In this document: in pieces, positions 1-64,000 of the stretch
Position numbering within the stretch: position 1 is the first letter of the stretch
How the letters are laid out: each line of letters starts with the position of its first letter
Origin: Aliiruegeria haliotis
GTDB lineage: Bacteria; Pseudomonadota; Alphaproteobacteria; Rhodobacterales; Rhodobacteraceae
NCBI RefSeq assembly: GCF_003003255.1
Contig: NZ_PVTD01000004.1
Span: 1 to 64,000, forward strand
Direction: 5' to 3'
Length of the DNA: 64,000 bases
The notes under the pieces: generated by a model
What the model was told of the DNA's origin: nothing
The model's input: the letters and a program-made list of their open reading frames with translations, nothing else
Databases searched by the model: none
Made by a program: the position numbers and the translations under genes

Positions 1-2
1 GG

Positions 3-332
3 AAACAGACCACACTCTGGCAGATTGCCAACCGCGATCAGGATGCCGAGACTGTGCACGGCACCCAGAAGCCGGTCGAATGCATGCGCCGGCCGGTCCT
101 CAACAATTCCGATCCCGGACAGGCGGTCTACGAGCCGTTCATGGGATCGGGCACGACGCTGATTGCTGCCGAGACCACCAATCGGATCTGCCTCGGGGTC
201 GAGCTCAACCCGGCCTATGTCGATGTCGCGGTTGAGCGCTGGCAGGCCTTCACCGGAAAGGCTGCGGTGCATGAGGCAACCGGCTCTACCTGGGCCGAAC
301 TGAAGGCGGAGAGGATCGGAACGGACACCTGA
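3..332 (+). CDS. DNA methyltransferase, C-terminal part (runs off the left edge)
   Basis: The open frame enters from the window edge, so only about 109 C-terminal residues are visible. It shows the layout of a beta-class N4/N6 amino DNA methyltransferase: the HGTQKPVECM segment, then the SAM-binding motif I YEPFMGSGTT, then the LGVELNPAYVDVAVERW helix-strand pair. The catalytic DPPY-type motif should lie just upstream and is not visible. It modifies DNA with S-adenosylmethionine; in phages such enzymes usually protect against host restriction. It is followed on the same strand by a nuclease-like gene and lies left of the packaging genes, so it belongs to the prophage. Family certain; target base and site unknown. 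Confidence 0.88.
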   Translation, partial: KQTTLWQIANRDQDAETVHGTQKPVECMRRPVLNNSDPGQAVYEPFMGSGTTLIAAETTNRICLGVELNPAYVDVAVERWQAFTGKAAVHEATGSTWAELKAERIGTDT

Positions 333-428
333 CGCCGGGTTCCCGGTCGCGGAATGGCCCCTTCGCCGTCATAGTCAGGAAAGGTTTCTGATGCGATAAT
401 CGCGCCGCAACGAGGGAACCGCAGGCAC

Positions 429-1043
429 ATGCGCCGCAGGCAGGACAACCGACCGATCAGATCGCAGCGCGACTGGCGCCGAATGGCGAAGGAACACGAG
501 AAGGCGCGGCGCCGGAACAATCGACCTTCGCAAAGCTGGCTCACCCGTATGAACCGCCGCTACCCGATGGCGATTCTGATCATCCCGGTCGCGGCATTCC
601 TGCTCTGGATGGCCGCGTTCGGATCGGACAGGTACCCGGAGTTGTTTCCTGGCTTCCTTCGGGAAACCGGCAACAGCGCATCTTCCCCGACGCCGCGCGT
701 GCTTCGTGGTGGCGACGCGCTCAACAACCGGACGGCCACCGCGCCGCAGACCTCGGGCGGTCGCAACCTGTCCGGTCGGGTCAGCCATGTCCGGGATGGC
801 GACACGATCGAGGTGACCGGCACGCCGATCCGGATCGCGGCGCTCGACTGTGCCGAGAAGGGAACCGCGCAGGGCAATGCCGCAACCCGGCGAATGAAGC
901 AGCTGGTTTCCGGCAAACGTCTCGACTGCGCGCTCACCGGGCGGCGCAGCTACGATCGTTGGATCGGCTCCTGCCGGCTGGATGATGGCCGCGATATCGC
1001 AGCCATCATGATTTCCGAGGGTGCCTGCCGGCGCTGGCGGTGA
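429..1043 (+). CDS. Membrane-anchored thermonuclease-like (SNase family) protein
   Basis: 204 residues. A basic N-terminus (res. 1-45) is followed by one membrane segment (about 46-65), a linker, and a C-terminal SNase-like domain (about 115-204). The staphylococcal nuclease active site is conserved: Arg135, Asp140 and Glu143 in IRIAALDCAE, and Arg177 in SYDRWIG, with the family spacing. It probably cleaves DNA or RNA with Ca2+, with the domain outside the cytoplasm or held at the membrane. The first ATG is used; ATGs at 483 and 549 are alternatives, the last giving a short anchor. It lies between the methyltransferase and DUF3489 genes in the prophage left arm. Its role in the phage is unknown. 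Confidence 0.8.
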   Translation: MRRRQDNRPIRSQRDWRRMAKEHEKARRRNNRPSQSWLTRMNRRYPMAILIIPVAAFLLWMAAFGSDRYPELFPGFLRETGNSASSPTPRVLRGGDALNNRTATAPQTSGGRNLSGRVSHVRDGDTIEVTGTPIRIAALDCAEKGTAQGNAATRRMKQLVSGKRLDCALTGRRSYDRWIGSCRLDDGRDIAAIMISEGACRRWR

Positions 1044-1044
1044 G

Positions 1045-1578
1045 TCACGCGCCAGCGATCCGGTAGACCCTGCCGCGCTCGGGCTCGGCCGTTGCCTCCA
1101 CGGTCAGCCCGAGCTTCTTGCGCAGCGTGCCGGAGATCGCGCCGCGAACGCTGTGCGCCTGCCAGCCGGTCTCGTCGGAGATCTCGGCGATCGTGGCGCC
1201 GCCCGGGGCGGAGAGCATCTCGATCAGCCGGGCCTGCTTTGTGCCGGCGCGCGGCGCGCTGGGCGTGGGTTCGACCGGCTCCGGATTTCGCCGGTCCAGC
1301 CGGGTCCGGATCTCGGCCGACGAAAGCCCGATCGCTGCAAGCCCGGCCTCGGTTGCGATCAGAGTTGTGCCATGACTATCGCCGGTCTCCCGCCAGAGCG
1401 CCACGCCGCGGGTGATGTTGGCATCGACCTCCTCGAGGAAGCCGAGCTCGGTCATTCTGGTGACGGCTTTCTTCGCCGCGGCACCATGCAGGCCCTTTGG
1501 CAGCGGCATGGCAATGGCGTCGTTTCTTGCGGCGGCGAGTTCGAGAATGCGGATTTGGGTGTCGGTAAGGTCGGACAT
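1045..1578 (-). CDS. DUF3489 domain protein
   Basis: 177 residues starting at MSDLTDTQ; the frame runs further upstream but that part is low-complexity Pro/Arg/Ala sequence and looks untranslated. The C-terminal 70 residues (RAGTKQARLIEML, TIAEISDETGWQAHSVRG, LRKKLGL) match the DUF3489 family, a small winged-helix-like fold common in alphaproteobacterial prophages. The N-terminal half also looks like a helix-turn-helix module (ILELAAARNDAIAMPL, AVTRMTELGFLEE), so DNA binding is a reasonable inference. It is transcribed against the flanking nuclease and terminase genes. Function not established. Confidence 0.75.
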   Translation of the reverse strand: MSDLTDTQIRILELAAARNDAIAMPLPKGLHGAAAKKAVTRMTELGFLEEVDANITRGVALWRETGDSHGTTLIATEAGLAAIGLSSAEIRTRLDRRNPEPVEPTPSAPRAGTKQARLIEMLSAPGGATIAEISDETGWQAHSVRGAISGTLRKKLGLTVEATAEPERGRVYRIAGA

Positions 1579-1690
1579 GCTGGGCTCCGTAGAAGCGGGC
1601 CCGCGGGATGCAAGCCCTCCTACGAGGCCCGGGCCCGGCCGGCGCATCCCGTTCTGGAACGCGTGCCGGGCTGGCGGGGAAGTATCCTGC

Positions 1691-1918
1691 CTATTCGGCG
1701 CACTCACCCTCGCGGAAGGCGCTGTCGGTGATATCGCGCAGCCGGGCCGCGTAGTGCTGCAGCGTGCCCACATCGCCCCAGCTGACCTCGTCGGGATGAG
1801 TGTTGAAATGCTCGTCGCTCAGGGCCTGCAGGCGCCTGAGCATCGTGTCGATCTCGGCCTTGGTGGCGATGAAGGTGCTCAGGGCTTCGGCCTGATTCTG
1901 TTGGCGGCGGGTCTTCAT
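1691..1918 (-). CDS. Small hypothetical phage protein
   Basis: 75 residues, mostly helical, with an acidic C-terminus (FREGECAE). It contains an amphipathic stretch (EIDTMLRRLQALSDEHF) and a second one (GTLQHYAARLRDITDSAF), which suggests a short helical hairpin. It has an ATG start, is co-directional with the downstream DUF3489 gene and is divergent from the terminase genes. I do not recognise a domain. Coding potential is supported by the absence of stops and by the balanced composition, unlike the overlapping Arg/Pro-rich frames. Confidence 0.6.
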   Translation of the reverse strand: MKTRRQQNQAEALSTFIATKAEIDTMLRRLQALSDEHFNTHPDEVSWGDVGTLQHYAARLRDITDSAFREGECAE

Positions 1919-1992
1919 AGCTGGCTTCCGATGCAGGTCTGTTCCGTTGCAATCAGAATCGCTCTGTCGCGGAGCGCCATCAACGATAATCG

Positions 1993-2009
1993 AAGCAATA
2001 TCATTGCTT
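1993..2009. promoter_or_regulatory. Perfect inverted repeat upstream of the terminase operon
   Basis: AAGCAAT-ATC-ATTGCTT: 7-bp perfect arms with a 3-bp spacer, in an AT-rich island (about 1955-2015) between the divergent 75-aa gene and the small terminase. It lies about 20 bp before the terminase start. It may be an operator for the late/packaging promoter; the stem is too short and AT-rich to be a convincing terminator. Confidence 0.4.
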
Positions 2010-2029
2010 TAATCTCTTTGGAGCGATCC

Positions 2030-2563
2030 ATGCAGGGCATGAGTGAACGGGACTACGCCGCGCATGCCGGGCTCTCCCGCGGAGCGATCCAGAAGGCGAA
2101 ACGCACCGGACGGCTAGCGCTCTTCGCAGATGGCTCGATCGATGCGGCGGCCTCCGATGCCCGCCGCGCGGAGACAACCGATCCCGATCAGCAGAGGCGC
2201 TCTGTCGGAGAGTCTGCGCTTTCCGGTCCCGGCGAGAGCAGCTCCTACCTCAAGGCCCGGACGGCGCTCACGGTTTACCAGGCGCAGGAACGGCAGATCG
2301 CAATTCAGAAGAAGAAGGGCGCGCTGGTCGACCGCGCCCGGGCCGAGGCGCTGGTGTTCCGTCTCGCCCGGCAGGAACGCGATGCCTGGGTAACCTGGCC
2401 GGCGCGGGTGGCGGCGCTGATCGCGGCGCAGGTCTCGGCCGAGTGCGAGAGCGTCTCCGGTGCATCACTCGCGATCGACACCGCGATCATGCAGAGGGTG
2501 CTGGAAGCCCATGTCCGGGAACAACTCGACGCCCTCGCCGAACTCCGGGTCTCGCTCGGGTGA
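2030..2563 (+). CDS. Terminase small subunit (Nu1-like)
   Basis: 177 residues. An N-terminal helix-turn-helix of the Nu1/phage-element type (MSERDYAAHAGLSRGAIQKAKRTGRL) should bind the packaging site. A central helical region (ERQIAIQKKKGALVDRARAEALVFRL) probably mediates oligomerisation and contact with the large subunit. The start at 2030 has TTGGAG 7 nt upstream; an in-frame ATG at 2039 is the alternative. The reading frame is open far upstream, but that section is a shadow of the minus-strand genes. It overlaps the large terminase by 53 bp, as usual for lambda-type packaging pairs. Confidence 0.8.
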   Translation: MQGMSERDYAAHAGLSRGAIQKAKRTGRLALFADGSIDAAASDARRAETTDPDQQRRSVGESALSGPGESSSYLKARTALTVYQAQERQIAIQKKKGALVDRARAEALVFRLARQERDAWVTWPARVAALIAAQVSAECESVSGASLAIDTAIMQRVLEAHVREQLDALAELRVSLG

Positions 2564-4550
2564 CCCCGATGACCTGAGCGGGATCGACCAGGGTTTCGAC
2601 GGCGCCGACGACATCCTGCGGTCCTGGCGTCGTGGCCTGCGGCCCGATCCGGATCTCACGGTTTCCGAATGGGCCGACCGGCATCGCTGGCTCTCCTCCC
2701 GCGCCAGCGCCGAGCCCGGCCGCTACCGCACGGACCGCACGCCCTACCTGCGGGAAATCATGGATGCGCTCTCGCCGAGGCATCCGGCGCAGCGCATCAG
2801 CTTCATGAAGGCCGCCCAGGTCGGCGCCACGGAGGCCGGTAACAACTGGGCCGGCTTCGTGATCCACCACGCGCCGGGACCGATGCTGGCGGTGCTGCCG
2901 ACCGTGGAGATGGCCAAGCGCGCCTCGCGCGGGCGGCTCGATCCGCTCATCGCCGAGAGCCCGGTGCTGCGGGATCGGGTGACACCGGCCCGTTCGCGCG
3001 AGGCCGGCAACTCGATGCTCTCAAAAGAGTTTCCGGGTGGCATCCTGGTGCTGACCGGGGCGAACAGCGCCACCGGCCTGCGCTCGATGCCGGCGCGCTA
3101 TATCTTTCTCGACGAGGTCGATGCCTATCCGGCCTCGGCCGACGAGGAAGGCGATCCGGTCGCGCTCGCCGAGGCGCGGACCACGACCTTCGCGCATCGC
3201 CGGAAGGTCTTCATGGTCTCGACACCGACCATCCGCGGCCTCAGCCGGATCGAGCGGGAATACGAGGCGAGCGACCAGCGGCGCTACTTCGTACCCTGTC
3301 CGCATTGCGGCCACATGCAGTGGCTGCAGTTCGAACGCCTGCGCTGGGAAAAGGGCCGGCCGGAGACCGCCGCCTATCATTGCGAGGGATGCGAGCAGCC
3401 GATTGCCGAGCACCACAAGACCGCCATGCTGGCCTCCGGCGAATGGCGGGCAACCGCGACCTCGGCCGATCCGACGGCCATCGGCTTCCACATCTCGGCG
3501 CTCTATTCGCCGGTGGGCTGGAAGTCCTGGGAGCAGATCGCCCGGGAATGGCTGGCCGCCCAGGGTTCGGAAGACATGCTCAGGGCGGCGCGCAACACGC
3601 TGCTAGGCGAGACCTGGGTCGAGAGCGGCGAGGCGCCGGAATGGCAGCGGCTGGCAGAACGGCGCGAGCCATGGGACACCGCCGGCCTGCCGAATGGTGT
3701 GCTGTTCCTGACCGCCGGCGCCGACGTGCAGAAGGACCGGATCGAGGTCGATATCTGGGGCTGGGGCCGCGGGCTGGAAAGCTGGCTTGTCGATCACATT
3801 GTCATCGAGGGTGGGCCGAACCGGGCGGAGGCCTGGGCAGAGCTGACGAAGCTCCTCGGCCGCACCTGGGATCTCGCCAATGGCTCGGTGATGCCGATCG
3901 CGAAGCTCGCCATCGATACCGGCTACGAGGCCGCGGCGGTCTATGGCTGGACCCGGGCGCAGGGCTTCGGCCAGGTCGCACCGGTCAAGGGCCTCGAAGG
4001 CTTCAACCGGGCGACGCCGGTTTCCGGCCCCACCTTTGTCGACGCCACGATCGGCGGAAGGCGGCTGCGACGCGGCGCCCGGCTTTGGTCGGTCGCCACC
4101 TCGACTTTCAAGATCGAGACCTACCGCTTCCTGCGGCTGGAGCGGCCCGACGATGCCGAGCGGGCCGCGGGGATCTGCGACCCACCGGGGACCATGCACC
4201 TGCCGGACTGGATCGACAGCGAGTGGATCCGCCAGCTGGTGGCCGAGCAACTGGTCACGGTGCGCAATCGGCGCGGCTACGCCCGGCAGGAATGGCAGAA
4301 GATCCGCGAGCGGAATGAGGCGCTGGACACGAGAGTCTACGCCCGGGCTGCCGCCTGGATCATGGGCGCCGATCGCTGGGACGAGGCCACATGGCGCCAG
4401 CTCGAGGAACAGGCGGGGACAGAAAGCCGGGTGATCGACACACAACCGAGCCCCGGACCTGCGGAGCAGGATCAACAACCACGCGCCGGCACGCCGGTTA
4501 CGCCACGGCGACGCCAGCGGGCCTATACGCCGCGCTTCATGAGGGACTGA
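2511..4550 (+). CDS. Phage terminase large subunit (GpA family)
   Basis: 679 residues. The N-terminal ATPase has a divergent Walker A (KAAQVGATE, about 100-108), Walker B with catalytic acid (RYIFLDEVD, about 196-204) and the coupling motif VSTPT (about 237-241). A CPHC...CEGC four-cysteine zinc site (263/266/291/294) sits in the middle. The C-terminal nuclease domain carries acidic residues in DVQKDRIEVDIWGWG and AIDTGYEAAAVY. It cuts concatemeric DNA and drives it into the prohead through the portal. The ATG at 2511 has GGAAG upstream and is preferred over an earlier in-frame ATG at 2460. First gene of the lambda-ordered head block. Confidence 0.93.
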   Translation: MSGNNSTPSPNSGSRSGDPDDLSGIDQGFDGADDILRSWRRGLRPDPDLTVSEWADRHRWLSSRASAEPGRYRTDRTPYLREIMDALSPRHPAQRISFMKAAQVGATEAGNNWAGFVIHHAPGPMLAVLPTVEMAKRASRGRLDPLIAESPVLRDRVTPARSREAGNSMLSKEFPGGILVLTGANSATGLRSMPARYIFLDEVDAYPASADEEGDPVALAEARTTTFAHRRKVFMVSTPTIRGLSRIEREYEASDQRRYFVPCPHCGHMQWLQFERLRWEKGRPETAAYHCEGCEQPIAEHHKTAMLASGEWRATATSADPTAIGFHISALYSPVGWKSWEQIAREWLAAQGSEDMLRAARNTLLGETWVESGEAPEWQRLAERREPWDTAGLPNGVLFLTAGADVQKDRIEVDIWGWGRGLESWLVDHIVIEGGPNRAEAWAELTKLLGRTWDLANGSVMPIAKLAIDTGYEAAAVYGWTRAQGFGQVAPVKGLEGFNRATPVSGPTFVDATIGGRRLRRGARLWSVATSTFKIETYRFLRLERPDDAERAAGICDPPGTMHLPDWIDSEWIRQLVAEQLVTVRNRRGYARQEWQKIRERNEALDTRVYARAAAWIMGADRWDEATWRQLEEQAGTESRVIDTQPSPGPAEQDQQPRAGTPVTPRRRQRAYTPRFMRD

Positions 4551-4551
4551 G

Positions 4552-4764
4552 ATGGAGATCGACAGGATGCGCAGCCTGCTCAGCGCGCTGCAGGAGGCGC
4601 GCTACGCAGGCATCCGCTCGGTGAGCTATGACGGCAAGACCATCACCTATGGATCGGATGCCGAGCTGGCCGCCGCCGTCACGGATCTCGAAGCCCGGCT
4701 GGCTTCGGCCGAGGGCACACCCCGCCGGCGGCGCTGGGGAACCTTGGCGACCAAGGGGCTCTGA
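4552..4764 (+). CDS. Head-tail joining / head completion protein (gpW-like)
   Basis: 70 residues, typical of lambda gpW. It has an N-terminal helical start (MEIDRMRSLLSALQEARYAG), a beta-hairpin-like VSYDGKTITYGSDAE, then a helix (LAAAVTDLEARLASAE) and a basic tail. gpW plugs the packaged head before tail attachment. It starts 1 nt after the terminase stop and ends 3 nt before the portal start, exactly the A-W-B order of lambda. Confidence 0.85.
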   Translation: MEIDRMRSLLSALQEARYAGIRSVSYDGKTITYGSDAELAAAVTDLEARLASAEGTPRRRRWGTLATKGL

Positions 4765-4767
4765 GCG

Positions 4768-6240
4768 ATGGCATTCGACTATGTTCGCCAGCTGCTCACC
4801 GCGGTGACCGGTGGATTTGACGCCGCGCAAGGTCACAGGCGGCTGCGTGGCTTCCGGGCCTCCCGGGCGCATGTGAACACGCTGATCGCCGGAGCCGGCG
4901 CGACCATCACCGCCCGGGCGCGATGGCTTGCCCGCAACAACGGCTATGCCGCGAATGCCGTCGAATCCTTCGCCAGCAATGTCGTCGGCGACGGGATCAA
5001 GCCATCGTCGCGGATCGAGGATGCGGCTCTCAAGGAAGAGGTGCAATCGCTCTGGCTCGCCTGGACCGACGAGGCGGATGCCGAAGGTGTCACCGATTTC
5101 TACGGGCTGCAGCGCCGGGCGGCCCGCGAGGTGTATCTCACCGGCGAAGTCTTCCTGCGGATCCGGTCGCGCCGCCCTGAGGACGGCCTGACAGTACCGC
5201 TGCAACTGCAGATGCTCCCTTCGGAGATGTTGCCGCTCGATCTCAACCGGGAACTGCCGGGCGCTGGATCAATCCGGCAGGGGATCGAGTTTGACGGGAT
5301 CGGCCGGCGCGTCGCCTATCACTTCCTGCGCCGGCATCCCGGTGACATGACCGAGCCCGGGCTGGCCGGCGAGACGGTCCGGGTTCCGGCGGAGGATGTG
5401 ATCCATGTGCTGGACCCAAGCGAGGCCGGACAATTGCGCGGGGTCTCGCGTTTCACCCCGGCGATCGTGAAACTCTTCACGCTGGATCTCTACGACGATG
5501 CCGAGTTGGAGCGGAAGAAGACGGCGGCGATGTTCGCGATGTTCATCACCTCGCCGGCGCCGGAGACACCGCTGGAGCCCGCCGAGGAGGATCTTGAGGT
5601 CGAACCCGGCCAGGTCGTCCGTCTCGATCCCGGAGAGGATGTCTCGACGCCTGCCACGCCGGATTCCGGCTCGACCTATGAGCCCTTCCAGTACCGGACG
5701 CTGCTGCAGATCTCGGCCGCGCTGGGCATTCCCTACGGGTATCTCACCAATGACACCGCGAAGGGCAACTTCTCGAATACGCGGATCTCGCTCGTCGACT
5801 TCCGCCGCCGGATCTCGGCCTGGCAACATGGCGTGCTGGTCTACCAGATGTGCCGGGCCGTCTGGACCCGCTGGATGGATCTCTCGGTGCTCTCCGGCGC
5901 GCTCGACATCCCGGACTACGATCAGAACCGACGCGCGTATCTCGCCTGCGACTGGCTGCCGACAAAGTGGGACTGGGTCGATCCGATGAAGGATGCCTCG
6001 GCCGAGATCCTGCAGATCGAGGCCGGGCTCAAATCCCGCACGCAGGCGCTGTCGGAACGCGGCTACGACGCCGAGCAGGTCGATCGCGAGATCGCCGCTG
6101 AGAGAGACCGCGAGCAGGCACTGGGCCTCGACTTCCGACGTCCGGGATCACCGGCGCAGGGGCCGTCAGAAACCGGCAGCGAAGATCAAAACGAAGAGAC
6201 GGAAACGGACGACAAGCGCTCGCCAGAGGAGAAGGCCTGA
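4768..6240 (+). CDS. Phage portal protein (lambda gpB family)
   Basis: 490 residues. The N-terminal portal core begins with AGATITARARWLARNNGYAA and contains VESFASNVVGDGI and AAREVYLTGEVFLR, characteristic of the lambda-family portal. The stem/wing region includes DVIHVLDPSEAGQLRGVSRF and IPYGYLTNDTAKGNFSNTR. The acidic, Glu/Arg-rich tail (about 440-490) is probably disordered. It forms the dodecameric DNA entry channel. Length is close to lambda B (533). After its stop the strand flips to the toxin-antitoxin pair, which separates B from C. Confidence 0.92.
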   Translation: MAFDYVRQLLTAVTGGFDAAQGHRRLRGFRASRAHVNTLIAGAGATITARARWLARNNGYAANAVESFASNVVGDGIKPSSRIEDAALKEEVQSLWLAWTDEADAEGVTDFYGLQRRAAREVYLTGEVFLRIRSRRPEDGLTVPLQLQMLPSEMLPLDLNRELPGAGSIRQGIEFDGIGRRVAYHFLRRHPGDMTEPGLAGETVRVPAEDVIHVLDPSEAGQLRGVSRFTPAIVKLFTLDLYDDAELERKKTAAMFAMFITSPAPETPLEPAEEDLEVEPGQVVRLDPGEDVSTPATPDSGSTYEPFQYRTLLQISAALGIPYGYLTNDTAKGNFSNTRISLVDFRRRISAWQHGVLVYQMCRAVWTRWMDLSVLSGALDIPDYDQNRRAYLACDWLPTKWDWVDPMKDASAEILQIEAGLKSRTQALSERGYDAEQVDREIAAERDREQALGLDFRRPGSPAQGPSETGSEDQNEETETDDKRSPEEKA

Positions 6241-6245
6241 TGCCT

Positions 6246-6644
6246 TCAGGATTCGAGCAGTTCGACCCCTGGGATGCGGGCGGCTTTCCTATCGAAAGTC
6301 ACCAGCGGAACGGCATCCGCCCGATGTGCCGCCGCAGCGATCATCAGGTCGGCAAAGCCGAAGCCCCCATCGCGATACTGGAAGACGGCCCGGCCGGTGT
6401 CGTCAGCCTGTTCAACCTCGATCTCGGTGGCCGACAGCAGGCCTTCGAGCGCGCCGGCGACTTCGGCGCGGCTGAAGCCATAGGCGCGCTCGAGCACCCA
6501 GACGAGTTCCACCATGACCTCGCGGCTGATGAAGCCGGGATCACTCTGGCGGAGCCCGTTCATGAAGTCCGCGGCGACGCGGGCCTGATCAGGATCGTCC
6601 TGGGTCAGGAACCGCACCAGCACATTGGTGTCGATGGCGATCAC
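6246..6644 (-). CDS. PIN-domain toxin (VapC-type ribonuclease)
   Basis: 132 residues. The PIN fold carries the expected acidic quartet: Asp5 in MIAIDTNVLV, Glu46 in VMVELVWVL, Asp99 in GFGFADLMIA and Asp118 in LVTFDRKAA. VapC toxins cleave tRNA or rRNA with Mg2+. The start is GTG, in a GTGA overlap of 4 bp with the antitoxin stop, so the pair is translationally coupled. It lies in reverse orientation 5 bp after the portal stop, as cargo inside the phage head operon. Confidence 0.9.
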   Translation of the reverse strand: MIAIDTNVLVRFLTQDDPDQARVAADFMNGLRQSDPGFISREVMVELVWVLERAYGFSRAEVAGALEGLLSATEIEVEQADDTGRAVFQYRDGGFGFADLMIAAAAHRADAVPLVTFDRKAARIPGVELLES

Positions 6645-6886
6645 GCGTCGGAATCCTCAGCGGCGCCACCGGCAATGGCTTCATCCATCTCGTCGAGGCT
6701 GACCGGTTTCCGGCCCGGCCGGGCCAACAGGCCGGCAAGCCCGCTGACGGGTTGTACCTTCAGCAGCCGGACCTCGCCGTCGAGGATGACATACCGGACC
6801 CGATCGCCACTCGCGAGACCAAGCGCCCGCCGCACGTCCTTCGGCAGGGTCGTCTGGCCCTTCATCGTCACTGTCGATTCCTGCAT
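6641..6886 (-). CDS. AbrB/MazE-type antitoxin of the VapC pair
   Basis: 81 residues. The N-terminal swapped-hairpin AbrB domain (res. 1-48: STVTMKGQTTLPKDVRRALG then SGDRVRYVILDGEVRLL) binds DNA. The C-terminal segment (PVSLDEMDEAIAGGAAEDSDA) is acidic and flexible, the usual toxin-neutralising tail. It is the first gene of the two-gene unit. The promoter and repeated half-sites just upstream suggest autoregulation. Confidence 0.88.
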   Translation of the reverse strand: MQESTVTMKGQTTLPKDVRRALGLASGDRVRYVILDGEVRLLKVQPVSGLAGLLARPGRKPVSLDEMDEAIAGGAAEDSDA

Positions 6887-6894
6887 GGGTGTCG

Positions 6895-6950
6895 CGCCTT
6901 ACGTTTGAGCATTTCGCCTTACTATATCGGATTAGGGGCGGAGTTTTCAA
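6895..6950 (-). promoter_or_regulatory. Toxin-antitoxin promoter with two CGCCTTAC repeats
   Basis: Reading the minus strand: TTGAAA (6950-6945), an 18-bp spacer, then TATAGT (6926-6921), a near-consensus sigma-70 promoter 35 bp before the antitoxin start. The octamer CGCCTTAC (plus strand) occurs at 6895-6902 and 6915-6922, 20 bp apart, about two helical turns, and the second copy overlaps the -10. That arrangement fits binding of antitoxin dimers to repress their own promoter. Confidence 0.6.
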
Positions 6951-6985
6951 GATCCATTGCCCCCAACCACAACGAGCAAGAGCTG

Positions 6986-8320
6986 ATGCACCATCCTCAG
7001 ATCGCCCAGCGGGTGTTCAACACGCCGCTGCTGGTGGAGCCTGCCAAGGCCGCGGCCTTCCTGACCGGCCTCGGTCCCCGCATTGCCGGACAGGAGATCG
7101 CTTTCGCGGGCTTGGGGCTCAATAAGGCCGATGTCGTGCGCGCCGCGGCGCGGGCGCAGGCATCCCTCCTTGCCGGAAATACAACCAGGCAAACCGGAGA
7201 ACAGCCGGACCGGCCCTATGCGCTCACGGATGGCGTTGCCGTCATCCCCATCGCCGGCACGCTGGTGCATCGCGGTGCCTGGATCGGCCAGTCCTCCGGG
7301 CTGACGTCTTACGAGGGGATCGCCACGCAGATCGACACTGCGCTGGGCGACCCGGAGGTCCGGGGCATTGCGCTGGAGATCGACAGCTTCGGCGGAGAGG
7401 TCGCCGGCGCCTTTGACCTCGCCGATCGCATCCGCGCGGCCCGGGATGTCAAACCGGTGCAGGCCTTCGTCGCGGACCATGCGCTCTCCGCCGGCTACGC
7501 GCTCGCCTCCCAGGCCGACCGGATCGTGCTGTCGCGCACCGGCGCCGTCGGCAGCATCGGCGTGGTGCTGATGCACACTGACATGAGCGGCATGCTGGCG
7601 GCAAAAGGCCTCGCGGTCACGCTGGTCTATGCCGGGGCCCACAAGGCCGACGGTAATCCCTATGAGCCGTTGCCCGAACCTGTCCGGGACCGGCTGCAGG
7701 CCGAGCTCGAAGACCTGCGGGCCCTTTTTGCCGGGACCGTCGCGGCAGGACGTGGAGACAGGCTGACCAGCGGGGCAGCTCTTGCCACCGAGGCCGCCGT
7801 GGTCCGCGGCACAGACGCTGTGACCGCCGGCCTCGCCGATGCCGTTGTCGACCCGCGGAGCGCTTTCGCCGGGTTCGTTTCCGAACTGAACGCGCGCGGG
7901 GCCGCAGCCCTCCCGAAACACTCACCACTCACGATCGAATCCCAGCAGGAGACCCCAATGACCGAACAGACTGACGCGGCCCCGTCCGTTGCGGAAACGC
8001 CGACTATCGCGGAACTGGCTCCCGCGGCCGAGAATGAGGCGCCGACCGCAGCGGCCCCCGATGCCGACGCCATCCGTGCCGAAGCCGCCGAGGTGGCGCA
8101 GATCTGCGCCCAGGCCGGGCGTCTCGGCCTCTCGATCGACGCTGCCGATTCCGTCCGGCGTGGCCTGAAACCCGACGCCCTGCGCACGAAGATCCTTGGA
8201 GATCTCGCCGCCGCCGGTGACGCGGCCGGCATCCATGCCGCCGCCCCCGCAGCGACACCGCCCGCGGAAAGCCCGATCGTAGCGGCAGCACGCCGCGCCG
8301 CCGGCACCGCCGAGCGCTGA
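6986..8320 (+). CDS. S49-family head maturation protease (lambda gpC-like)
   Basis: 444 residues from MHHPQIAQR. The protease domain (about 60-300) has the SppA/S49 layout: DSFGGEVAGAF, the nucleophile Ser168 in HALSAGYALAS, VGSIGVV, and the general base Lys220 in GAHKADGNPY. The Ser-Lys spacing of 52 is normal for the family. It cleaves portal and scaffold proteins during prohead maturation. The Ala/Pro/Glu-rich C-terminal 120 residues follow an internal start and are treated separately. The frame is open upstream, but residues before 6986 read through the antitoxin promoter. The SD before 6986 is weak. Confidence 0.88.
   Translation: MHHPQIAQRVFNTPLLVEPAKAAAFLTGLGPRIAGQEIAFAGLGLNKADVVRAAARAQASLLAGNTTRQTGEQPDRPYALTDGVAVIPIAGTLVHRGAWIGQSSGLTSYEGIATQIDTALGDPEVRGIALEIDSFGGEVAGAFDLADRIRAARDVKPVQAFVADHALSAGYALASQADRIVLSRTGAVGSIGVVLMHTDMSGMLAAKGLAVTLVYAGAHKADGNPYEPLPEPVRDRLQAELEDLRALFAGTVAAGRGDRLTSGAALATEAAVVRGTDAVTAGLADAVVDPRSAFAGFVSELNARGAAALPKHSPLTIESQQETPMTEQTDAAPSVAETPTIAELAPAAENEAPTAAAPDADAIRAEAAEVAQICAQAGRLGLSIDAADSVRRGLKPDALRTKILGDLAAAGDAAGIHAAAPAATPPAESPIVAAARRAAGTAER
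7958..8320 (+). CDS. Putative nested scaffold protein (lambda Nu3-like)
   Basis: An in-frame ATG at 7958 has a strong SD, AGCAGGAG (7944-7951), 6 nt upstream, far better than the SD of the full protease. The 120-residue product is rich in Ala, Glu and Pro (TIAELAPAAENEAPTAAAPD), then helical (RAEAAEVAQICAQAGRLGLS), as expected of a scaffold. In lambda, Nu3 begins inside the 3' end of gene C in the same frame, and the position here is equivalent. Inference from sequence and synteny. Confidence 0.55.
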   Translation: MTEQTDAAPSVAETPTIAELAPAAENEAPTAAAPDADAIRAEAAEVAQICAQAGRLGLSIDAADSVRRGLKPDALRTKILGDLAAAGDAAGIHAAAPAATPPAESPIVAAARRAAGTAER

Positions 8321-8348
8321 GCTTCTCTCTCACCCCGGAGACTGATCC

Positions 8349-8729
8349 ATGAGTCCTCTCATCCAGCCGCCCTCGATGGGCGACGCCCTCAAATACGAGG
8401 TCAATCCGAACTACACCCGCGAGACCGTCACCCTGCTGCAGGGCATGGAATATCCCGTGGGCTCGGTCCTCGGCCGCATCACCGCCAGCGGCAAGTACAC
8501 GCTGGCGACTGATGGCGGTTCCGATGGTGCCGAAACGGCCGTCGGCGTTCTGCTCTATGCCGTTGACACCACGCTGGCCGACGCCACCGGAATCGTGCTG
8601 ATGCGCGGCCCCGCGATCGTCGCCCGCGAGGGCCTCGCCTTTGACGGCACCGTCGATGACGCGACCAAGATCGCCACCAAGCATTCCGAGCTCGCCGCCG
8701 CCGGCATCCTCGTGCGCGACAGCGCCTGA
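8349..8729 (+). CDS. Head decoration protein (lambda gpD-like)
   Basis: 126 residues. It resembles the gpD decoration family: ETVTLLQGMEYPVGSVLGRI near the N-terminus, AVGVLLYAVDTT in the middle and GPAIVAREGLAFDG towards the C-terminus, a mainly beta protein. gpD trimers sit on the expanded capsid and stabilise it against DNA pressure. It lies between the protease/scaffold and the capsid gene, the lambda C-Nu3-D-E order. Confidence 0.87.
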   Translation: MSPLIQPPSMGDALKYEVNPNYTRETVTLLQGMEYPVGSVLGRITASGKYTLATDGGSDGAETAVGVLLYAVDTTLADATGIVLMRGPAIVAREGLAFDGTVDDATKIATKHSELAAAGILVRDSA

Positions 8730-8751
8730 TCCATCCCTTCCGGAGCACCCC

Positions 8752-9774
8752 ATGACCATCATCCGCAATCCGTTTGACGCCGGCGGCTATTCGCTGGCGG
8801 AGATGACGCAGGCCATCAACATCCTGCCGAACCTCTACACCCGCCTCGCGCAGATCGGCCTATTCGCCTTTGAGGGCGTGACCCAGCGGTCCGTCATCAT
8901 CGAGCAGATGGAGGGCGTTCTGAACCTGCTGCCGTCCGTCCCGCTCGGTGGCCCGGCCACGGTTGGCACGCGAGAAGGCCGCTCGATGCGCAGCTTCGCG
9001 CTGCCCTGGATTCCCCATGACGATGTGATCCTGCCGGCCGACATCCAGGGCACGCCCGCCTTCGGTACGGCGGACACTGCCGATCCGCTGGTGCAAGTGA
9101 TGAACCGCAAGCTCACGCTGATGCGGCGCAAGCATGCCCAGACCCGGGAATACATGGAGATGAACGCGCTCCGCGGCATCGTGAAGGACGGCGCCGGCAC
9201 GACGCTCTACAACTACTTCACTGAGTTTGGCCTGACCCAGATCTCGGTCGACTTCCTGCTCGGTACGGCTGGGACCAATGTACAGGGCAAGGTGCGCGAG
9301 GTGCTGCGTGCCATGGAGGACAACCTGCTCGGCGAAAGCATGTCCGGTGTCCATGCGCTGGTGAGCCCGGAGTTCTTCGACAAGCTGATCTCCCATGCCA
9401 AAACCGAGGAGGCCTACAAGTTCTACGCCGCCACTGGCGCCCAGCCGCTGCGCCAGGACGTGCGCCGCAACTTCCCCTTCGCCGGCATCCTCTTCGAGGA
9501 ATACACCGGCAGCGTCACGCTCTCGACCAAGGCCACCGAGCGCCTGATCCCGGAAGGTGAAGGCATCGCCTTCCCGCTGGGGACCAGTGACACCTTCACC
9601 ACCTATGGCGGGCCAGCGAACCTGCTGGAGACCGCCAACACGATCGGCCTGCCGCTTTACGCTCGCCAGCATCTCGACGAGAAGGGCCGCTGGATCGACC
9701 TGATGACCGAGGCCTCGATCCTGCCGGTTAACAAGCGCCCGAAACTGGCGATCCGGCTGCATTCGTCGAACTAG
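8752..9774 (+). CDS. Major capsid protein (lambda gpE family)
   Basis: 340 residues, the same length as lambda E (341). Typical stretches are FDAGGYSLAEMTQAINILPN, EGRSMRSFALPWIPHDDVI, REYMEMNALRGIVKDGAG, GVHALVSPEFFDKLI and EGIAFPLGTSDTFTTYGGPA. It folds as an HK97-type shell protein. The start at 8752 has CGGAG upstream; the longer frame to 8641 overlaps the decoration gene and is not used. Confidence 0.92.
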   Translation: MTIIRNPFDAGGYSLAEMTQAINILPNLYTRLAQIGLFAFEGVTQRSVIIEQMEGVLNLLPSVPLGGPATVGTREGRSMRSFALPWIPHDDVILPADIQGTPAFGTADTADPLVQVMNRKLTLMRRKHAQTREYMEMNALRGIVKDGAGTTLYNYFTEFGLTQISVDFLLGTAGTNVQGKVREVLRAMEDNLLGESMSGVHALVSPEFFDKLISHAKTEEAYKFYAATGAQPLRQDVRRNFPFAGILFEEYTGSVTLSTKATERLIPEGEGIAFPLGTSDTFTTYGGPANLLETANTIGLPLYARQHLDEKGRWIDLMTEASILPVNKRPKLAIRLHSSN

Positions 9775-9779
9775 GTCCG

Positions 9780-10094
9780 ATGACTGCCTTTGCCGCCGCG
9801 CTGGACCGGATCTTCGGTCATGCCGACATGGCCACGGATGCCGTCTGGATCTCCGCGGCCACATCGGAGGAGCGCACGGTCCGGGTCATGCAGAAGGGAC
9901 CGGACCGGATCACCGGCTTTGGCGATGCCCGGATCCTCTCCGACACGACCACAATCGACGTCCGGGTCGGGGAGCTGCCTGCGCCGCGATCGGGAGACCT
10001 GATCATCCTCGGCGCCGACAGTTTCGTGGTTCAGGGAGAACCCATCCGGGATCGCGAGCGGCTGATCTGGACGCTGGATCTGAGGCCGGCATGA
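9780..10094 (+). CDS. Head-tail attachment protein (FII-like, by position)
   Basis: 104 residues, mainly beta. The N-terminus TAFAAALDRIFGHADMATDA is followed by GDARILSDTTTIDVRVGELP and GDLIILGADSFVVQGEP, the pattern of small phage head-tail joining proteins in Rhodobacteraceae phages. It starts 5 nt after the capsid stop and overlaps the next gene by 4 bp (ATGA). Assignment to the lambda FII role rests on size and gene order more than on sequence. Confidence 0.65.
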   Translation: MTAFAAALDRIFGHADMATDAVWISAATSEERTVRVMQKGPDRITGFGDARILSDTTTIDVRVGELPAPRSGDLIILGADSFVVQGEPIRDRERLIWTLDLRPA

Positions 10095-10723
10095 AGCTCA
10101 AGCTCGAAGTCACACCGGACCTCGTCGCCGCCATGGCAGCCGAGATTGCGGCCGGCGAGAAGGCGGTCACCGCCGCCATGCGCGAGGCTGGCACCGGGCT
10201 CAAGACCGCCTGGCGTGGGCAGATCACCGGTGCCGGGCTCGGGCGGCGGCTGGCGAACTCGATCCGGATCCAGACCTACCCGAAGTCGGGTGAAAGCCTG
10301 AGTGCCGCGGCACTGGTCTGGTCCAAGGCGCCGGTGATCATTGGCGCCCACGACACCGGCCGGTTCATTCGCTCGAAAGATGGGTTCTGGTTGGCGATCC
10401 CGCTCGAAGCGGCGGGAAAGGGCTTCAGGGGCGGTCGGATCACCCCTGGTGAATGGGAACGAAGGCGCGGGCTGCGGCTGCGGTTCGTCTATCGCCGGCG
10501 CGGGCCGAGCCTGCTGGTGGCTGACGGGCGGCTGAACACGCGGCGCCTGGGCGTGGCGTCGCGGTCAAAGACCGGTCGCGGGCGGGCCACGGTGCCGGTC
10601 TTCCTATTGGTCCCGCAGGTCAGGCTACCGAAGCGGTTGGATCTGGACCGGGATGCCGAGCGGGCGATCGACAGCGTGCCGGGGCTGATCGTGGCAAACT
10701 GGGTGGAGGGCAGAATCGGATGA
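10091..10723 (+). CDS. DUF6441-type minor tail/connector protein (gpZ-like position)
   Basis: 210 residues. It has an N-terminal helix (LVAAMAAEIAAGEKAVTAAM), a WRGQITGAGLG turn, a conserved-looking HDTGRFIRSKDGFWLAIPLE core, and a basic central region (GEWERRRGLRLRFVYRRRGP). The C-terminal VPVFLLVPQVRLPKRLDLDRD resembles the DUF6441 family of phage tail completion proteins. It occupies the place of lambda Z. Start ATGA-coupled to the upstream gene. Confidence 0.65.
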   Translation: MKLKLEVTPDLVAAMAAEIAAGEKAVTAAMREAGTGLKTAWRGQITGAGLGRRLANSIRIQTYPKSGESLSAAALVWSKAPVIIGAHDTGRFIRSKDGFWLAIPLEAAGKGFRGGRITPGEWERRRGLRLRFVYRRRGPSLLVADGRLNTRRLGVASRSKTGRGRATVPVFLLVPQVRLPKRLDLDRDAERAIDSVPGLIVANWVEGRIG

Positions 10724-10740
10724 GGGCGGTAATACGCTCA

Positions 10741-11232
10741 CTATGCCGCGTTGAAGTCGAGGATACGCGTCAGAACGATTGTCGCATGTTCGAAGTTCCG
10801 CTGCTGATCACGCATTTCATATGCCCATTTGATCCCGTGAAAGAGGTTATTTCGCAAGCGAAAGGCAATGATGAGTAGTGCTTTGGCGATCTCGCCCGGC
10901 ACGACGTCATCTTCCAACAAAACGGCCTCGACGAGTTCACGTCGGTCGTTCCTTCTGAAGTTCAGCCTCTGAAACTTGTGGTTGGTTCCACCGTCTGACA
11001 CGTATCTCTGTCGAAAATGCAGTAGAGCATTGGCAAAGGGTTCAGCTGATCTGAAGTTTTGTTCGTTCTGATCGACAAAACGCACGATGGCATTCGCGTT
11101 GGCATTTGTCGCAAGAGCTCGCGCCTCGAAGACGCTCCAAACGATAGAAAAGCCGGCTACGGCAGATCGCTCTCCGTCTGAGAGTTCCTGGTAACCCGGT
11201 TGAGTTCGTTCAAGCCATTCTTCTGCAAGCAT
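10741..11232 (-). CDS. Putative HEPN-domain protein (cargo gene)
   Basis: 163 residues from MLAEEWLERT; the frame extends to 11355 but that part overlaps the tail terminator gene. The protein is all-alpha. Near the C-terminus it carries RLRNNLFHGIKW, in which Arg127-x4-His132 matches the Rx4-6H signature of HEPN RNases, and its first half is a helical bundle. HEPN domains act in toxin-antitoxin and anti-phage systems as RNases. The coding stretch is visibly richer in A+T than its neighbours and lies in reverse between the Z-like and U-like genes, which points to separate acquisition. No antitoxin partner is visible. The family call is an inference from the motif. Confidence 0.6.
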   Translation of the reverse strand: MLAEEWLERTQPGYQELSDGERSAVAGFSIVWSVFEARALATNANANAIVRFVDQNEQNFRSAEPFANALLHFRQRYVSDGGTNHKFQRLNFRRNDRRELVEAVLLEDDVVPGEIAKALLIIAFRLRNNLFHGIKWAYEMRDQQRNFEHATIVLTRILDFNAA

Positions 11233-11290
11233 CACGCACCCAAATTCATCCCGTGCACACAATAACCAAGATCTCAGGTTTCTAAAACCA

Positions 11291-11710
11291 ATGCCCACCC
11301 ACCGCGAAACCATCCTCGCCGCGCTGCATTCGCGGCTCTCGGCGCTGCCCGCCACTGCCCTGCGCGGCGAGGTGCTGCCGGAACGCGTCCCGGCCGACGG
11401 CCTGCTGATCCTGCGCGACGGCGAGCCGGGGGAGCCCGAGGTGACGCTGTCGCCGCTCGCCTACCATTACCAGCACCGGGCCGAGATCGAGGCGGTCGTG
11501 CAGGGTGCCGAGCGTGACGCGGGCTTCGACACGCTATGCAGCAGCATAAGCACATCGCTCGCGACTGACCGGACGCTGGGCGGGCTCTGCGACTGGGTCG
11601 AGGCGGAAGCGCCCCGGCCTGTCGACCTGCCGGTCGAGGGTGCTGCGAGCCTGAAGGCGGCGGTCATACCCGTCATCCTGCACTACACCACCGCCGACCC
11701 GCTCGGCTGA
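11291..11710 (+). CDS. Tail terminator/completion protein (U-like position)
   Basis: 139 residues. The start MPTHRETILAALHSRLSALP, followed by RVPADGLLILRDGEPGEPEV and HRAEIEAVVQGAERDAGFD, is the pattern of alphaproteobacterial phage tail terminator proteins, which cap the tail tube. The C-terminal AAVIPVILHYTTADPLG strand fits this fold. No clear SD precedes it, perhaps because the HEPN insertion moved the region. Its place before the tail tube gene matches lambda U-V. Confidence 0.65.
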   Translation: MPTHRETILAALHSRLSALPATALRGEVLPERVPADGLLILRDGEPGEPEVTLSPLAYHYQHRAEIEAVVQGAERDAGFDTLCSSISTSLATDRTLGGLCDWVEAEAPRPVDLPVEGAASLKAAVIPVILHYTTADPLG

Positions 11711-11734
11711 CCCCACGCACAACAGGAGAACAAG

Positions 11735-12673
11735 ATGGCACGAGCCCAGGGGGCGCGGGCGCAGATGGCGCTTGCGTTCGAGACCGTCTATGGCACGCCG
11801 CCCGCGAGCGGCTTCACCAAGATGCCCTTTGCCAGCACGACGCTTGGTGCCGAGCAGCCGCTGCTGAACTCGGAGCTTCTGGGCTATGGGCGCGATCCGC
11901 TGGCGCCGATCAAGGACGCGGTGACGGCCGACGGCGATGTCGTCGTGCCGCTCGATGCCGAGGCATTCGGCTTCTGGCTGAAGGCGGCTTTCGGTGCACC
12001 GACTACGACCGGCACCGGCCCCTGGACGCATGAGTTTCAGTCCGGCGCCTGGACGCTGCCCAGCCTCTCGATCGAGACCGGAATGCCGGAGGTGCCGCGC
12101 TATGCGATGTATTCAGGTTGCGTGCTCGACCAGCTGACCTGGCAGATGCAGCGCTCGGGACTGCTCACTGCAACGGCGCGCCTGGTGGCGCAGGGCGAGA
12201 CGGTGGACACAGCCACCGCTGCCGGTACGCTCGCCGACCTGGAACTGAATCGCTTCGGCCATTTCAACGGGGCGATCACGCGGAACGGCTCGGCGCTGGG
12301 CAACGTGGTCTCGGCCGATATCACCTATGCCAACAATCTCGACCGGATCGAGACGATCCGTGACGATGGGCGCATCGATGGGGCGGACCCGTCCATCGCC
12401 GCGCTGACCGGCTCGATCGAGGTGCGCTTCGCCGACAGCACGCTGGTGACCCAGGCGATCAATGGTGAGGCCTGCGAGCTGGAGTTCGGTTACGCACTGC
12501 CCTCGGGCGAGAGTTTCACCTTCACCGCGCACGCCGTCTACCTGCCGCGCCCGCGGATCGAGATCTCGGGCCCGCAGGGCGTGCAGGCCACATTCGACTG
12601 GCAAGCCGCGCGCGACAGCGTGGTCGGCCGGATGTGCAGCGCCACCCTGATCAACAACACGGAGACGTTCTGA
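11735..12673 (+). CDS. Major tail tube protein (gpV-like)
   Basis: 312 residues. It begins ARAQGARAQMALAFETVYGT and continues with LNSELLGYGRDP, DAEAFGFWLKAAFG and EVPRYAMYSGCVLDQLTW, all typical of long-tailed phage tail tube proteins. The C-terminal part (EISGPQGVQATFDWQAARDS) is a beta strand repeat closing the domain. SD AGGAGAA lies about 6 nt before the ATG. Its stop overlaps the start of the next gene (TGATG). It polymerises into the tail tube around the tape measure. Confidence 0.85.
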   Translation: MARAQGARAQMALAFETVYGTPPASGFTKMPFASTTLGAEQPLLNSELLGYGRDPLAPIKDAVTADGDVVVPLDAEAFGFWLKAAFGAPTTTGTGPWTHEFQSGAWTLPSLSIETGMPEVPRYAMYSGCVLDQLTWQMQRSGLLTATARLVAQGETVDTATAAGTLADLELNRFGHFNGAITRNGSALGNVVSADITYANNLDRIETIRDDGRIDGADPSIAALTGSIEVRFADSTLVTQAINGEACELEFGYALPSGESFTFTAHAVYLPRPRIEISGPQGVQATFDWQAARDSVVGRMCSATLINNTETF

Positions 12674-13110
12674 TGCTCACGCTCGATCTGACGAATGAAC
12701 CGCGCTGGCATGACCTTGCCCCCGGCGTCCGGTTGCAGTTGCGCCCGCTGACCACCGCGCTGATGGTGGCGACGCGCAGCGATCCTGACGTCGAGGCTGT
12801 ACACGAGGAGGCCTCCGACGAGGAGCGCGCGGTGGCCTTCGCAAAGGCGCTGGCCCGGCGGGCGGTGCTCGTCTGGGAAGGTGTCGGCGACGCCGACGGC
12901 AATGCCATCGAGCCCAGCTCCGATGCCATCGACGCGCTTCTCGACATCTGGCCGATCTTCGAGGCCTTCCAGCTGACCTACGTCTCGAAGGGCCTGCTAC
13001 TGGAACAGGAAAAAAACGCCTCCGCGCTCTCGCCGAATGGTCCTTCGGTGGGGGCGACCGATATTGCAGCGCCTGTGCAGGGCACTGCGACGACTGCCCC
13101 GCAAGGCTGA
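12673..13110 (+). CDS. Tail assembly chaperone G
   Basis: 145 residues. The globular N-terminal 115 residues (LTLDLTNEPRWHDLAPGVRL, then a helical part with LDIWPIFEAFQLTYVSKGLL) look like phage tail assembly chaperones. The last 30 residues after the A-rich run are low-complexity Ser/Pro/Thr/Ala, as in the non-frameshifted G protein of lambda. The start ATG overlaps the tail tube stop. It lies directly before the tape measure operon segment, the lambda G/T position. The heptamer at 13011-13017 probably diverts a fraction of ribosomes into the next ORF. Confidence 0.8.
   Translation: MLTLDLTNEPRWHDLAPGVRLQLRPLTTALMVATRSDPDVEAVHEEASDEERAVAFAKALARRAVLVWEGVGDADGNAIEPSSDAIDALLDIWPIFEAFQLTYVSKGLLLEQEKNASALSPNGPSVGATDIAAPVQGTATTAPQG
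13011..13017 (+). promoter_or_regulatory. Candidate programmed -1 frameshift site A AAA AAC
   Basis: In the G frame the codons are GAA-AAA-AAC, so the last A of GAA starts a canonical X-XXY-YYZ slippery heptamer. After a -1 slip on AAC the frame continues from 13017 without a stop through 36 codons into the ATG at 13125 and on to 13337. The fusion would be 221 residues: 115 of G, 36 of linker and 70 of T. The linker contains a C-x2-C-x3-C-x2-C cluster (13065-13097). The T ORF has no SD before its own ATG, which supports expression through the slip. Confidence 0.75.
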
Positions 13111-13124
13111 ACGAACCGCTCACA

Positions 13125-13337
13125 ATGGAAGGTTGGCAGGTCTGGGATCTGGTCGGCCGCCTCGGTGGCCAGCTCCGGGTTCTGCCCGGTGCTGTCATCG
13201 GCTGGGATCTGGCCGCCGCGCTTGCACTCGCCGATGCGCTCGGAGTGCCGCCGGTCGCAGCAGCCGAACTGCTGCCCGTCATCGAAGCGGTGATGGTGGC
13301 CAAACTCAACGAGCAAATGGATCACGCCAATGGCTGA
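13125..13337 (+). CDS. Tail chaperone T segment (DUF7697-like), probably made as G-T fusion
   Basis: 70 residues from its own ATG, but open upstream to 13017 in the same frame. Conserved-looking sequence begins before the ATG (CPARLNEPLTMEGWQVWDL), so the ATG is unlikely to be the true start. It contains EGWQVWDLVGRLGGQLRVLP and a helical tail (AAAELLPVIEAVMVAKLNEQ). By analogy with lambda GT, the T part recruits the tail tube protein to the tape measure. It overlaps the tape measure start by 8 bp. Confidence 0.75.
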   Translation: MEGWQVWDLVGRLGGQLRVLPGAVIGWDLAAALALADALGVPPVAAAELLPVIEAVMVAKLNEQMDHANG

Positions 13338-15495
13338 GAAACGCGTTTCTGTCCGCCTTGCTGCGGTCGGTGGCCGACAAGTGCGCGCCGAGCTGGAAGG
13401 TGTCGGCGAGGCCGGTGCCCGGGGTTTCGGACGGTTGTCGCGTGAGATGGAGACTGCGAATGTGCGGATGGCCGGGTTTTCGCGCCGCGTGAAGGTGGCA
13501 GCTGCCGCGGCGGTTGCTGCGGCAACAGCGGCCGGTGTCGTCATGGTGCGGTCGGGACTCCAGACCGTCGATGCACAGGCCAAGCTCGCGCAGTCCCTCG
13601 GGACCACCGTGGCCTCGATCCAGACGCTGGGGCGCGCGGGCGAGTTGGCCGGTGTCTCCATGTCCGGGATCGAACAGGCGACCAAGGACCTGACCCGCCG
13701 TCTGAGCCAGGCAGCGGCCGGAGGCGGACCGGCGGCGCAGGCGCTGGAGCGGCTGGGGCTTTCGGCCTCCGACCTGCTGGAGCTGCCGCTCGACGCACGC
13801 GTCGGGGCGATCAACGCCGCAATCGAGGAGTTCGTGCCGGCCGCCGAGCGCGCGGCCGTCGCAGGCCAGCTCTTCGGCGAGGAAGGCTCCATCGCCATAT
13901 CGCGCATCGACACCGCAACGCTGCGCCAGGCGACCGAGGACGTGCGTGCCTTCGGGGTCGTGGTTTCCGAGCAGGATGCCGACCGGATCGAGCGCACGAA
14001 CGATGCCATCTCCCGGCTTGGGCTAATCTGGCGGGGCCTGTCGAACCAGCTTGCGGTCGCCGCAGCCCCGGCGCTGGAGGCCGTGGCAGACGCCATGGCG
14101 GCGGTGGCCAGTCGAACCGGTCCGCTTGGCCGAGCCATCGCCGGCCTCTTTGACAATATTGGCCGTCTGACCACCTACGCCGCCACTTTTGCCGTGTTTC
14201 TGGCCGGGCGCTGGGTCGCCGGGCTTGCCGCGGCAGCGCTCTCCGTCCGCGGCCTCGCCACTGCTCTGGTTGTCCTGCGCGGGGCGCTGATCCGTACCGG
14301 GATCGGCGCGCTCATCGTTGGCGCCAGCGATTTGGTTTACCAGTTCACGAAGCTCGCGCAGGGTGCTGGAGGTTTCGGGAAGGCGCTCGAGTTGATGGGC
14401 AATGTGGCGAGAGGGGTCTGGGACGGGATCCGCGCCACCACGCTCTCCTTGGTCGACGACTTCCGGGCCGTGCGGGCGGACGTGGAAGCAATCTGGCTGA
14501 AGCTGATGGCCTTCCTCTCCCAGAAATGGGCCGACTTCCTCGGCCAGATCGGACCGACCTTCAATGCCGTCGCCGAGGAGATCGGCTCGGAGACCCGGAT
14601 CGACTGGTTCGGCGCCATGTCCCGCGCCTCGATGCTAGAGCATGGTGCTGCCAATGCCGGATCCCAGGCCGAGAGCTACCGGGCACGGGCTGCCGACACG
14701 CGGGCCGGTGCCTTCGACGGCGTCGGCACCGCCATGCAGGCGCTGCGGGATGCGATGACCGGCAGTGACGCGGAGGGCGAGGCTGCCATCGACCAGGCCA
14801 CCGATGCCGTGGATCGGATGAACGACGCGCTGGACACTTCGGCTCAGGCCGCGCGCGGCGCGGGCGCGGCCGGACGCGCAGCTGGAAGGGAAACCGCCGA
14901 CGGAGCGGCGAAAGCCGCCACCGGTTGGCAGGCGGCCAACTCGACGCTCAGCGACTATGCCGGCAAGGCCCGCGATATCGGGGCCGATATCGGCCAGAGC
15001 CTCGTCGGTGCCTTCCAGTCAGCCGAGAGCGCGGTGGGCGAGTTCGTCAAAACCGGCAAACTCGACTTCCGGGACCTTGTGACCTCGATGATTGCGGATC
15101 TGGCCAAGCTCGCAGCGCGGAAGTTCATCCTCGGACCGATCGCCAGCGCGCTGGGCGGGGTGCTGGGCAGTGCCGGCGGTGTGTTCGCCAATGTCCTGCA
15201 TAGCGGCGGAATGGTCGGTTCGGCGGGATCGTCCCGGATGGTGCCAGCACTCGCCTTTGCCGGTGCCCCGCGCATGCACAGCGGTGGCACGGTCGGACTG
15301 CGCCACGACGAGGTGCCGGCGATCCTGCAGCGTGGCGAGCGGGTGCTCTCGCGTCGGGAAGCGCAGGACTACGGCGCTGGCGGCGGAGTGACGATCAACA
15401 TCAATACCCGCGACGCCGAGAGTTTTCGGCAGTCGCGAACTCAGGTCGCCGCGGACATAGCCCGGGCGGTCTCGCTGGGGCGGAGGGGCATGTGA
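13330..15495 (+). CDS. Phage tail tape measure protein (lambda gpH-like)
   Basis: 721 residues. The N-terminal helical region with RQVRAELEGVGEAGARGFG is typical of tape measures. Hydrophobic segments lie at about 55-72 (AAAAAVAAATAAGVVMV) and in the region about 275-325. The C-terminal part carries the lambda-type signature (VGEFVKTGKLDFRDLVTSMI then KFILGPIASALGG) and a Gly-rich MHSGGTVGLRHDEVPAILQR motif common near tape measure ends. It sets tail length and is injected ahead of DNA. At 721 residues it implies a short to medium tail. Confidence 0.9.
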   Translation: MAEKRVSVRLAAVGGRQVRAELEGVGEAGARGFGRLSREMETANVRMAGFSRRVKVAAAAAVAAATAAGVVMVRSGLQTVDAQAKLAQSLGTTVASIQTLGRAGELAGVSMSGIEQATKDLTRRLSQAAAGGGPAAQALERLGLSASDLLELPLDARVGAINAAIEEFVPAAERAAVAGQLFGEEGSIAISRIDTATLRQATEDVRAFGVVVSEQDADRIERTNDAISRLGLIWRGLSNQLAVAAAPALEAVADAMAAVASRTGPLGRAIAGLFDNIGRLTTYAATFAVFLAGRWVAGLAAAALSVRGLATALVVLRGALIRTGIGALIVGASDLVYQFTKLAQGAGGFGKALELMGNVARGVWDGIRATTLSLVDDFRAVRADVEAIWLKLMAFLSQKWADFLGQIGPTFNAVAEEIGSETRIDWFGAMSRASMLEHGAANAGSQAESYRARAADTRAGAFDGVGTAMQALRDAMTGSDAEGEAAIDQATDAVDRMNDALDTSAQAARGAGAAGRAAGRETADGAAKAATGWQAANSTLSDYAGKARDIGADIGQSLVGAFQSAESAVGEFVKTGKLDFRDLVTSMIADLAKLAARKFILGPIASALGGVLGSAGGVFANVLHSGGMVGSAGSSRMVPALAFAGAPRMHSGGTVGLRHDEVPAILQRGERVLSRREAQDYGAGGGVTININTRDAESFRQSRTQVAADIARAVSLGRRGM

Positions 15496-15556
15496 GTGCG
15501 ACCCCGCAAGTGGGAACCGGTTACGGGGCCCAGAGCACGAACCACGGAGAGAATCC

Positions 15557-16183
15557 ATGGCATTCCATGAGGTCCGGTTTCCGGACAATATCAGCCGTGG
15601 CGCCCGGGGCGGGCCGGAGCGAAGAACGCAGATCGTCGAGCTCGCCTCCGGCGACGAAGAGCGCAATGCCAGCTGGGCCAATTCGCGTCGCCGCTACGAC
15701 GTGGCCTACGGTATCCGGCGCGCCGATGATCTGGCCGCGGTGGTTGCCTTCTTCGAGGCCCGCAACGGCCGGCTGCACGGCTTCCGCTTCCGGGACTGGG
15801 CGGACTACAAATCCTGCCTGCCCTCGCAGAGCCCGGCTCCCACCGATCAGGGGATCGGCACCGGCGATGGCGAGACCTCGGGGTTCCAGCTGCTCAAGAC
15901 CTACCCGTCCGGGGCACAGGCCTGGAGCCGGTCCATTGCCAGGCCCGTCTCCGGTTCGGTTCAGATCGCGCTCGATGGCGTCGAGCAGGTTTCCGGCTGG
16001 TCGGTCGATACGACCTCTGGTCTCGTCACTTTCGATGCGTCACCCGGCGCTGGCGTGCTCGTCACCGCCGGCTTCGAATACGACGTGCCGGTCCGCTTCG
16101 ACAGCGACACGCTCGATGTGACGCTGGATATCGAGCGACTGGGATCGATCACCTCCATTCCGATCGTGGAGATCCGGCGATGA
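15557..16183 (+). CDS. DUF2460 distal tail protein (GTA gp12-like)
   Basis: 208 residues. It starts AFHEVRFPDNISRGARGGPE and contains RRYDVAYGIRRADDLAAVVA, FRFRDWADYKSC and TYPSGAQAWSRSIARPVSGS, the DUF2460/TIGR02217 family found as gene 12 of the Rhodobacter capsulatus GTA, where it forms the distal tail ring. This marks the switch from lambda-like to GTA-like tail genes. It overlaps the next ORF by 4 bp (ATGA). Confidence 0.9.
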   Translation: MAFHEVRFPDNISRGARGGPERRTQIVELASGDEERNASWANSRRRYDVAYGIRRADDLAAVVAFFEARNGRLHGFRFRDWADYKSCLPSQSPAPTDQGIGTGDGETSGFQLLKTYPSGAQAWSRSIARPVSGSVQIALDGVEQVSGWSVDTTSGLVTFDASPGAGVLVTAGFEYDVPVRFDSDTLDVTLDIERLGSITSIPIVEIRR

Positions 16184-16527
16184 GTGAAGAGACGGGCTTT
16201 ATCGCCACCGTGCTGCGCGATCTCACGACCTCGACTGCGGTGATCCTCGCGGCCTGGGGCGCGCTGGGTGGGGCCACCAATGCACTCACGACGAAGATGC
16301 ATCTGCGGGACGCGCTGCGGCACATCCTGCTCGGCGGGCTGATCGCGGCCGGCATGGGCAGCCTGTCTATGGCCGTCATCACCACCTGGATGGGGCTTCC
16401 ATCGGCGGCGATCCCGTCCGGCGGCGCGGCTGGCTCGGCGGCCTATCTGGTCGGGGTGTTCGGTCCGGCCTTCATCGAGGTGATCCTCGTACGACTACGT
16501 GGCGCGACGGGGGATGGAGATGAATGA
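16180..16527 (+). CDS. Putative holin
   Basis: 115 residues with three predicted membrane segments: around 16-36 (STAVILAAWGALGGATNAL), 47-68 (ILLGGLIAAGMGSLSMAVI) and 78-102 (SGGAAGSAAYLVGVFGPAFI). It has a short N-terminus and a charged C-terminus (RLRGATGDGDE). Three helices and adjacency to a lysozyme gene fit a class I holin, which permeabilises the inner membrane at lysis. I see no named family signature, so the call rests on topology and context. Confidence 0.65.
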   Translation: MSEETGFIATVLRDLTTSTAVILAAWGALGGATNALTTKMHLRDALRHILLGGLIAAGMGSLSMAVITTWMGLPSAAIPSGGAAGSAAYLVGVFGPAFIEVILVRLRGATGDGDE

Positions 16528-16651
16528 GCTGCTCCGCCGCGCAGGTGCCATCCGCTGCGACATCCCCGATCCACGCGAGGCTTTCGGCCACCGTCTCCGC
16601 GTCGGTCTGGTGGTCGCGGCATTCATCCTGATCCTCTCACTACTCGGGTAA
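16520..16651 (+). CDS. 43-aa single-pass membrane peptide in the lysis cassette
   Basis: A short ORF starting MNELLRRAGAI and ending in a hydrophobic helix (VGLVVAAFILILSLLG) directly before the TAA. The N-terminal half is charged with one cysteine. It overlaps the holin-like gene by 8 bp and ends 4 nt before the lysozyme ATG, so the region would be unusually tight if it were non-coding. A GGAG abuts the ATG with no spacer, so translation may depend on coupling to the upstream gene. It could be a holin partner or antiholin. Confidence 0.5.
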   Translation: MNELLRRAGAIRCDIPDPREAFGHRLRVGLVVAAFILILSLLG

Positions 16652-16655
16652 TCCC

Positions 16656-17279
16656 ATGCATATGACGGACCGGGGGCTCATCGCCCTCATCCGGCACGAA
16701 GGACTCGTGCCGGGACCTTACCTCGATGTCCGTGACATCTGGACCTTTGGCATCGGACATACCGCAGCGGCTGGCGATCCTGATCCAGCGTCTCTCCCGC
16801 GCGGAATGCCGGAGAACCTTGAGGACGGTATCCGCGAGGCCTTCTGCGTGTTCCGGGCCGATATCGCCCGCTATGAGCACGACGTCTGCAATGCCATTGC
16901 CGTGTCGGTTGAGCCGCATGAGTTCGATGCGCTGGTCTCGTTTCACTACAACACCGGCGGCATCGCACGGGCAGACCTCACGCGCCGCCTGAACGCGGGC
17001 AACCGGGACGCTGCGGCGCAGGCCTTCCTGAACTGGCGGCGACCAGCGGCGATCATCCCGCGCCGGGAGGCGGAGCGGATTCTGTTCCTCGAAGGTCGCT
17101 ATCCCGCCGGAACCATTCCCGTCTGGTCTGTCGATGCCGGCGGCCGGGTGGATTTCTCGCGCTGTTCGCGACGGCTCACCGAGGCCGAAGCGCTCGCATT
17201 CCTGCGACCCGTGCCCGAACCGGCCGGGGTTCTCGCCCGGCTCCGGGCCTTTCTTTCCTTGCTCATCAACAGGAGATGA
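16656..17279 (+). CDS. Endolysin, GH24 lysozyme family
   Basis: 207 residues. The T4 lysozyme-type catalytic triad is Glu15 (LIRHEGL), Asp24 (PYLDV) and Thr30 (DIWTFGIGHT), with family spacing. VSFHYNTGGIARADLTRRLN and NWRRPAAIIPRREAERILF follow as in GH24 enzymes. It hydrolyses the glycan bonds of peptidoglycan. The C-terminal extension ends in a hydrophobic stretch (VLARLRAFLSLLINRR), possibly a membrane tether. No N-terminal signal is present, so release should depend on the holin. An in-frame ATG at 16662 is an alternative start. Confidence 0.9.
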   Translation: MHMTDRGLIALIRHEGLVPGPYLDVRDIWTFGIGHTAAAGDPDPASLPRGMPENLEDGIREAFCVFRADIARYEHDVCNAIAVSVEPHEFDALVSFHYNTGGIARADLTRRLNAGNRDAAAQAFLNWRRPAAIIPRREAERILFLEGRYPAGTIPVWSVDAGGRVDFSRCSRRLTEAEALAFLRPVPEPAGVLARLRAFLSLLINRR

Positions 17280-17281
17280 CT

Positions 17282-17512
17282 ATGCGATATGTCCTTCCCG
17301 CTTCCCTGACCTGGTGGAGCGGCCTGGCGTCGGTGCTGACCGGCATCGCGGCGCTGGTGCTGCCCGAAGGTGATGCGATATCAGAACTGACCGTCCTGGT
17401 TGCGCGACTGGCGAATGCCGGCGATGCCTCTCCCGCCACGCTGATCTTTGTCGGACTGGGTCTCATTGGCTTGCGCGACCGGATTGAGCGCGGGCTGGCC
17501 GGAACGCAATGA
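17282..17512 (+). CDS. Small two-helix membrane protein of the lysis cassette
   Basis: 76 residues with two hydrophobic segments, about 8-28 (SLTWWSGLASVLTGIAALVL) and about 53-66 (ATLIFVGLGLIGL), and a charged C-terminus. AGGAG at 17271-17275 is 6 nt before the ATG at 17282 but directly next to the ATG at 17276, which favours 17282. It overlaps the DUF2163 gene by 4 bp. It may be a second holin-like protein; there is no recognisable family. Confidence 0.6.
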   Translation: MRYVLPASLTWWSGLASVLTGIAALVLPEGDAISELTVLVARLANAGDASPATLIFVGLGLIGLRDRIERGLAGTQ

Positions 17513-18393
17513 AGGCGCTGGGCACCGCGCTCCAGGCCCATCTCGACGACGGCACCACGACGCTGGCGTGGTGCTGGCGCATCACCCGCAGCGATGGCGT
17601 GGTTCTGGGCTTCACCGATCACGACCGGGATCTTGCCTTCGACGGCACCGGGTTCGAACCGGAGAGCGGCTTTGCCGCCTCAGAAGTGCGTTCTGCCTCG
17701 GACCTGTCCGTCGACGCGCAGGATGCGGAGGGCGTGCTGAGCTCGGACCGGATTACAGAGACGGACATCCGTGACGGGCGCTGGGACAATGCCGATGTCG
17801 AAGTCTGGCGGGTGAACTGGGCCAACACCAGCCAGCGCGTTCTGATGCGCCGGGGCGCCATCGGCCAGATCCGTCGCGGGCGCCTCGCTTTTGTCGCCGA
17901 GGTGCGCTCGCTCGCGCATCTGCTGGGGCAGAATGTCGGGCGCAGCTTTCAGGCGACCTGCGATGCGGTCGTCGGCGATTCCCGCTGCGGGGTGGATCTG
18001 GACGATCCTGCTTATCGGAGTGCCGGCGTTGTCACCGGTATCTCACTGGATCGCGCCTTCACCGCTTCCGGCATCGGGAGCTTTGAGGCGGGCTGGTTTA
18101 CGTTCGGTACGGTGGAATGGACCTCCGGCGCCAATGCTGGCCGGCGGGCAGAGGTTTCCGGCCATGGGCTGGACGGCGGGGATGCATCTGTCAGCCTGCT
18201 CGAAGCGCCGGTCCTGCAAATCGCAGAGGGAGATGGCTTCGTCATTCGTGCGGGCTGCGACAAGCGAGTTGCCACCTGCGCAGACCGCTTCGCCAATGCC
18301 GTCAACTTCCGGGGCTTTCCGCACATCCCCGGCCAGGACACCATTCTGCGCTACGCCACGAGCGATGGCGGTCACGATGGGAGCGTGTTGTGA
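17509..18393 (+). CDS. DUF2163 baseplate hub protein (GTA gp13-like)
   Basis: 294 residues. DUF2163/TIGR02218 hallmarks: TTLAWCWRITRSDGVVLGFT near the start, DHDRDLAFDGTGFEPESGF, GVLSSDRITETDIRDGRWDN, LGQNVGRSFQATCDAVVGDS, and a C-terminal cysteine-containing segment (IRAGCDKRVATCADRFANAV then NFRGFPHIPGQD). In the R. capsulatus GTA the equivalent gene encodes a baseplate hub protein. It is coupled to the peptidase gene by a GTGA overlap. Confidence 0.92.
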   Translation: MKALGTALQAHLDDGTTTLAWCWRITRSDGVVLGFTDHDRDLAFDGTGFEPESGFAASEVRSASDLSVDAQDAEGVLSSDRITETDIRDGRWDNADVEVWRVNWANTSQRVLMRRGAIGQIRRGRLAFVAEVRSLAHLLGQNVGRSFQATCDAVVGDSRCGVDLDDPAYRSAGVVTGISLDRAFTASGIGSFEAGWFTFGTVEWTSGANAGRRAEVSGHGLDGGDASVSLLEAPVLQIAEGDGFVIRAGCDKRVATCADRFANAVNFRGFPHIPGQDTILRYATSDGGHDGSVL

Positions 18394-18830
18394 GAGCCAC
18401 CGCCGACCCCGAACGGATCATCGCCACGGCGCGGTCCTGGCTCGGCACGCCCTACCACGATCAGGCAAGCGTCAGGGGCGCAGGCTGCGACTGCCTCGGG
18501 CTGGCCCGCGGTGTTTGGCGGGAGGTGGTCGGGCCGGAACCATTTCCGATGCCGCCCTATTCCCGCGACTGGGGCGAGACCGGGACGATCGAGGTGCTGG
18601 CTGAGGGTGCGCGGCGCATGATGTCGGAGATTGATCCTGCCGAAGCTGGACCGGGCGCGCTGATCCTGTTCCGCATGCAGCCCCGCGCCATCGCCAAGCA
18701 TGTCGGCATCCTGACCGGGCCTGATCGTTTCATCCATGCCTATGAGCGACTGGGTGTGATCGAGCAGCCGCTGTCGCCCGCCTGGCGGCGGCGCATTGCC
18801 TTCGCTTTCCTGTTTCCGGATCGGAGCTGA
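18390..18830 (+). CDS. NlpC/P60 cell-wall peptidase (GTA gp14-like)
   Basis: 146 residues starting at GTG (GTGA overlap with the DUF2163 stop). The catalytic residues are Cys35 in GCDCLGLARG, His104 in IAKHVGILTG and His116 in RFIHAYERLG. It corresponds to TIGR02219. Phage tail peptidases of this type cut peptidoglycan peptide bridges to let the tail tube through. The longer upstream frame belongs to the overlapping DUF2163 gene. Confidence 0.92.
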   Translation: MRATADPERIIATARSWLGTPYHDQASVRGAGCDCLGLARGVWREVVGPEPFPMPPYSRDWGETGTIEVLAEGARRMMSEIDPAEAGPGALILFRMQPRAIAKHVGILTGPDRFIHAYERLGVIEQPLSPAWRRRIAFAFLFPDRS

Positions 18831-18833
18831 GCA

Positions 18834-21800
18834 ATGGCCACCCTCGTCCTCGGCGCGGCCGGTGCTGCCATTGGCGGTTCGATCGGCGGCGCCATTCTTG
18901 GTGTCAGTGCTGCCACTATCGGCGGCTTCATCGGCTCGACCATCGGGTCCTACGTGGACAGCTGGATCATTTCCTCTCTCACGCCGGGACAGGACCAGAG
19001 TTTCACCGGCCAGCGTCTCGACAGTCTGCGGGTCACGACCTCGACCGAGGGCGCGGTGATCCCGCGCGTCTTCGGCCGGTTGCGGATGGGCACCAATATC
19101 ATCTGGGCCACCGATTTCCGCGAGAAGAAGAAAACCACCACTCAGGGTGGCGGCGGCAAGGGCGGTGGAGGTGGTGGCGGAACAAAAACCACCACCTACA
19201 CTTACTTCGCCTCCTTCGCGGTGGCGGTCTGCGAGGGGCCGATCACCGGTGTGGGGCGCATCTGGGCAGATGGCGAGCTGATGGACCTCTCCGGCGTCAC
19301 CTGGCGCTGGTATCCCGGCGACGAGGTTCAGGAGGCTGATCCTTATATTGCGGCGAAGTCGGGCGCGGAGGCCACGCCGGCCTACCGGGGCACGGCCTAT
19401 CTGGTGTTCGAGGATCTGGCGCTGGCGGGTTTCGGCAACCGCATCCCTCAGATCAATGTCGAGGTGTTCCGACCTCTGGTCGAGGCGGATACGGCAGAGG
19501 GCCTGGTGCGGGCCGTCACCCTGATCCCTGCCTCAGGCGAATTTGTCTATGCCACCGAAGCCATCCGCAAGAGCAACGGCGCCGAGAACCTCAACGCCTC
19601 ATCGGGCACGACCGACATGGTAGAGGCGCTCGACCGGCTCGAAGCCTCCGCGCCCAATGTCGAAAGCGTCAGCCTTGTGGTCTCGTGGTTCGGCGATGAC
19701 CTGCGTTGCGGGGAGTGCCGGATCCGGCCGGGCGTCGAGCTCACTTCGAAATCGACCAAACCGAAGTCCTGGCGGGTCAATGGTGTCGCTCGGGACGGGG
19801 CGCATCTGGTCAGCCGCGATGATGAGGGCCGTCCGGTCTATGGCGGGACACCGGCGGATTTTTCGGTCGTGCAGGCCATCCAGGAGCTGAAGTCGCGGGG
19901 AAAACGGGTCACTCTCTATCCCTTCCTGATGATGGATGTCCCGGCCGACAACACCCTGCCGGATCCGTATTCCGACAACGCTTCCGGGACCGGTCAACCG
20001 CCCTTTCCATGGCGCGGCCGGATCACCTGTTCGCCGGCAGTGGGCTATGCCGGCTCGGTCGACAAGACCGCCGCGGCAGCGACGCAGGTCACGGAGTTCT
20101 TCGGCGAGGCGGAGGTGTCGGATTTCTCCGTGTCAGGCACCTCTGTCAGCTGGACGGGATCATCGCTCGACAGGGGATTCCGGCGCATGATCCTGCACTA
20201 CGCGCATCTCTGCGCGGCGGCGGGGGGCGTCGATGCCTTTCTGATCGGCTCGGAAATGCGCGGCCTGACCACCATTCGCGACGGCGCGGCGAGCTACCCG
20301 GCCGTGCAGGCGCTCCGCGATCTCGCAACCGACGTGCGCGCCATCCTCGGGCCCTCCACGAAGATAAGCTACGCGGCCGACTGGTCGGAGTATTTCGGCC
20401 ACCATCCGGACGATGGCTCCGACGACGTGTTTTTCCACCTCGATCCGTTCTGGGCCGATCCGGAGATCGATTTCATCGGCATCGACAACTACATGCCCGT
20501 CTCCGACTGGCGTGACGGCTTCGAGCATGCTGATGCACAGGACGGGTGGCCGGCGATCTACGACCGCAGCTACCTGCAATCCAACATCGCCGGCAGTGAG
20601 GGGTTCGACTGGTTCTATGCCAGCGCCGCCGACCGCACCGCGCAGCTCCGCACACCAATCAGCGATGGTGCGCACGGCAAGCCATGGGTCTTCCGATACA
20701 AAGATCTGCAAGCCTGGTGGTCGAATGCACATTTCGACCGGCCCGACGGGGTTGAGAGCGGGACGCCTACTTCATGGTTGCCGCAATCCAAGCCGATCTG
20801 GTTCACCGAGCTCGGCTGTCCCGCCATCGACCGGGGCACCAACCAACCCAACGTGTTCTTCGATCCGAAGTCGTCCGAGAGCTTCACGCCGTATTTCTCG
20901 CGGGGCTGGCGGGATGACGCGATCCAGCGAGCGTACCTCGAAGCAACCTGGCTCCACTGGGGCGAGGCCACGAACAATCCGACATCGTCAGTCTATGGCG
21001 GACGGATGGTCGAAGTTTCTGAAAGTGCCGCCTGGACCTGGGATGCACGGCCCTATCCCTTCTTTCCGGAGCTGACCGATGTCTGGAGTGATGGCGAGAA
21101 CTGGCGCCTAGGCCATTGGCTCATCGGCCGGCTCGGATCCGCATCCTTACCAGCACTGGTGCGCCATATCTGCATGCGCGCCGGGCTGTCTGAGGACAGC
21201 ATCGACGTGTCCGGCCTCTGGGGCGCGGTTGAGGGCTATGCCATCACCTCGATCGAGGCCCCGCGCACTGCGCTCACAACACTTGGGCGGCATTTCGGTT
21301 TTGATGCGGTCGAGAGCGAGGGCGTGATCCGTTTCTTCGTGCGAGGGCGGGTCCCGGTCGTGACGCTCACCTTTGAGGACCTGGTGGCCGCCGGCGAAGG
21401 CGAGCCTGTCGAGTTGACCCGCGCGCAGGAAACGGAATTGCCGCAGGCCCTGAAATGGAGCATAGCGCGGGCCGATGAGGATTATGACGCGGCGGTGGTC
21501 GAGGCGCGCCGGATCACGGTCGACTCTGCACGGATCAGCAGCGAATCCTGGCCCATCGCGGTCCCGCCCGAAGAGGCGGAGCGGCGCTGCCGCCGCGCGC
21601 TGATGGAAGCATGGGTCGGGCGTGAAACGGCCACTTTCCAGCTGCCACCGTCGCGTCTCGCGCTGGATCCGGCCGATGTGGTGGAACTCGACCATGATGG
21701 GCGGCTGGCCGAGTATCGCCTGACCTCCATCGCCGACAGCGGGGCGCGACTGATCGAGGGGATCCGCCAGGATCGCGAGACAGAAGCGCTGCCGCCCGGC

Positions 21801-22799
21801 AGCCCGCGCGAGACCTCACCTGATCGCCCGGTGGTGTTCGGGGAGCCGGAAGTTGTCCTTCTCGATCTGCCGCAGATCTCTGAAAACATCCCCGCGCACC
21901 GGCCACTGGTCGCGGCCCATGCCATGCCATGGCCGGGGGAGATCGCGGTCTGGCGCTCCGCTGCGGAGGACGGCTTTGAATGGTTGACCGGCATCGACAC
22001 ACCCGCCAACCTGGGTGTTCTCGTGTCCGATCTCTGGTCTGGACCGGTGTCGCGTTTCGACCATGGCAATCAGCTGATCGTCGATCTGAGCTCCGGGACG
22101 CTCGAATCCGTTTCGGATCTGGCCCTGTTTTCCGGGGCGAACGCACTGGCCATTGAGTCCGCGCCAGGTGTCTGGGAGATCGTCCAGGCGGGCACGGCGG
22201 AGCTTCTGGCAGCGGGGCGCTATCGGCTAACGCGGCTCCTGCGGGGCCAGCGCGGAACCGAGCACGCCATCGGCAATCCAACGCCGGCCGGGGCGCGGGT
22301 GGTCGTTCTGGATACGAGCCTAGCGCCGCTTCCCGTCGCGGAGGCGAACCTCGGCATTCCGTGGAACTGGCGCATAGGTCCCGCGAGCCATGCCATCACG
22401 GATGATACCTTTGTCGCAGAGACGTTCACGCCCACTGGCGCTGGGCTGCGGCCCTTCTCGGTCGCCCATGTCGAGCAGCCCTGGCGCAGGCCGCGGGCAC
22501 TCGGCGATCTGACAATCCGTTGGACTCGCCGGTCACGGGCGCTCTCGGCGGACAGCTGGACCGCGTTGGAGGTTCCGCTTGTCGAGGAATTGCAGGCCTT
22601 CGAGGTGGAGATCCTTGACGGGGAAAGTGTCAGGCGAACGCTGACCGCCAATACCGCCAGCGCCACCTACACCGCCGCCCAACAGACAGCCGATTGGGAT
22701 GCACTTCTCGGCACCGGCGACAGCCTCGCCATTCGCATCTATCAGCTCTCCGCGCTCGTCGGGCGCGGGGCGCCAAAGACCGCCACGCTCAATTTCTAG
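18834..22799 (+). CDS. GTA TIM-barrel tail tip/host-interaction protein (GTA gp15-like)
   Basis: 1321 residues. The hydrophobic Gly/Ala-rich N-terminus (GAAIGGSIGGAILGVSAATI) is followed by a glycine-rich loop around residue 105, then hub-like domains (GPITGVGRIWADGELMDLSG). A GTA TIM-barrel domain with GSEMRGLTTIRDGAASYPAV, YAADWSEYFGHHPDDGSDD and EIDFIGIDNYMPVSDWRDG occupies about 440-720. The C-terminal part has AFDVEILDG-like Fn3-type strands. In the GTA the homologue (the megatron protein) forms the tip that contacts and crosses the host envelope. Start has GGAG 8 nt upstream. Confidence 0.93.
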   Translation: MATLVLGAAGAAIGGSIGGAILGVSAATIGGFIGSTIGSYVDSWIISSLTPGQDQSFTGQRLDSLRVTTSTEGAVIPRVFGRLRMGTNIIWATDFREKKKTTTQGGGGKGGGGGGGTKTTTYTYFASFAVAVCEGPITGVGRIWADGELMDLSGVTWRWYPGDEVQEADPYIAAKSGAEATPAYRGTAYLVFEDLALAGFGNRIPQINVEVFRPLVEADTAEGLVRAVTLIPASGEFVYATEAIRKSNGAENLNASSGTTDMVEALDRLEASAPNVESVSLVVSWFGDDLRCGECRIRPGVELTSKSTKPKSWRVNGVARDGAHLVSRDDEGRPVYGGTPADFSVVQAIQELKSRGKRVTLYPFLMMDVPADNTLPDPYSDNASGTGQPPFPWRGRITCSPAVGYAGSVDKTAAAATQVTEFFGEAEVSDFSVSGTSVSWTGSSLDRGFRRMILHYAHLCAAAGGVDAFLIGSEMRGLTTIRDGAASYPAVQALRDLATDVRAILGPSTKISYAADWSEYFGHHPDDGSDDVFFHLDPFWADPEIDFIGIDNYMPVSDWRDGFEHADAQDGWPAIYDRSYLQSNIAGSEGFDWFYASAADRTAQLRTPISDGAHGKPWVFRYKDLQAWWSNAHFDRPDGVESGTPTSWLPQSKPIWFTELGCPAIDRGTNQPNVFFDPKSSESFTPYFSRGWRDDAIQRAYLEATWLHWGEATNNPTSSVYGGRMVEVSESAAWTWDARPYPFFPELTDVWSDGENWRLGHWLIGRLGSASLPALVRHICMRAGLSEDSIDVSGLWGAVEGYAITSIEAPRTALTTLGRHFGFDAVESEGVIRFFVRGRVPVVTLTFEDLVAAGEGEPVELTRAQETELPQALKWSIARADEDYDAAVVEARRITVDSARISSESWPIAVPPEEAERRCRRALMEAWVGRETATFQLPPSRLALDPADVVELDHDGRLAEYRLTSIADSGARLIEGIRQDRETEALPPGSPRETSPDRPVVFGEPEVVLLDLPQISENIPAHRPLVAAHAMPWPGEIAVWRSAAEDGFEWLTGIDTPANLGVLVSDLWSGPVSRFDHGNQLIVDLSSGTLESVSDLALFSGANALAIESAPGVWEIVQAGTAELLAAGRYRLTRLLRGQRGTEHAIGNPTPAGARVVVLDTSLAPLPVAEANLGIPWNWRIGPASHAITDDTFVAETFTPTGAGLRPFSVAHVEQPWRRPRALGDLTIRWTRRSRALSADSWTALEVPLVEELQAFEVEILDGESVRRTLTANTASATYTAAQQTADWDALLGTGDSLAIRIYQLSALVGRGAPKTATLNF

Positions 22800-22811
22800 A
22801 AAGTTCCGCCC

Positions 22812-23888
22812 ATGTCCGATGCCACCACGAACCTTATGCTGCCATATCTGGTAGCCAGCCAGGCCCAGAAGCATGTTACCCATAACGAGGCGCTGCGGCT
22901 GCTGGATGGGCTGGTCCAGATGGCGGTGATTGACCGGGATCTGACCGTGCCGCCAGCATTGCCCGCGGACGGGGACCGCTACATCGTCGGCTCGGGCACC
23001 ACCGGAGACTGGTCGGGCTGGGATCTGAGCGTTGCGCTCTACGCCGATGGCGTCTGGACCCGCCTCGCGCCGAGGCCGGGCTGGCGCGCATGGGTCGAAG
23101 ACGAGGGAGTGTTGCTGGTTTGGGATGGTGCGGCCTGGGCGAGCATCCTGTCCACTGAGTTGCAGGACATGGCGCTTCTCGGCATCGGCACCACAGCGGA
23201 TGCTGCCAACCCGTTCTCCGCGAAGCTCAATTCTGCGCTCTGGACCGCGAAAAGTGTGGCCGAGGGCGGGAGCGGCGATCTCTACTACACCATGAACAAG
23301 GAGTCTGCCGGCGACGATCTCGGTCTCACACTACAGACCGGCTACGTGACAAAGGCTCTGATGGGGTTGTTCGGGTCCGACAAGTTCCGACTCGCGGTCT
23401 CGGCCGACGGCAGCGCTTTCTTCGACGGGCTGATCGTCGACAACACCACCGGCATCGTCGATCAGCCGCAACTGCCGCGGTTCAAAGGATACACGAACTA
23501 CGACAACTACGTCAGCGTCGACACCTGGACGAAGATCGGTATCAACAACACCGACTACAACGATCAGGGGGCGTTCGACGCCGTGAACAGCCGTTTCGTT
23601 GCACCAGTTGACGGCACGTATCTCTTGGGTGCCTCGCTGCTCTACAAGGTCAATTCCAGCACTTCGTCGCGGATGCGAGGTCGGCTGGTGCTCAATGGCA
23701 CGACCGAAATTCGGGGATCAATGGGGGAGATCTCCGGTTCGCATGTTTCGGACACAACCGCGCTCTGGTTGCAGACCATGGTGGCGCTCAGCGTCGGAGA
23801 TACCGTCGAGCTTCAAGGGTATTTTCGGGCGGTAGACGGGTACTTCGCCGCCGAGCATACCTCGTTTTGGGGAACGAAGTTCGGGTGA
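22812..23888 (+). CDS. DUF2793 tail fibre with C1q-like tip
   Basis: 358 residues. The N-terminal DUF2793 domain (about 1-115) begins SDATTNLMLPYLVASQAQKH and has HNEALRLLDGLVQMAVIDRD and GRYIVGSG-like strands; it docks fibres to GTA-type tails. A linker (about 130-215) follows. The C-terminal 130 residues look like a C1q/TNF jelly roll: NSRFVAPVDGTYLLGASLLY, LVLNGTTEIRGS, LSVGDTVELQGYF and the terminal SFWGTKFG. Such tips trimerise and bind receptors. Last recognisable prophage gene. Confidence 0.82.
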   Translation: MSDATTNLMLPYLVASQAQKHVTHNEALRLLDGLVQMAVIDRDLTVPPALPADGDRYIVGSGTTGDWSGWDLSVALYADGVWTRLAPRPGWRAWVEDEGVLLVWDGAAWASILSTELQDMALLGIGTTADAANPFSAKLNSALWTAKSVAEGGSGDLYYTMNKESAGDDLGLTLQTGYVTKALMGLFGSDKFRLAVSADGSAFFDGLIVDNTTGIVDQPQLPRFKGYTNYDNYVSVDTWTKIGINNTDYNDQGAFDAVNSRFVAPVDGTYLLGASLLYKVNSSTSSRMRGRLVLNGTTEIRGSMGEISGSHVSDTTALWLQTMVALSVGDTVELQGYFRAVDGYFAAEHTSFWGTKFG

Positions 23889-24254
23889 CCATCTTGGAGC
23901 CTTGGAATTTCACTAGCAATCGGAAGCGAGGCCCATCGTCGAACACTGACCAGCACGGGAAAGCGCAACGACCTGTCATGGCGGTGCCACTTTGCGCAGC
24001 GAGTGCTGAATGCGAACCGAACGCTTGACCGTTCAGTAGCCCTCGCTGTACATCCAAAATTTTCCGATCTGCTGGAGCATCAGCAGGAACCATGGCCGGC
24101 GCCAGTTCGATCTCCGAATGATCAGAAAGGCCTACAAGAACACGATGAAAAAACCTCCGGCCAGGTCCGTTCATTACGCGTCTTGCTCCAAACGAAAGAT
24201 CGGGATGCACGCCCTAAGCCACTCGAAGCAGACAAGGAACAGCGACCATCATGT
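23889..24254. other. Intergenic stretch at the right prophage edge
   Basis: 366 bp between the tail fibre and the HlyD-type gene. Base composition is lower in GC than the phage genes. Short open frames occur on both strands, but none has a recognisable domain, start signal or phage-like composition. No integrase, tRNA or clear attachment repeat is visible here, so the prophage border cannot be placed precisely. Confidence 0.5.
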
Positions 24255-25364
24255 TCATAGATAGTTCATTTGTTTGGTGATCCAGAACAGGATTTCGGCC
24301 AGGATACCGATCGCCCCGGCTTTTTCTGTCAGGACGAGGGCTGTTCCTGAACTGCCAATTGGCAGGTTGGAAAGATTGGTCTCTGCCGGGGAGGCGATCA
24401 ACACGGGGTATTGCGCACTTCCGCGCAACTCTCTCAGGCTCGGCAATCCGGTACGCGTGTCCAGCGCGCCTTCGGCGGTGCCGGTTGGGAAAGCCGCGAT
24501 CTGCGAGGTGAACTCGGTGCCCGGCATCGTGCGAAGGGCAATGCGAATGTCGTCCCCGACGGACACATTCCCCCGGCTCGATTGCGGCAGAGCCGCAATG
24601 AGGAACCGGTCGTCACGAATGGTGAAGTTGATTGCGCCGCGGATCGTTGTGGCCCGGTTTCCGGGGCGGAGCGTCACACCAGTGACGCGGCCGTCCGCCG
24701 GGGCTCGCACGACCGTCTGTTCGAGATTCCAGCGAGCCTGCGCCAGCGCGTTCTCGACCTCAACGACACCGACATCCGTATCGTCGATCTGAGCCGCGAT
24801 GCGCCTTTCCAGGCTGGCTTTGCGCGCCTCGGCGGCACGAATGCTGGCCTTGAACTGATCGATTGTGGAAACCGCTTCCTGCAACTGGAACGTCGTCGAC
24901 GCGCCGCGATCTTCCAGCTCGATGATGTCGTCCCGGCGTTGGATCCCGAAGGCAAGCTGGACCTGCAAGGACTCGATCTCGGCTTCCGCCGCCACCAGAT
25001 CTTCCCGAAGCTGATCGGCCGCCGAAAGCGCCGCCTCCCGCGAGGCTTCCAGCCGCGCGACCTCGGCGGCATAGACCGTGTCGTCGATCCGGAACAACAC
25101 GTCACCCTCGTTGACGTCGCTGTTCGGCGCGACGGCCACTTCGGTCACCCGGCCGGCCACATTGGGGACGATGTTGGTTACCACACCCTGCACCGACACC
25201 GTCCCGGTGGGCGTTGTGTAGGTCAGCGCGCCGATCACCACGAGTGCGATGACAAGAGCACCGGTCCAGACAAGGCCCTTGAACCCGCCGTTCCAGGGCA
25301 GCAGCTTCAGCCGGAAGAAGATCAGCCAGACGAGGCCGGCATAAAGTCCAAGGATAATGAGCAT
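24255..25364 (-). CDS. HlyD-family membrane fusion protein
   Basis: 369 residues from MLIILGLYAG; a TTG at 25403 would add 13 residues. Two N-terminal membrane helices (about 1-18 and 33-50) flank a short KLLPWNGG loop. Then comes the biotinyl-lipoyl half GVVTNIVPNVAGRVTEVAVA and DVLFRIDDTVY, a long alpha-hairpin (about 105-200), the second half VVRAPADGRVTGVTLRPGN, and a beta domain. The two-helix N-terminus resembles the YiaV/YibH-type subgroup, often paired with a small membrane protein, not seen here. It lies downstream of the binding-protein-like gene and probably bridges the periplasm for an efflux or exchange pathway. No ABC or MFS partner is visible in the locus. Confidence 0.83.
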   Translation of the reverse strand: MLIILGLYAGLVWLIFFRLKLLPWNGGFKGLVWTGALVIALVVIGALTYTTPTGTVSVQGVVTNIVPNVAGRVTEVAVAPNSDVNEGDVLFRIDDTVYAAEVARLEASREAALSAADQLREDLVAAEAEIESLQVQLAFGIQRRDDIIELEDRGASTTFQLQEAVSTIDQFKASIRAAEARKASLERRIAAQIDDTDVGVVEVENALAQARWNLEQTVVRAPADGRVTGVTLRPGNRATTIRGAINFTIRDDRFLIAALPQSSRGNVSVGDDIRIALRTMPGTEFTSQIAAFPTGTAEGALDTRTGLPSLRELRGSAQYPVLIASPAETNLSNLPIGSSGTALVLTEKAGAIGILAEILFWITKQMNYL

Positions 25365-25421
25365 CGGTCGTGTCTTTCGGTAAATGGGCGTTTGGGATCG
25401 CAAGAGGCCGGGGGCCGTTCC

Positions 25422-26516
25422 TTAGATGCCCTCTGCGAAATCGAGGCTCTCGGGGAGGAAGGTGTCCTCGATCGTCAGAACGCTGTTGGCAAGCCCCTGG
25501 TCGTGGGAATAGCGATACAGCGTCTCGATGGCTTTGCGGTTGGCCTCCATCCCGTAGGGATAGAAATTCTGCCCCATCAGCGCGCGGGTGTTTTCCAGCT
25601 CCTGAGAATACCACGGCAGCATATCGGTGGCCCAGGTCAGCCGGTCCTTGGTGCGATAGGCCAGCAACTTTGCCTGCGAATAGGCGTCGAACACGGCGCG
25701 CGCCAGCCAGGGATGCTCGGCGGCTGTGTCGCGGCGGATTGCCAGCACATGCATGATCGGGAAGATCCCGGTGCGGCCGAAGTACTCCTGCTCGACAGAA
25801 CGGAAATCGGGAAACAGCCGCGCGATGCGTTCGTCGCCCTGAAGGTAGGCGGCCGGGGTTGCGGCATGGAACAGGGCGTCGACCTCGCCCGCCAGCAACA
25901 GTTCCGACTCGTCCATGCCCGGTGTGCCGGTTGAGACCTTCACACCCTCGGGCAAGCGGTTCTCCTGATCCGAGATATTGCCGGCCTCGCCGGCGGAGCT
26001 GTCATCGGTGGCGATCACCCATTCCAGATCGGACGGATTCACTCCGTAGTCTTCCTCGAAAATCCCGCGAATCCAGGTCAGCGAGGTCGAGGAATAGCCC
26101 GCCGTGCCGATCCGCCGCCCCTTCAGATCCTCGGGGAGATTAATCCCGGCATCAGTGCGCACAAAGACGCTCTTGTGCCGGAACTGGCGAAGCAGGGGCA
26201 CGGGCAGCAGGGCATAGTCCCGGAACCCCTCATTGGCATGGGCCAGCATGAAGGGATGCAGGCCAAGCTCGGTGATTTCGTTCTTGCCGGCACCGGTAAA
26301 GGCGGCAGTGTTCATGTCGCCGATGGCATCCTGCACAAAGGTCGCCTGCGCGCCTTCGATCTCCACGCTGCCATTGAACAGGGCCTGCGTGCGGTCCAGC
26401 AGATAGCTGGACACGGTGATCGGCAGGGCGCCCTGCGCCGTGGCGCGGCTGGCCCGAAGGAATGCTGGCGTTGCCAGAACGGCGGCGCCGGTTTGAAGGA
26501 AGTCTCTGCGGATCAT
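25422..26516 (-). CDS. Tat-exported dihydroxyphthalate decarboxylase-like / binding protein
   Basis: 364 residues. A Tat signal opens the protein (MIRRDFLQTGAAVLATPAFL), so the product is periplasmic. The mature part matches the superfamily of 4,5-dihydroxyphthalate decarboxylase and NMT1/PhnD-like binding proteins: VFVRTDAGINLPEDLKGRRI, GTAGYSSTSLTWIRGIFEED, SELLLAGEVDALF and IFPIMHVLAIRRDTAAEHPW. Those cytosolic decarboxylases lack signals, so a periplasmic form is more likely a solute-binding protein, perhaps for an aromatic acid. It is followed by the HlyD-type gene and preceded by the outer-membrane transporter-like gene. Confidence 0.75.
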   Translation of the reverse strand: MIRRDFLQTGAAVLATPAFLRASRATAQGALPITVSSYLLDRTQALFNGSVEIEGAQATFVQDAIGDMNTAAFTGAGKNEITELGLHPFMLAHANEGFRDYALLPVPLLRQFRHKSVFVRTDAGINLPEDLKGRRIGTAGYSSTSLTWIRGIFEEDYGVNPSDLEWVIATDDSSAGEAGNISDQENRLPEGVKVSTGTPGMDESELLLAGEVDALFHAATPAAYLQGDERIARLFPDFRSVEQEYFGRTGIFPIMHVLAIRRDTAAEHPWLARAVFDAYSQAKLLAYRTKDRLTWATDMLPWYSQELENTRALMGQNFYPYGMEANRKAIETLYRYSHDQGLANSVLTIEDTFLPESLDFAEGI

Positions 26517-26561
26517 CTGTCAGGTCCTTTGAGTGGGTAAAAGCGAGCGGGACGCGCGCGG

Positions 26562-27374
26562 TTATTTCGGAAACAGCAATGTTGCCCCAAGCGTCACGCC
26601 CCAGTCGTCCGGGCCCCCGTCCGGTGAGGTGACCCAGTGCCGCGCGGTGGCCGACAGGCTGATTCGCTGGCCGCCGATGGACACCAGCTTGCTTGTCTTG
26701 AGATTGACCGGAACGGTCCATTCCTCGCTGAGCCAGTCATAGGTGCTTTCGGTGTTGAGCGCGAAGGTCCAGGCGTTTTGCGTGGTGTAGTTGACGAAGG
26801 GCTGGAGGAACGTATCGCTCTGGCTTGGCGCGGAGGTGTCGATATTCCAGATATGGTTGGCCAGCATGCCATAGGTCCATGGCCCGGATTGCTTCAGGGC
26901 CACACCCGTCAGACCGGCGCCCCATTCGTTGCGGCCCGGGCGATTGTCGGCAGTGGCGATGGCATCGAACGGGATCTGAAAGACCGGCCCGACACCCCAG
27001 GTCAGGCCACCGGCCGTCGGTTGCTTGGGGGAAAAGAAGAAACTCTGAACCACATCGGCAAGCCCCTCTCTGGACGGTCCGGGGGTGATGTCGCTCTGCG
27101 AGACAAAGGGAATGATCGTCCGCGAAATGACGTTCCAGTCCTCGGAGATGCTGAACGGAATGACCGGCTTCACGACAAAGGCCGTCTGTGATCCGTTGCC
27201 GTCCGCGCCGAGCCCCTCGTCGTAGATCAACTCGATCGGAACCGAGATCAGAGAGGCAATCGGATTGGCAAGTTGCTTGGCAAGCTCTTCCTCCGACTGG
27301 GCCTGAACGCCGGAAGCTAGAGAGGACACCGCGCCGACGAAGCAAACAAGGAGCGCGCATTTTTGATCTGGCAT
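26562..27374 (-). CDS. Outer-membrane transporter-like beta-barrel protein
   Basis: 270 residues from MPDQKCALLV; a TTG upstream would add 12. A signal peptide (CALLVCFVGAVSSLASGVQA) precedes alternating beta strands with aromatic girdles: NPIASLISVPIELIYDEG, TAFVVKPVIPFSISEDWNVI, NEWGAGLTGVALKQSGPWTY, and a terminal VTLGATLLFPK strand ending in a basic residue rather than the usual Phe. It resembles the MetA/phenol-degradation-pathway transporter group of outer-membrane proteins. It lies between a sulfatase and the binding-protein-like gene, so it may carry their substrate or product. GGAG precedes the ATG. Confidence 0.7.
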   Translation of the reverse strand: MPDQKCALLVCFVGAVSSLASGVQAQSEEELAKQLANPIASLISVPIELIYDEGLGADGNGSQTAFVVKPVIPFSISEDWNVISRTIIPFVSQSDITPGPSREGLADVVQSFFFSPKQPTAGGLTWGVGPVFQIPFDAIATADNRPGRNEWGAGLTGVALKQSGPWTYGMLANHIWNIDTSAPSQSDTFLQPFVNYTTQNAWTFALNTESTYDWLSEEWTVPVNLKTSKLVSIGGQRISLSATARHWVTSPDGGPDDWGVTLGATLLFPK

Positions 27375-27437
27375 TCGGGGCGGTCTCCGCAGCGGATTGG
27401 AGTGGCTCAAGGCGCATTCGCCTGAGCCTCAAAGACA

Positions 27438-27468
27438 GCCCCCGGCCCTCAACAAGAAGGCCGGGGGC
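27438..27468 (-). terminator. Hairpin after the first sulfatase gene
   Basis: A perfect 10-bp GC-rich stem, GCCCCCGGCC / GGCCGGGGGC, with an 11-nt loop, lies 13 bp downstream of the sulfatase stop on the minus strand. It is followed by a weak TGTCTTTGAGG tract rather than a run of U. It probably attenuates read-through from the sulfatases into the transporter and binding-protein genes, or protects the mRNA end. Confidence 0.5.
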
Positions 27469-27480
27469 AGGACCAGCAGA

Positions 27481-29112
27481 TTACTGATCTTCGAGCCGCA
27501 CGATGCTCGTGTAGGGCTCGCCACGGGCAACCGGTGTGTGCGGGTATTCCCCGATCAGAGCGGTATGGCGCTCGACGATGTGGTCGAACTGCGCCCAAGC
27601 CCAGAGGAACTCGGCCATCAGCGGATGTTCTTCGCGCGGGTCCTTATAGATGTCGAAGAACTCGGCCCCCGCGAGTCCACCACCGCCCAGAGAGAAGTGA
27701 CGCTTGAACTGCTGCTTCACCACCGAGCCAAGCTGGGCACCCTTGTAGGTAAAGACGTAGTCACGGCGCCCGTGGGTGTCGCCGTTGACGAACAGCGCAG
27801 TCTGGTCGATGCCGTCGATGATACGATCAGTCGGGATCTGGTCATACCGACCGGTGATGCGGGCGAAGGTATTGAACAGGTCCGAGACGTGGATCATGTC
27901 GCCAATCACCGTGCCCGGCTCGATCACGCCCGGCCACTTGATGAAAGCGGGCACGCGGATGCCGCCTTCGGTGACGTCGTTCTTGCCACCCCGGAAGAAG
28001 CCGTTCTGGCCGGTTTCGGGCCAGACATGGGCCATCGGGCCATTGTCGGCCATGGCGATGACGATTGTGTTTTCGGCAATGCCCTGCTCTTCAAGCAATG
28101 CGAACAGTTCACCGATCTTGGCGTCCATCCGCTTGATGCTTTCGGCCGAGGCGGTGCCATTTTGCGTCGTGAAGGGACGCACAGCATCTTCGTCTGCCAG
28201 ATCGAACACGTTCGGCCACCATTGCAGCATGAACGGCTTGTCGCTGTCAGCGTGCTTGACCACGAATTCCTTCGTGCGCTCCCACATCCGTGCATTTGCG
28301 TCCTGATAGTCGGCAAAGGTCTTCGGCGTGGAGAACTCGCGAACTTCGCCGCCCTCGGTGCCTTCGACGGTCCAGATCCATTCCAACGGACGGAACGTGT
28401 CATCGAAGAAGTACTTCTTGTCGTAGCCGTCCTCGTTATAGGCCGTTGTGTAGCCGGTATTCTCGGCGTCCTCCGTGAACATCTGGCCGGCGAACTGGTT
28501 GTAGAGCGAGAAGATCGCCTCGTCCCAGCCCTGGTTGGTGACGTAACCTTCTTCCTGGTCGCCGAAATGCGCCTTCTCGAAGAAGCCGGTGTGATAGGTG
28601 TCGTCCACCACTTCGGCAATCGTCACCTCGGAGCCCGGAAGGCCCATGCGGTGGATCGGGAAGATCGGGAAAACCATGCCGGACCGCACCGCAAGACGGC
28701 CGGTCGCGGCGGCAACCCGCGTGGGCGTGCAGGAGGGCTCGGTGTACATCCGCGTGAACGAGGCGCCTTCGGCAGCCATCTGTTCGATGTTCGGTGCGTC
28801 GTAGCCCGTGATATCGGTCAGCAAGCGATGGCCGACTGAGCCATAGCGCGTGTCGTCCCACAGGATGTGGATGATGTTGGGCTTCTTGCCGAACCTCGCC
28901 TCAAGCTCGGCGAGTTTCGCCGCGACCTCCTTGTCTTCTTCGGCCCACCGGTCCCCATTCTGCTCCCAAAGGCGCTGGAACTCGGCGTCGTGTACGAGGC
29001 CGCCGGGCACAGGTGCAGTCTGAGCCGTCGCCGAAACTGCGGACAGTCCGGCGAGGGCGACGGCCGATGCGGCCAGAATCCCCGTGTATTTCGGGTGTTT
29101 GAGACGCTTCAC
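27481..29112 (-). CDS. Periplasmic sulfatase 1 (arylsulfatase family, S1)
   Basis: 543 residues, starting at GTG with AGGAG 7 nt upstream. A signal peptide (res. 1-31) is followed by a spacer with HDAEFQRLWEQNGDRW. Metal-binding Asp86-Asp87 lie in PNIIHILWDDTRYG; the formylglycine site is Cys128 in PSCTPTRVAAATGRL; NTIVIAMADNGPMAHVW supplies the second metal site and GGIRVPAFIKWPG the sulfate pocket. It hydrolyses sulfate esters after Cys-to-formylglycine maturation. No maturation enzyme is encoded in the window. It is one of three tandem paralogues. Confidence 0.92.
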   Translation of the reverse strand: MKRLKHPKYTGILAASAVALAGLSAVSATAQTAPVPGGLVHDAEFQRLWEQNGDRWAEEDKEVAAKLAELEARFGKKPNIIHILWDDTRYGSVGHRLLTDITGYDAPNIEQMAAEGASFTRMYTEPSCTPTRVAAATGRLAVRSGMVFPIFPIHRMGLPGSEVTIAEVVDDTYHTGFFEKAHFGDQEEGYVTNQGWDEAIFSLYNQFAGQMFTEDAENTGYTTAYNEDGYDKKYFFDDTFRPLEWIWTVEGTEGGEVREFSTPKTFADYQDANARMWERTKEFVVKHADSDKPFMLQWWPNVFDLADEDAVRPFTTQNGTASAESIKRMDAKIGELFALLEEQGIAENTIVIAMADNGPMAHVWPETGQNGFFRGGKNDVTEGGIRVPAFIKWPGVIEPGTVIGDMIHVSDLFNTFARITGRYDQIPTDRIIDGIDQTALFVNGDTHGRRDYVFTYKGAQLGSVVKQQFKRHFSLGGGGLAGAEFFDIYKDPREEHPLMAEFLWAWAQFDHIVERHTALIGEYPHTPVARGEPYTSIVRLEDQ

Positions 29113-29152
29113 AATGATCTCCTATCTGAGCTTTCCCAAGTGTTGTTCAGTT

Positions 29153-29212
29153 TGGCGGCCGGTCCGCCACGACAGACAATAGGCGGGTTCGCGGCCCCAC
29201 GCGGAGGGCCGC
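29153..29212 (-). other. Two hairpins between sulfatases 1 and 2
   Basis: GCGGCCC / GGGCCGC (29191-29212, 8-nt loop) and TGGCGG / CCGCCA (29153-29169, 5-nt loop) lie in the 114-bp gap downstream of sulfatase 2. Neither has a U tract, so they look like mRNA stabilising or processing elements rather than strong terminators. Confidence 0.35.
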
Positions 29213-29226
29213 AATCCTGAACCGGC

Positions 29227-30993
29227 TCAGTTGCCGATGTCGGGATCCATCGCAGGGTCAAACGGCAACTGATCCAGATGCTCGATATACTCCAGCGGAT
29301 CGAAGGGCAGATCCTTCAGCACAAGCTGTGGATTCTGTTCTTTGATCAGCGCCTCGGATGCATTGGCGATCCCGGTCCATGGGATACCGTGCACTTCGGT
29401 CCGGTCCGGATAACGCTGTTTCCAAAGATCGTGGCGCAGACGCATCCGGTTGAAGGGCCGCTTGAGGTGAATGAGGTTGGTCAGCATCGGCGACGCCTCG
29501 CGCGGGTCGGCTGGCAGGAAGTAGAATGCCGCCGGAATGCCGCTTGCGTCACCCACCGGGTCGGGCGAGATGAAGTGGCGCTTGTAGTCGCCCTTCACGA
29601 TCGCACCAAGCATTGGACCGGCATAGGTGAAGGTGTAGTCGCGACGGCTGTGGCTATCTCCGTTCAGCAGCAGCGCGGTCTGGTCGATGCCGTCAATCAC
29701 CCGGTCGGTTGGGATGTTAGCCATAGCGCCGGCCACGCTGGCAAAGGTGGTGAAGAGGTCGGTGATATGGATCATATCGCCTGCCAGTTGCCCTGCTTCG
29801 ATCATGCCGGGCCACACCGCGAAGGCCGGCACACGCACGCCACCTTCAAGAAAGTCGCCCTTGCCGCCCCGGAAAATGGTCTCGGCAAAACCGGTGCCCG
29901 GAGGCGGGTTGTGCGACATCGGACCGTTGTCTGCCATGGCGATGATCAGGGTGTTCTCGGCCACGCCCAGTTCGTCCAGCTTGGCGCGGATATCGGCGAT
30001 CAGCGGATCGATCGTGCATTGCAGCCCGTTGTGCAGCATGCTGCGGGCGCGGGTGCACTTCGGCCGGATTGGCAGGAAGCTCGACATCATCGGCCAGTTG
30101 GCGACATAGAAGGGCTGTTTGGCTTCGACGCTGCGCTCCATAAACGCCATCATGCGCTCAAGACCCTCGCCATCGATCATCTCGTAGGATTCAAGGCTGT
30201 TGTCGCGCCATTGCCGCGTTTCGCCGCCCTTGGTGCCCTCGGCGACCATCACCCAGTCCTTGGTGACGAAAGTATCGTCGAGCTTGTAAGGATCTTCGAT
30301 CAGCAAGTCCTCGAACAGGCCGAGCTGCGCGTTGCCTTGTTCGGCTTCGCGCGTGTTCAGAGACAGGATCTGGTTGTATCCGGTAAACAGCGCTTCATCG
30401 AAGCCCTGGTTGTGCGGATAACTCTGTTCGATGTCGCCAAGGTGCCATTTGCCATAGAACGCAGTGGCATAGCCCGCCTTGGACAGCACTTCGGCCATGG
30501 TCACTTCTTCGTCCGCCAGGCCGTGGCTTTCTTGCAGCATGCCGATATTGTACATGCCGCTGCGGATCGCCATGCGACCGGTGGCAGCCGCTGCCCGGCT
30601 GGGTGTACAGCCAACCTCGGTATACATACGGGTGAACATCATGCCGTCTTCGGCCAATGCGTTGATGTTGGGTGTGTCCAACCCGCGCACCTTTTGAATG
30701 GCGGGGATGCCCAGATCACCATAGGCGGTATCGTCCCACATGATATGAATCAGGTTGGGCGGCGTGCCAAACTTTGCTTCAAGCTCAGCAAGTTTGGCCT
30801 CGATATCGACATCCTCGGCAGCCCAACGCTCGCCATTCTGGGCGTGCAGAACGTAGTATTCTGCGTCGTGAACGATCTGGCCCGAGCTCTCGTCGCTCTG
30901 CGCCCAACCGGGAGACGCAAATATCCCCCCGGCCATTATCGCTGCAGCAGCGAATACGCCGCCGGTCAGCTTTCTTCTGCATGTCGTCATCAT
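29227..30993 (-). CDS. Periplasmic sulfatase 2 (arylsulfatase family, S1)
   Basis: 588 residues. The signal peptide begins MMTTCRRKLTGGVFAAAAIM, near-identical in layout to that of sulfatase 3. Metal-binding Asp87-Asp88 lie in HIMWDDTAYGDLG; the formylglycine Cys129 lies in VGCTPSRAAAATGRM, the CxPSR variant; LIIAMADNGPMSHNPPPGTG and GGVRVPAFAVWPG follow. It is about 30-45 residues longer than its paralogues, with the extra length mostly at the C-terminus (EHLDQLPFDPAMDPDIGN). SD AGGAG lies before two consecutive ATGs. A decayed copy of the 88-aa ORF lies upstream, evidence that the gene arose by local duplication. Confidence 0.92.
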   Translation of the reverse strand: MMTTCRRKLTGGVFAAAAIMAGGIFASPGWAQSDESSGQIVHDAEYYVLHAQNGERWAAEDVDIEAKLAELEAKFGTPPNLIHIMWDDTAYGDLGIPAIQKVRGLDTPNINALAEDGMMFTRMYTEVGCTPSRAAAATGRMAIRSGMYNIGMLQESHGLADEEVTMAEVLSKAGYATAFYGKWHLGDIEQSYPHNQGFDEALFTGYNQILSLNTREAEQGNAQLGLFEDLLIEDPYKLDDTFVTKDWVMVAEGTKGGETRQWRDNSLESYEMIDGEGLERMMAFMERSVEAKQPFYVANWPMMSSFLPIRPKCTRARSMLHNGLQCTIDPLIADIRAKLDELGVAENTLIIAMADNGPMSHNPPPGTGFAETIFRGGKGDFLEGGVRVPAFAVWPGMIEAGQLAGDMIHITDLFTTFASVAGAMANIPTDRVIDGIDQTALLLNGDSHSRRDYTFTYAGPMLGAIVKGDYKRHFISPDPVGDASGIPAAFYFLPADPREASPMLTNLIHLKRPFNRMRLRHDLWKQRYPDRTEVHGIPWTGIANASEALIKEQNPQLVLKDLPFDPLEYIEHLDQLPFDPAMDPDIGN

Positions 30994-31036
30994 TGCTCTC
31001 CTGTTGAATTCAAGCGTGGATTTTTACAAGAAATTG

Positions 31037-31200
31037 TCATCCACGGCCTGTCTCGCGCCGCATAACCCAATAGATTTCGTCTTCCGGCCTTTTCCGGGCG
31101 TTCTGTTCCCGAAGTGTCACCGGCGACTTCGTCCCGGCGCATTCCTGCCACTGGTTCGAGGTCGCCGCTGATCTTTTCGGAGATCGTACTTGGTCGTGTA
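31037..31200 (-). pseudogene. Frameshifted remnant of the 88-aa ORF found at 32971-33237
   Basis: On the minus strand one frame reads SGDLEPVAGMRRDE, matching NDLETVAGILRDE of the intact ORF, and another frame further downstream reads EDEIYWVMRRETG, matching KDEIRRALTHETG. At DNA level ATTCCTGCCACTGGTTCGAG here matches ATTCCCGCCACCGTTTCGAG at the intact copy. The N-terminal third is not recognisable. It sits just upstream of sulfatase 2, the same relative place as the intact gene has to sulfatase 3, so a two-gene unit was duplicated and one partner decayed. Confidence 0.7.
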
Positions 31201-31241
31201 TCCGATCCCAATCAGTGATCGAGTGTAGAGACCAATCTGGA

Positions 31242-32924
31242 TCAGTTCTTCCCGGTTTCCATGGTTCTGCGAACATTCTGCTGGTATTCGATGCTCTCGG
31301 GGCGCAGATTCTCGATACCTTCAAACGGAACGCCGTGACGCGTCGGGGTGAACGGGTATTTCGCGTTCATCTGTTCATGACGTTTCTTCATCTGATCAAA
31401 CGGCCCCCACGCCCACAAGAACTGCGCCATCATTCCGCGCATCTCACGGGGGTCCTGGTAGAGGTCGAAAAAGTCATTCTTCACCAGACCGGCGCGGCCG
31501 CCAACCCAAACCCGCTTGTATTGTTGCTTGATGGTCGCTGCATGCTGAGGGCCCGTGTAGACGTGATAATAGTCGCGGCGGCTCTGCCCGTCACCGAGCA
31601 GAAAGCTCGCGGTCTGGTCGATGCCATCAATGATCCGGTCTCTCGGAATATGCTGCGTGGCGTCGCCAAGCCGGGCGAAAGTGGTGAACAGATCGTGCAC
31701 CGTAATCATGTCACCCATGATCGTTTCGGGTTCGATGACACCTTTCCACTCGGCGAAAGCTGCGACCCGGATACCGCCCTCGCGATAGTCGCCTTTACCG
31801 CCGGCAAACACGACCTGATACTGGGCACCGACAACCTCAACGAAGGGTCCGTTGTCTGCCATGGCGATGACCAAGGTATTCTCGGCAATGCCCAGTTCTT
31901 CGAGTTCCGCAAGAATTGTCCCGATTTCACGGTCTAGGCGCTCAATATTCTGAGCAAACGCGCTTCCGTTGCTCGTGGTCATCTCCTCGTCGTTTCGAAT
32001 GACATCATAGACATTGGGCCAGTAGGCGAGGAAGAAGGGGTTGTCGTCGTTGGCTTTCCTGCGGATGAAGTCGAGGGACTTCTCGAAGTGCATCTTGTTG
32101 AGGGCGCGGTAGTTTTCGAGCGTGTCCTCGATCGTGGCAGGGAGCGTTTCCCGGGCCAGGCCGCCTTTCTCGCCCTCGATATCCATGATGTAGCCATATG
32201 GTCTGAACTGCTGATCGACCAGATAGTTTTTCTCGGTCATTTCAGGTGTGTAGCCAATGGACATCCCGGCCGCTTCACCATCCGCATGCCAGAAGTTTGC
32301 CGGGAACTGGTTGTACATCGAGAACTGGGCTTCATCGAATCCCTGATTGTGCATAAAGCTCTCTTCGATGTCGCCCTGGTGCCCTTTGCCGAAGAGCGCA
32401 GTACTATAGCCGGCTTCCGAGAGGACCTCCGCAATCGTGACTTCCTCTGCCGGTAGACCGGCGCCTTCCGGAGGAAAAGCGACTGTGTGCATTCCGCTGC
32501 GCACGGCGAGCCTGCCAGTAAGAAGCGCCGCCCGGGTCGGTGTGCAGGAAGGTTCGGTGTACATACGGGTGAAGGTCATACCCTCTTTACCCATCTGGTT
32601 CAGACTTGGAGTGTCAAAACCGCGGATCTTGTTGAGCGACGGGATGCCCACCTCGCCAAAGCTGTTGTCGTCCCACATGATGTGAACGATGTTCGGGCGC
32701 TTGCCGTACTTTTCATACATTGCATCCAGCGTCTGCTGGAGTTCCTCGTCTTGAACAGCCCATTGCTCCCCAAACTGCTCTTGCAGAATATCCTGCTCTG
32801 CATCGTGGATGATGCCGCCAGCGGTCTCGGCACCCTGTGCCCAAGCGGGGAATGTCATTGCCCCGGCCAATGTCACCGCCAGGGCGAGTGCGCCGCCGGT
32901 CAGCTTGTTTCTGCATGTCGTCAT
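31242..32924 (-). CDS. Periplasmic sulfatase 3 (arylsulfatase family, S1)
   Basis: 560 residues from MTTCRNKLTG, with GGAG 8 nt upstream; a TTG nine codons earlier is rejected. A signal peptide ends near PAWAQG. Metal-binding Asp85-Asp86 lie in VHIMWDDNSFGEVG; the formylglycine Cys127 lies in PSCTPTRAALLTGRLA; LVIAMADNGPFVEVVG and GGIRVAAFAEWKG follow. All three paralogues share a helical pre-domain and conserved IDGIDQT and SRRDY segments near the C-terminus, so they probably have related but not identical substrates. The 88-aa ORF lies 46 bp upstream in the same direction. Confidence 0.92.
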   Translation of the reverse strand: MTTCRNKLTGGALALAVTLAGAMTFPAWAQGAETAGGIIHDAEQDILQEQFGEQWAVQDEELQQTLDAMYEKYGKRPNIVHIMWDDNSFGEVGIPSLNKIRGFDTPSLNQMGKEGMTFTRMYTEPSCTPTRAALLTGRLAVRSGMHTVAFPPEGAGLPAEEVTIAEVLSEAGYSTALFGKGHQGDIEESFMHNQGFDEAQFSMYNQFPANFWHADGEAAGMSIGYTPEMTEKNYLVDQQFRPYGYIMDIEGEKGGLARETLPATIEDTLENYRALNKMHFEKSLDFIRRKANDDNPFFLAYWPNVYDVIRNDEEMTTSNGSAFAQNIERLDREIGTILAELEELGIAENTLVIAMADNGPFVEVVGAQYQVVFAGGKGDYREGGIRVAAFAEWKGVIEPETIMGDMITVHDLFTTFARLGDATQHIPRDRIIDGIDQTASFLLGDGQSRRDYYHVYTGPQHAATIKQQYKRVWVGGRAGLVKNDFFDLYQDPREMRGMMAQFLWAWGPFDQMKKRHEQMNAKYPFTPTRHGVPFEGIENLRPESIEYQQNVRRTMETGKN

Positions 32925-32970
32925 GAATGGTCTCCAATTTTTTTTTGCCATGCTGCCTGACGGGTGGCGG

Positions 32971-33237
32971 TCACACGCTGCCGGTTTCGTGCGTCAGGGC
33001 GCGACGAATTTCGTCTTTCAGGCCCTCAAGGCACTCAGTCACGGCATCGTCAGCCGGTCCTTCGTCCCGCAGAATTCCCGCCACCGTTTCGAGGTCGTTG
33101 CAGATCTCTGCGAACACCGGATGGCTCCCGCGCAGACGCCGTATCTCTTCCCGCCAAGTCGGGAAGAAATCCTCAGCGGTCCGTGCATCGGGATGGTTTG
33201 GTGCGGGCTCAGTCTTCATCACGGAGTGTTGCGTCAT
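32971..33237 (-). CDS. Hypothetical 88-aa protein at the head of the sulfatase cluster
   Basis: 88 residues from MTQHSVMKTE; a TTG six codons earlier is possible. Helical and charged, with FFPTWREEIRRLRGSHPVFA and a C-terminal ECLEGLKDEIRRAL helix. No membrane segment and no known domain. It lies first in the minus-strand unit next to the operator region, and a decayed copy precedes sulfatase 2. Its retention suggests a role in regulation or assembly of the sulfatase unit, which cannot be specified. Confidence 0.6.
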   Translation of the reverse strand: MTQHSVMKTEPAPNHPDARTAEDFFPTWREEIRRLRGSHPVFAEICNDLETVAGILRDEGPADDAVTECLEGLKDEIRRALTHETGSV

Positions 33238-33276
33238 CCTTGATTTCTCAAGCAAGGGGTATACCGTGTAATCAAC

Positions 33277-33309
33277 GTTAAACTCTCAGTTTAACATGTA
33301 TTCAACATG
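33277..33309. promoter_or_regulatory. Operator-like palindrome in the divergent promoter region
   Basis: GTTAAACT-CTC-AGTTTAAC (33277-33295) is a perfect 8-bp inverted repeat with a 3-bp spacer. It is followed by a directly repeated AACATG (33293-33298 and 33304-33309, 11 bp apart). The site is in the AT-rich 98-bp gap between the minus-strand sulfatase unit and the plus-strand TPR regulator, so one bound protein could control both. Confidence 0.55.
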
Positions 33310-33335
33310 CTGTTAGAAAAGGGAATTTTTGACAG

Positions 33336-34694
33336 ATGCACGACGCGGCGGAGAATGATGATCCGAACGAAGCGGTGCCAGAAATGTCCATCCGTGTCGA
33401 ACTCGATCGTATTCTCCGAAGCGCGGCATTCGCGAATGCCGACCGGCTGAAGGCGTTTCTGAGCTACGTGGTCGAGGAGAGTCTCGCGGGTCGGGGGCAC
33501 CGTGTCGCCGGCAAGACCATCGCCCATGATATTTACGGCCGGGCACCGGATGACGGCAGCGCCAGCATTGTTCGCGTAGATGCGGGCAGGTTGCGGCGCA
33601 AGCTCTCAGAGTACTACGAGGGCGAAGGCGCCGGAGATCCGGTCAGGATCCATATCGACAGTGGCGGCTATGCTCCGCGCTTCGAGGCAATGGAACCAAG
33701 TGCAGCGACTCCAATTCTCGAGGGCCAGCCTCACGAGGCTTCGCCCCAGCCCCGTGGCGATCTTCCATGGTTGCTCATTGGAGCCGTCGTCCTGGCGTTG
33801 GTGGTTCTGGTCGGAGTATTGCTGGTCCGATGGCAGAGGACGTCGGAGGTGACACCGCCTTCGGATCATTCGTTCCAAAACCAGACGGAACGATCCGCCC
33901 TTGCCGAAAGATCCACTGCAACCCTTCAGGCGTCAAACCTCGCCGAACAGGCCAGCGGATTGCTGTTCCCGATTGCAGATGTCAATCATCAAAAACTCGC
34001 CACGTCCATGTATAGGGAAGCCATCCGGATAGAACCGGATCTTTCCGATGGCTACGCCGGTGCCGGCCACAGCCTCGGCACCCTTGCGCTGCTGGCACCG
34101 GATGCGGGAGTTGGTGCCGACCTTCTGCGCGAAGCCGGGGCGATGGCGGACAGGGCCGTCAACCTCGCCCCGCGCAGCGGATGGTCCCAGTCCGCAGCGG
34201 CCTGGGTTGCGTTTGCAAATGGTGACTACGAGCGGGCCGTGGACCTGAGCCGACTGGCGGTTTCGTTGGACGACATGGACGGCAAAACACTTGATTTCCA
34301 TGGTGTCATTTTGGGAACGACCGGTCACTTCGCGGAATCCGCCGATGTCTCCGCCCCCGCACGCCCCCGAAACGACAGGGGCCGTCACCCGGCCCACCTG
34401 AACATCCACGGTGTCGCGAACTTCCACCTTGGCAACTACGAGACCGCGCTCGCCTCCTTCAATGCAGCGATTGAAGAGGGCGGGCCCGTTGGTCAACTCA
34501 CCTTGATGTACAAGGCTGCCGCCCATCAGGCCCTCGGCGATACCGCCGCAGCAAAAGCCCTGCTAACGGAATTGCAGGCAACCTGGCCCGCCTTCCGCCC
34601 GGATGTCGCACTAAAGCGGTTTTACCAGCACCCGGAGCATGCCGAACAGGTTCTCGCAATGCTGGTGGCGGCCGGGTGGTCCGTAGAGCCGTAG
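33336..34694 (+). CDS. Transmembrane TPR protein with N-terminal regulatory domain
   Basis: 452 residues. The N-terminal domain (about 16-115) contains RVELDRILRSAAFANADRLK, FLSYVVEESLAGRG, KTIAHDIYGRAP and VRVDAGRLRRKLSEYYEGEG, a pattern I know from TPR and adenylate-cyclase-like signalling proteins, probably DNA or protein binding. One membrane helix follows (about 144-165, WLLIGAVVLALVVLVGVLLV). The periplasmic C-terminal half is made of TPR-like helices (MYREAIRIEPDLSDGYAGAG, ANGDYERAVDLSRLAVSLDD, NYETALASFNAAIEEGG). Divergent from the sulfatases; possibly their sensor-regulator, similar in layout to CadC. Confidence 0.7.
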   Translation: MHDAAENDDPNEAVPEMSIRVELDRILRSAAFANADRLKAFLSYVVEESLAGRGHRVAGKTIAHDIYGRAPDDGSASIVRVDAGRLRRKLSEYYEGEGAGDPVRIHIDSGGYAPRFEAMEPSAATPILEGQPHEASPQPRGDLPWLLIGAVVLALVVLVGVLLVRWQRTSEVTPPSDHSFQNQTERSALAERSTATLQASNLAEQASGLLFPIADVNHQKLATSMYREAIRIEPDLSDGYAGAGHSLGTLALLAPDAGVGADLLREAGAMADRAVNLAPRSGWSQSAAAWVAFANGDYERAVDLSRLAVSLDDMDGKTLDFHGVILGTTGHFAESADVSAPARPRNDRGRHPAHLNIHGVANFHLGNYETALASFNAAIEEGGPVGQLTLMYKAAAHQALGDTAAAKALLTELQATWPAFRPDVALKRFYQHPEHAEQVLAMLVAAGWSVEP

Positions 34695-34716
34695 GCTGGA
34701 GAATCAAAAAACTGCC

Positions 34717-35511
34717 TCAGGACAGTACGCGATCCAGCGCGCGTTTCACATTGTCCCGGTTGGCCGTCGCCACCTCGAGGATCTCGGCGGCTTTGTGATA
34801 ATCCATCGATTGGAATGCACTCGTTCTCGGCTCGATCAGAAGGGCTCCGGGCCGGTCACTCAGCTGCTGCTGCAGCATGCGCCTCATCATGATCCGCATC
34901 GCCCCAACCGCAGTTTCCATCGGGCCCGGAACGTCAACACTGTCGAGCGCCTCCATACTTGCCACATCAACAGCCAGAGTGACATCCGCGTCCGCCAGTG
35001 CGTCAAGCGGAAGGTTGCTGGTGACCCCACCGTCAACAAGCACCCGGCCAGCAAGGAGCGTCGGTCGAAAAACGCCGGGGATGGCGATCGACGCTGCCAA
35101 TGCAGGCTTGAGAAGGCCATCACGGAGGAACACCGTCTCACGCGCATGGAAATCCGTTGCGACCGCCGTAAATGGGATGTGGAGCATGTCGAACCGTTCG
35201 GGAACGGTCGGCGGAAGCGCGATCTCGATGGCGTCATGTGAGTTGAACGCGCCGGGCACGCCCGGAAGCCGCGCTGGATTTGATGCGAGGAACCGCCTCA
35301 ACACGCGGCCGGGATTCGCCGCGACGCCGAGGATCCACTCTCGAATATCAATGCCCGTCATTCCAGCGGCATAGCCGGCCCCGATCAGTGCGCCCATCGA
35401 CGTTCCTGCAATCTCAACAGGACGCAGGCCCAGTTCGTCCACCACCTCGAGGACCGGCACGTGCCCGATCCCTGCTGCTCCTCCCCCACTCAGTGCAATC
35501 GCAATCCTCAT
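34717..35511 (-). CDS. Patatin-like phospholipase family protein
   Basis: 264 residues from MRIAIALSGG; a GTG 23 codons upstream is less likely because the family starts at this strand. The oxyanion loop is SGGGAAGIGH, the nucleophile Ser38 lies in GTSMG, and the dyad partner Asp160 lies in LVDGGVTSNLPLD. Patatins hydrolyse acyl esters of lipids; this one resembles the RssA-type bacterial group. No signal peptide, so cytoplasmic or membrane-peripheral. It is convergent with the TPR gene, with a gap of only 22 bp. Confidence 0.88.
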   Translation of the reverse strand: MRIAIALSGGGAAGIGHVPVLEVVDELGLRPVEIAGTSMGALIGAGYAAGMTGIDIREWILGVAANPGRVLRRFLASNPARLPGVPGAFNSHDAIEIALPPTVPERFDMLHIPFTAVATDFHARETVFLRDGLLKPALAASIAIPGVFRPTLLAGRVLVDGGVTSNLPLDALADADVTLAVDVASMEALDSVDVPGPMETAVGAMRIMMRRMLQQQLSDRPGALLIEPRTSAFQSMDYHKAAEILEVATANRDNVKRALDRVLS

Positions 35512-36054
35512 CGCCACGAGCCGCGCGATTGATACCTGACCGGAGTTCCCGCTTCCAAAGGCATAAGCTAAAATCCCCACTGCGCATTCCCACCGATGCA
35601 GCGTAGAGTGATCGTATGCGGCCGCTCAAGATGTCCTCTCGCAAAAAGCTGGGCTGCGCTCACATCCTTGTTGTGGGGGTGGCCACATGGGCCGCTCCTA
35701 CCGGGTCGCAAGATCTGGAACTGAAAACGGATTTCGAACAAGCATGTCCCTCCGCTGCGACGCCTTGCGTTGAAGGGGCCGGGCGTCTTCATTGTACAGG
35801 AAAGTCCTCAAGAGAGCGGCGCACCATGAACACCGCGAAAGACGTCGCTTCCCGTCTTGCCCCGTTGCCGAGCGACGTGTCGAGGGCGGAATCCCATACG
35901 AGACACCGGAGCAATGCTCGCCTCATGACAGGTGCCCAACCCGGCGCCTTGGCAATCGCTCTGGCGGCAACCTCATTGCTTTGGGTATAAGTCTACAGCC
36001 CGGATTTTCTGAAAACTGCTTCTGGGTACTGCAAAGAATCATGAGGTTCAGATA
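35512..36054. other. 543-bp region between patatin and MscS genes
   Basis: Divergent promoters for the two flanking genes should be here. One open frame (35616-35990, plus) starts MRPLKMSSRKKLGCAHILVV, which is signal-peptide-like, but its second half is low-quality (Arg/Ser-rich) and no family is recognisable. I regard it as doubtful: either a small exported protein with an unreliable C-terminus or a decayed gene. Confidence 0.35.
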
Positions 36055-37128
36055 TTGGGCGAAGGTCTTGCTTCGAACGTTTCCCCGCAGGTCGGAGCGC
36101 TGCTTGCACTGGCGCTTCTGGCGGTCTTCGTCCTTTGGCGACTTGTACGATTGTCCGGGCCGGTTCAGGCATTTCTGAAGCGTTATCCATGGGGAAGCGC
36201 GGCAATCGATATGGTCCTCTTTCCGGCTGCGGTCTACGGATCCGGCCGACTTGTCGAGGCGTTGTTCGGTCGGATGGGCCTTTCGATCTGGCAAGGCGCC
36301 GTACGGGAGGTGACCGAACTCCTGATCATCCTCGCCGTCTCCTCTGGCGTGGCGCGACTGATCGAACTCTGGTTGGTGTTTCAACGGCCGGGACAGGCAT
36401 CCGGCAGCCGCGAAATGAAGCTGTCACAGCTTGGTCGGACAGTTCTGTTCGGGTTCTGTTTGTTCATCGGCCTTCTCGTTTATCTGTCCGCGAACGATCT
36501 CGCGCCGACGGAACTCTACGTTTCGACCGGGGCCGTCGCTGCGGTGCTCGCCTTTGCAATGCAACAGACGCTCGGCGACCTCTTCGCGGGAATTGCGCTG
36601 AGCATCGAACGACCTTTCCGGATCGGCGACTGGCTGCGCTTCAGCGACGGGATGGAGGGCGAGGTGACGGATATCAACTGGCGAGCGACCCGGTTGCGCG
36701 GTTGGGACAACACGACCTATGTCGTTCCCAATGGGGAGCTTTCGCGGCAGAGCTTCACGAACCTGCATGGCCCGGACCACGTTTTTGCACCGTGGTACCT
36801 CGTGAATGTCTCTGGCGACTCAGATCCGCAAGACGTCAAGACCCTGCTGGAACAGGCAGCCGTACATTGTGAAGCCATTCTCAAGGAGCCCGCCCCGGTT
36901 GCGCGCCTGATGGACGGCACGTCGAACCCCTACACCTACATGGTTTGGGTCCATTTCCCCAACTACCCCACGATGTTTGCCGGCCGGGAGCAACTATATC
37001 GCGAGATCCATCGCCGGTTGAAGTCTGAGGGGTTGCAGATCTCTGCCGATATCCACGAAATCCGGAGTCGCTCGGAAGTGCACACAGAGGCCGCGTCATC
37101 CGGTGCGCCAGAAACAGATCGACCATGA
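36055..37128 (+). CDS. MscS-family mechanosensitive channel
   Basis: 357 residues from a TTG with GAGG 8 nt upstream; no better in-frame ATG is near. Four membrane segments at roughly 10-28, 45-65, 85-105 and 125-145 precede the pore-lining helix and beta domain: STGAVAAVLAFAMQQTLGDL, FAGIALSIERPFRIGDWL, GWDNTTYVVPNGELSRQSF. It opens under membrane tension to release solutes on hypo-osmotic shock. The cytoplasmic C-terminus is about 150 residues. The start codon choice is the least certain part. Confidence 0.88.
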   Translation: MGEGLASNVSPQVGALLALALLAVFVLWRLVRLSGPVQAFLKRYPWGSAAIDMVLFPAAVYGSGRLVEALFGRMGLSIWQGAVREVTELLIILAVSSGVARLIELWLVFQRPGQASGSREMKLSQLGRTVLFGFCLFIGLLVYLSANDLAPTELYVSTGAVAAVLAFAMQQTLGDLFAGIALSIERPFRIGDWLRFSDGMEGEVTDINWRATRLRGWDNTTYVVPNGELSRQSFTNLHGPDHVFAPWYLVNVSGDSDPQDVKTLLEQAAVHCEAILKEPAPVARLMDGTSNPYTYMVWVHFPNYPTMFAGREQLYREIHRRLKSEGLQISADIHEIRSRSEVHTEAASSGAPETDRP

Positions 37129-37481
37129 CGCCTGCTTGGGCGTCCATTGGGTGAACAGGGTCACGTCCGACAATGGGTATTTGGTCGGCGACGAAAAGGG
37201 CCACCAATACCGGTGCTCCCGGTCTCCAGAGCACTCTTGGGGGCCTTCCACCGTGCAATTCGTGCCGTTGCGTTTTGCAATCCACGTGTGTTGGAACTGT
37301 TGCCCTGGCCTTGCTGCGCTTCCTACCTGGGTCTTCGTTTGCTACGGATCTTCGAATGAATCACTGCTGGCCTCACTTTCTGAGCCACAGAGCACGAATC
37401 CGGGCTCATCCGCCGAACTCGGCCTCGGCTCTTTCCAGAGGACTCGTCAAACGTTGAGGTGGCGTTGATGTAAAACGCGAC
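37129..37481. other. Non-coding stretch between MscS gene and tRNA
   Basis: 353 bp. Short Cys/Trp/Ser-rich open frames occur on the plus strand but have no coherent composition or start signals. No recognised RNA or repeat apart from the adjoining terminator. Confidence 0.45.
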
Positions 37482-37523
37482 ATCAAAAACTTGATCGGCC
37501 GAGGCCGACTTCAAGTCTTTGAT
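37482..37523 (-). terminator. Terminator of the initiator tRNA gene
   Basis: On the minus strand ATCAAAGACTTG pairs with CAAGTTTTTGAT (11 of 12), continued by an inner GGCC/GGCC stem closed by a 2-nt loop, then GTCGCGTTTT. It lies 16 bp downstream of the tRNA 3' end. Confidence 0.65.
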
Positions 37524-37538
37524 ATCGTGTAGGATTTC

Positions 37539-37615
<77 letters not shown>

Positions 37616-37757
37616 CCAAGAGATGCTTATCTAGCTCTGTGGCTGAGGGTCCGCAAGGGGGGCAAACGACTTTTGTGAACTTTTTTCGAACCTGACCGGC
37701 AGCGGTGCTTTTTCGCCCTCGTGCCCTCGCTCCCAGCGGCGCGCGAAGCATGCATGC

Positions 37758-38717
37758 CTACAGAAATGGCTGGATCCAGCGTTTCGCCCGGACCAAGGGG
37801 TTGATGCGATCAACATCCAGGATCGCGCCGTTCCCAAAGCCGCCGATCAACGTTGCCACCCCCGAGAATGTCGAGTTTGAGGAACAGATCAGCCGGTCAC
37901 AAGCAGCAAGAGTCCATAGGTCGACCATCGCATTCTCGGCTTCGGCTTGCAGGTTCACCTGGTTCCACCCGCCCGGTTGGTGCAGGCGGCATCCATCGTC
38001 CGAGAGGTGTTTCTCGATCACGGTGACACGGTCGAACCGATGCGTCAGCAGATCCTGGGCTTCGCGGCTGTCGGTTGCCAGAAACACCGGGGCGTCGGGC
38101 ATCTTGGCCCGCAGACGTTCGAGCGCGGCGACCGTTTTTTCGAGCGGGCCCCTCATGTCGGTAAACCTCAGGTGCACGCCGATTCGTGGCGACGGCATAC
38201 CGTCTACGACCTGATCGACCGCGCTCCGCACGGTTTGGTTCGGCGGGAAGTACCGTTGCAGGTAGTCGCGCAGAATCTCCTTCGCCGAGCGACCGCGAAA
38301 GCGAGGGTCCCGCATCATGTGTCCGCGAAGCCGCGGCAGTTTCGAGACATAGGACCAGTAGACGGCCACGGGTTCAGGATGATCCAGATGCCGCAGGTCG
38401 ACACAGGATGCGCGATAGACACGCGCACCCTCGTGGCGATCTCCGACGATATCATTTGCGTATTCGCCCATGCGGCCCGACCAGACCGATGGCGTGACCT
38501 GGGTCTCCGCATCGAACCGGGCGGGATCGACGGTCGCGGGGGTATCGAACAGCAACGGGTAGGCGTTGGTGCCGTAGTCGGCATAGGCACCGTCCCGCCA
38601 GTCGACAACGGGGATGCGCCCCGAAAGGTCGGCATAAACAAGGCCGGTCACGGCGGCCAGCATCCGGTTTCCGAGCCCGGCCTTTCCCTTGATCACCAGA
38701 TATCGTTCGTCTGCCAC
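37758..38717 (-). CDS. NodZ/O-fucosyltransferase-like glycosyltransferase
   Basis: 319 residues, GTG start (ADERYLVIKGKAG) with GGAG 10 nt upstream. The N-terminal GLGNRMLAAV motif, the donor-site motif IGVHLRFTDMRGP and the C-terminal ICSSNSTFSGVATLIGG are the three landmarks of the NodZ/FUT8/POFUT GT-B fold, which transfers fucose from GDP-fucose. No signal peptide, so it acts in the cytosol on a glycan precursor. The acceptor is unknown; the neighbouring HAD-UbiA and beta-helix genes suggest a surface polysaccharide or glycoconjugate setting. Confidence 0.75.
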   Translation of the reverse strand: MADERYLVIKGKAGLGNRMLAAVTGLVYADLSGRIPVVDWRDGAYADYGTNAYPLLFDTPATVDPARFDAETQVTPSVWSGRMGEYANDIVGDRHEGARVYRASCVDLRHLDHPEPVAVYWSYVSKLPRLRGHMMRDPRFRGRSAKEILRDYLQRYFPPNQTVRSAVDQVVDGMPSPRIGVHLRFTDMRGPLEKTVAALERLRAKMPDAPVFLATDSREAQDLLTHRFDRVTVIEKHLSDDGCRLHQPGGWNQVNLQAEAENAMVDLWTLAACDRLICSSNSTFSGVATLIGGFGNGAILDVDRINPLVRAKRWIQPFL

Positions 38718-39066
38718 GTGTCGCCTGCTCCGCTTCGGTTCGGGTTAGGACAATACGCGAAGACGGGGAAGAGGAAATCCGGCCGGACGGTCCGCATGGA
38801 CGCTGCTCTTGTCGCCCTCCGATCCGCCACCCCACGGTATCAAAGGCGCGCGGGGCCGCTCCATTGCCGGGAGAACGGGTCGTTGCAGCCACGAAACGAA
38901 GTGGCCGGCCGAACCACCGCACCCTATGGACCGGTCGGGCCACATGTTCTAGCAATCGAACCAAAGAAACGAACGCGGGCACGACAGGCAGGGCAGCACG
39001 GACCGGATCGACCGAATTGGCGGCGAAGCTCCGTTCCGACGCCTGCAAGCAGGAGCAGACCGAACG
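38718..39066. other. Divergent intergenic region
   Basis: 349 bp between the fucosyltransferase-like gene and the HAD-UbiA gene, read in opposite directions. It should hold both promoters. No credible ORF, repeat or clear promoter hexamers. Confidence 0.4.
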
Positions 39067-40572
39067 ATGACCTCACCGACGGACAACATGGGTCCCGACT
39101 CCGTACCCCGGCCGCAGTCGACCGTTTCGGAGCCATCGGAGGACGCGCTTCCGGTTCTTGCCGTCGACCTCGACGGGACGCTGCTGCGCAGTGACATGCT
39201 ACTCGAAACCTGGTGGAGCGCGGTCAGTGATGATGTCCGAGTGGCTGTTCCGCGTGCGCTTACACTGCTGAAGGGCAAGGCGGCCTTCAAGGCTGCCTTG
39301 CGCGACGTGTCGTCGGTGGATGTCGCCGCCCTGCCCTACAACGCCGAGGTTCTTGCCTATATCAAGCAGCACCGGGCGCAGGGCGGCCGGGTCGCGCTGG
39401 TGACGGCAAGCGACCAGGCAATCGCCGATGCCGTTGCCGACCACCTGAACTGTTTCGAAGATGTGCTCGGCTCGGACGGGCAGGAAAACCTCAAGGGCGC
39501 AACCAAGGCGGCCACACTGGTGGAACGGTATGGCGAGCGCGGCTTCGACTACATCGGGGATCATCCTGCGGATGTGGCAGTCTGGCGCCACGCGCGCAAA
39601 GCCATAACCGTCGACGCGCCCGCGAAGCTTCGCGGCCAGGCGGACGACGTCTCGCTGGAGGCCGAACACCTTGGCGACAGCACGTCGGCAAGCACCGCGC
39701 GGACCTGGCTGAAGGCGTGTCGGCCACATCAATGGGTGAAGAACATCCTGGTGTTCCTTCCCGCGCTGATGGCCCACAGCGCAGATGGTGGGCAATGGCT
39801 TGCGGCAACGCTCGCCTTCGTCACGTTCTCGATGGTGGCATCCAGTGTCTACCTGCTGAACGATCTGCTCGATCTGTCCGCCGACCGGGCACACCCGCGA
39901 AAGCGATATCGCGCCCTGCCCTCCGGCAACATGAAGCTGATCCACGGCTCGCTTCTGGCACCGGCATTGCTGGTGACTGGGCTTGGGCTCTCGATGCTCT
40001 TCCTACCGGGGCGGTTCACCCTCGTCCTGCTTGCCTACTTCTGCCTGACGAGCGCCTATTCCCTGACGCTCAAGCGGCAACTGGTGATCGACATCTGCAC
40101 GCTCGCGACACTCTACACGACGCGCATCATTGCCGGCGGCGCGGCCGCCAATGTCGACCTGTCACCCTGGCTCCTTGCGTTTTCCATTTTCCTGTTCCTG
40201 TCGCTCGCGGCCATCAAGCGGCAGGCGGAGTTGATCAGCGACTTTGCCGCCGGGCGCGAAGGTTCAAGCGGGCGGGCCTATGTGACCGGCGACCTGCCGA
40301 TCATTGCAGGCATGGCAATCTCGGCAGGGTATCTCGCCGTTCTGGTCATGGCGCTCTATGTCAACTCGCCGATCGTCACCCAGTACTACACCTCGCCGCT
40401 CTGGCTCTGGCTTATCTGTCCGATCCTGCTCTATTGGGTCAGCCGGGCCGTGATGCTCACCCACCGCGGGCAGATGCACGACGACCCGGTCGTCTTCGCC
40501 CTGAAGGACAAGATGAGCCGCCTTTGCGCTGTCCTGATCATCTGCATCGGGTTTGTTGCGACCTTTGTCTAG
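39067..40572 (+). CDS. HAD phosphatase-UbiA prenyltransferase fusion
   Basis: 501 residues. The HAD domain (about 25-215) has motif I AVDLDGTLLRSD, ALVTASDQAIADAVADHLN and motif IV GDHPADVAVWRHA. The UbiA membrane domain (about 215-501) has HQWVKNILVFLPALMAH, the Mg/prenyl-PP motif NDLLDLSADRAHPRKRYRAL, SAYSLTLKRQLVIDICTLAT and about eight membrane helices. This architecture resembles decaprenyl-phosphate phosphoribosyltransferases, with a phosphatase in front; the HAD domain could remove the 5-phosphate of the polyprenyl-phosphoribose product. Substrate assignment is inference. Confidence 0.82.
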   Translation: MTSPTDNMGPDSVPRPQSTVSEPSEDALPVLAVDLDGTLLRSDMLLETWWSAVSDDVRVAVPRALTLLKGKAAFKAALRDVSSVDVAALPYNAEVLAYIKQHRAQGGRVALVTASDQAIADAVADHLNCFEDVLGSDGQENLKGATKAATLVERYGERGFDYIGDHPADVAVWRHARKAITVDAPAKLRGQADDVSLEAEHLGDSTSASTARTWLKACRPHQWVKNILVFLPALMAHSADGGQWLAATLAFVTFSMVASSVYLLNDLLDLSADRAHPRKRYRALPSGNMKLIHGSLLAPALLVTGLGLSMLFLPGRFTLVLLAYFCLTSAYSLTLKRQLVIDICTLATLYTTRIIAGGAAANVDLSPWLLAFSIFLFLSLAAIKRQAELISDFAAGREGSSGRAYVTGDLPIIAGMAISAGYLAVLVMALYVNSPIVTQYYTSPLWLWLICPILLYWVSRAVMLTHRGQMHDDPVVFALKDKMSRLCAVLIICIGFVATFV

Positions 40573-40579
40573 AACGCAA

Positions 40580-40609
40580 TGGGGCGACACATGATGTGCC
40601 GCCCCACTT
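40580..40609. terminator. Bidirectional terminator
   Basis: TGGGGCG / CGCCCCA stem (40580-40606) with inner complementarity CACAT/GATGTG, followed by CTTT on the plus strand. It lies in the 60-bp gap between the convergent HAD-UbiA and beta-helix genes. Confidence 0.6.
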
Positions 40610-40632
40610 TGGCGCATATTTGGACTGCCCGC

Positions 40633-43452
40633 TCAGACCGTCTGGACCACGAGGTTGTCGAGGTCCATGTCCGTCGCCTCTTGTGTCATCAGGAACCAGA
40701 CCAGCAGGCGTGCGGTACCAAACGGTGTGGTGAACTCGAGCGGCCCGATCGTACCGACGTCATTGACAGTATATGATCTGGTACCGGTCAGGTTGATCGA
40801 TGCAATCTCACGCCCATTCTCGTCCAGGCAATCCACGCCGACCCAGATCTTCTTGCCCGGAACGCCCACGCGCGTCGCCTCGACCGACACCGCGTAATTG
40901 GTGATTTCCGACACCAGAATACCGCCGGTCCTGAGGTAGTCCTGGCTGATCCCGGTCCAGGCTGCGTTGCTGCCATCGCAGACGATCTGCCCACCGACGA
41001 GGTTGATCCCCGCCGACTCGTCCCAGGCCGCGGGATTGTCGAACCCGGCATCCACAGCGACATTCGGGCCCGGCCCGGCGCCTTCAGGGATGGCGGGCAG
41101 CAGGGCCTCGTTGATGGTTTCGTTGACAAAATCCCCGATACCGTTGGCCAATGTCGTCCCGACTGCGCCGATATCGTTGGTCGAGACCGCGCCGTCGCCG
41201 TTCCTGTCCAGTGGTCCCAGGGGTTTCAACCGGGCCTGCTCCAGCGCGTCCTGCCGATCGGCCGGCTCGAACGTGCTGCCCTGGAAAATGTCGCTGTAGC
41301 TGGTCAGGTCGGTTGGGTCGACCTTGCCGACATAGTTGCCGTAGACCGTGTTGCCGGTGTGATAGCCATCCCGGTTGGTGTCGATCCAGTGGCAGACATT
41401 GTAGCGAATGACGCTGTCGCTGAACGGGCCGAAGATCTGCGGCGAAAGCGGAACGACGCCATCCGCCACCGGCTCACGGGCCGGCAGGAAGGTGTTCCCC
41501 TCGATCTCCGCTCGCTGGATCGTGTGTTCGAACGTCACCCCGTGGCCGGATTGCAGGTAGGCGACATTCCCCTTGATCGAGAAATCCCGGTAGATATCCG
41601 CCTCGTTCACGAGGGCATGGAACAGCATGAACTGGATGCCGTTTCCCTTGCCATCCGCATCGACGACATCCGTCGCGCCCGGGAACACTGTGTTTCGATG
41701 GATGCGGACGTTGTGCACGTCGCCACCGGGCAGACTGCCTCCGCGTGGGAAGGCCTGTATGAAATCGGCATGCCGGTAATTCGCGTATGACCCTGCCCAG
41801 TCGGTGAATACGTTGTCGAAAATGTCGACATTGAAGGTGTCACCTCCCGTCGGCCGCGGGCCGAGTCGGGCAAAGTCGCCCCACATCTGCGTGGCCGAAC
41901 AGCCGCGAACGGTGATGTTGTCGCCACACAGGCTCAAGGCGTTGACCATGTTGTGGAAGGTGCAATCCTCGATCAGCAAGCCGGAGATCCCGAGTTTGGT
42001 TCCGATCCCACTTGCCTCCAGTCCCGGCAGTTCCACAACTCCGGGTTCATAGGCCCCAAGCAGGCAGTCGACGTCACAGCGACGGAAGGTGATATTCTCA
42101 CCGACGCCGTCGCCATAGCGGCTGAACTGCACGACATGCTTGACGATATGCGGATTGATCGCGCCGAACGCGTCATGGGCCAGCGCGAAGTTGAGATCCT
42201 CGAACGTCACGTTTCCAAAGACGCCCTCCATGGCGAACAACTCCATGCCGGTCAGCGTCGGACGGTCGTTCACATCTGACGGACGCAGCGTGACAACCTC
42301 CGTGAAATCCTTGCAAAGCTCCCTGAAGTCCTGGTTCCAGGTATCGTGTGTCCCCGGCCGGATCTCGATCGTTCGGCCGCTGATGGGCGCACCGAGGGCG
42401 ATGATCGACAGGATCTCCTCTGCGGAGGCGGCGGACATGGTGTTGCCGACGACGTCGATTTCAACCGTCTCCCCGCTATCCATCGCAATCGCGTAGACGC
42501 CCTCGCCGAGCTTGTCCGCCTCGCCCTGTGCAGTTGGCACGAGATATCCGTTGGCAATCTCGAAATGCCCTGAGTCGTTGCCGGCGGCGATCTCGCCTCC
42601 GGTCACGGCGATCCCCCCCTCACCGGCACGGGTCAGCGCACCAAAGCGGACCAGATCCGCAGGCGTCCCTCCGGCAGAGACGGCAGGCCCGCTGATGTCC
42701 ACAATTCGGATCTCGTGGATCTCGTAGCTGCGATTCTGTGTCACGACCCCTGCCACTCCAAAGGAAAGCTCAAGGCGACATGTTTCTTTGGGTGCAGGTC
42801 CGAATTCAAGTGTATCCATGTCGCGGCGGGCACGGCGCTCGACCAGGACCCCTCCACTGGAATCGAGAAACCGCAGGGAACAGGAGCAGGTCGCAGCCAC
42901 ATCCGGGTTTGGGCGAGCCTTGAAATGCACCTTGTAGCTCCGCCCCGGAAGCGCTGCACGGCGCAGGGCGAGCCGGGGATTGGACTCCGAGGTGTCGCCG
43001 AACACCATGGCACCGGGAGTCTCATCCTCGATCATAACGAGCGTCGGGTCGTGGACCAGCGAGCCCGGCACGATGTCGAAATCGGCACGTGCATCGTCGG
43101 CAAACCCATTGGCATAGAGCTTGATCGCACTGTCCGGATCGGCGTCTTGTCCCGAAAACACGACCTGAACCGGATAATCGCGACTCTCCGACGCGCCATT
43201 GCTGAGGCGGTATGTGAACTGACCGGCGAGGACGTGTTCATCGGGCAGCGGCACGGTGACGCCCGTGTCATCGTAGGTGACTCGCCCCGACGCGGTGACA
43301 GCAACCTTGCCACCGACGCCGCCTGTCAGAGTGTACCATCGGGTATCGTAGTTCTGGTCCAGGTTGACGCGGGAAACCTGCAGCGCGCGCCCCTGCGGAT
43401 CGAGGCTGTCTGTCAGCAGATTGAAACCCGTCTGTTCGGTTCGGATTACCAT
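40633..43452 (-). CDS. Large right-handed beta-helix protein
   Basis: 939 residues from MVIRTEQTGF; GGAG is 8 nt upstream of this ATG but only 1 nt from an ATG two codons earlier. The N-terminal beta domains (about 20-330) lead into a parallel beta-helix (about 360-700) with short repeating strands: ITFRRCDVDCLLGAY, GLLIEDCTFHNMVNALSLCG, NVDIFDNVFTDWAGSY, VRIHRNTVFPGATDVV. Then comes a calcium-loop motif DRNGDGAVSTNDIG (dockerin/EF-hand-like) and a C-terminal carbohydrate-binding-like domain. No signal peptide, so if secreted it would use a type I or similar route. A polysaccharide lyase or adhesin is likely. Confidence 0.68.
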   Translation of the reverse strand: MVIRTEQTGFNLLTDSLDPQGRALQVSRVNLDQNYDTRWYTLTGGVGGKVAVTASGRVTYDDTGVTVPLPDEHVLAGQFTYRLSNGASESRDYPVQVVFSGQDADPDSAIKLYANGFADDARADFDIVPGSLVHDPTLVMIEDETPGAMVFGDTSESNPRLALRRAALPGRSYKVHFKARPNPDVAATCSCSLRFLDSSGGVLVERRARRDMDTLEFGPAPKETCRLELSFGVAGVVTQNRSYEIHEIRIVDISGPAVSAGGTPADLVRFGALTRAGEGGIAVTGGEIAAGNDSGHFEIANGYLVPTAQGEADKLGEGVYAIAMDSGETVEIDVVGNTMSAASAEEILSIIALGAPISGRTIEIRPGTHDTWNQDFRELCKDFTEVVTLRPSDVNDRPTLTGMELFAMEGVFGNVTFEDLNFALAHDAFGAINPHIVKHVVQFSRYGDGVGENITFRRCDVDCLLGAYEPGVVELPGLEASGIGTKLGISGLLIEDCTFHNMVNALSLCGDNITVRGCSATQMWGDFARLGPRPTGGDTFNVDIFDNVFTDWAGSYANYRHADFIQAFPRGGSLPGGDVHNVRIHRNTVFPGATDVVDADGKGNGIQFMLFHALVNEADIYRDFSIKGNVAYLQSGHGVTFEHTIQRAEIEGNTFLPAREPVADGVVPLSPQIFGPFSDSVIRYNVCHWIDTNRDGYHTGNTVYGNYVGKVDPTDLTSYSDIFQGSTFEPADRQDALEQARLKPLGPLDRNGDGAVSTNDIGAVGTTLANGIGDFVNETINEALLPAIPEGAGPGPNVAVDAGFDNPAAWDESAGINLVGGQIVCDGSNAAWTGISQDYLRTGGILVSEITNYAVSVEATRVGVPGKKIWVGVDCLDENGREIASINLTGTRSYTVNDVGTIGPLEFTTPFGTARLLVWFLMTQEATDMDLDNLVVQTV

Positions 43453-43786
43453 GTCCATTCTCCAAAGGTCCTGCGGCGGGCGACGTTGCGCCGGCATTCA
43501 TGTTCCCGTTCCGGACGGATGCGCTGGCCTCGCCGGTGGTGCGGGGACTGGGCCCCTTCCGGCGGTCCTTCGCAAAATCTCCGCGACTTTCTTTACCAAT
43601 CGTTAAACGTTGCGAACGCAGACCGCTCCGACCCGGACATGGCTGGTGGATCAGGTTTTGATCGTCATGCAGTGAGCAATCCGGGGAACTCCGCCGCGGC
43701 CAGAATCGTGGACGGGACGAAAGGGCGATGACAGAGGGGAGTTCACCAAGTACTTCTTGGCCACCACCAGCATGAAAGGATTTGCC
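43453..43786. other. Divergent gap before the rhodanese gene
   Basis: 334 bp. AT-richer around 43590-43620 (ACCAATCGTTAAACGTTGCG), where a promoter could lie. No ORF with recognisable features. Confidence 0.35.
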
Positions 43787-44161
43787 ATGAAGGGCGCACA
43801 GGACTTCCTTGAAGAAGCAAACGCAGTTGTTCCGCGGATCTCGCCGGAAGAGGGGATCGAGAAACACGCCGCCGGTCAGACCGTTTTCCTCGACGTGCGG
43901 GATTCTTCCGACATCGCGAATTCAGGCACCATCAAGGGGGCCGTACGCATCCCCCGCGGCATGATCGAGTTTGCCGCCGACCCGAGCACACCGTTTCACG
44001 AAACGCGGCTGACGCAGGACGCGGACATCGTTCTTGTCTGTGGCGCAGGCGGGCAGGCCGCACTGGCGGGCAAGACCCTGCACGATATGGGCTACAAAAA
44101 AGTCTCGAACGTGGGTGGTTTCAAGGACTGGAAGGACGCCAACGGCCCGACCGAGGACTGA
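43787..44161 (+). CDS. Rhodanese-like sulfurtransferase
   Basis: 124 residues. AAAGGA at 43775-43780 is 6 nt before the ATG at 43787, so this start is preferred over the ATG at 43772. A single rhodanese domain with FLDVRDSSDIANSGTIKGAV, IPRGMIEF and the active-site loop LVCGAGGQAALAGKTL (catalytic Cys85), then VSNVGGFKDWKDANGP. It transfers sulfane sulfur to thiophilic acceptors in the cytosol. It is convergent with the FMN reductase gene. Confidence 0.88.
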   Translation: MKGAQDFLEEANAVVPRISPEEGIEKHAAGQTVFLDVRDSSDIANSGTIKGAVRIPRGMIEFAADPSTPFHETRLTQDADIVLVCGAGGQAALAGKTLHDMGYKKVSNVGGFKDWKDANGPTED

Positions 44162-44193
44162 TTGCAGTACAGACGTCTCTGTCCGTCGCGGCC

Positions 44194-44742
44194 TCAGCCG
44201 CGGCGGACCTCCTCGACGAAACCGGCGACGAAATCGGATAGCTTCTGCCGCGCGGCGTCATCCACCAAAACGCCATCGGCATCGAACGCCTTTCGCGCCT
44301 GAGAGAGCATCAACCGACCACCATGCCACTGTCGCGCCTTCAGCGCACGAAGCACGGGCAACCAGGCGTCCTGGCACAGAATCGTTCCGAATCCCCCGGG
44401 GGAGGCCCCCATGACCGCAACCGGCTTGCCGGCAAACACCCGCGCGCCCGGACCGCTGCCGATCCAGTCGATCGCGTTCTTGAAAACACCGGGAATGCCG
44501 TTGTTGTATTCCGGCGTGACGAGCAGCAACCCATCAGCCGCGTCGATCTCATCGCGCAGCCGCAAGACACTCTCGGGAACGCCCTCCCCGTTCTCCACGT
44601 CCGCATCATACAGCGGCACGCCCCGGATCGTGCCGATCTTCACTTCGGCCCCAACTGGCGCAACGCTGGCAGCCGCGCGCAACAAACTGGCATTGAAAGA
44701 TCCCTCGCGAAGACTGCCGCTCAACCCAAATATCGTGGTCAA
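44194..44742 (-). CDS. NAD(P)H-dependent FMN reductase (ChrR/azoreductase-like)
   Basis: 182 residues, TTG start with AGGGAG about 6 nt upstream. The flavodoxin-like fold has the phosphate-binding loop FGLSGSLREGSFNASLLRAA and the flavin-contacting PEYNNGIPGVFKNAIDWI, with VMGASPGGFGT near the third strand. These enzymes reduce quinones, chromate or azo compounds. The helical C-terminus ends VAGFVEEVRRG. Confidence 0.87.
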   Translation of the reverse strand: MTTIFGLSGSLREGSFNASLLRAAASVAPVGAEVKIGTIRGVPLYDADVENGEGVPESVLRLRDEIDAADGLLLVTPEYNNGIPGVFKNAIDWIGSGPGARVFAGKPVAVMGASPGGFGTILCQDAWLPVLRALKARQWHGGRLMLSQARKAFDADGVLVDDAARQKLSDFVAGFVEEVRRG

Positions 44743-45412
44743 AGTCTCTCCCTTCCGTGCTTTTCAACCCTTTACCAGATGGGGGACATGCACGTTTTGA
44801 CAAGTCGATCGCCGCGAGATCACACGCGAAGTGACTGCCTTGCCATGTGTCAACCGACGAGCCGAGCTGTATGATCTCAGGTCAGCCCTTTGCTCCGCGG
44901 GTGGCAGCCATCGTTCCGAAACCCGCGACGAGCGACCCTAGTGGTGCCGGTGGACTTTCCGATCACTTGACCTCGCCACCCGAAAACAGGGGCGTTTCTC
45001 AGTAATCGAGACCAAGCTTTGCCACGGCCCAAACGGCTACCTTTCAGGGGGCGTTGCGCGGATTGCCGGGCGCATGGTCCAAGGCAGGCCGATGCCTCCA
45101 CTCTGGACCTTGTTCGATTGTGCAAGAACGTGATCGCCTGACCCGGAGTGGGACAGAAGAAGCTGTCGCTGTGCAAGGGAATGGGATCGCCCCGAGAGCC
45201 GTCTCTTCCCGGCCGCATGTTTTCTCAGAACAGGTAGAACTGCGACCGGCATTTCGAACGGGAGCCAGTCGAGGCCAATTCTATCGACGAAGCCCCAGCG
45301 CCCCTTCCTAGCGAAAGCCTTGCCCGGCCAAACCCATGCCTGAAAAAACGATGATTCAGGTCGTCGCTCCAGAAGACATCGACGATGTAGCAAGGCCTGC
45401 GACGATTTCCCC
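44743..45412. other. 670-bp region without a recognised gene
   Basis: It lies between the FMN reductase gene and the rplA terminator. Open frames on both strands are Arg/Ser/Gly-rich and mutually incompatible in composition with neighbouring genes. No tRNA, repeat or conserved motif seen. Confidence 0.45.
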
Positions 45413-45440
45413 AAAAGCAAGGGCGCCCGAAGGCGCCCTT
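45413..45440 (-). terminator. Rho-independent terminator after rplA
   Basis: On the minus strand AAGGGCGCC-TTCG-GGCGCCCTT, a perfect 9-bp stem with a stable tetraloop, followed by GCTTTT. It is 28 bp after the rplA stop and closes the secE-nusG-rplK-rplA region. Confidence 0.85.
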
Positions 45441-45467
45441 ACGAAGTCAGTTCCAACTGCCGAGCGT

Positions 45468-46166
45468 TCAGTGCTCGGTCGCGGCGGCCACGTCGATGGT
45501 CACGCCCGGGCCCATGGTCGAACTCAGCGAGATCTTCTGCATGTAGCTGCCCTTGGCGCCCGAGGGCTTCGCCTTGGCAACGGCGTCGCAGAAGGCCTTG
45601 ACGTTTTCGACCAGCTTGGCCTCGTCGAAGGACGCTTTGCCGACGCCGGCGTGGACCACGCCACCCTTCTCGGCCTTGAACTGGACCTCACCGCCCTTGG
45701 CGGCATCAATGGCCGTCTTGACGTCAGGGGTCACGGTTCCAACCTTGGGGTTCGGCATCAGGTTGCGCGGGCCGAGGATTTTGCCGAGGCGACCGACGAC
45801 CGGCATCATGTCCGGCGTGGCGATGCAACGATCGAAGTTGATCTCGCCACCCTGGATGGCCTGCATCAGGTCTTCGGCGCCGACGATATCCGCACCGGCT
45901 TCCTTGGCTTCTTCGGCCTTGTCACCGCGGGCAAAGACAGCGACGCGCACGGTTTTGCCGGTGCCGTTGGGCAGCGTGACGGTGCCGCGAACCATCTGGT
46001 CGGCGTGGCGGGTGTCGACGCCGAGGTTCATCGCGATCTCGATGGTCTCGTCGAACTTGGCGACGGCATTGCCCTTCACCAGTGCGACGGCTTCCTCGAC
46101 GCTCAGTGATTCCTTGCCGGCAACAGCTTCACGGGCGGCGCGGGTACGTTTTCCAAGCTTGGCCAT
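45468..46166 (-). CDS. rplA: 50S ribosomal protein L1
   Basis: 232 residues. It starts [20 protein letters not shown] and carries the L1 landmarks [40 protein letters not shown] and [20 protein letters not shown] followed by [13 protein letters not shown]. It binds 23S rRNA at the L1 stalk and, in many bacteria, represses its own operon by binding the L11-L1 leader. It starts 3 nt after the rplK stop. Confidence 0.97.
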
Positions 46167-46169
46167 GAT

Positions 46170-46598
46170 TTACCCTTTCACCTCGATACCCATCGACCGG
46201 GCGGAGCCCAGGATGATCTGCATTGCTGCGTCGATATCGTTCGCATTGAGGTCCTTCATCTTGGCCTCTGCGATTTCCTTCACCTGCGCTGCGGTCACGG
46301 AGCCGACGGTTTCCTTGCCAGGGTTGTTGGCAGCGGACTTGAGCTTGGCAGCCTTCTTCAGGAAATAGGACGCCGGAGGCGTCTTGATGTCCATCGTGAA
46401 GGACTTGTCCTGATAGTAGGTGATGATGGTCGGGCACGGCGCACCGGGCTCCATGTCCTGCGTCTTGGCATTGAACGCCTTGCAGAACTCCATGATGTTG
46501 ATGCCACGCTGACCGAGCGCGGGGCCAACGGGGGGGGACGGGTTCGCCTGTCCGGCGGGCACCTGAAGCTTCATGGTGCCGGCGAGTTTCTTGGCCAT
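46170..46598 (-). CDS. rplK: 50S ribosomal protein L11
   Basis: 142 residues, the normal length. [20 protein letters not shown] and [20 protein letters not shown] at the N-terminus; [20 protein letters not shown]; the C-terminal rRNA-binding part ends [14 protein letters not shown]. It forms the GTPase-associated centre with 23S rRNA. A run of eight G residues (minus-strand Cs) in the PSPPVGP codons leaves the frame intact. Confidence 0.97.
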
Positions 46599-46739
46599 CT
46601 GGCCTCTCCTTCTTCCAACGACCCGCGAACGCGTTCGGGGCCTTCGATGTTGTCGTGGTCAGGTTCCGGGCGCGACCGGGCTGCCTCCCACGCTTGATCC
46701 CGGCGCATGCCGGGACAGGCGGATTTCCCGCCCGAACGC

Positions 46740-47273
46740 TCAGACCTCCTTGGAGACCTGAGTGAATTCCAGTTCGACCGGGGTCGCCCGGCCAAAGATC
46801 GACACCGTCACCTTCAAGCGCTGGTTGTCGTCGTCCACATCCTCGACCATGCCCGAGAACCCCTCGAACGGGCCATCGGTCACGTTCACGGTCTCGCCCA
46901 CTTCGTAAACGATCAGCGAGCGCGGCGCTTCCACGCCTTCCTCGACGCGGTTGAGGATCTGGTTCACCTCGGCATCGCGCATCGGCATCGGCTTGCCCTG
47001 GGGACCAAGGAAACCGGTGACGCGGTTGATCGAGTTGATCAGGTGATAGCCGCGATCGCTCATTTCCATGTGCACCAGCACGTAACCGGGCATGAAGCGG
47101 CGCTCAGCGGTGACCTTCTTGCCGCGGCGAACCTCGATGACTTCCTCGGTCGGCACGAGCACCTCGTCGATCTCGTCTTCGAGACCGGCCTGGACCACAT
47201 CGTGACGGATCTGTTCGGCAATCTTCTTCTCGAAATTCGAGAGGACGCTCACCGAGTACCAACGCTTCGCCAT
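46740..47273 (-). CDS. nusG: Transcription termination/antitermination factor NusG
   Basis: 177 residues from [10 protein letters not shown]; upstream frame sequence is untranslated. The NGN domain (about 1-120) contains [39 protein letters not shown] and VTGFLGPQG. The KOW motif follows ([20 protein letters not shown]). It links RNA polymerase to Rho and ribosomes. It sits between secE and rplK in the conserved order, 141 bp before rplK. Confidence 0.96.
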
Positions 47274-47463
47274 GTGCAGTGCCTTGCCTTTGTTCCTTTC
47301 CGACCCGGGGGTCGGTCGTTTCAATTTCGCAGGGCCGGTTCGCCCTTTCTCCAACAAAAAGCGGCGTGCGACTCGAATCGATGCACGCCCTTGTCGGAGA
47401 GTTCGGCTGCTTTAGCGCCCCGAACGACGGGATTCAAGGGCGCGGACGCGCCCAAGGCCCTGA

Positions 47464-47655
47464 TCAGCCGAACATTCCGAGCACGGCTTTCAGCGCTTCG
47501 CGGATGCTCAGGTCCACCAGAAAGAAGAAAATCGCGGTCAACGTTGCCATGACAAAGACCATCGCCGAGGTCAGCAACACCTCGCGCCGCGACGGCCAGA
47601 CGACCTTGGCGACTTCGGAGCGCACCTGCTGGATGAACTGGAGTGGGTTTGCCAT
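47464..47655 (-). CDS. secE: Protein translocase subunit SecE
   Basis: 63 residues with the short single-helix form seen in many bacteria: an amphipathic NPLQFIQQVRSEVAKVVWPS segment, RREVLLTSAMVFVMATLTAI, and the membrane helix to FFFLVDLSIREALKAVL. It clamps SecY in the translocon. It is the first gene of secE-nusG-rplK-rplA. Confidence 0.94.
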   Translation of the reverse strand: MANPLQFIQQVRSEVAKVVWPSRREVLLTSAMVFVMATLTAIFFFLVDLSIREALKAVLGMFG

Positions 47656-47957
47656 AGTCTGACCTGCGGTTTCGGTTCGGGTGGTTCAGGCGCTGCACAT
47701 ACGCGGCCCTTCGGGTGAATTCAAGCGGTGTCCGCCCGAAAGGCGCGTAACAGGCGGGTAAGCCCATTTGCGCCATGGCAGATGTCCGGCTCGGGCACGT
47801 GAAACCGCAAGAGCCTCCTGCGGTGTCACGGCACAGGGAAGCGCCGGAAGCCTCCGGGTTCGACGGATCTCCGCCCGGGCCACGGGTTGGTCTGCCGTGG
47901 CACCTTTTTCGGGCCCCGCAACCGCCCCACGGCCTCAGACAGAAGTACGCCCGCTGC
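47656..47957. other. Leader region of the secE operon
   Basis: 302 bp upstream of secE. No tRNA-Trp is seen here, although it often precedes secE. No supported ORF. The secE promoter should be in this segment. Confidence 0.35.
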
Positions 47958-48944
47958 TCAGAGCATCGAAGGCACGATCAGGTCCGGTGGCCGGTGTCCA
48001 TCGTCAAAGGTCTTGATGTTGATGATGACCTTCTCGCCCATCTCGATGCGGCCTTCGACCGTCGCCGATCCCATCTGCGGCAGCAGGACCACGTTGTCGA
48101 GGTGACGCAAGCGGGGATTGATCTCTGCGCCATGCTCATAAACGTCGAGGCCCGCTCCTGCGAGTTCGCCCGCGCGCAGCATCCGTGTCAGTGCGTTTTC
48201 GTCCACGACCTCTCCCCGCGAGGTGTTCACGAGCAACGCTGAAGGCTTCAACAGTTTCAACCGCCGCGCATTCATCAGGTGAAAGGTCGAGGGCGTGTGC
48301 GGGCAATTGATGGAAATCACGTCCATCCGGCTGACCATCTGGTCCAGGCTCTCCCACCAGGTCGCACCCAGACCTTCCTCGACCTCCGCCTGCAACCGGC
48401 GGCGATTGTGATAGTGCACTTCCATGCCAAAGACATTTGCCCGGCGCGCAACGGCCTGTCCGATCCGGCCCATACCGAGGATGCCGAGCCGCCGTCCACC
48501 CACACGCCCGCCCAGATACGCGGTCGGCGCCCAGCCGTCCCACTGACCGGTCTGCATCACCGCGAGTCCCTCGGGGATACGGCGCGTCACGGCGAGGATC
48601 AGCGCCATGGTCATGTCCGCCGTGTCTTCCGTGGTCACACCCGGTGTGTTGGACACCAGGATGCCGCGCTGCCGCGCAGTGGCGACATCGATGTTGTCGA
48701 CCCCAGCCCCATAGTTGGCAATCAGCTTCACCCTTTCGCCCGAGTGCGCCAGCATGGAGGCGTCAATATGGTCGGTGATCGAGGATACGAGCACATCGGC
48801 GCGACACATCGCTGCGATCAACTCGTCGCGCGTCATGGGACGGTCGTCCTCGCGCAGTTCGGTGTCGAACAGCTCCGCCATGCGGGTCTCGACAACCTCT
48901 GGCAACCGTCGCGTAACGACAACACTCAGCCGTGGCTTCGGCAT
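47958..48944 (-). CDS. D-2-hydroxyacid dehydrogenase-like protein (active-site His replaced)
   Basis: 328 residues from MPKPRLSVVV, with AGGAGG 7 nt upstream. NAD-binding motif GRRLGILGMGRIGQAVARRA; the Arg of the catalytic site lies in LLVNTSRGEVVDENAL; the Glu region is AGLDVYEHGAEINPRL. Where the family has PHxGSAT, this protein reads LLPQMGSATVEGR with Gln290 in place of the catalytic His, from a clear CAG codon. It resembles glyoxylate/hydroxypyruvate reductases. Either activity is altered or another residue substitutes. It is divergent from the SH3 gene. Confidence 0.85.
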   Translation of the reverse strand: MPKPRLSVVVTRRLPEVVETRMAELFDTELREDDRPMTRDELIAAMCRADVLVSSITDHIDASMLAHSGERVKLIANYGAGVDNIDVATARQRGILVSNTPGVTTEDTADMTMALILAVTRRIPEGLAVMQTGQWDGWAPTAYLGGRVGGRRLGILGMGRIGQAVARRANVFGMEVHYHNRRRLQAEVEEGLGATWWESLDQMVSRMDVISINCPHTPSTFHLMNARRLKLLKPSALLVNTSRGEVVDENALTRMLRAGELAGAGLDVYEHGAEINPRLRHLDNVVLLPQMGSATVEGRIEMGEKVIINIKTFDDGHRPPDLIVPSML

Positions 48945-49043
48945 TTGTCCCCTCCTCAAACTTCCCTGGGCTCAACCTCGCTGTCAGAGTGGCGAGAGAA
49001 GCGGTGCAGCACAAGCGCCCCCGGAACCGAGCGACAAAAAGAC

Positions 49044-49604
49044 ATGGGACGACAGGCATTCCAACGCCAATTCAAGGCGTTTCCCTCATGGATTCCGGCT
49101 TTTCCGGCTTGGATGGCGGCCATCGTGCTGTGTCTCGCCAGCCTGATCGCAGGTGATTCTGCGGCGCAGCAAGTCGATCGGGGACCGGTCACGAACCTGC
49201 CGCTTCCACGCTATGTCTCGCTCAAGGCAGCCGAGGGCAATGCCCGCCGGGGGCCGTCCCTCAGCCACAGGATCGACTGGATCTACAAGCGCCGTTCGTT
49301 GCCACTACAAGTGACTGCGGAATTCGGCCACTGGCGCCGGGTACGTGACCGCGACGGCGCCGGCGGCTGGGTCCATTACTCGCTTCTGTCCGGCGTGCGC
49401 ACCGTTCTCATCGAGAAGGACATGGCGCAGCTTCGCAGCAAGCCATCCGAGGATGCGCCGGTTGTTGCGCAGGCGGAGGCCGGCGTGGTTGCCCGCCTTG
49501 GTGAATGTACCCAAAGCTGGTGCCGCGTGACGGCCGGTGGTGAACGCGGCTGGATCCCGAAGGCATCGATCTGGGGCGTGGACCCGGGCGAGGTCCGGGA
49601 ATAG
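49044..49604 (+). CDS. Exported bacterial SH3-domain protein
   Basis: 186 residues from MGRQAFQRQF. A hydrophobic signal or anchor (about 15-42, WMAAIVLCLASLIAGDSAAQ) precedes two SH3b-like repeats: LPRYVSLKAAEGNARRGPSL with RDGAGGWVHYSLL, and MAQLRSKPSEDAPVVAQAEA with GGERGWIPKASIWGVDPGE. Such domains bind cell-wall peptides. The upstream frame is open but overlaps the dehydrogenase gene on the other strand and is not coding. Confidence 0.82.
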   Translation: MGRQAFQRQFKAFPSWIPAFPAWMAAIVLCLASLIAGDSAAQQVDRGPVTNLPLPRYVSLKAAEGNARRGPSLSHRIDWIYKRRSLPLQVTAEFGHWRRVRDRDGAGGWVHYSLLSGVRTVLIEKDMAQLRSKPSEDAPVVAQAEAGVVARLGECTQSWCRVTAGGERGWIPKASIWGVDPGEVRE

Positions 49605-49608
49605 GTCG

Positions 49609-50091
49609 CTAGCCCTCCGTCCCGACGGTTTCCGGAACGTCCGAGGACCGGTCCCCCATCAGATAGCGCGGCCCTGTACCGCGTTGGGCGGCCTTGTCCT
49701 CTGCGTTGTAAAGCGCGCAGCTCTCCAGCGAGAGACATCCACAACCGATACACCCGTCCAGATTGTCCCGCATCGCCTCCAGCGCGGCGATCTGCCGGTC
49801 GAGATCCGCGCGGATCGTTCCGGCGATCCCGGCCCAGTCTTCGCGCGTCGGGGTCCGGCTTTCGGGCAGCCTCGCGAGTTCGGCGCGGATTCGCTCCAGC
49901 GAAAACCCGAACTGCTGCGCGATCTGGATGAAGGAAAGGCGCCGGATCTCCGATCGCGCAAACCGCCGGTGCCCGCCAGCGTTGCGTTCCGCCCGGATCA
50001 GGCCTTGCACCTCGTAGTAGCGGATTGCCGAAACGGCGATCCCGGTACGGGCGGATAGTTGTCCAATGGTGAGTTCGCGGCCAAGCGGCAT
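49609..50091 (-). CDS. soxR: Redox-sensing transcriptional activator SoxR
   Basis: 160 residues. MerR-type winged helix (LTIGQLSARTGIAVSAIRYY, AGGHRRFARSEIRRLSFIQI), a dimerisation helix, then the [2Fe-2S] cluster Cys114-x2-Cys117-x-Cys119-x5-Cys125 in CIGCGCLSLESCALY, diagnostic for SoxR. It activates genes when the cluster is oxidised by redox-cycling compounds. It is divergent from a VOC gene, a plausible target. It is convergent with the SH3 gene, 4 bp apart. Confidence 0.95.
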   Translation of the reverse strand: MPLGRELTIGQLSARTGIAVSAIRYYEVQGLIRAERNAGGHRRFARSEIRRLSFIQIAQQFGFSLERIRAELARLPESRTPTREDWAGIAGTIRADLDRQIAALEAMRDNLDGCIGCGCLSLESCALYNAEDKAAQRGTGPRYLMGDRSSDVPETVGTEG

Positions 50092-50110
50092 GGGGAGGCT
50101 CCCGAGAAAT

Positions 50111-50130
50111 GTCTTGATCTGAAGTGAGGT
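50111..50130. promoter_or_regulatory. Candidate SoxR box
   Basis: GTCTTGATCTGAAGTGAGGT lies in the 78-bp gap between soxR and the VOC gene. Against the recalled consensus ACCTCAAGTTAACTTGAGGT it matches 12 of 20 positions, with a good right half (TGAGGT) and a poor left half. Location is as expected; sequence support is moderate. Confidence 0.4.
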
Positions 50131-50169
50131 TTAGAAATTATCACCGGTCGCGTAAAGGGAATCACACAG

Positions 50170-50568
50170 ATGGAGGGCCACATGGGCACCGCTACACTGG
50201 AACACGCGAATATCACCGTCTCCGATCCGAAGGCCACGGCGGCGGAACTGATCGACCTCTTCGACTGGCACATCCGCTGGGAGGGCGAAGCCATCAGCGG
50301 CGGCTACACGGTCCATGTCGGCAACGACACTACCTACCTCGCCGTCTATGCCCCTCCGGGTGACAAACACCGCCCCGAGGGCAGCAGCTACGCGACCCTC
50401 GGCGGGCTGAACCACATCGGCGTAGTGGTCGAGAACATCGAGACTGCCGAGGCGCGCGTGAAGGCCGCCGGCTACACCCCACACAACCATGCCGACTACG
50501 AGCCCGGGCGCCGATTCTACTTCGACACCTCCGACGGGATCGAGATCGAGGTGGTGAGCTACTCCTGA
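50170..50568 (+). CDS. VOC-family (glyoxalase/bleomycin-resistance-like) protein
   Basis: 132 residues. AAGGGA lies 9 nt before the ATG at 50170; the ATG at 50182 with GGAGGG is the alternative. The paired beta-alpha-beta modules are TATLEHANITVSDPKATAAE with GGYTVHVGNDTTYLAVYAP, and GGLNHIGVVVENIETAEARV with RRFYFDTSDGIEIEVVSYS. His13/17 (depending on start), His in LNHIGVV and Glu near the end could form a metal site. Divergent from soxR, so it may be part of a redox or electrophile response. Confidence 0.82.
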   Translation: MEGHMGTATLEHANITVSDPKATAAELIDLFDWHIRWEGEAISGGYTVHVGNDTTYLAVYAPPGDKHRPEGSSYATLGGLNHIGVVVENIETAEARVKAAGYTPHNHADYEPGRRFYFDTSDGIEIEVVSYS

Positions 50569-51082
50569 CCTGCCCCGCAAAACGATGCGCATTTCGGCGG
50601 ATTGAGTATCGCGGCAATGGCCTGCCGGGCCGCAAAGCCCGGCTGGGTTGGGGGGGGAACGTCGAGTTCAACCCGGCTCCGGGTGTCGCCATGCCCAGAC
50701 AGTGACAGGTGTACACCGCATGGCATCCACCCCTTCAGCAGCCGGTTCGCCACCGATTTCATCCGCGCTATGCGGCTGATCAGGCGGCAGGCAGGGCGCG
50801 TGCGATACCGCAACAATCGCTGCGTGACAACGCTGGCGGCGAGCAAACGGGAAGCTGATGGCCCTAAGCAGTGGCAGGCAGCTGGACGCGCCAGCCCGTG
50901 ATCCGGTCCGAATGGCACATGTCACTCGCAATGTGCGGCCGGAGTTGGAGCGCGGGACTGACGCGACGAGCACGCCACGCTGAGCCGCCGTTCCGGGGCT
51001 TCCGCCTCCGGACCGTGCAAGGTAAAGGAGGCGCGTTGTTCAATCAGCCTCGCCCGCGTCAACCGTCCAGGAGTGCTTCCGG
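50569..51082. other. 514-bp region without a recognised gene
   Basis: It lies between the VOC and CDF genes. Open frames on both strands reach 100-120 codons but are Arg/Pro/Cys-rich with no domain. It may be a decayed gene; the CDF promoter and SD lie at its right end. Confidence 0.4.
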
Positions 51083-51994
51083 ATGCCTGCCCACCACACC
51101 CGAATGAACATCATCGCCGCTGTGGCCTCCTGTTCGGTGGCGCTGGTGCTGGTGCTGCTAAAGCTCTGGGCGTTCGGCCAGACCGGGGCGCTCTCGATCG
51201 CAGCCTCTTTGGCCGACAGCGGGATGGATCTGGTGGTGTCTCTTGCGGCATTTGCCGCGATCTTCTACGCGGCGCGGCCTCCCGACAAGGATCACACCTT
51301 TGGTCACAACAAGGCCGAAGATCTCGCGGCGCTCGGACAGTCCCTTTTCATCCTCGCGGCGGCTGGTGTCATTGCCTGGGGATCGGTTCATCGCCTGATC
51401 TCGCCCGAACCGCATGCGTTGGCGGCAGAAGGGCTCGGGATGGCGGTAATGCTGGTCTCAATCGTGCTCACGCTCGGGCTGGTGCTGTTTCAACGCCGGG
51501 TGGCGCGTCTGACCGGCAACCGCGTCGTGGCCGCCGACGCATTGCACTACATCGGCGACCTGCTACCCAACATCGGCGCCGTCGTCTCGCTGTGGGTGTC
51601 CTCGCGCTACGGGATCGGCTCCATCGACTCCATTGTCGCCCTTGCCGCAGCGCTTTTCATGGCAAACGGTGCCTTGAGGATCGGCAAAGGCGCGTGGAAT
51701 GCACTGATGGACAAGGAAGCCGCGCCGGAGGTCGTCGCCGAGATCGAGATGCTCGCGGGAAGCTGGCCCGGGATCGAGAGCTACCACGATCTGCGCACAC
51801 GTTCCTCCGGCTCACGGGTCTTCGTCAATCTGCATGTCGAGATCGACGGGCGGCTCACCCTGACCGAGGCACATGATATCGGCGCGGGACTGCGCCATGC
51901 AATTCTGCGGAAATACCCGCAAGCCGACGTCATCATCCACAAGGATCCGATCCGCCACCCTGCGAAGGAAGCAGCGGATCACGATGTGGCCTAG
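51083..51994 (+). CDS. Cation diffusion facilitator family transporter (FieF-like)
   Basis: 303 residues, AGGAG 9 nt upstream. Six membrane helices. The transport-site residues match FieF/YiiP: Asp45 and Asp49 in SLADSGMDLV, His155 and Asp159 in ADALHYIGDL; HTFGHNKAEDLAALGQS follows helix 2. The C-terminal cytoplasmic domain (about 210-290) has SSGSRVFVNLHVEIDGRLTL and His residues for zinc-mediated dimerisation. It exports Zn2+, Fe2+ or similar in exchange for protons. It overlaps the convergent M3 peptidase gene by 4 bp. Confidence 0.9.
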   Translation: MPAHHTRMNIIAAVASCSVALVLVLLKLWAFGQTGALSIAASLADSGMDLVVSLAAFAAIFYAARPPDKDHTFGHNKAEDLAALGQSLFILAAAGVIAWGSVHRLISPEPHALAAEGLGMAVMLVSIVLTLGLVLFQRRVARLTGNRVVAADALHYIGDLLPNIGAVVSLWVSSRYGIGSIDSIVALAAALFMANGALRIGKGAWNALMDKEAAPEVVAEIEMLAGSWPGIESYHDLRTRSSGSRVFVNLHVEIDGRLTLTEAHDIGAGLRHAILRKYPQADVIIHKDPIRHPAKEAADHDVA

Positions 51995-54018
51995 GCCGCC
52001 GTGTCCAACCCCCGCCCCTTGAGCAGCGCCTCTATCCCGGGCAGCCGGCCGCGAAAGGCCGTGTAGAGGACATCGGGCTCTTTCGAGCCGCCAGTCGACA
52101 GGATATGCGCCTCAAGGGCCTTCGCCGTATCGGGATCGAAGGGATCACCGACCTCCTCGAAGGCGGCGAACGCGTCCGCGTCCATGACCTCCGACCACAT
52201 GTAGCTGTAGTATCCCGCGGCATAGCCGCCGCCATGGAACACGTGGGCGAAATGCGGCGTGGCATGACGCATGCGGATGGCCTGCGGCATCCCGATGCTT
52301 TCCAGCACCTCGGCCTGTTTTTGCACCGGGTCGGCAGGCGGTGGACCGTCATGGAACTCGAGGTCGACCATGGCCGAGGCGATGAACTCCACCGTCTGGA
52401 AGCCCATGTCGAAATTCGCCGCTGCCAGTACGCGCTTCAGCATCGCCTCCGGCATTGGCTCGCCGGTTTCGGCGTGCGTCGCGAACTGCTGCAAAACCTC
52501 GGGCACTTCCAGCCAATGCTCGTAAAGCTGGCTCGGCAGTTCCACGAAGTCGCGTGGGACCGAGGTGCCCGAAATGCTCTCGTAGGTCACGTCGCTCAAC
52601 ATCTGATGCAATGCATGGCCAAACTCATGGAAGAGCGTCCGCGCATCATCGTAGGACAGCAATGCGGGCGAGCCCTCGGCTGGCTTGGCGAAGTTGCACA
52701 CGTTGATGACATGGGGGCGAATGTCACCCGCGAGCTTCTGCTGGCTGCGCAGCGCGGAACACCAAGCCCCCGACCGCTTACCGGAGCGGGCAAAATAGTC
52801 GGCGATGAAAACGGCCACATGTTCGCCATCCCGCGTGACATCCCATGCCCGGGCATCGGGGCTGTGCAACGTCGCATCGACCGGCGCGAACTCGAGCCCG
52901 AAAAGGCGACTGGCACAGTCGAAAGCCGCCTCCACCATGCGGTCGAGTTGCAGGTAGGGCTTCAGCTCGGCCTCGTCGAGGTCATGCTCGGCCTTGCGGC
53001 GCTTCTCCGCATAGTAGCGCCAGTCCCACGGTTGCAACGGCAGATCGCCACCGTCGGCCACGAGCATCCGCTCCAGAACCTCCGCGTCCGCATCGGCGCG
53101 GGCCTTTGCCGGGGTCCAGACATCCATCAAAAGCTTGCGGACGTTCTCCGGCGTCCCGGCCATCTCGGTCTCCACCTTGTAGGCGGCGAAAGTGTCATAG
53201 CCGAGCAGTTGCGCCCGTTCATGGCGGAGCGACAGCATCTCCGCGACCATGGCACGGTTGTCGGTTTCGCCGCCATTGGCCCCACGGGAGGTCCATGCCT
53301 CGTAGGCCACCTTGCGCAAATCGCGGCGCGGGGAGAATTGCAGGAACGGCACCACCAGCGAACGCGACAAGGTTACCACGGGACCGCCCACCCCCTTCTC
53401 GGCACCGGCGGCACGCGCGGCATCGACCACGAAGCCCGGCAGCCCTTCGAGATCACCTTCGGACAGTTCCATGAACCAGTCCCGCTCATCGGCCAGCAGG
53501 TTCTGCCCGAATGCCGTCCCGAGTTCCGCAAGCCGCGTGTTGATCTCCCGCAAACGGGTCCGACCGGCATCGTCGAGGGCCGCCCCGGCTCGGCGGAACC
53601 CTCGGTGCGTCAGCTCCAGCACCCGCGCCTGCTCCGTGTTCAGTCCGAGATCCTCGCGCTGCTGCCAAAGGCTGTCGATCCGGGCGAAGAGCGCCTCGTT
53701 CAGGTAGACGTCCGAGGAATAGGCCGCCAGTCGCGGGGAAAAGTCCCGCTGCAGCGCCTCCCGTTCCGGGTTGGAATCCACACTGGCCAGGGTGAAGAAC
53801 ACCGACAACACGTCGGAGAGCTGTTTGCCCGCGAGTTCCAGCGCCTCGATCGTGTTGGCGAAATCGGGCGGCTCGGGACACTCGGCGATCGCCTCGACCT
53901 CCGCTTTGGCGGCCTCGATCGCCAAGTCGAAAGCCGGAGCAAAATCGGCGTCCGTGATGGCCGCAAAATCGGGAAGATCGAAAGGCGTGGTGCGCTCTGC
54001 AAGCAACGGGTTGGTCAT
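51991..54018 (-). CDS. M3-family zinc oligopeptidase (Dcp/PrlC-like)
   Basis: 675 residues, normal for the family. The zinc motif is His464-Glu-x2-His468 in TLFHEFGHALHQMLSDV, with the third ligand expected in ESISGTSVPRDFVELPSQLY. The C-terminal signature RMRHATPHFAHVFHGGGYAA and GYYSYMWSEVMDADAFAAFE is typical. It degrades short peptides in the cytoplasm; no signal peptide. GGAG lies 8 nt before the ATG. Confidence 0.94.
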   Translation of the reverse strand: MTNPLLAERTTPFDLPDFAAITDADFAPAFDLAIEAAKAEVEAIAECPEPPDFANTIEALELAGKQLSDVLSVFFTLASVDSNPEREALQRDFSPRLAAYSSDVYLNEALFARIDSLWQQREDLGLNTEQARVLELTHRGFRRAGAALDDAGRTRLREINTRLAELGTAFGQNLLADERDWFMELSEGDLEGLPGFVVDAARAAGAEKGVGGPVVTLSRSLVVPFLQFSPRRDLRKVAYEAWTSRGANGGETDNRAMVAEMLSLRHERAQLLGYDTFAAYKVETEMAGTPENVRKLLMDVWTPAKARADADAEVLERMLVADGGDLPLQPWDWRYYAEKRRKAEHDLDEAELKPYLQLDRMVEAAFDCASRLFGLEFAPVDATLHSPDARAWDVTRDGEHVAVFIADYFARSGKRSGAWCSALRSQQKLAGDIRPHVINVCNFAKPAEGSPALLSYDDARTLFHEFGHALHQMLSDVTYESISGTSVPRDFVELPSQLYEHWLEVPEVLQQFATHAETGEPMPEAMLKRVLAAANFDMGFQTVEFIASAMVDLEFHDGPPPADPVQKQAEVLESIGMPQAIRMRHATPHFAHVFHGGGYAAGYYSYMWSEVMDADAFAAFEEVGDPFDPDTAKALEAHILSTGGSKEPDVLYTAFRGRLPGIEALLKGRGLDTAA

Positions 54019-54080
54019 GGCGGGGCTCCGTCAAAGAGGTTTGATCGGAACCTAGGGTGCCCCGCCAGCGGTTGCCAGTG

Positions 54081-54512
54081 CTACTCGACGGTGATGGTGA
54101 TCACGTCCGAGACAACGGGCGGGTCGTGCGGCACATGGTTCAGATCGCCCAGCACCAGTTGCAGCGTGTGCGATCCGGGTGCCAGCTCCAGCGTGACTTC
54201 GGTTTGCCCCTTGCCGAAATGGATGTGGTTGTCATCGGCGGGAAGGTTGGTCGTCAGCTCGTCGGCACCGTCTTCGCCTTCGCCCAGCTGCGGACGGTCG
54301 ATCAGGATGTGATGGTGCCCCGAGTTTTCCATCTCTGTGCCGGCCGGAGCAACCTCCATTCCCTCCAGTCCGAACTGGATCGTGACGGGCGACGCCACCG
54401 TTGCGCCGTCCTCGAGGTTGGCGAAATACACTCTCGCCCCTTCGGGCGACGCTGTGTCCTGTGCAAACACCGGCGCTGCGGCAAGAACGGCGGCAAGAAA
54501 AAAGGCTCTCAT
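54081..54512 (-). CDS. DUF4399 exported protein
   Basis: 143 residues from MRAFFLAAVL, with GGAGG 7 nt upstream. The signal peptide ends near APVFAQ. The rest is a compact beta domain: GARVYFANLEDGATVASPVT, FGLEGMEVAPAGTEMENSGH, HHILIDRP, DDNHIHFGKGQTEVTLELAP and SHTLQLVLGDLNHVPHDPPV, the DUF4399 family. The clustered histidines (SGHHH, NHIHFG, NHVPHD) suggest metal binding. Periplasmic; function unknown. Confidence 0.85.
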   Translation of the reverse strand: MRAFFLAAVLAAAPVFAQDTASPEGARVYFANLEDGATVASPVTIQFGLEGMEVAPAGTEMENSGHHHILIDRPQLGEGEDGADELTTNLPADDNHIHFGKGQTEVTLELAPGSHTLQLVLGDLNHVPHDPPVVSDVITITVE

Positions 54513-54950
54513 GGAATATCCTCCACTGCATTCAGTGATCTGTTCGCAGAACAAGGATAGCGCATTCCTCAAGCGTTACCAAAAAACGCAGTCCAGCCCC
54601 TGCCATGAAGCCGCCGACCGGAGCCGAGCATGCAGCGCCGGAGAAGCCTCTCCCTTGCGGGGCGCTATCCACCCGTGGTGTCCGACCACGTCGCCCCCGG
54701 TCGCACGGATGGCTTGGCTCCAGGGCGGTGTCAGGTGGTTCAGGTTCCGGAGATAGTGGAGTTGCAATCCTCCCGCTTTGCTTGGCCGGCGCAGGCAGGG
54801 CCGAGATGCGCCTTGCGCACGTTGAAGCGCATGCTGCCAAGACACGAGCCCTCACGTGTTGCGCGGACGGACTCCACGCGTTCCATCGTATCTAACGATA
54901 TCACGGGGTGACGCGGCTTTTCTCCGGCGCGATGGACGCCAAACAGGCGC
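54513..54950. other. 438-bp region without a recognised gene
   Basis: It lies between the DUF4399 and ABC permease genes. A minus-strand frame (54576-54845) looks slightly protein-like but matches nothing known to me and lacks a start signal. No RNA gene visible. Confidence 0.4.
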
Positions 54951-55826
54951 TCAACCCGGCTTGCGGCTCATGTGCCGTTCGAACCGCCGCAGCGCGAGCG
55001 ACAGGGTCACGGTCATCAGGAGATAGAGATAGGCGACCACGTTGTAGGTTTCGAAATAGCGGAAGTTGCCAGCGGCGGTGATCTTGCCAAGCTGCGTGAT
55101 GTCCATCACGCCGAGGACCGAGACAAGGGAGGAATCCTTGATCATCGCGATGAAGTCATTGCCAAGCGGTGGCAGGATCGTCCGGATTGCTTGCGGAAAC
55201 ACGATGAAGCGGAACCGCTGCCAGTTGTTGAGGCCCAGCGCCTTCGCGGCCTCGACCTGCCCCTCGTCCACGGATTGCAGGCCGGCGCGGAAGACCTCTG
55301 CGATGAAGGCCGAGTAGCCAATAGTCAGCGCGAGGATGGCGCGCCAGATCAGGGGGAAATCGCGGGTCCGGATCGTCTCCATCCCCAGCCCATCAAGCCC
55401 CCAGTTCACCGCCGCCACCAGTCCCGGCGCAATGACGAAAGCCACGTACAGCAGCAGCACGATGATCGGCAGACCGCGCACGATCTCGATATAGAACCGC
55501 GTTCCTTCCCGCAGTAGCCGGTAGCGCGAGAGGCTGCCCACGGCCAGCCCAAGTCCGATCATACAGGCAGAGGAGAACCCGACAGCCGTGACAAAGAGGG
55601 TGATCCAGACACCGCGGCTCAAAGTCACCAGCACCTGGGTGTAGAGATCGTCGGTCACAATCCTCCACAAGAAGAACGCCGCCAACCCTGCTGCCGCAAC
55701 CAGCCACCAGGGGAATTCACTGTCCTTCGGAGCCTTGCCCAAGTCCTGCCTCGCAAGGGCGGTCCCGCAAGGGGGCCGGCCCGTCTTCGTTCGGTGTGTC
55801 GTCCCGCCGATTGTCACGCACGACAT
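54951..55826 (-). CDS. Amino acid ABC transporter permease (His/Glu/Gln type)
   Basis: 291 residues. GGAGG is 7 nt before the ATG at 55826; the ATG at 55832 is too close to it. The polar N-terminus (about 1-35) is unusual. Five or so membrane helices follow: WWLVAAAGLAAFFLWRIV, GVWITLFVTAVGFSSACMIG, and the HisM/GlnP core FYIEIVRGLPIIVLLLYVAF. The ATPase-contacting EAA loop is QVEAAKALGLNNWQRFRFIV then FPQAIRTILPPLGNDFIAMI. It pairs with the downstream-named but upstream-lying binding protein (55876-56667). The ATPase gene is not in this locus. Confidence 0.9.
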   Translation of the reverse strand: MSCVTIGGTTHRTKTGRPPCGTALARQDLGKAPKDSEFPWWLVAAAGLAAFFLWRIVTDDLYTQVLVTLSRGVWITLFVTAVGFSSACMIGLGLAVGSLSRYRLLREGTRFYIEIVRGLPIIVLLLYVAFVIAPGLVAAVNWGLDGLGMETIRTRDFPLIWRAILALTIGYSAFIAEVFRAGLQSVDEGQVEAAKALGLNNWQRFRFIVFPQAIRTILPPLGNDFIAMIKDSSLVSVLGVMDITQLGKITAAGNFRYFETYNVVAYLYLLMTVTLSLALRRFERHMSRKPG

Positions 55827-55875
55827 GCGCATTCCTCCGCCGGGACAGAGCCAATTCAGCAGTGCAGACCGCCCA

Positions 55876-56667
55876 TCAGCCGCCCAGCTTGTAGTCGAGG
55901 AACCACTTCTTGTTCAACGCGTCCAATGTGCCGTCTTCCTTAAGCGCCCCGATTGCGGCGTTGAAGGGCTCCACAAGCTCGGATCCCTTGGGGAAGATGA
56001 AGCCGAAATCCTCTGTGCCCAGCGGCTCACCGATGATCTTCAGCCCGCCGTCGGATGCGGAGACATATCCCTGTGCGGCCGTGCTGTCCGAAAGTGCCAT
56101 GTCCACGTCGCCCACGCGCAATGCCTGGATCGCGGCGCCGAAGGTCTCGAACAACTTCATACGCGGGTTCTGCTCGTCGCCATCCAGAACCTCGTAGATG
56201 CCAACGTAGAACGGAGTCGTCCCGGGTTGCGCACCGATCAGAAGATCCTCGTCGGCGGCAAACGCCTTGTGATCGGCGAACCGCTCCTCATCGCCACGCA
56301 CGAGGATCATCATCTCCGAGCGCAGATAGGGATCGGAGAAATCGACCTTTTCCGCGCGATCCTCGCGGATGGTGATCCCTGTCATGCCCATGTCGTATTG
56401 TCCCTCGGACACCGAGGCGATCATCGCGTCCCAGCTGGTGTTCTCATAGACGACGGAGATGTTGATCCGCTTCGCGATCTCCTCCATCGCGTCATATTCC
56501 CAGCCGATCGCATCGCCCGTCTTGGGATCGACAAACTGGAGCGGCGGGTAGGCGTTCTCGGTGACGATCACGACCTCCTTGCCGCCAAGATCCGGCATCT
56601 CGGCCAGGGCCGGTACGGCGACAAGCAGCGCGGCGGCTGCAAGCGCAAGCGACGTGGGATTTTTCAT
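55876..56667 (-). CDS. Amino acid ABC transporter substrate-binding protein
   Basis: 263 residues. A signal peptide ([20 protein letters not shown]) precedes a family 3 solute-binding domain: [59 protein letters not shown] and [16 protein letters not shown]. The ligand-binding Arg lies in [10 protein letters not shown]. It binds polar amino acids in the periplasm for the permease 50 bp downstream. It ends [12 protein letters not shown]. Confidence 0.92.
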
Positions 56668-56724
56668 CGGGACTCTCCACTGTTGTTTGGCCGAAGTATG
56701 ACCGGCAACGGCGCAGTGTCCAGA

Positions 56725-57762
56725 TCACCCGTGGCAGACCGGGCAATCCTCCCGGGACTTCAGGGCAATCTGCCGCGTCTCCGCATAGAGCGCATCATAC
56801 AGAAGCATCCGCCCGCGCAGCGGCTCGCCGGCCCCCGCGATCAGTTTGACCGCCTCGGCCGCCATCATCGTTCCAACGACTCCCGGAAGTGGACCGAACA
56901 CCCCGGCTGCCGCGCAGCTGGGGGCGAGTTCCGGCGCCGGCGCCACGGGGAAGACACACTCATAGCAAGGCGCACCGTTCTTGGGATCGAACACGGAGAT
57001 CTGCCCCTCCCACTGGCTCAATGCGCCGGACACCAGGGGAATTCCCGCCGCCACGGCGGAGCGGTTCGCGAGGTAGCGCGTGTCAAAGTTGTCCGTCCCG
57101 TCGAGCACCAGGTCATATTCGGCAAACAGCTCCACCGCGATTTCTTCGGTAAGCCGCCGATGGTACGGAAGGACGGTGATGAACGGGTTCAGTGCCTCCA
57201 TCGTGGCCTTGGCCGAGAATACCTTGGAGGCGCCGATGCTCTCGTCACGATGGATCACCTGCCGTTGCAGGTTGGCATTGTCGACCTCGTCATCGTCGAT
57301 GACCCCGATGGTGCCAACGCCCGCCGCCGCGAGGTACAACAGCGCTGGAGAGCCAAGCCCGCCCGCGCCGATCACCAGAACTTTCGCGTCCTTGAGTTTT
57401 TTCTGCCCCGGCCCGCCAAGCTCGCGTAGTACGATGTGCCGGGCATAGCGTTCCAACTCCGCATCGCGGAATGCACCCGGTGCCGCGTCTGTTTCGGCCT
57501 CGGCCGGCTGTGCGCGGGTCTTCAGCCATCGAATACCGCGCGCATAGACCATCCCGAGCAGCGCCGCCGCGCCAAGCAACAGCCACAACGCCGGCGATTC
57601 TCCGGTCGCCATCCGCAAGGGATGTCCATCGGGCAGAACAAGGTGCTCCAACAACACGCCGACATAAAGGATGCCGATCATGGTCCAGCGCATCCGCTTC
57701 GGCGCGTTCATCAGTACGCCAGCGCCCCAGATCACCCCGGCTAGAAGCAGGACCAACAGCAT
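56725..57762 (-). CDS. moeB: Molybdopterin-synthase adenylyltransferase MoeB/ThiF-like, with membrane N-terminus
   Basis: 345 residues. Unusual N-terminal about 80 residues with three hydrophobic segments ([51 protein letters not shown]). The E1-like domain then starts RYARHIVLRELGGPGQKKLK with nucleotide loop VIGAGGLGSPALLYLAAAGV, the activating LDGTDNFDTRYLAN, and zinc cysteines in CYEC and CPVC near the end. It adenylates MoaD or ThiS for sulfur transfer. It overlaps the dut stop by 1 bp. Confidence 0.88.
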   Translation of the reverse strand: MLLVLLLAGVIWGAGVLMNAPKRMRWTMIGILYVGVLLEHLVLPDGHPLRMATGESPALWLLLGAAALLGMVYARGIRWLKTRAQPAEAETDAAPGAFRDAELERYARHIVLRELGGPGQKKLKDAKVLVIGAGGLGSPALLYLAAAGVGTIGVIDDDEVDNANLQRQVIHRDESIGASKVFSAKATMEALNPFITVLPYHRRLTEEIAVELFAEYDLVLDGTDNFDTRYLANRSAVAAGIPLVSGALSQWEGQISVFDPKNGAPCYECVFPVAPAPELAPSCAAAGVFGPLPGVVGTMMAAEAVKLIAGAGEPLRGRMLLYDALYAETRQIALKSREDCPVCHG

Positions 57763-58229
57763 CAGCCACGCCCCGTGGAACCAAAGCCCCCGGTTCCACG
57801 CGTCGTGGCGCCCAACCCTTCGGTCAGTTCGAAGCGCGCCTGGACGACGGGGGCGACTATCGCCTGCGCAATGCGCTCACCATGGGCGATGGTGAAGGGC
57901 ACATTGCCGAGGTTGATCAACAAGACGCCCAGGGGGCCGCGGTAGTCGGCATCAATCGTACCCGGCGTGTTGGGCAGGCTGATCCCGTGCTTGAGAGCCA
58001 GGCCGGAGCGAGGGCGGATCTGCATCTCGTATCCCCCCGGGATCTCGACCCGCAGCCCCGTTGGAACGATCCGGCGCGCCATGGGCTCCAGTGTAAACCC
58101 ATCAGCGCGATCCTCCGGTGCCAGGTTGGCCCGCAGATCTGCCCCCGCCGCGCCTGCCGTCTCGTACCGTGGCAGCGCGACCTCCGCGTCGGCCCACTCT
58201 TCCCGGATCACCTTGACCGAAACTCTCAT
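57762..58229 (-). CDS. dut: dUTP diphosphatase (dUTPase)
   Basis: 155 residues. The five trimeric-dUTPase motifs are present in order: [59 protein letters not shown], and the Gly-rich C-terminal arm [12 protein letters not shown]. It hydrolyses dUTP to dUMP and PPi. Translationally coupled to coaBC (4 bp overlap) and moeB (1 bp overlap), so one operon. Confidence 0.97.
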
Positions 58230-59428
58230 GTAAGCGCCTCGGCAATCCGCGCGGCAAGGCGTTTCGCAACCTCATCCTTCCCGAGCCTTGGCCAGACCTC
58301 CGGCCCCTCGGCCGAGATCAGCGTGACCTCGTTCTCCGTCCCGCCCATGATCCCCGTACCTTCGGAAACGTCATTCGCGAGGATCCAGTCGCAGCCCTTG
58401 CGGTCCCGCTTGGCCGTGGCATGGGCGACGACATCGTTGGTCTCTGCTGCGAAACCCACAACAAGCGCAGGGCGACCTGCGGCCATGCCAGATACCTCGG
58501 CGAGGATGTCGGGGTTTTCCGCGAACTCCAGCGCCGGGGCCTTGCCGCTCCCATCCTTCTTCATCTTGCGTTCGGCCGCGTTGGCAACATGCCAATCCGC
58601 CACGGCCGCCGCGAATACGCCCGCCTCCGCCGGCAGTCCGTTCAGCACGGCATCGCGCATGTCCCGCGCGGTCTCGACCCTGACGATGTCGACTCCGTCC
58701 GGCGGCGGAACCGACGCCGGTCCGGTCACAAAGGTGACGTCAGCCCCAAGGTCGCGCAACGCGGCTGCAATCGCGGTGCCCTGCGCGCCCGAGGAACGAT
58801 TGGCGATATAGCGCACCGGATCGATGGGCTCATGCGTCGGCCCGGAGGTCACGATGATCCGTTTGCCCGCAAGCGGGCGCGGTGTGGCCCCCAGTGCAGC
58901 TTCCACCGCCTGCACGATTTCATGGACCTCCGCCATGCGCCCGAACCCGAACTCGCCGCATGCCATCGGTCCCCTGTCGGGCCCGACAACCCGGATCCCG
59001 TCGCCACGCAATGTCTCCAGGTTGCGCTGCGTCGCCGGGTGCTCCCACATGCGCACGTTCATCGCCGGCGCGATCAGAACGGGCTTGTCCGTGGCCATAA
59101 GCAAAGTTGAGGCAAGATCATTGGCATGTCCGTTGGCCATCTTCGCCATCAGGTCGGCCGTTGCTGGTGCCACGACGACCAGATCGGCGTCCCGGCTCAG
59201 TTCGATATGGCCCATCTCCGCCTCGTCCGTCAGGTCGAACAGATCGCGGTAGACCTTTCGTGCCGACAGCGCCGATGCGCTCAGGGGCGTGACGAACTGC
59301 TCTGCGGCCGGCGTCAGCACAGGTGTCACGGTGAATCCACGGTCCCTGAGGCGCCGGATCAGATCCAGCGACTTGTAGGCAGCGATACCGCCCCCGATGA
59401 TCAGAAGAATGCGCCGGTGCAATGCCAT
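58226..59428 (-). CDS. coaBC: Phosphopantothenoylcysteine decarboxylase / synthase CoaBC
   Basis: 400 residues from [10 protein letters not shown]. The N-terminal flavoprotein CoaC domain (about 1-185) has [40 protein letters not shown] and [16 protein letters not shown]. The CoaB domain follows: [40 protein letters not shown] and [18 protein letters not shown]. It makes 4-phosphopantetheine from phosphopantothenate and cysteine for coenzyme A. First gene of the coaBC-dut-moeB operon. Confidence 0.96.
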
Positions 59429-59599
59429 GGATCCCGTCCCTCGAAGTATCTGCACCCGGTTTAGGCAGGCCGGTGCCGGAATGGCAAGCTCGCCCGCCTA
59501 TCCCCTTGCGCGAACGACCGCCCCGCGTCCACGCGCCAAAGGCGCGCCCGGCCCCAAGGATCCCTGGCGCCCGTGGCGCCTCGGATCGAGGGGAAGCCT

Positions 59600-60412
59600 C
59601 TATCCCTTTGTGAACACTGCACAGGGATCTTCGCGCTCCGCAGCCTCGGTCACGATCCATGTGTCATGCGGTTGGTCAGGGTCAGCGCGAAGTTCGACCT
59701 GTGCGAGGCTCACCACCGAAATCCCCGGCGACATCGCCTCCAGGTAGACCGGCATGCCCCAATCCTTCCGAGTGTGGCCGTTGCCCGTGATCACGGCCAC
59801 CGGCCCGCCTGTCTCCTCCAGCGCCTGCAATGCGACCGCCGCGAAGCGCGCATCACGCAACCGCTGCGCCTCGACCATACCTCCAAGCATCTCCTCGGGC
59901 AGTGCGTCGCAATGCGCCGCCAGTTGGAATGCCTCCCGCTCTGCCTGCACGGCCTCGGGAAGCGGGCCCAGGCCGCTGTCCTCGGCGCCCCCGCCAAACA
60001 CGTCGGCCGCGCCGCGCTTCATCGCATCCAGAAGGTCATCGCGATCAACAGCCATTCCGTACACTGGCGCCGACGGCGCGGCGAGGAAGACAGGGTGATA
60101 CATCTCGAAGTCCGGCCAACCGCCATCGTCCCAGCCAATCGCATCCGCCAGGGCCTGCGGATCGGACCGGTCCATTTCGTTGACGATACCGGCCTGCGCG
60201 GCGTTCAGCATCTCGAACACCAGCGCGGTGGGTTCCAGCGCCGCAACGGCCGCCGCCTGCGCGAGATGATGCGCAGGATTGTCGTGCACCTCGCCAAGCA
60301 AAACGATCTGCGCACCGGACATGTCCAGCGCCTCAACCGACGCAATCTCGGCGGCACCGGCGGACGCGGAAAGTGCCAGACTCATCGAAATGGACGACGC
60401 AAGGACCCTCAT
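59600..60412 (-). CDS. ChaN-family haem-binding-like protein
   Basis: 270 residues. Signal peptide (MRVLASSISMSLALSASAGA). The Tiki/ChaN fold shows IVLLGEVHDNPAHHLAQAAA, LVFEMLNAAQAGIVNEM, LLDAMKRGAADVFGG and AVITGNGHTRKDWGMPVYLE, with the conserved GE-H and GNGH motifs. ChaN proteins bind haem; enzymatic activity is uncertain. It is translationally coupled to rpoH by a 4-bp ATGA overlap, so stress-linked expression is likely. Confidence 0.85.
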   Translation of the reverse strand: MRVLASSISMSLALSASAGAAEIASVEALDMSGAQIVLLGEVHDNPAHHLAQAAAVAALEPTALVFEMLNAAQAGIVNEMDRSDPQALADAIGWDDGGWPDFEMYHPVFLAAPSAPVYGMAVDRDDLLDAMKRGAADVFGGGAEDSGLGPLPEAVQAEREAFQLAAHCDALPEEMLGGMVEAQRLRDARFAAVALQALEETGGPVAVITGNGHTRKDWGMPVYLEAMSPGISVVSLAQVELRADPDQPHDTWIVTEAAEREDPCAVFTKG

Positions 60413-61287
60413 GCGAGAAAGTCGTACACCGCGCCGGCCCGTCCCTCCAGTGCCTTTCTCATCTTGCCAAAGGCCGCCGCCTCCAGTTGCCGAACCCGCT
60501 CCTTCGACAGCCCCAACTCGCCACCGAGCGATGCCAGCGTGCGCGGTTCAGGCCGTATTCGCCGTTCGCGAACGATGAACTGCTCCCGCGCAGTCAACTC
60601 GTCCAGAGCCTCAAGGATCCACTGGCGAACAACTTTCGAATCTTCGTCCTGCGCCACGGTCTCCTCGGCTGACCGGCCGCCATCCTCGATGGTATCGATC
60701 CATTCGCGACCATCCTCATCGCCCCCTTGCGGCGCATTGAGGGAGAAATCCGAGCCGGAGAGCCTTCCGCGCATCATCATCACATCGCCGACGGGAACAC
60801 TCAGTTCCATCGCGATACGCTCCTCCAGTTGCGCCCGGTCCAGTTCCTCGCCGCGCTCTCCCGCCTCGCGCTCAAGCCGGGCCTCAAGCCTGCGGAGGTT
60901 GAAGAACAGGGATTTCTGACTGGTGGTCGATCCGGTCCGCACAATGGACCAGTTCCGCATCACGTGGTCCTGGATCGAGGCGCGGATCCACCACACGGCA
61001 TAGGTGGAAAAGCGCACTCCCCGGTCCGGGTCGAACTTCTCGGCCGCTTTCATCAGGCCAAGACTGGCCTCCTGAATGAGGTCGTTCATCGACGCCCCGT
61101 AGCGACGAAACTTGGACGCCATGGAAATCGCCAGCCGCATGTAGGCGGTTACAAGACGGTGCAGCGCCGCCTCGTCACGCCGGTCCCGCCACGCTCGCGC
61201 GAGTTCCAACTCCGTCTCCGCATCCAGAAGTTCCGCCGACATGGCCTTGCGCGTCATGGTGCGGTCACGAGGGCTCTGCGCGTTCAT
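60409..61287 (-). CDS. rpoH: RNA polymerase heat-shock sigma factor RpoH (RpoHII-like)
   Basis: 292 residues from MNAQSPRDRT, with AGGAGG 6 nt upstream. Region 2: LVTAYMRLAISMASKFRRYG, ASMNDLIQEASLGLMKAAEK and RFSTYAVWWIRASIQDHVM. The RpoH-box-like STTSQKSLFFNLRRLEARL distinguishes it from RpoD. Region 4 helix-turn-helix: LASLGGELGLSKERVRQLEA. It differs from the canonical RpoH box (QKKLFFNLRR) by K to S. Its divergent upstream site matches an ECF sigma promoter pattern, as known for RpoHII in Rhodobacter. Confidence 0.92.
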   Translation of the reverse strand: MNAQSPRDRTMTRKAMSAELLDAETELELARAWRDRRDEAALHRLVTAYMRLAISMASKFRRYGASMNDLIQEASLGLMKAAEKFDPDRGVRFSTYAVWWIRASIQDHVMRNWSIVRTGSTTSQKSLFFNLRRLEARLEREAGERGEELDRAQLEERIAMELSVPVGDVMMMRGRLSGSDFSLNAPQGGDEDGREWIDTIEDGGRSAEETVAQDEDSKVVRQWILEALDELTAREQFIVRERRIRPEPRTLASLGGELGLSKERVRQLEAAAFGKMRKALEGRAGAVYDFLA

Positions 61288-61334
61288 GCTGTCCTCCTTT
61301 GGCCCGAAGAGGGCTTTCGCTATCCTGTTCGCAT

Positions 61335-61364
61335 CTGATACGCACCAGATCGACAAACGGATCA
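61335..61364 (-). promoter_or_regulatory. Candidate ECF-sigma (RpoE-ChrR type) promoter for rpoH
   Basis: Minus strand: TGATCC (61364-61359), 18-bp spacer, TATCAG (61340-61335), 48 bp before the rpoH ATG. The TGATCC -35 is the element I recall for the singlet-oxygen sigma factor regulon of Rhodobacter sphaeroides, where rpoHII is a known target. The -10 match is weaker. Confidence 0.5.
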
Positions 61365-61384
61365 CCCGAACCACGCCACGACCC

Positions 61385-61921
61385 ATGACACCCCAGATCA
61401 CCCTTGTCCTTGGAGGCGCCTCCTCCGGCAAATCCGCCCGCGCCGAGGCGTTGGTGCGCCACCTTGGGCGGCCACGGATCTACCTGGCGACCTCGCAGGC
61501 GTTCGATGCGGAGATGGAGGCCAAGATTGCGGCCCACCGGGCCGACCGTGGCACCGGCTGGGACACGAGGGAGGCGCCGCACGACCTTGTTGGGGCGCTT
61601 GGGGATATCCCTGCGGGACATGCCGTCCTGCTGGACTGCATCACTATGTGGCTCAGCAACCGCCTGTTGGCCGATGCCGATCCGGAGGCCGAGTTCCCCG
61701 CTCTGCTCGCAGCTCTGGAGAGCTGTGCCTGCCCGGTTGTCGCGGTGTCGAACGAGGTTGGTCAGGGACTTGTGCCCGAGACGGCGCTGGGTCGGCGTTT
61801 CCGCGATCTTCAGGGCCGCCTGAACCGGCAGATCGCGCAACGCGCCGACCGCGTCGTCGCCGTCATGGCCGGCCTGCCGCTCGCCCTCAAGGGCAGCCTA
61901 CCGGAGGATGTCGAATGGTAA
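61385..61921 (+). CDS. cobU: Adenosylcobinamide kinase / guanylyltransferase
   Basis: 178 residues. The P-loop is LVLGGASSGKSARAEALV; IYLATSQAFDAEMEAKIAAH and the guanylyl-accepting His in AAHRADRG follow; LLDCITMWLSNRLLAD and VSNEVGQGLVPETALGRRFR are typical. It phosphorylates adenosylcobinamide and attaches GMP in the cobalamin nucleotide loop pathway. The next gene overlaps it by 7 bp. In alphaproteobacteria the same gene is called cobP. Confidence 0.94.
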   Translation: MTPQITLVLGGASSGKSARAEALVRHLGRPRIYLATSQAFDAEMEAKIAAHRADRGTGWDTREAPHDLVGALGDIPAGHAVLLDCITMWLSNRLLADADPEAEFPALLAALESCACPVVAVSNEVGQGLVPETALGRRFRDLQGRLNRQIAQRADRVVAVMAGLPLALKGSLPEDVEW

Positions 61922-62487
61922 CATGGTGGTGGATCCGGCACGGGCCAACGCACCGACGTGACATGAACGGCTGGACGGATGTTCCGGCCGACCTGTCTGA
62001 TACCGACCTCCTGCGGCGGGTCGCCGATCACTTGCCTGAAAATGCCCCGGTGATCTCCTCCGACCTTTCCCGCGCGATCACGACCGCTGACGCGATACAG
62101 GGCAGCCGCCCACGCCTGCCCCATGATCGCGGATTGCGCGAAATCCACTTCGGCGCCTGGGAGGCCCGCACATTCGATGACGTGCAGGAAGAGGACCCCC
62201 GCCTCGTTCGCCGGTACTGGGAAGCGCCCGGCGACGTTCGCCCGCCCGGTGGTGAGAGTTGGAACGACCTGTCCCAGCGGGTAAACCGTAGCGTCGACTG
62301 GCTGACCGGAGAGGCCGGCGACATCATCGCGGTGGCCCATTTCGGCACAATCCTCAGCCAGGTTCAACGCGCGCTTGGGTGCTCTGCACTTGAAGTCATG
62401 GCCCGGAAGATCGACAATCTCTCCGTAACCCGCCTCCAATTCAACGGGCGCGGGTGGGACGCCGACATCATAAATCATAATTTGTGA
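61915..62487 (+). CDS. Histidine phosphatase family protein, possible alpha-ribazole phosphatase
   Basis: 190 residues, GGAGG 8 nt before the ATG. The phosphohistidine motif is WWWIRHGPTHRRDMNGW; the second His lies in IAVAHFGTILSQV; the acid and Arg residues lie in SSDLSRAITTADAI and LREIHFGAWEARTFDD. Its coupling to cobU suggests a CobC-like role, removing the phosphate from alpha-ribazole-5-phosphate or adenosylcobalamin phosphate. A general phosphatase role cannot be excluded. Confidence 0.82.
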   Translation: MVTWWWIRHGPTHRRDMNGWTDVPADLSDTDLLRRVADHLPENAPVISSDLSRAITTADAIQGSRPRLPHDRGLREIHFGAWEARTFDDVQEEDPRLVRRYWEAPGDVRPPGGESWNDLSQRVNRSVDWLTGEAGDIIAVAHFGTILSQVQRALGCSALEVMARKIDNLSVTRLQFNGRGWDADIINHNL

Positions 62488-62509
62488 TGCTTTTGCGAAT
62501 ATATATAAA
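62482..62509 (+). promoter_or_regulatory. Candidate promoter of the GST gene
   Basis: TTGTGA (62482-62487), 16-bp spacer, TATAAA (62504-62509) in a strongly AT-rich gap, 36 bp before the GST start. No clear SD near the ATG. Confidence 0.4.
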
Positions 62510-62545
62510 TTTGCGTGAAGTCTTGATTGACGATAGCCTGCCCGC

Positions 62546-63421
62546 ATGACCTATCAGCTTCATATTGGTGACTACACCTACTCGAGCTGGTCGCTGCGCG
62601 GCTGGCTCCTGTTCGATCGGTTCGGTTTGCCGGTCCGCACTTCGTTCGTCGATTTCAACAAGGGCAGTGTCGCCAGCCAGATGGCTGCCCTGCCACCGGC
62701 CCGGACAGTGCCGACACTTGAGACCGCCGACGGCACGGTCATCTGGGACTCGCTTGCGATTGCCGAGGAACTGGCGAGCCGGCATCCCGAGGCAGGTCAC
62801 TGGCCGTCGGATCCGGCGGCAAGAGCCATTGCCCGCAGCCTCGCCGCCGAGATGCACTCCGGTTTCATGGCCCTACGCAGCGACTGCCCGATGAACCTCC
62901 GCACCGCCTATTCGGATGCGGCCCCCTCCGAGGCCGTCCTCGCGGACCTTAAGCGGCTTGAAGAGATCTGGGCTTTCGCCAGAGACGCCACCCAACCCAA
63001 GGGGCCATGGCTTTGCGGAGAGTATTCGGCAGCCGACGCGTTCTTCGCGCCGGTCGCGGCCCGCATCGCCGGGTATTCCCTACCGGTCTCGGACCGCGCA
63101 TGCGCCTATGTCGAGGCCCATTTGGCCGATCCCTCGTTTCGGCGTTGGCGCGCGTTGGGTCTGGTTCTCGGAGGACACCTTTCCCGCTATGATCAACCCC
63201 ATCCCACAATGGCATGGCCCGCAGTCGCAACGCTGCCGGCCCGGGCTGTGAAAAATGGTCCGTCGGTGAACGCCGCCTGCATTTTCTCTGGCAAACCCGT
63301 CACCCATTTCGCGGAGGTGAACGGGATCGTCATTGGCCTGTGCAACCCGACCTGCCGTGACAAGGTCGTGGCCGATGCAGCGGCATGGCCCGCAGTATGC
63401 GATCTGCTTGGTATTAACTGA
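62546..63421 (+). CDS. Glutathione S-transferase with C-terminal TRASH-like motif
   Basis: 291 residues, longer than the usual 200-230. The N-terminal thioredoxin fold has HIGDYTYSSWSLRGWLLFDR, with Ser14 near the usual catalytic position, and RTVPTLETADGTVIWDSLAI. The helical domain (about 90-215) ends with the AYVEAHLADPSFRRW segment. The extra C-terminal 50 residues contain Cys245-x20-Cys266-x3-Cys270 (NAACIFSGKPVTHF and IGLCNPTCRDKVVADA), the TRASH/YHS-type metal-binding spacing. A GST that also senses or binds a metal is the reading; the link is inference. Confidence 0.82.
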   Translation: MTYQLHIGDYTYSSWSLRGWLLFDRFGLPVRTSFVDFNKGSVASQMAALPPARTVPTLETADGTVIWDSLAIAEELASRHPEAGHWPSDPAARAIARSLAAEMHSGFMALRSDCPMNLRTAYSDAAPSEAVLADLKRLEEIWAFARDATQPKGPWLCGEYSAADAFFAPVAARIAGYSLPVSDRACAYVEAHLADPSFRRWRALGLVLGGHLSRYDQPHPTMAWPAVATLPARAVKNGPSVNAACIFSGKPVTHFAEVNGIVIGLCNPTCRDKVVADAAAWPAVCDLLGIN

Positions 63422-63484
63422 ATATCAACCCATTCCCGCGCATCAGTCGATCACTGATTTAACCAGGATTGGCGGGGCGTGAGA

Positions 63485-64000
63485 ATGGTGGCGCGAGCCC
63501 ATACAGTGGCGTTCGAGGGGGTGGAGGCGCGACCGGTCGAAGTGCAATGCGCGGTCACACCCGGACTGCCGGCATTCTCCATCGTGGGTCTGCCGGACAA
63601 GGCGGTCAGCGAGGCGCGCGAACGCGTGCGCTCAGCTTTGCAGGCGATGTCCATCGCCTTGCCCTCGAAACGCATCACCGTAAACCTATCTCCTGCCGAC
63701 CTGCCGAAAGAGGGGTCGCATTTTGACCTGCCCATCGCGATGGCGCTGCTGGCCGCGATGGATATCCTGCCAACGGAACTTGTGGAACGCACTGTTGCCC
63801 TTGGCGAGTTGTCCCTCGACGGTGGGCTGGTGCCGGTGATCGGTGCCCTGCCCGCTGCGATGACAGCCGCCGCCGAGAGCATGGACTTGCTGTGCCCGAG
63901 GGCCTGTGGCCCGGAAGCCGCCTGGGTCGAGGCGGCCCATGTCATCGCGCCAGACACGCTTGCTTCAGCCGTGCGACACTTCACTGGACAGACCCCCCTG
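63485..64000 (+). CDS. comM: ComM/YifB family Mg-chelatase-like AAA ATPase (N-terminal part)
   Basis: The reading frame is open from 63485 to the window edge, giving 172 residues of the N-terminal ChlI-like domain. Typical sequence: VARAHTVAFEGVEARPVEVQ, GLPAFSIVGLPDKAVSEARE, RITVNLSPADLPKEGSHFDL, PIAMALLAAMDILPTELVER and ALGELSLDGGLVPVIGALPA. ComM is a hexameric helicase that extends heteroduplex during natural transformation. The Walker motifs lie beyond position 64000. No strong SD is seen before the ATG. Confidence 0.92.
   Translation, partial: MVARAHTVAFEGVEARPVEVQCAVTPGLPAFSIVGLPDKAVSEARERVRSALQAMSIALPSKRITVNLSPADLPKEGSHFDLPIAMALLAAMDILPTELVERTVALGELSLDGGLVPVIGALPAAMTAAAESMDLLCPRACGPEAAWVEAAHVIAPDTLASAVRHFTGQTPL

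Follow-up and report, generated by a model that had tools for sequence, protein, structure and literature searches.

Gene G of the prophage tail operon in this window (the whole 64,000-nucleotide stretch of Aliiruegeria haliotis DNA that was analysed) carries a slippery heptamer near its end, and comparison of related loci makes it close to certain that a programmed -1 frameshift takes place there. The locus would be of the G/GT type of phage lambda, with a variant linker that carries four cysteines (Cys4). The initial annotation had proposed such a frameshift, joining G to a cysteine linker and T, and this proposal is supported by the slip site, by the open -1 frame and by the conservation of the amino acids that it encodes. 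It gains further support from the absence of the start at 13125 in relatives and from a downstream hairpin. The best explanation taken as a whole, a hairpin-aided G/GT frameshift with T made in the fusion only and a metal bound by the cysteines at the junction, is considered quite probable. The features concerned are as follows.

2460-4550: terminase, prophage structural operon
4768-6240: portal, prophage structural operon
11735..12673, + strand: tail tube protein (PF18906 Phage_tube_2, 1.9e-60), directly 5' of G
12673..13110, + strand: gene G, tail assembly chaperone of 145 aa (phrog_313 tail assembly chaperone, 1.7e-19)
13011..13017, + strand: slippery heptamer A AAA AAC in the zero frame, kept in relatives
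13017..13124, + strand: -1 frame linker of 36 codons, predicted in the fusion only (pN/pS 0.40 in the -1 frame)
13018..13110, + strand: zero-frame tail of G after the slip site, of low complexity, no protein-level constraint seen
13025..13056, + strand: putative stimulatory RNA hairpin (folds, synonymous-codon control and pair counts)
13065..13097, + strand: four-cysteine cluster CX2CX3CX2C (codons at 13065, 13074, 13086 and 13095)
13125..13337, + strand: T core (PF24752 DUF7697, 3e-26)
13330..15495, + strand: tape measure protein (PF09718, 1e-20; phrog_8462, 5e-158), overlapping the end of T

Gene order and slip site

The prophage structural operon in the window comprises terminase, portal, tail tube, G, T, tape measure and a distal tail module. 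G, whose product has no Pfam match at E ≤1, sits between the tail tube gene (PF18906) and the tape measure gene (PF09718), as a lambda-type G/GT arrangement requires. Phage lambda has the same order, V - G - T - H (tail tube, chaperones, tape measure), with an in-frame heptamer near the end of G, a -1 continuation into T and an overlap of T with the start of the tape measure gene. Lambda differs in its heptamer, GGGAAAG, and in having a -1 part without cysteine. The distal tail module (15557-22799) has domains of the gene-transfer-agent type, namely GTA_TIM, Rcc01698_C, DUF2460 and Phage_BR0599. Genes for a PIN-domain toxin and a PrlF/MazE-like antitoxin lie on the minus strand at 6246-6886, between the portal gene and the next structural ORF. 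Another minus-strand ORF of 204 aa (10741-11355) runs antisense to the direction of the tail operon; it has no Pfam (E ≤0.1) or PADLOC match, and the RNNLFHG near its C-terminus resembles what we take to be a HEPN-type motif.

The zero-frame codons at the slip site read GAA AAA AAC. The in-frame heptamer near the end of G was thus correctly recognized in the initial annotation, and it begins at 13011, two bases later than the start coordinate of 13009 first given. No stop interrupts the -1 frame between 12789 and 13334, which agrees with the claim of 36 stop-free codons between the slip and the ATG at 13125. The product of the slip has 221 aa, of which 115 come from G, followed by a 36-residue linker, RLRALAEWSFGGGDRYCSACAGHCDDCPARLNEPLT, and a T core of 70 residues. 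The joined part contains CSACAGHCDDC, the C-x2-C-x3-C-x2-C motif that had been read there. It should be noted here that the G+C content of the window is 64%, and that 9,671 of 17,534 36-codon stretches (55%) are open in the -1 frame of its forward ORFs of at least 150 aa. An open -1 frame was rejected as evidence on its own, since 55% of comparable stretches are open. On the other hand, the in-frame A AAA AAC is the sole case among 19,774 codons of the 64 mechanical forward ORFs (≥150 aa), and CxxCxxxCxxC has one occurrence in 19,902 residues of the -1 frames of those 64 ORFs. Across the whole window AAAAAAC is in excess, with 7 observed against 2.1 expected, and therefore the heptamer is informative only together with its frame and place.

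Related loci, selected frame and downstream hairpin

A relative of the -1 product is encoded in at least 580 cases in IMG/VR (580 of 600 among the pattern matches listed) and in at least 230 stretches of reference genomes (230 of 590 among the matches listed). The best 80 of these at least 230 reference-genome relatives, used as the named-genome set, are mostly Rhodobacterales by the genus names in their titles, with single cases such as Aurantimonas, Mesorhizobium, Roseibium, Parvibaculum and Maricaulis. A family search of 398 genomes drawn across the phylum found DUF7697 above the cut-off in 13, the window's own counted, and in 14 at E ≤0.001, one of them a chance hit. A chaperone match was obtained for 12 of 60 relatives, again with the window's own counted. 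In all, 191 loci were examined. The tallies of start codons, zero-frame tails and spacing were made on 187 of them, omitting L025, L096, L176 and L189; in L025 and L176 a second, downstream heptamer had been picked by the script. Near-identical loci are among the 187, which yield 158 different linker peptides; the cysteine cluster is present in 157 of these. L110, L217/L219 (copies of other loci) and loci with G only stand outside the counts, L104 is a chance hit and L117 is a fragment.

A canonical heptamer was found in 189 of the 191 loci (AAAAAAC in 158, GGGAAAC in 27 and AAAAAAA in 4). All but one of these 189 (188 loci) carry four or more linker cysteines; the exception, L193, is cut off by a contig end before the fourth. 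Among the 80 named-genome loci, the best of at least 230, AAAAAAC is present in 79 and four cysteines in all 80. A homologue with a stop between the slip and T, the case named at the outset as speaking against the frameshift, was found neither in the 189 loci nor among the 80 named-genome loci. A few loci depart from the pattern. L096 has DUF7697 without slip site or cysteines, and no G was found in the locus; it seems to be a decayed relative (1151-1665) that lost G and the cysteine linker through a deletion, which would have fused the tail tube gene with the T core. The AT-rich L189 (1476-1827) keeps a cysteine-rich linker and has GGGGAAG in place of a canonical heptamer. L315 has AAAGAAC at the slip site and is perhaps a decayed copy. 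L318 (1501-1818) has an intact linker with its cysteines, and its -1 product ends within the T core, at a stop after residue 51.

The two frames of the overlap were compared by pN/pS, measured on 97 distinct sequences of 107 gapless loci. Read in the -1 frame, the overlap has a value of 0.40, as against 1.34 in the zero frame and 1.45 in the third one. For the T core it is 0.29 in its own frame against 2.06 one base on, and for the body of G before the slip 0.42. The contrast of 0.40 with 1.34 indicates that it is the -1 reading that selection maintains. The zero-frame tail had been described as of low complexity, and it does consist of 30 residues rich in A, P, S, T and G; on these comparisons it looks like a by-product of the kept -1 reading. 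In 9 of 187 loci it amounts to a single codon, and in none of the 187 does it contain two or more cysteines.

It could be argued that T is a separate gene starting from the ATG at 13125 and that the heptamer and the open -1 linker merely result from GC-rich DNA. This ATG does open an ORF of 70 aa, more than half of the -1 stretches in the window are open as given above, and two cyanophage records (L084, L085) have a T start of their own annotated. Moreover, some ATG, GTG or TTG lies within 45 codons of the slip in the -1 frame in 50 of 187 loci, and therefore a T start there is not impossible in those loci. However, an ATG at the position of 13125 occurs in 1 of 187 loci only (L001, 100% identical to the -1 part of the window) and in 0 of the 80 named-genome loci (best 80 of at least 230), any ATG within those 45 codons is found in only 10 of 187, and the amino acids of the linker are conserved only in the -1 frame. 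The 20 nt that precede 13125, GGCTGAACGAACCGCTCACA, hold no Shine-Dalgarno sequence, as had been noticed before. An independent T start at 13125 was rejected because the ATG is not conserved, for which reason the T core there is probably no separate gene, and this whole account is held to be extremely improbable. In addition, a TGA in the -1 frame lies 0-1 codons before the heptamer in 16 loci (11 distinct linker peptides), and the same gene has been annotated as a joined CDS by the depositors of three Rhodobacter phages examined. The unconserved ATG, the TGA before the heptamer and the joined CDS together lead to the view that T is almost surely made only as part of GT. The two cyanophage records, of Nostoc Nsp-JY21 (L084) and Synechococcus Sc-Yong805-1 (L085), have the same translations here, and one of them labels adjacent tail genes as acyl-CoA transferase and site-specific tyrosine recombinase.

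A hairpin of 13 bp, not mentioned in the initial annotation, begins 7 nt 3' of the heptamer; 13025-13037 pairs with 13044-13056 around a six-base loop. Its energy was evaluated on 158 loci, equal to 108 distinct sequences, and 42 diverse ones were picked by hand for pair counts. All 13 pairs are kept in 58 and 12 pairs in 25 of the 108 distinct sequences. The 45 nt after the heptamer fold with a mean of -25.2 kcal/mol (108 sequences); when the same -1 peptide is recoded at random with synonymous codons, the value is -17.8 kcal/mol. The mean z of this excess over synonymous controls is -2.3, with z below -1 in 95 of 108 and above 0 in 3 of 108, and so the hairpin is stronger than codon choice explains. 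A further 19 sequences with a different linker layout gave a mean z of -2.4, with 16 of them below -1. Among 41 distinct diverse sequences, 87% of the cells are paired; sliding the partner lowers this to 45-54%. The covariation score is 0.141, and slid controls reach no more than 0.115. Pairs changed on both sides number 4 of 13, and two of six slid controls are higher (8 and 5); covariation alone would therefore not prove the hairpin. Against dinucleotide shuffles the excess is smaller (z of -1.5 over 83 nt and -2.3 over 48 nt in the window), and L154, a Methylobacterium-type sequence, folds no more stably than its shuffles (z 1.1). An Rfam search of 12600-13400 at E ≤1 gave no match.

The sequence at the slip site, GGAAAAAAAC, is a run of seven A, and slippage of the polymerase on this run during transcription could in principle also give a -1 product. 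Such a transcriptional slip has very little probability, as the slip site in 27 of 189 loci is G GGA AAC, without any long run, and a codon-phased heptamer with a hairpin 7 nt 3' of it suits slippage by the ribosome.

Linker cysteines and T core

In an alignment of 53 sequences C17, C20 and C27 are invariant and C24 is nearly so, and W8 and G13 are also conserved. The four conserved cysteines stand in CxxC-type pairs, as a zinc knuckle or Cys4 site requires. The spacing, taken over the 187 loci and the best 80 of at least 230 named-genome relatives, is mostly CX2CX3CX2C, and CX2CX6CX11C, CX2CX3CX3C, CX2CX9CX2C and others were also observed. Persistence of four cysteines while their spacing varies is what is expected of metal ligands. 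This pattern makes it probable that the four cysteines are ligands of a single structural metal ion, zinc being the likeliest, which may brace the joint where the G side meets the T core. None of the 53 members gave a convincing match to a Pfam metal-binding family; the best was Zn_ribbon_6 at 0.072 in 1 of 53.

The frameshift could also be real with the cysteines doing redox work (disulfides or a thiol switch) or holding an Fe-S cluster in place of zinc. Four cysteines in a compact loop with the tight CX2CX3CX2C spacing would suit that role. The host cytoplasm is normally reducing, which counts against it, and we infer that spacing as variable as CX2CX3CX2C, CX2CX6CX11C and CX2CX9CX2C better suits a zinc knuckle. 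A redox or Fe-S function is thus regarded as rather unlikely, and a structural zinc is preferred.

The -1 product matches PF24752 DUF7697 with 90.1 bits (cut-off 27), and 52 of the 53 aligned members match DUF7697 at E ≤0.1. PF08809 DUF1799 gives 13.8 bits in the -1 product, below its cut-off of 26. Alignment of the DUF7697 T core with DUF1799 by hhalign (probability 96.6, E 5.7e-10) points to remote homology between the two families. AlphaFold2 modelled the -1 product with a mean pLDDT of 92.8 and a pTM of 0.84, as a helix (2-18), the cysteine loop, helices 28-31, 37-47 and 49-52, strands 53-56 and 59-63, and helices 65-75 and 79-105. The cysteine cluster is placed in the model between the junction helix and the T core, and pLDDT is lowest (about 80) at residues 11-30, around the cysteines. 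A metal-stabilised hinge had been suggested as possible for this linker; this would go further than the evidence, and the model favours an ordered loop over a floppy hinge. The model of a DUF1799 relative has helices 2-9, 15-20 and 37-48, the same two strands, and helices 68-74 and 79-103. Compared by element lists, the cores agree from residue 37 on in the order and length of their elements, and the cysteine loop stands where the DUF1799 relative has a second short helix and loop. Solved structures gave no match by sequence (best E 0.48), and Foldseek gave nothing significant against the PDB (best E 4.2). Against BFVD its top match was a viral 'Tape measure chaperone' (probability 1.00, E 0.039, TM 0.61), with four more entries of that name in the first eleven; all the viral matches have E ≥0.039.

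DUF1799 chaperones of other Pseudomonadota prophages provide a close comparison. They were met in 29 places, four of which fall within the cysteine branch; 21 of the other 25 entered the tally, leaving aside L238 (near copy of L237), L243, L245 and L248 (repeat or broken copies). The same heptamers are present in 21 of 21 and the T cores are homologous, whereas four cysteines in the first 70 residues are absent in 21 of 21. A zero-frame stop directly follows the heptamer in 17 of the 21 (loci among L221-L246), and these loci have less pronounced structure downstream (mean z -0.75, with 11 of 21 below -1). HK97 gp13/gp14 is likewise an annotated -1 frameshift fusion between the major tail and tape measure genes, and differs in having one cysteine and no CxxC in its -1 open frame; a scan of the second half of gp13 found no canonical in-frame heptamer. 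Since the DUF1799 relatives have the heptamer without the cysteines, and lambda and HK97 are without the cluster, the cysteines belong to one branch and not to the frameshift as such. On these comparisons the cluster is lineage-specific. An alignment of related phages had been suggested as a check on whether cysteines and heptamer co-vary, and the DUF1799 relatives, which keep the heptamer without the cysteines, rule this co-variation out. The helper that accompanies the slip site seems to differ between the branches: a hairpin in the cysteine branch and an adjacent stop in DUF1799 chaperones. In Acinetobacter phage Loki, AAAAAAC is reported to adjoin a stop codon (PMC5313236).

The Rhodobacter capsulatus phages RcKvothe, RcFrancesLouise and RcKemmy belong to the same family, with the -1 join already annotated and with four cysteines (CDRCDGPCPDC, CDRCGDPCPDC). 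They differ from the present locus in using GGGAAAC for AAAAAAC and are about 45% identical. The frameshift is thus already known and annotated in relatives. The accessible portions of the open-access literature searched, which included PMC5009743, PMC8601537, PMC11445458, PMC7230728, PMC7911831, PMC5313236, PMC9658991 and PMC10299305, yielded no mention of cysteine or zinc clusters in tail chaperones and no description of the Cys4 linker.

Proposed mechanism and its meaning

Sequence comparison shows the slip site, the constrained -1 frame, the excess stability of the hairpin, the conservation of the cysteines and the lack of a conserved T start. In the mechanism that we propose, most ribosomes would complete G, and a presumed minority would slip back one base on A AAA AAC at 13011-13017 to give the 221-aa GT. 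The 13-bp hairpin 7 nt 3' of the heptamer would help the slip, and T would arise only within the fusion. GT would then consist of the G body, a helix, the compact four-cysteine loop and a T core of the DUF7697/DUF1799 type. Its cysteines are presumed to hold one structural metal ion, likeliest zinc, which would order the junction of the G-side helix and the T core. By analogy with lambda, G would hold the tape measure protein and T would recruit tail tube subunits. In lambda the ratio of G to GT is near 30:1, and G binds the tape measure protein and T the tube protein (PMC5009743). It is conceivable, and considered improbable, that the rare GT copies alone among the chaperone subunits carry a metal and that its loading is a licensing step for tube recruitment. 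If true, tail assembly could respond, through metal loading of GT, to the metal or redox status of the dying host.

DUF7697, a family of unknown function in Pfam, gains a likely identity as the T domain of a frameshifted tail chaperone, and for annotators this means that the two ORFs should be joined. The combination of hairpin and cysteines in one branch, against an adjacent stop without cysteines in the other, may serve as a natural experiment on how frameshifting is set. The family is large and found in prophages, the named hosts here being mostly Alphaproteobacteria. In it, the joint between the two halves of GT carries a strongly conserved Cys4 loop confined to the recoded product, which shows that such a joint need not be a plain spacer.
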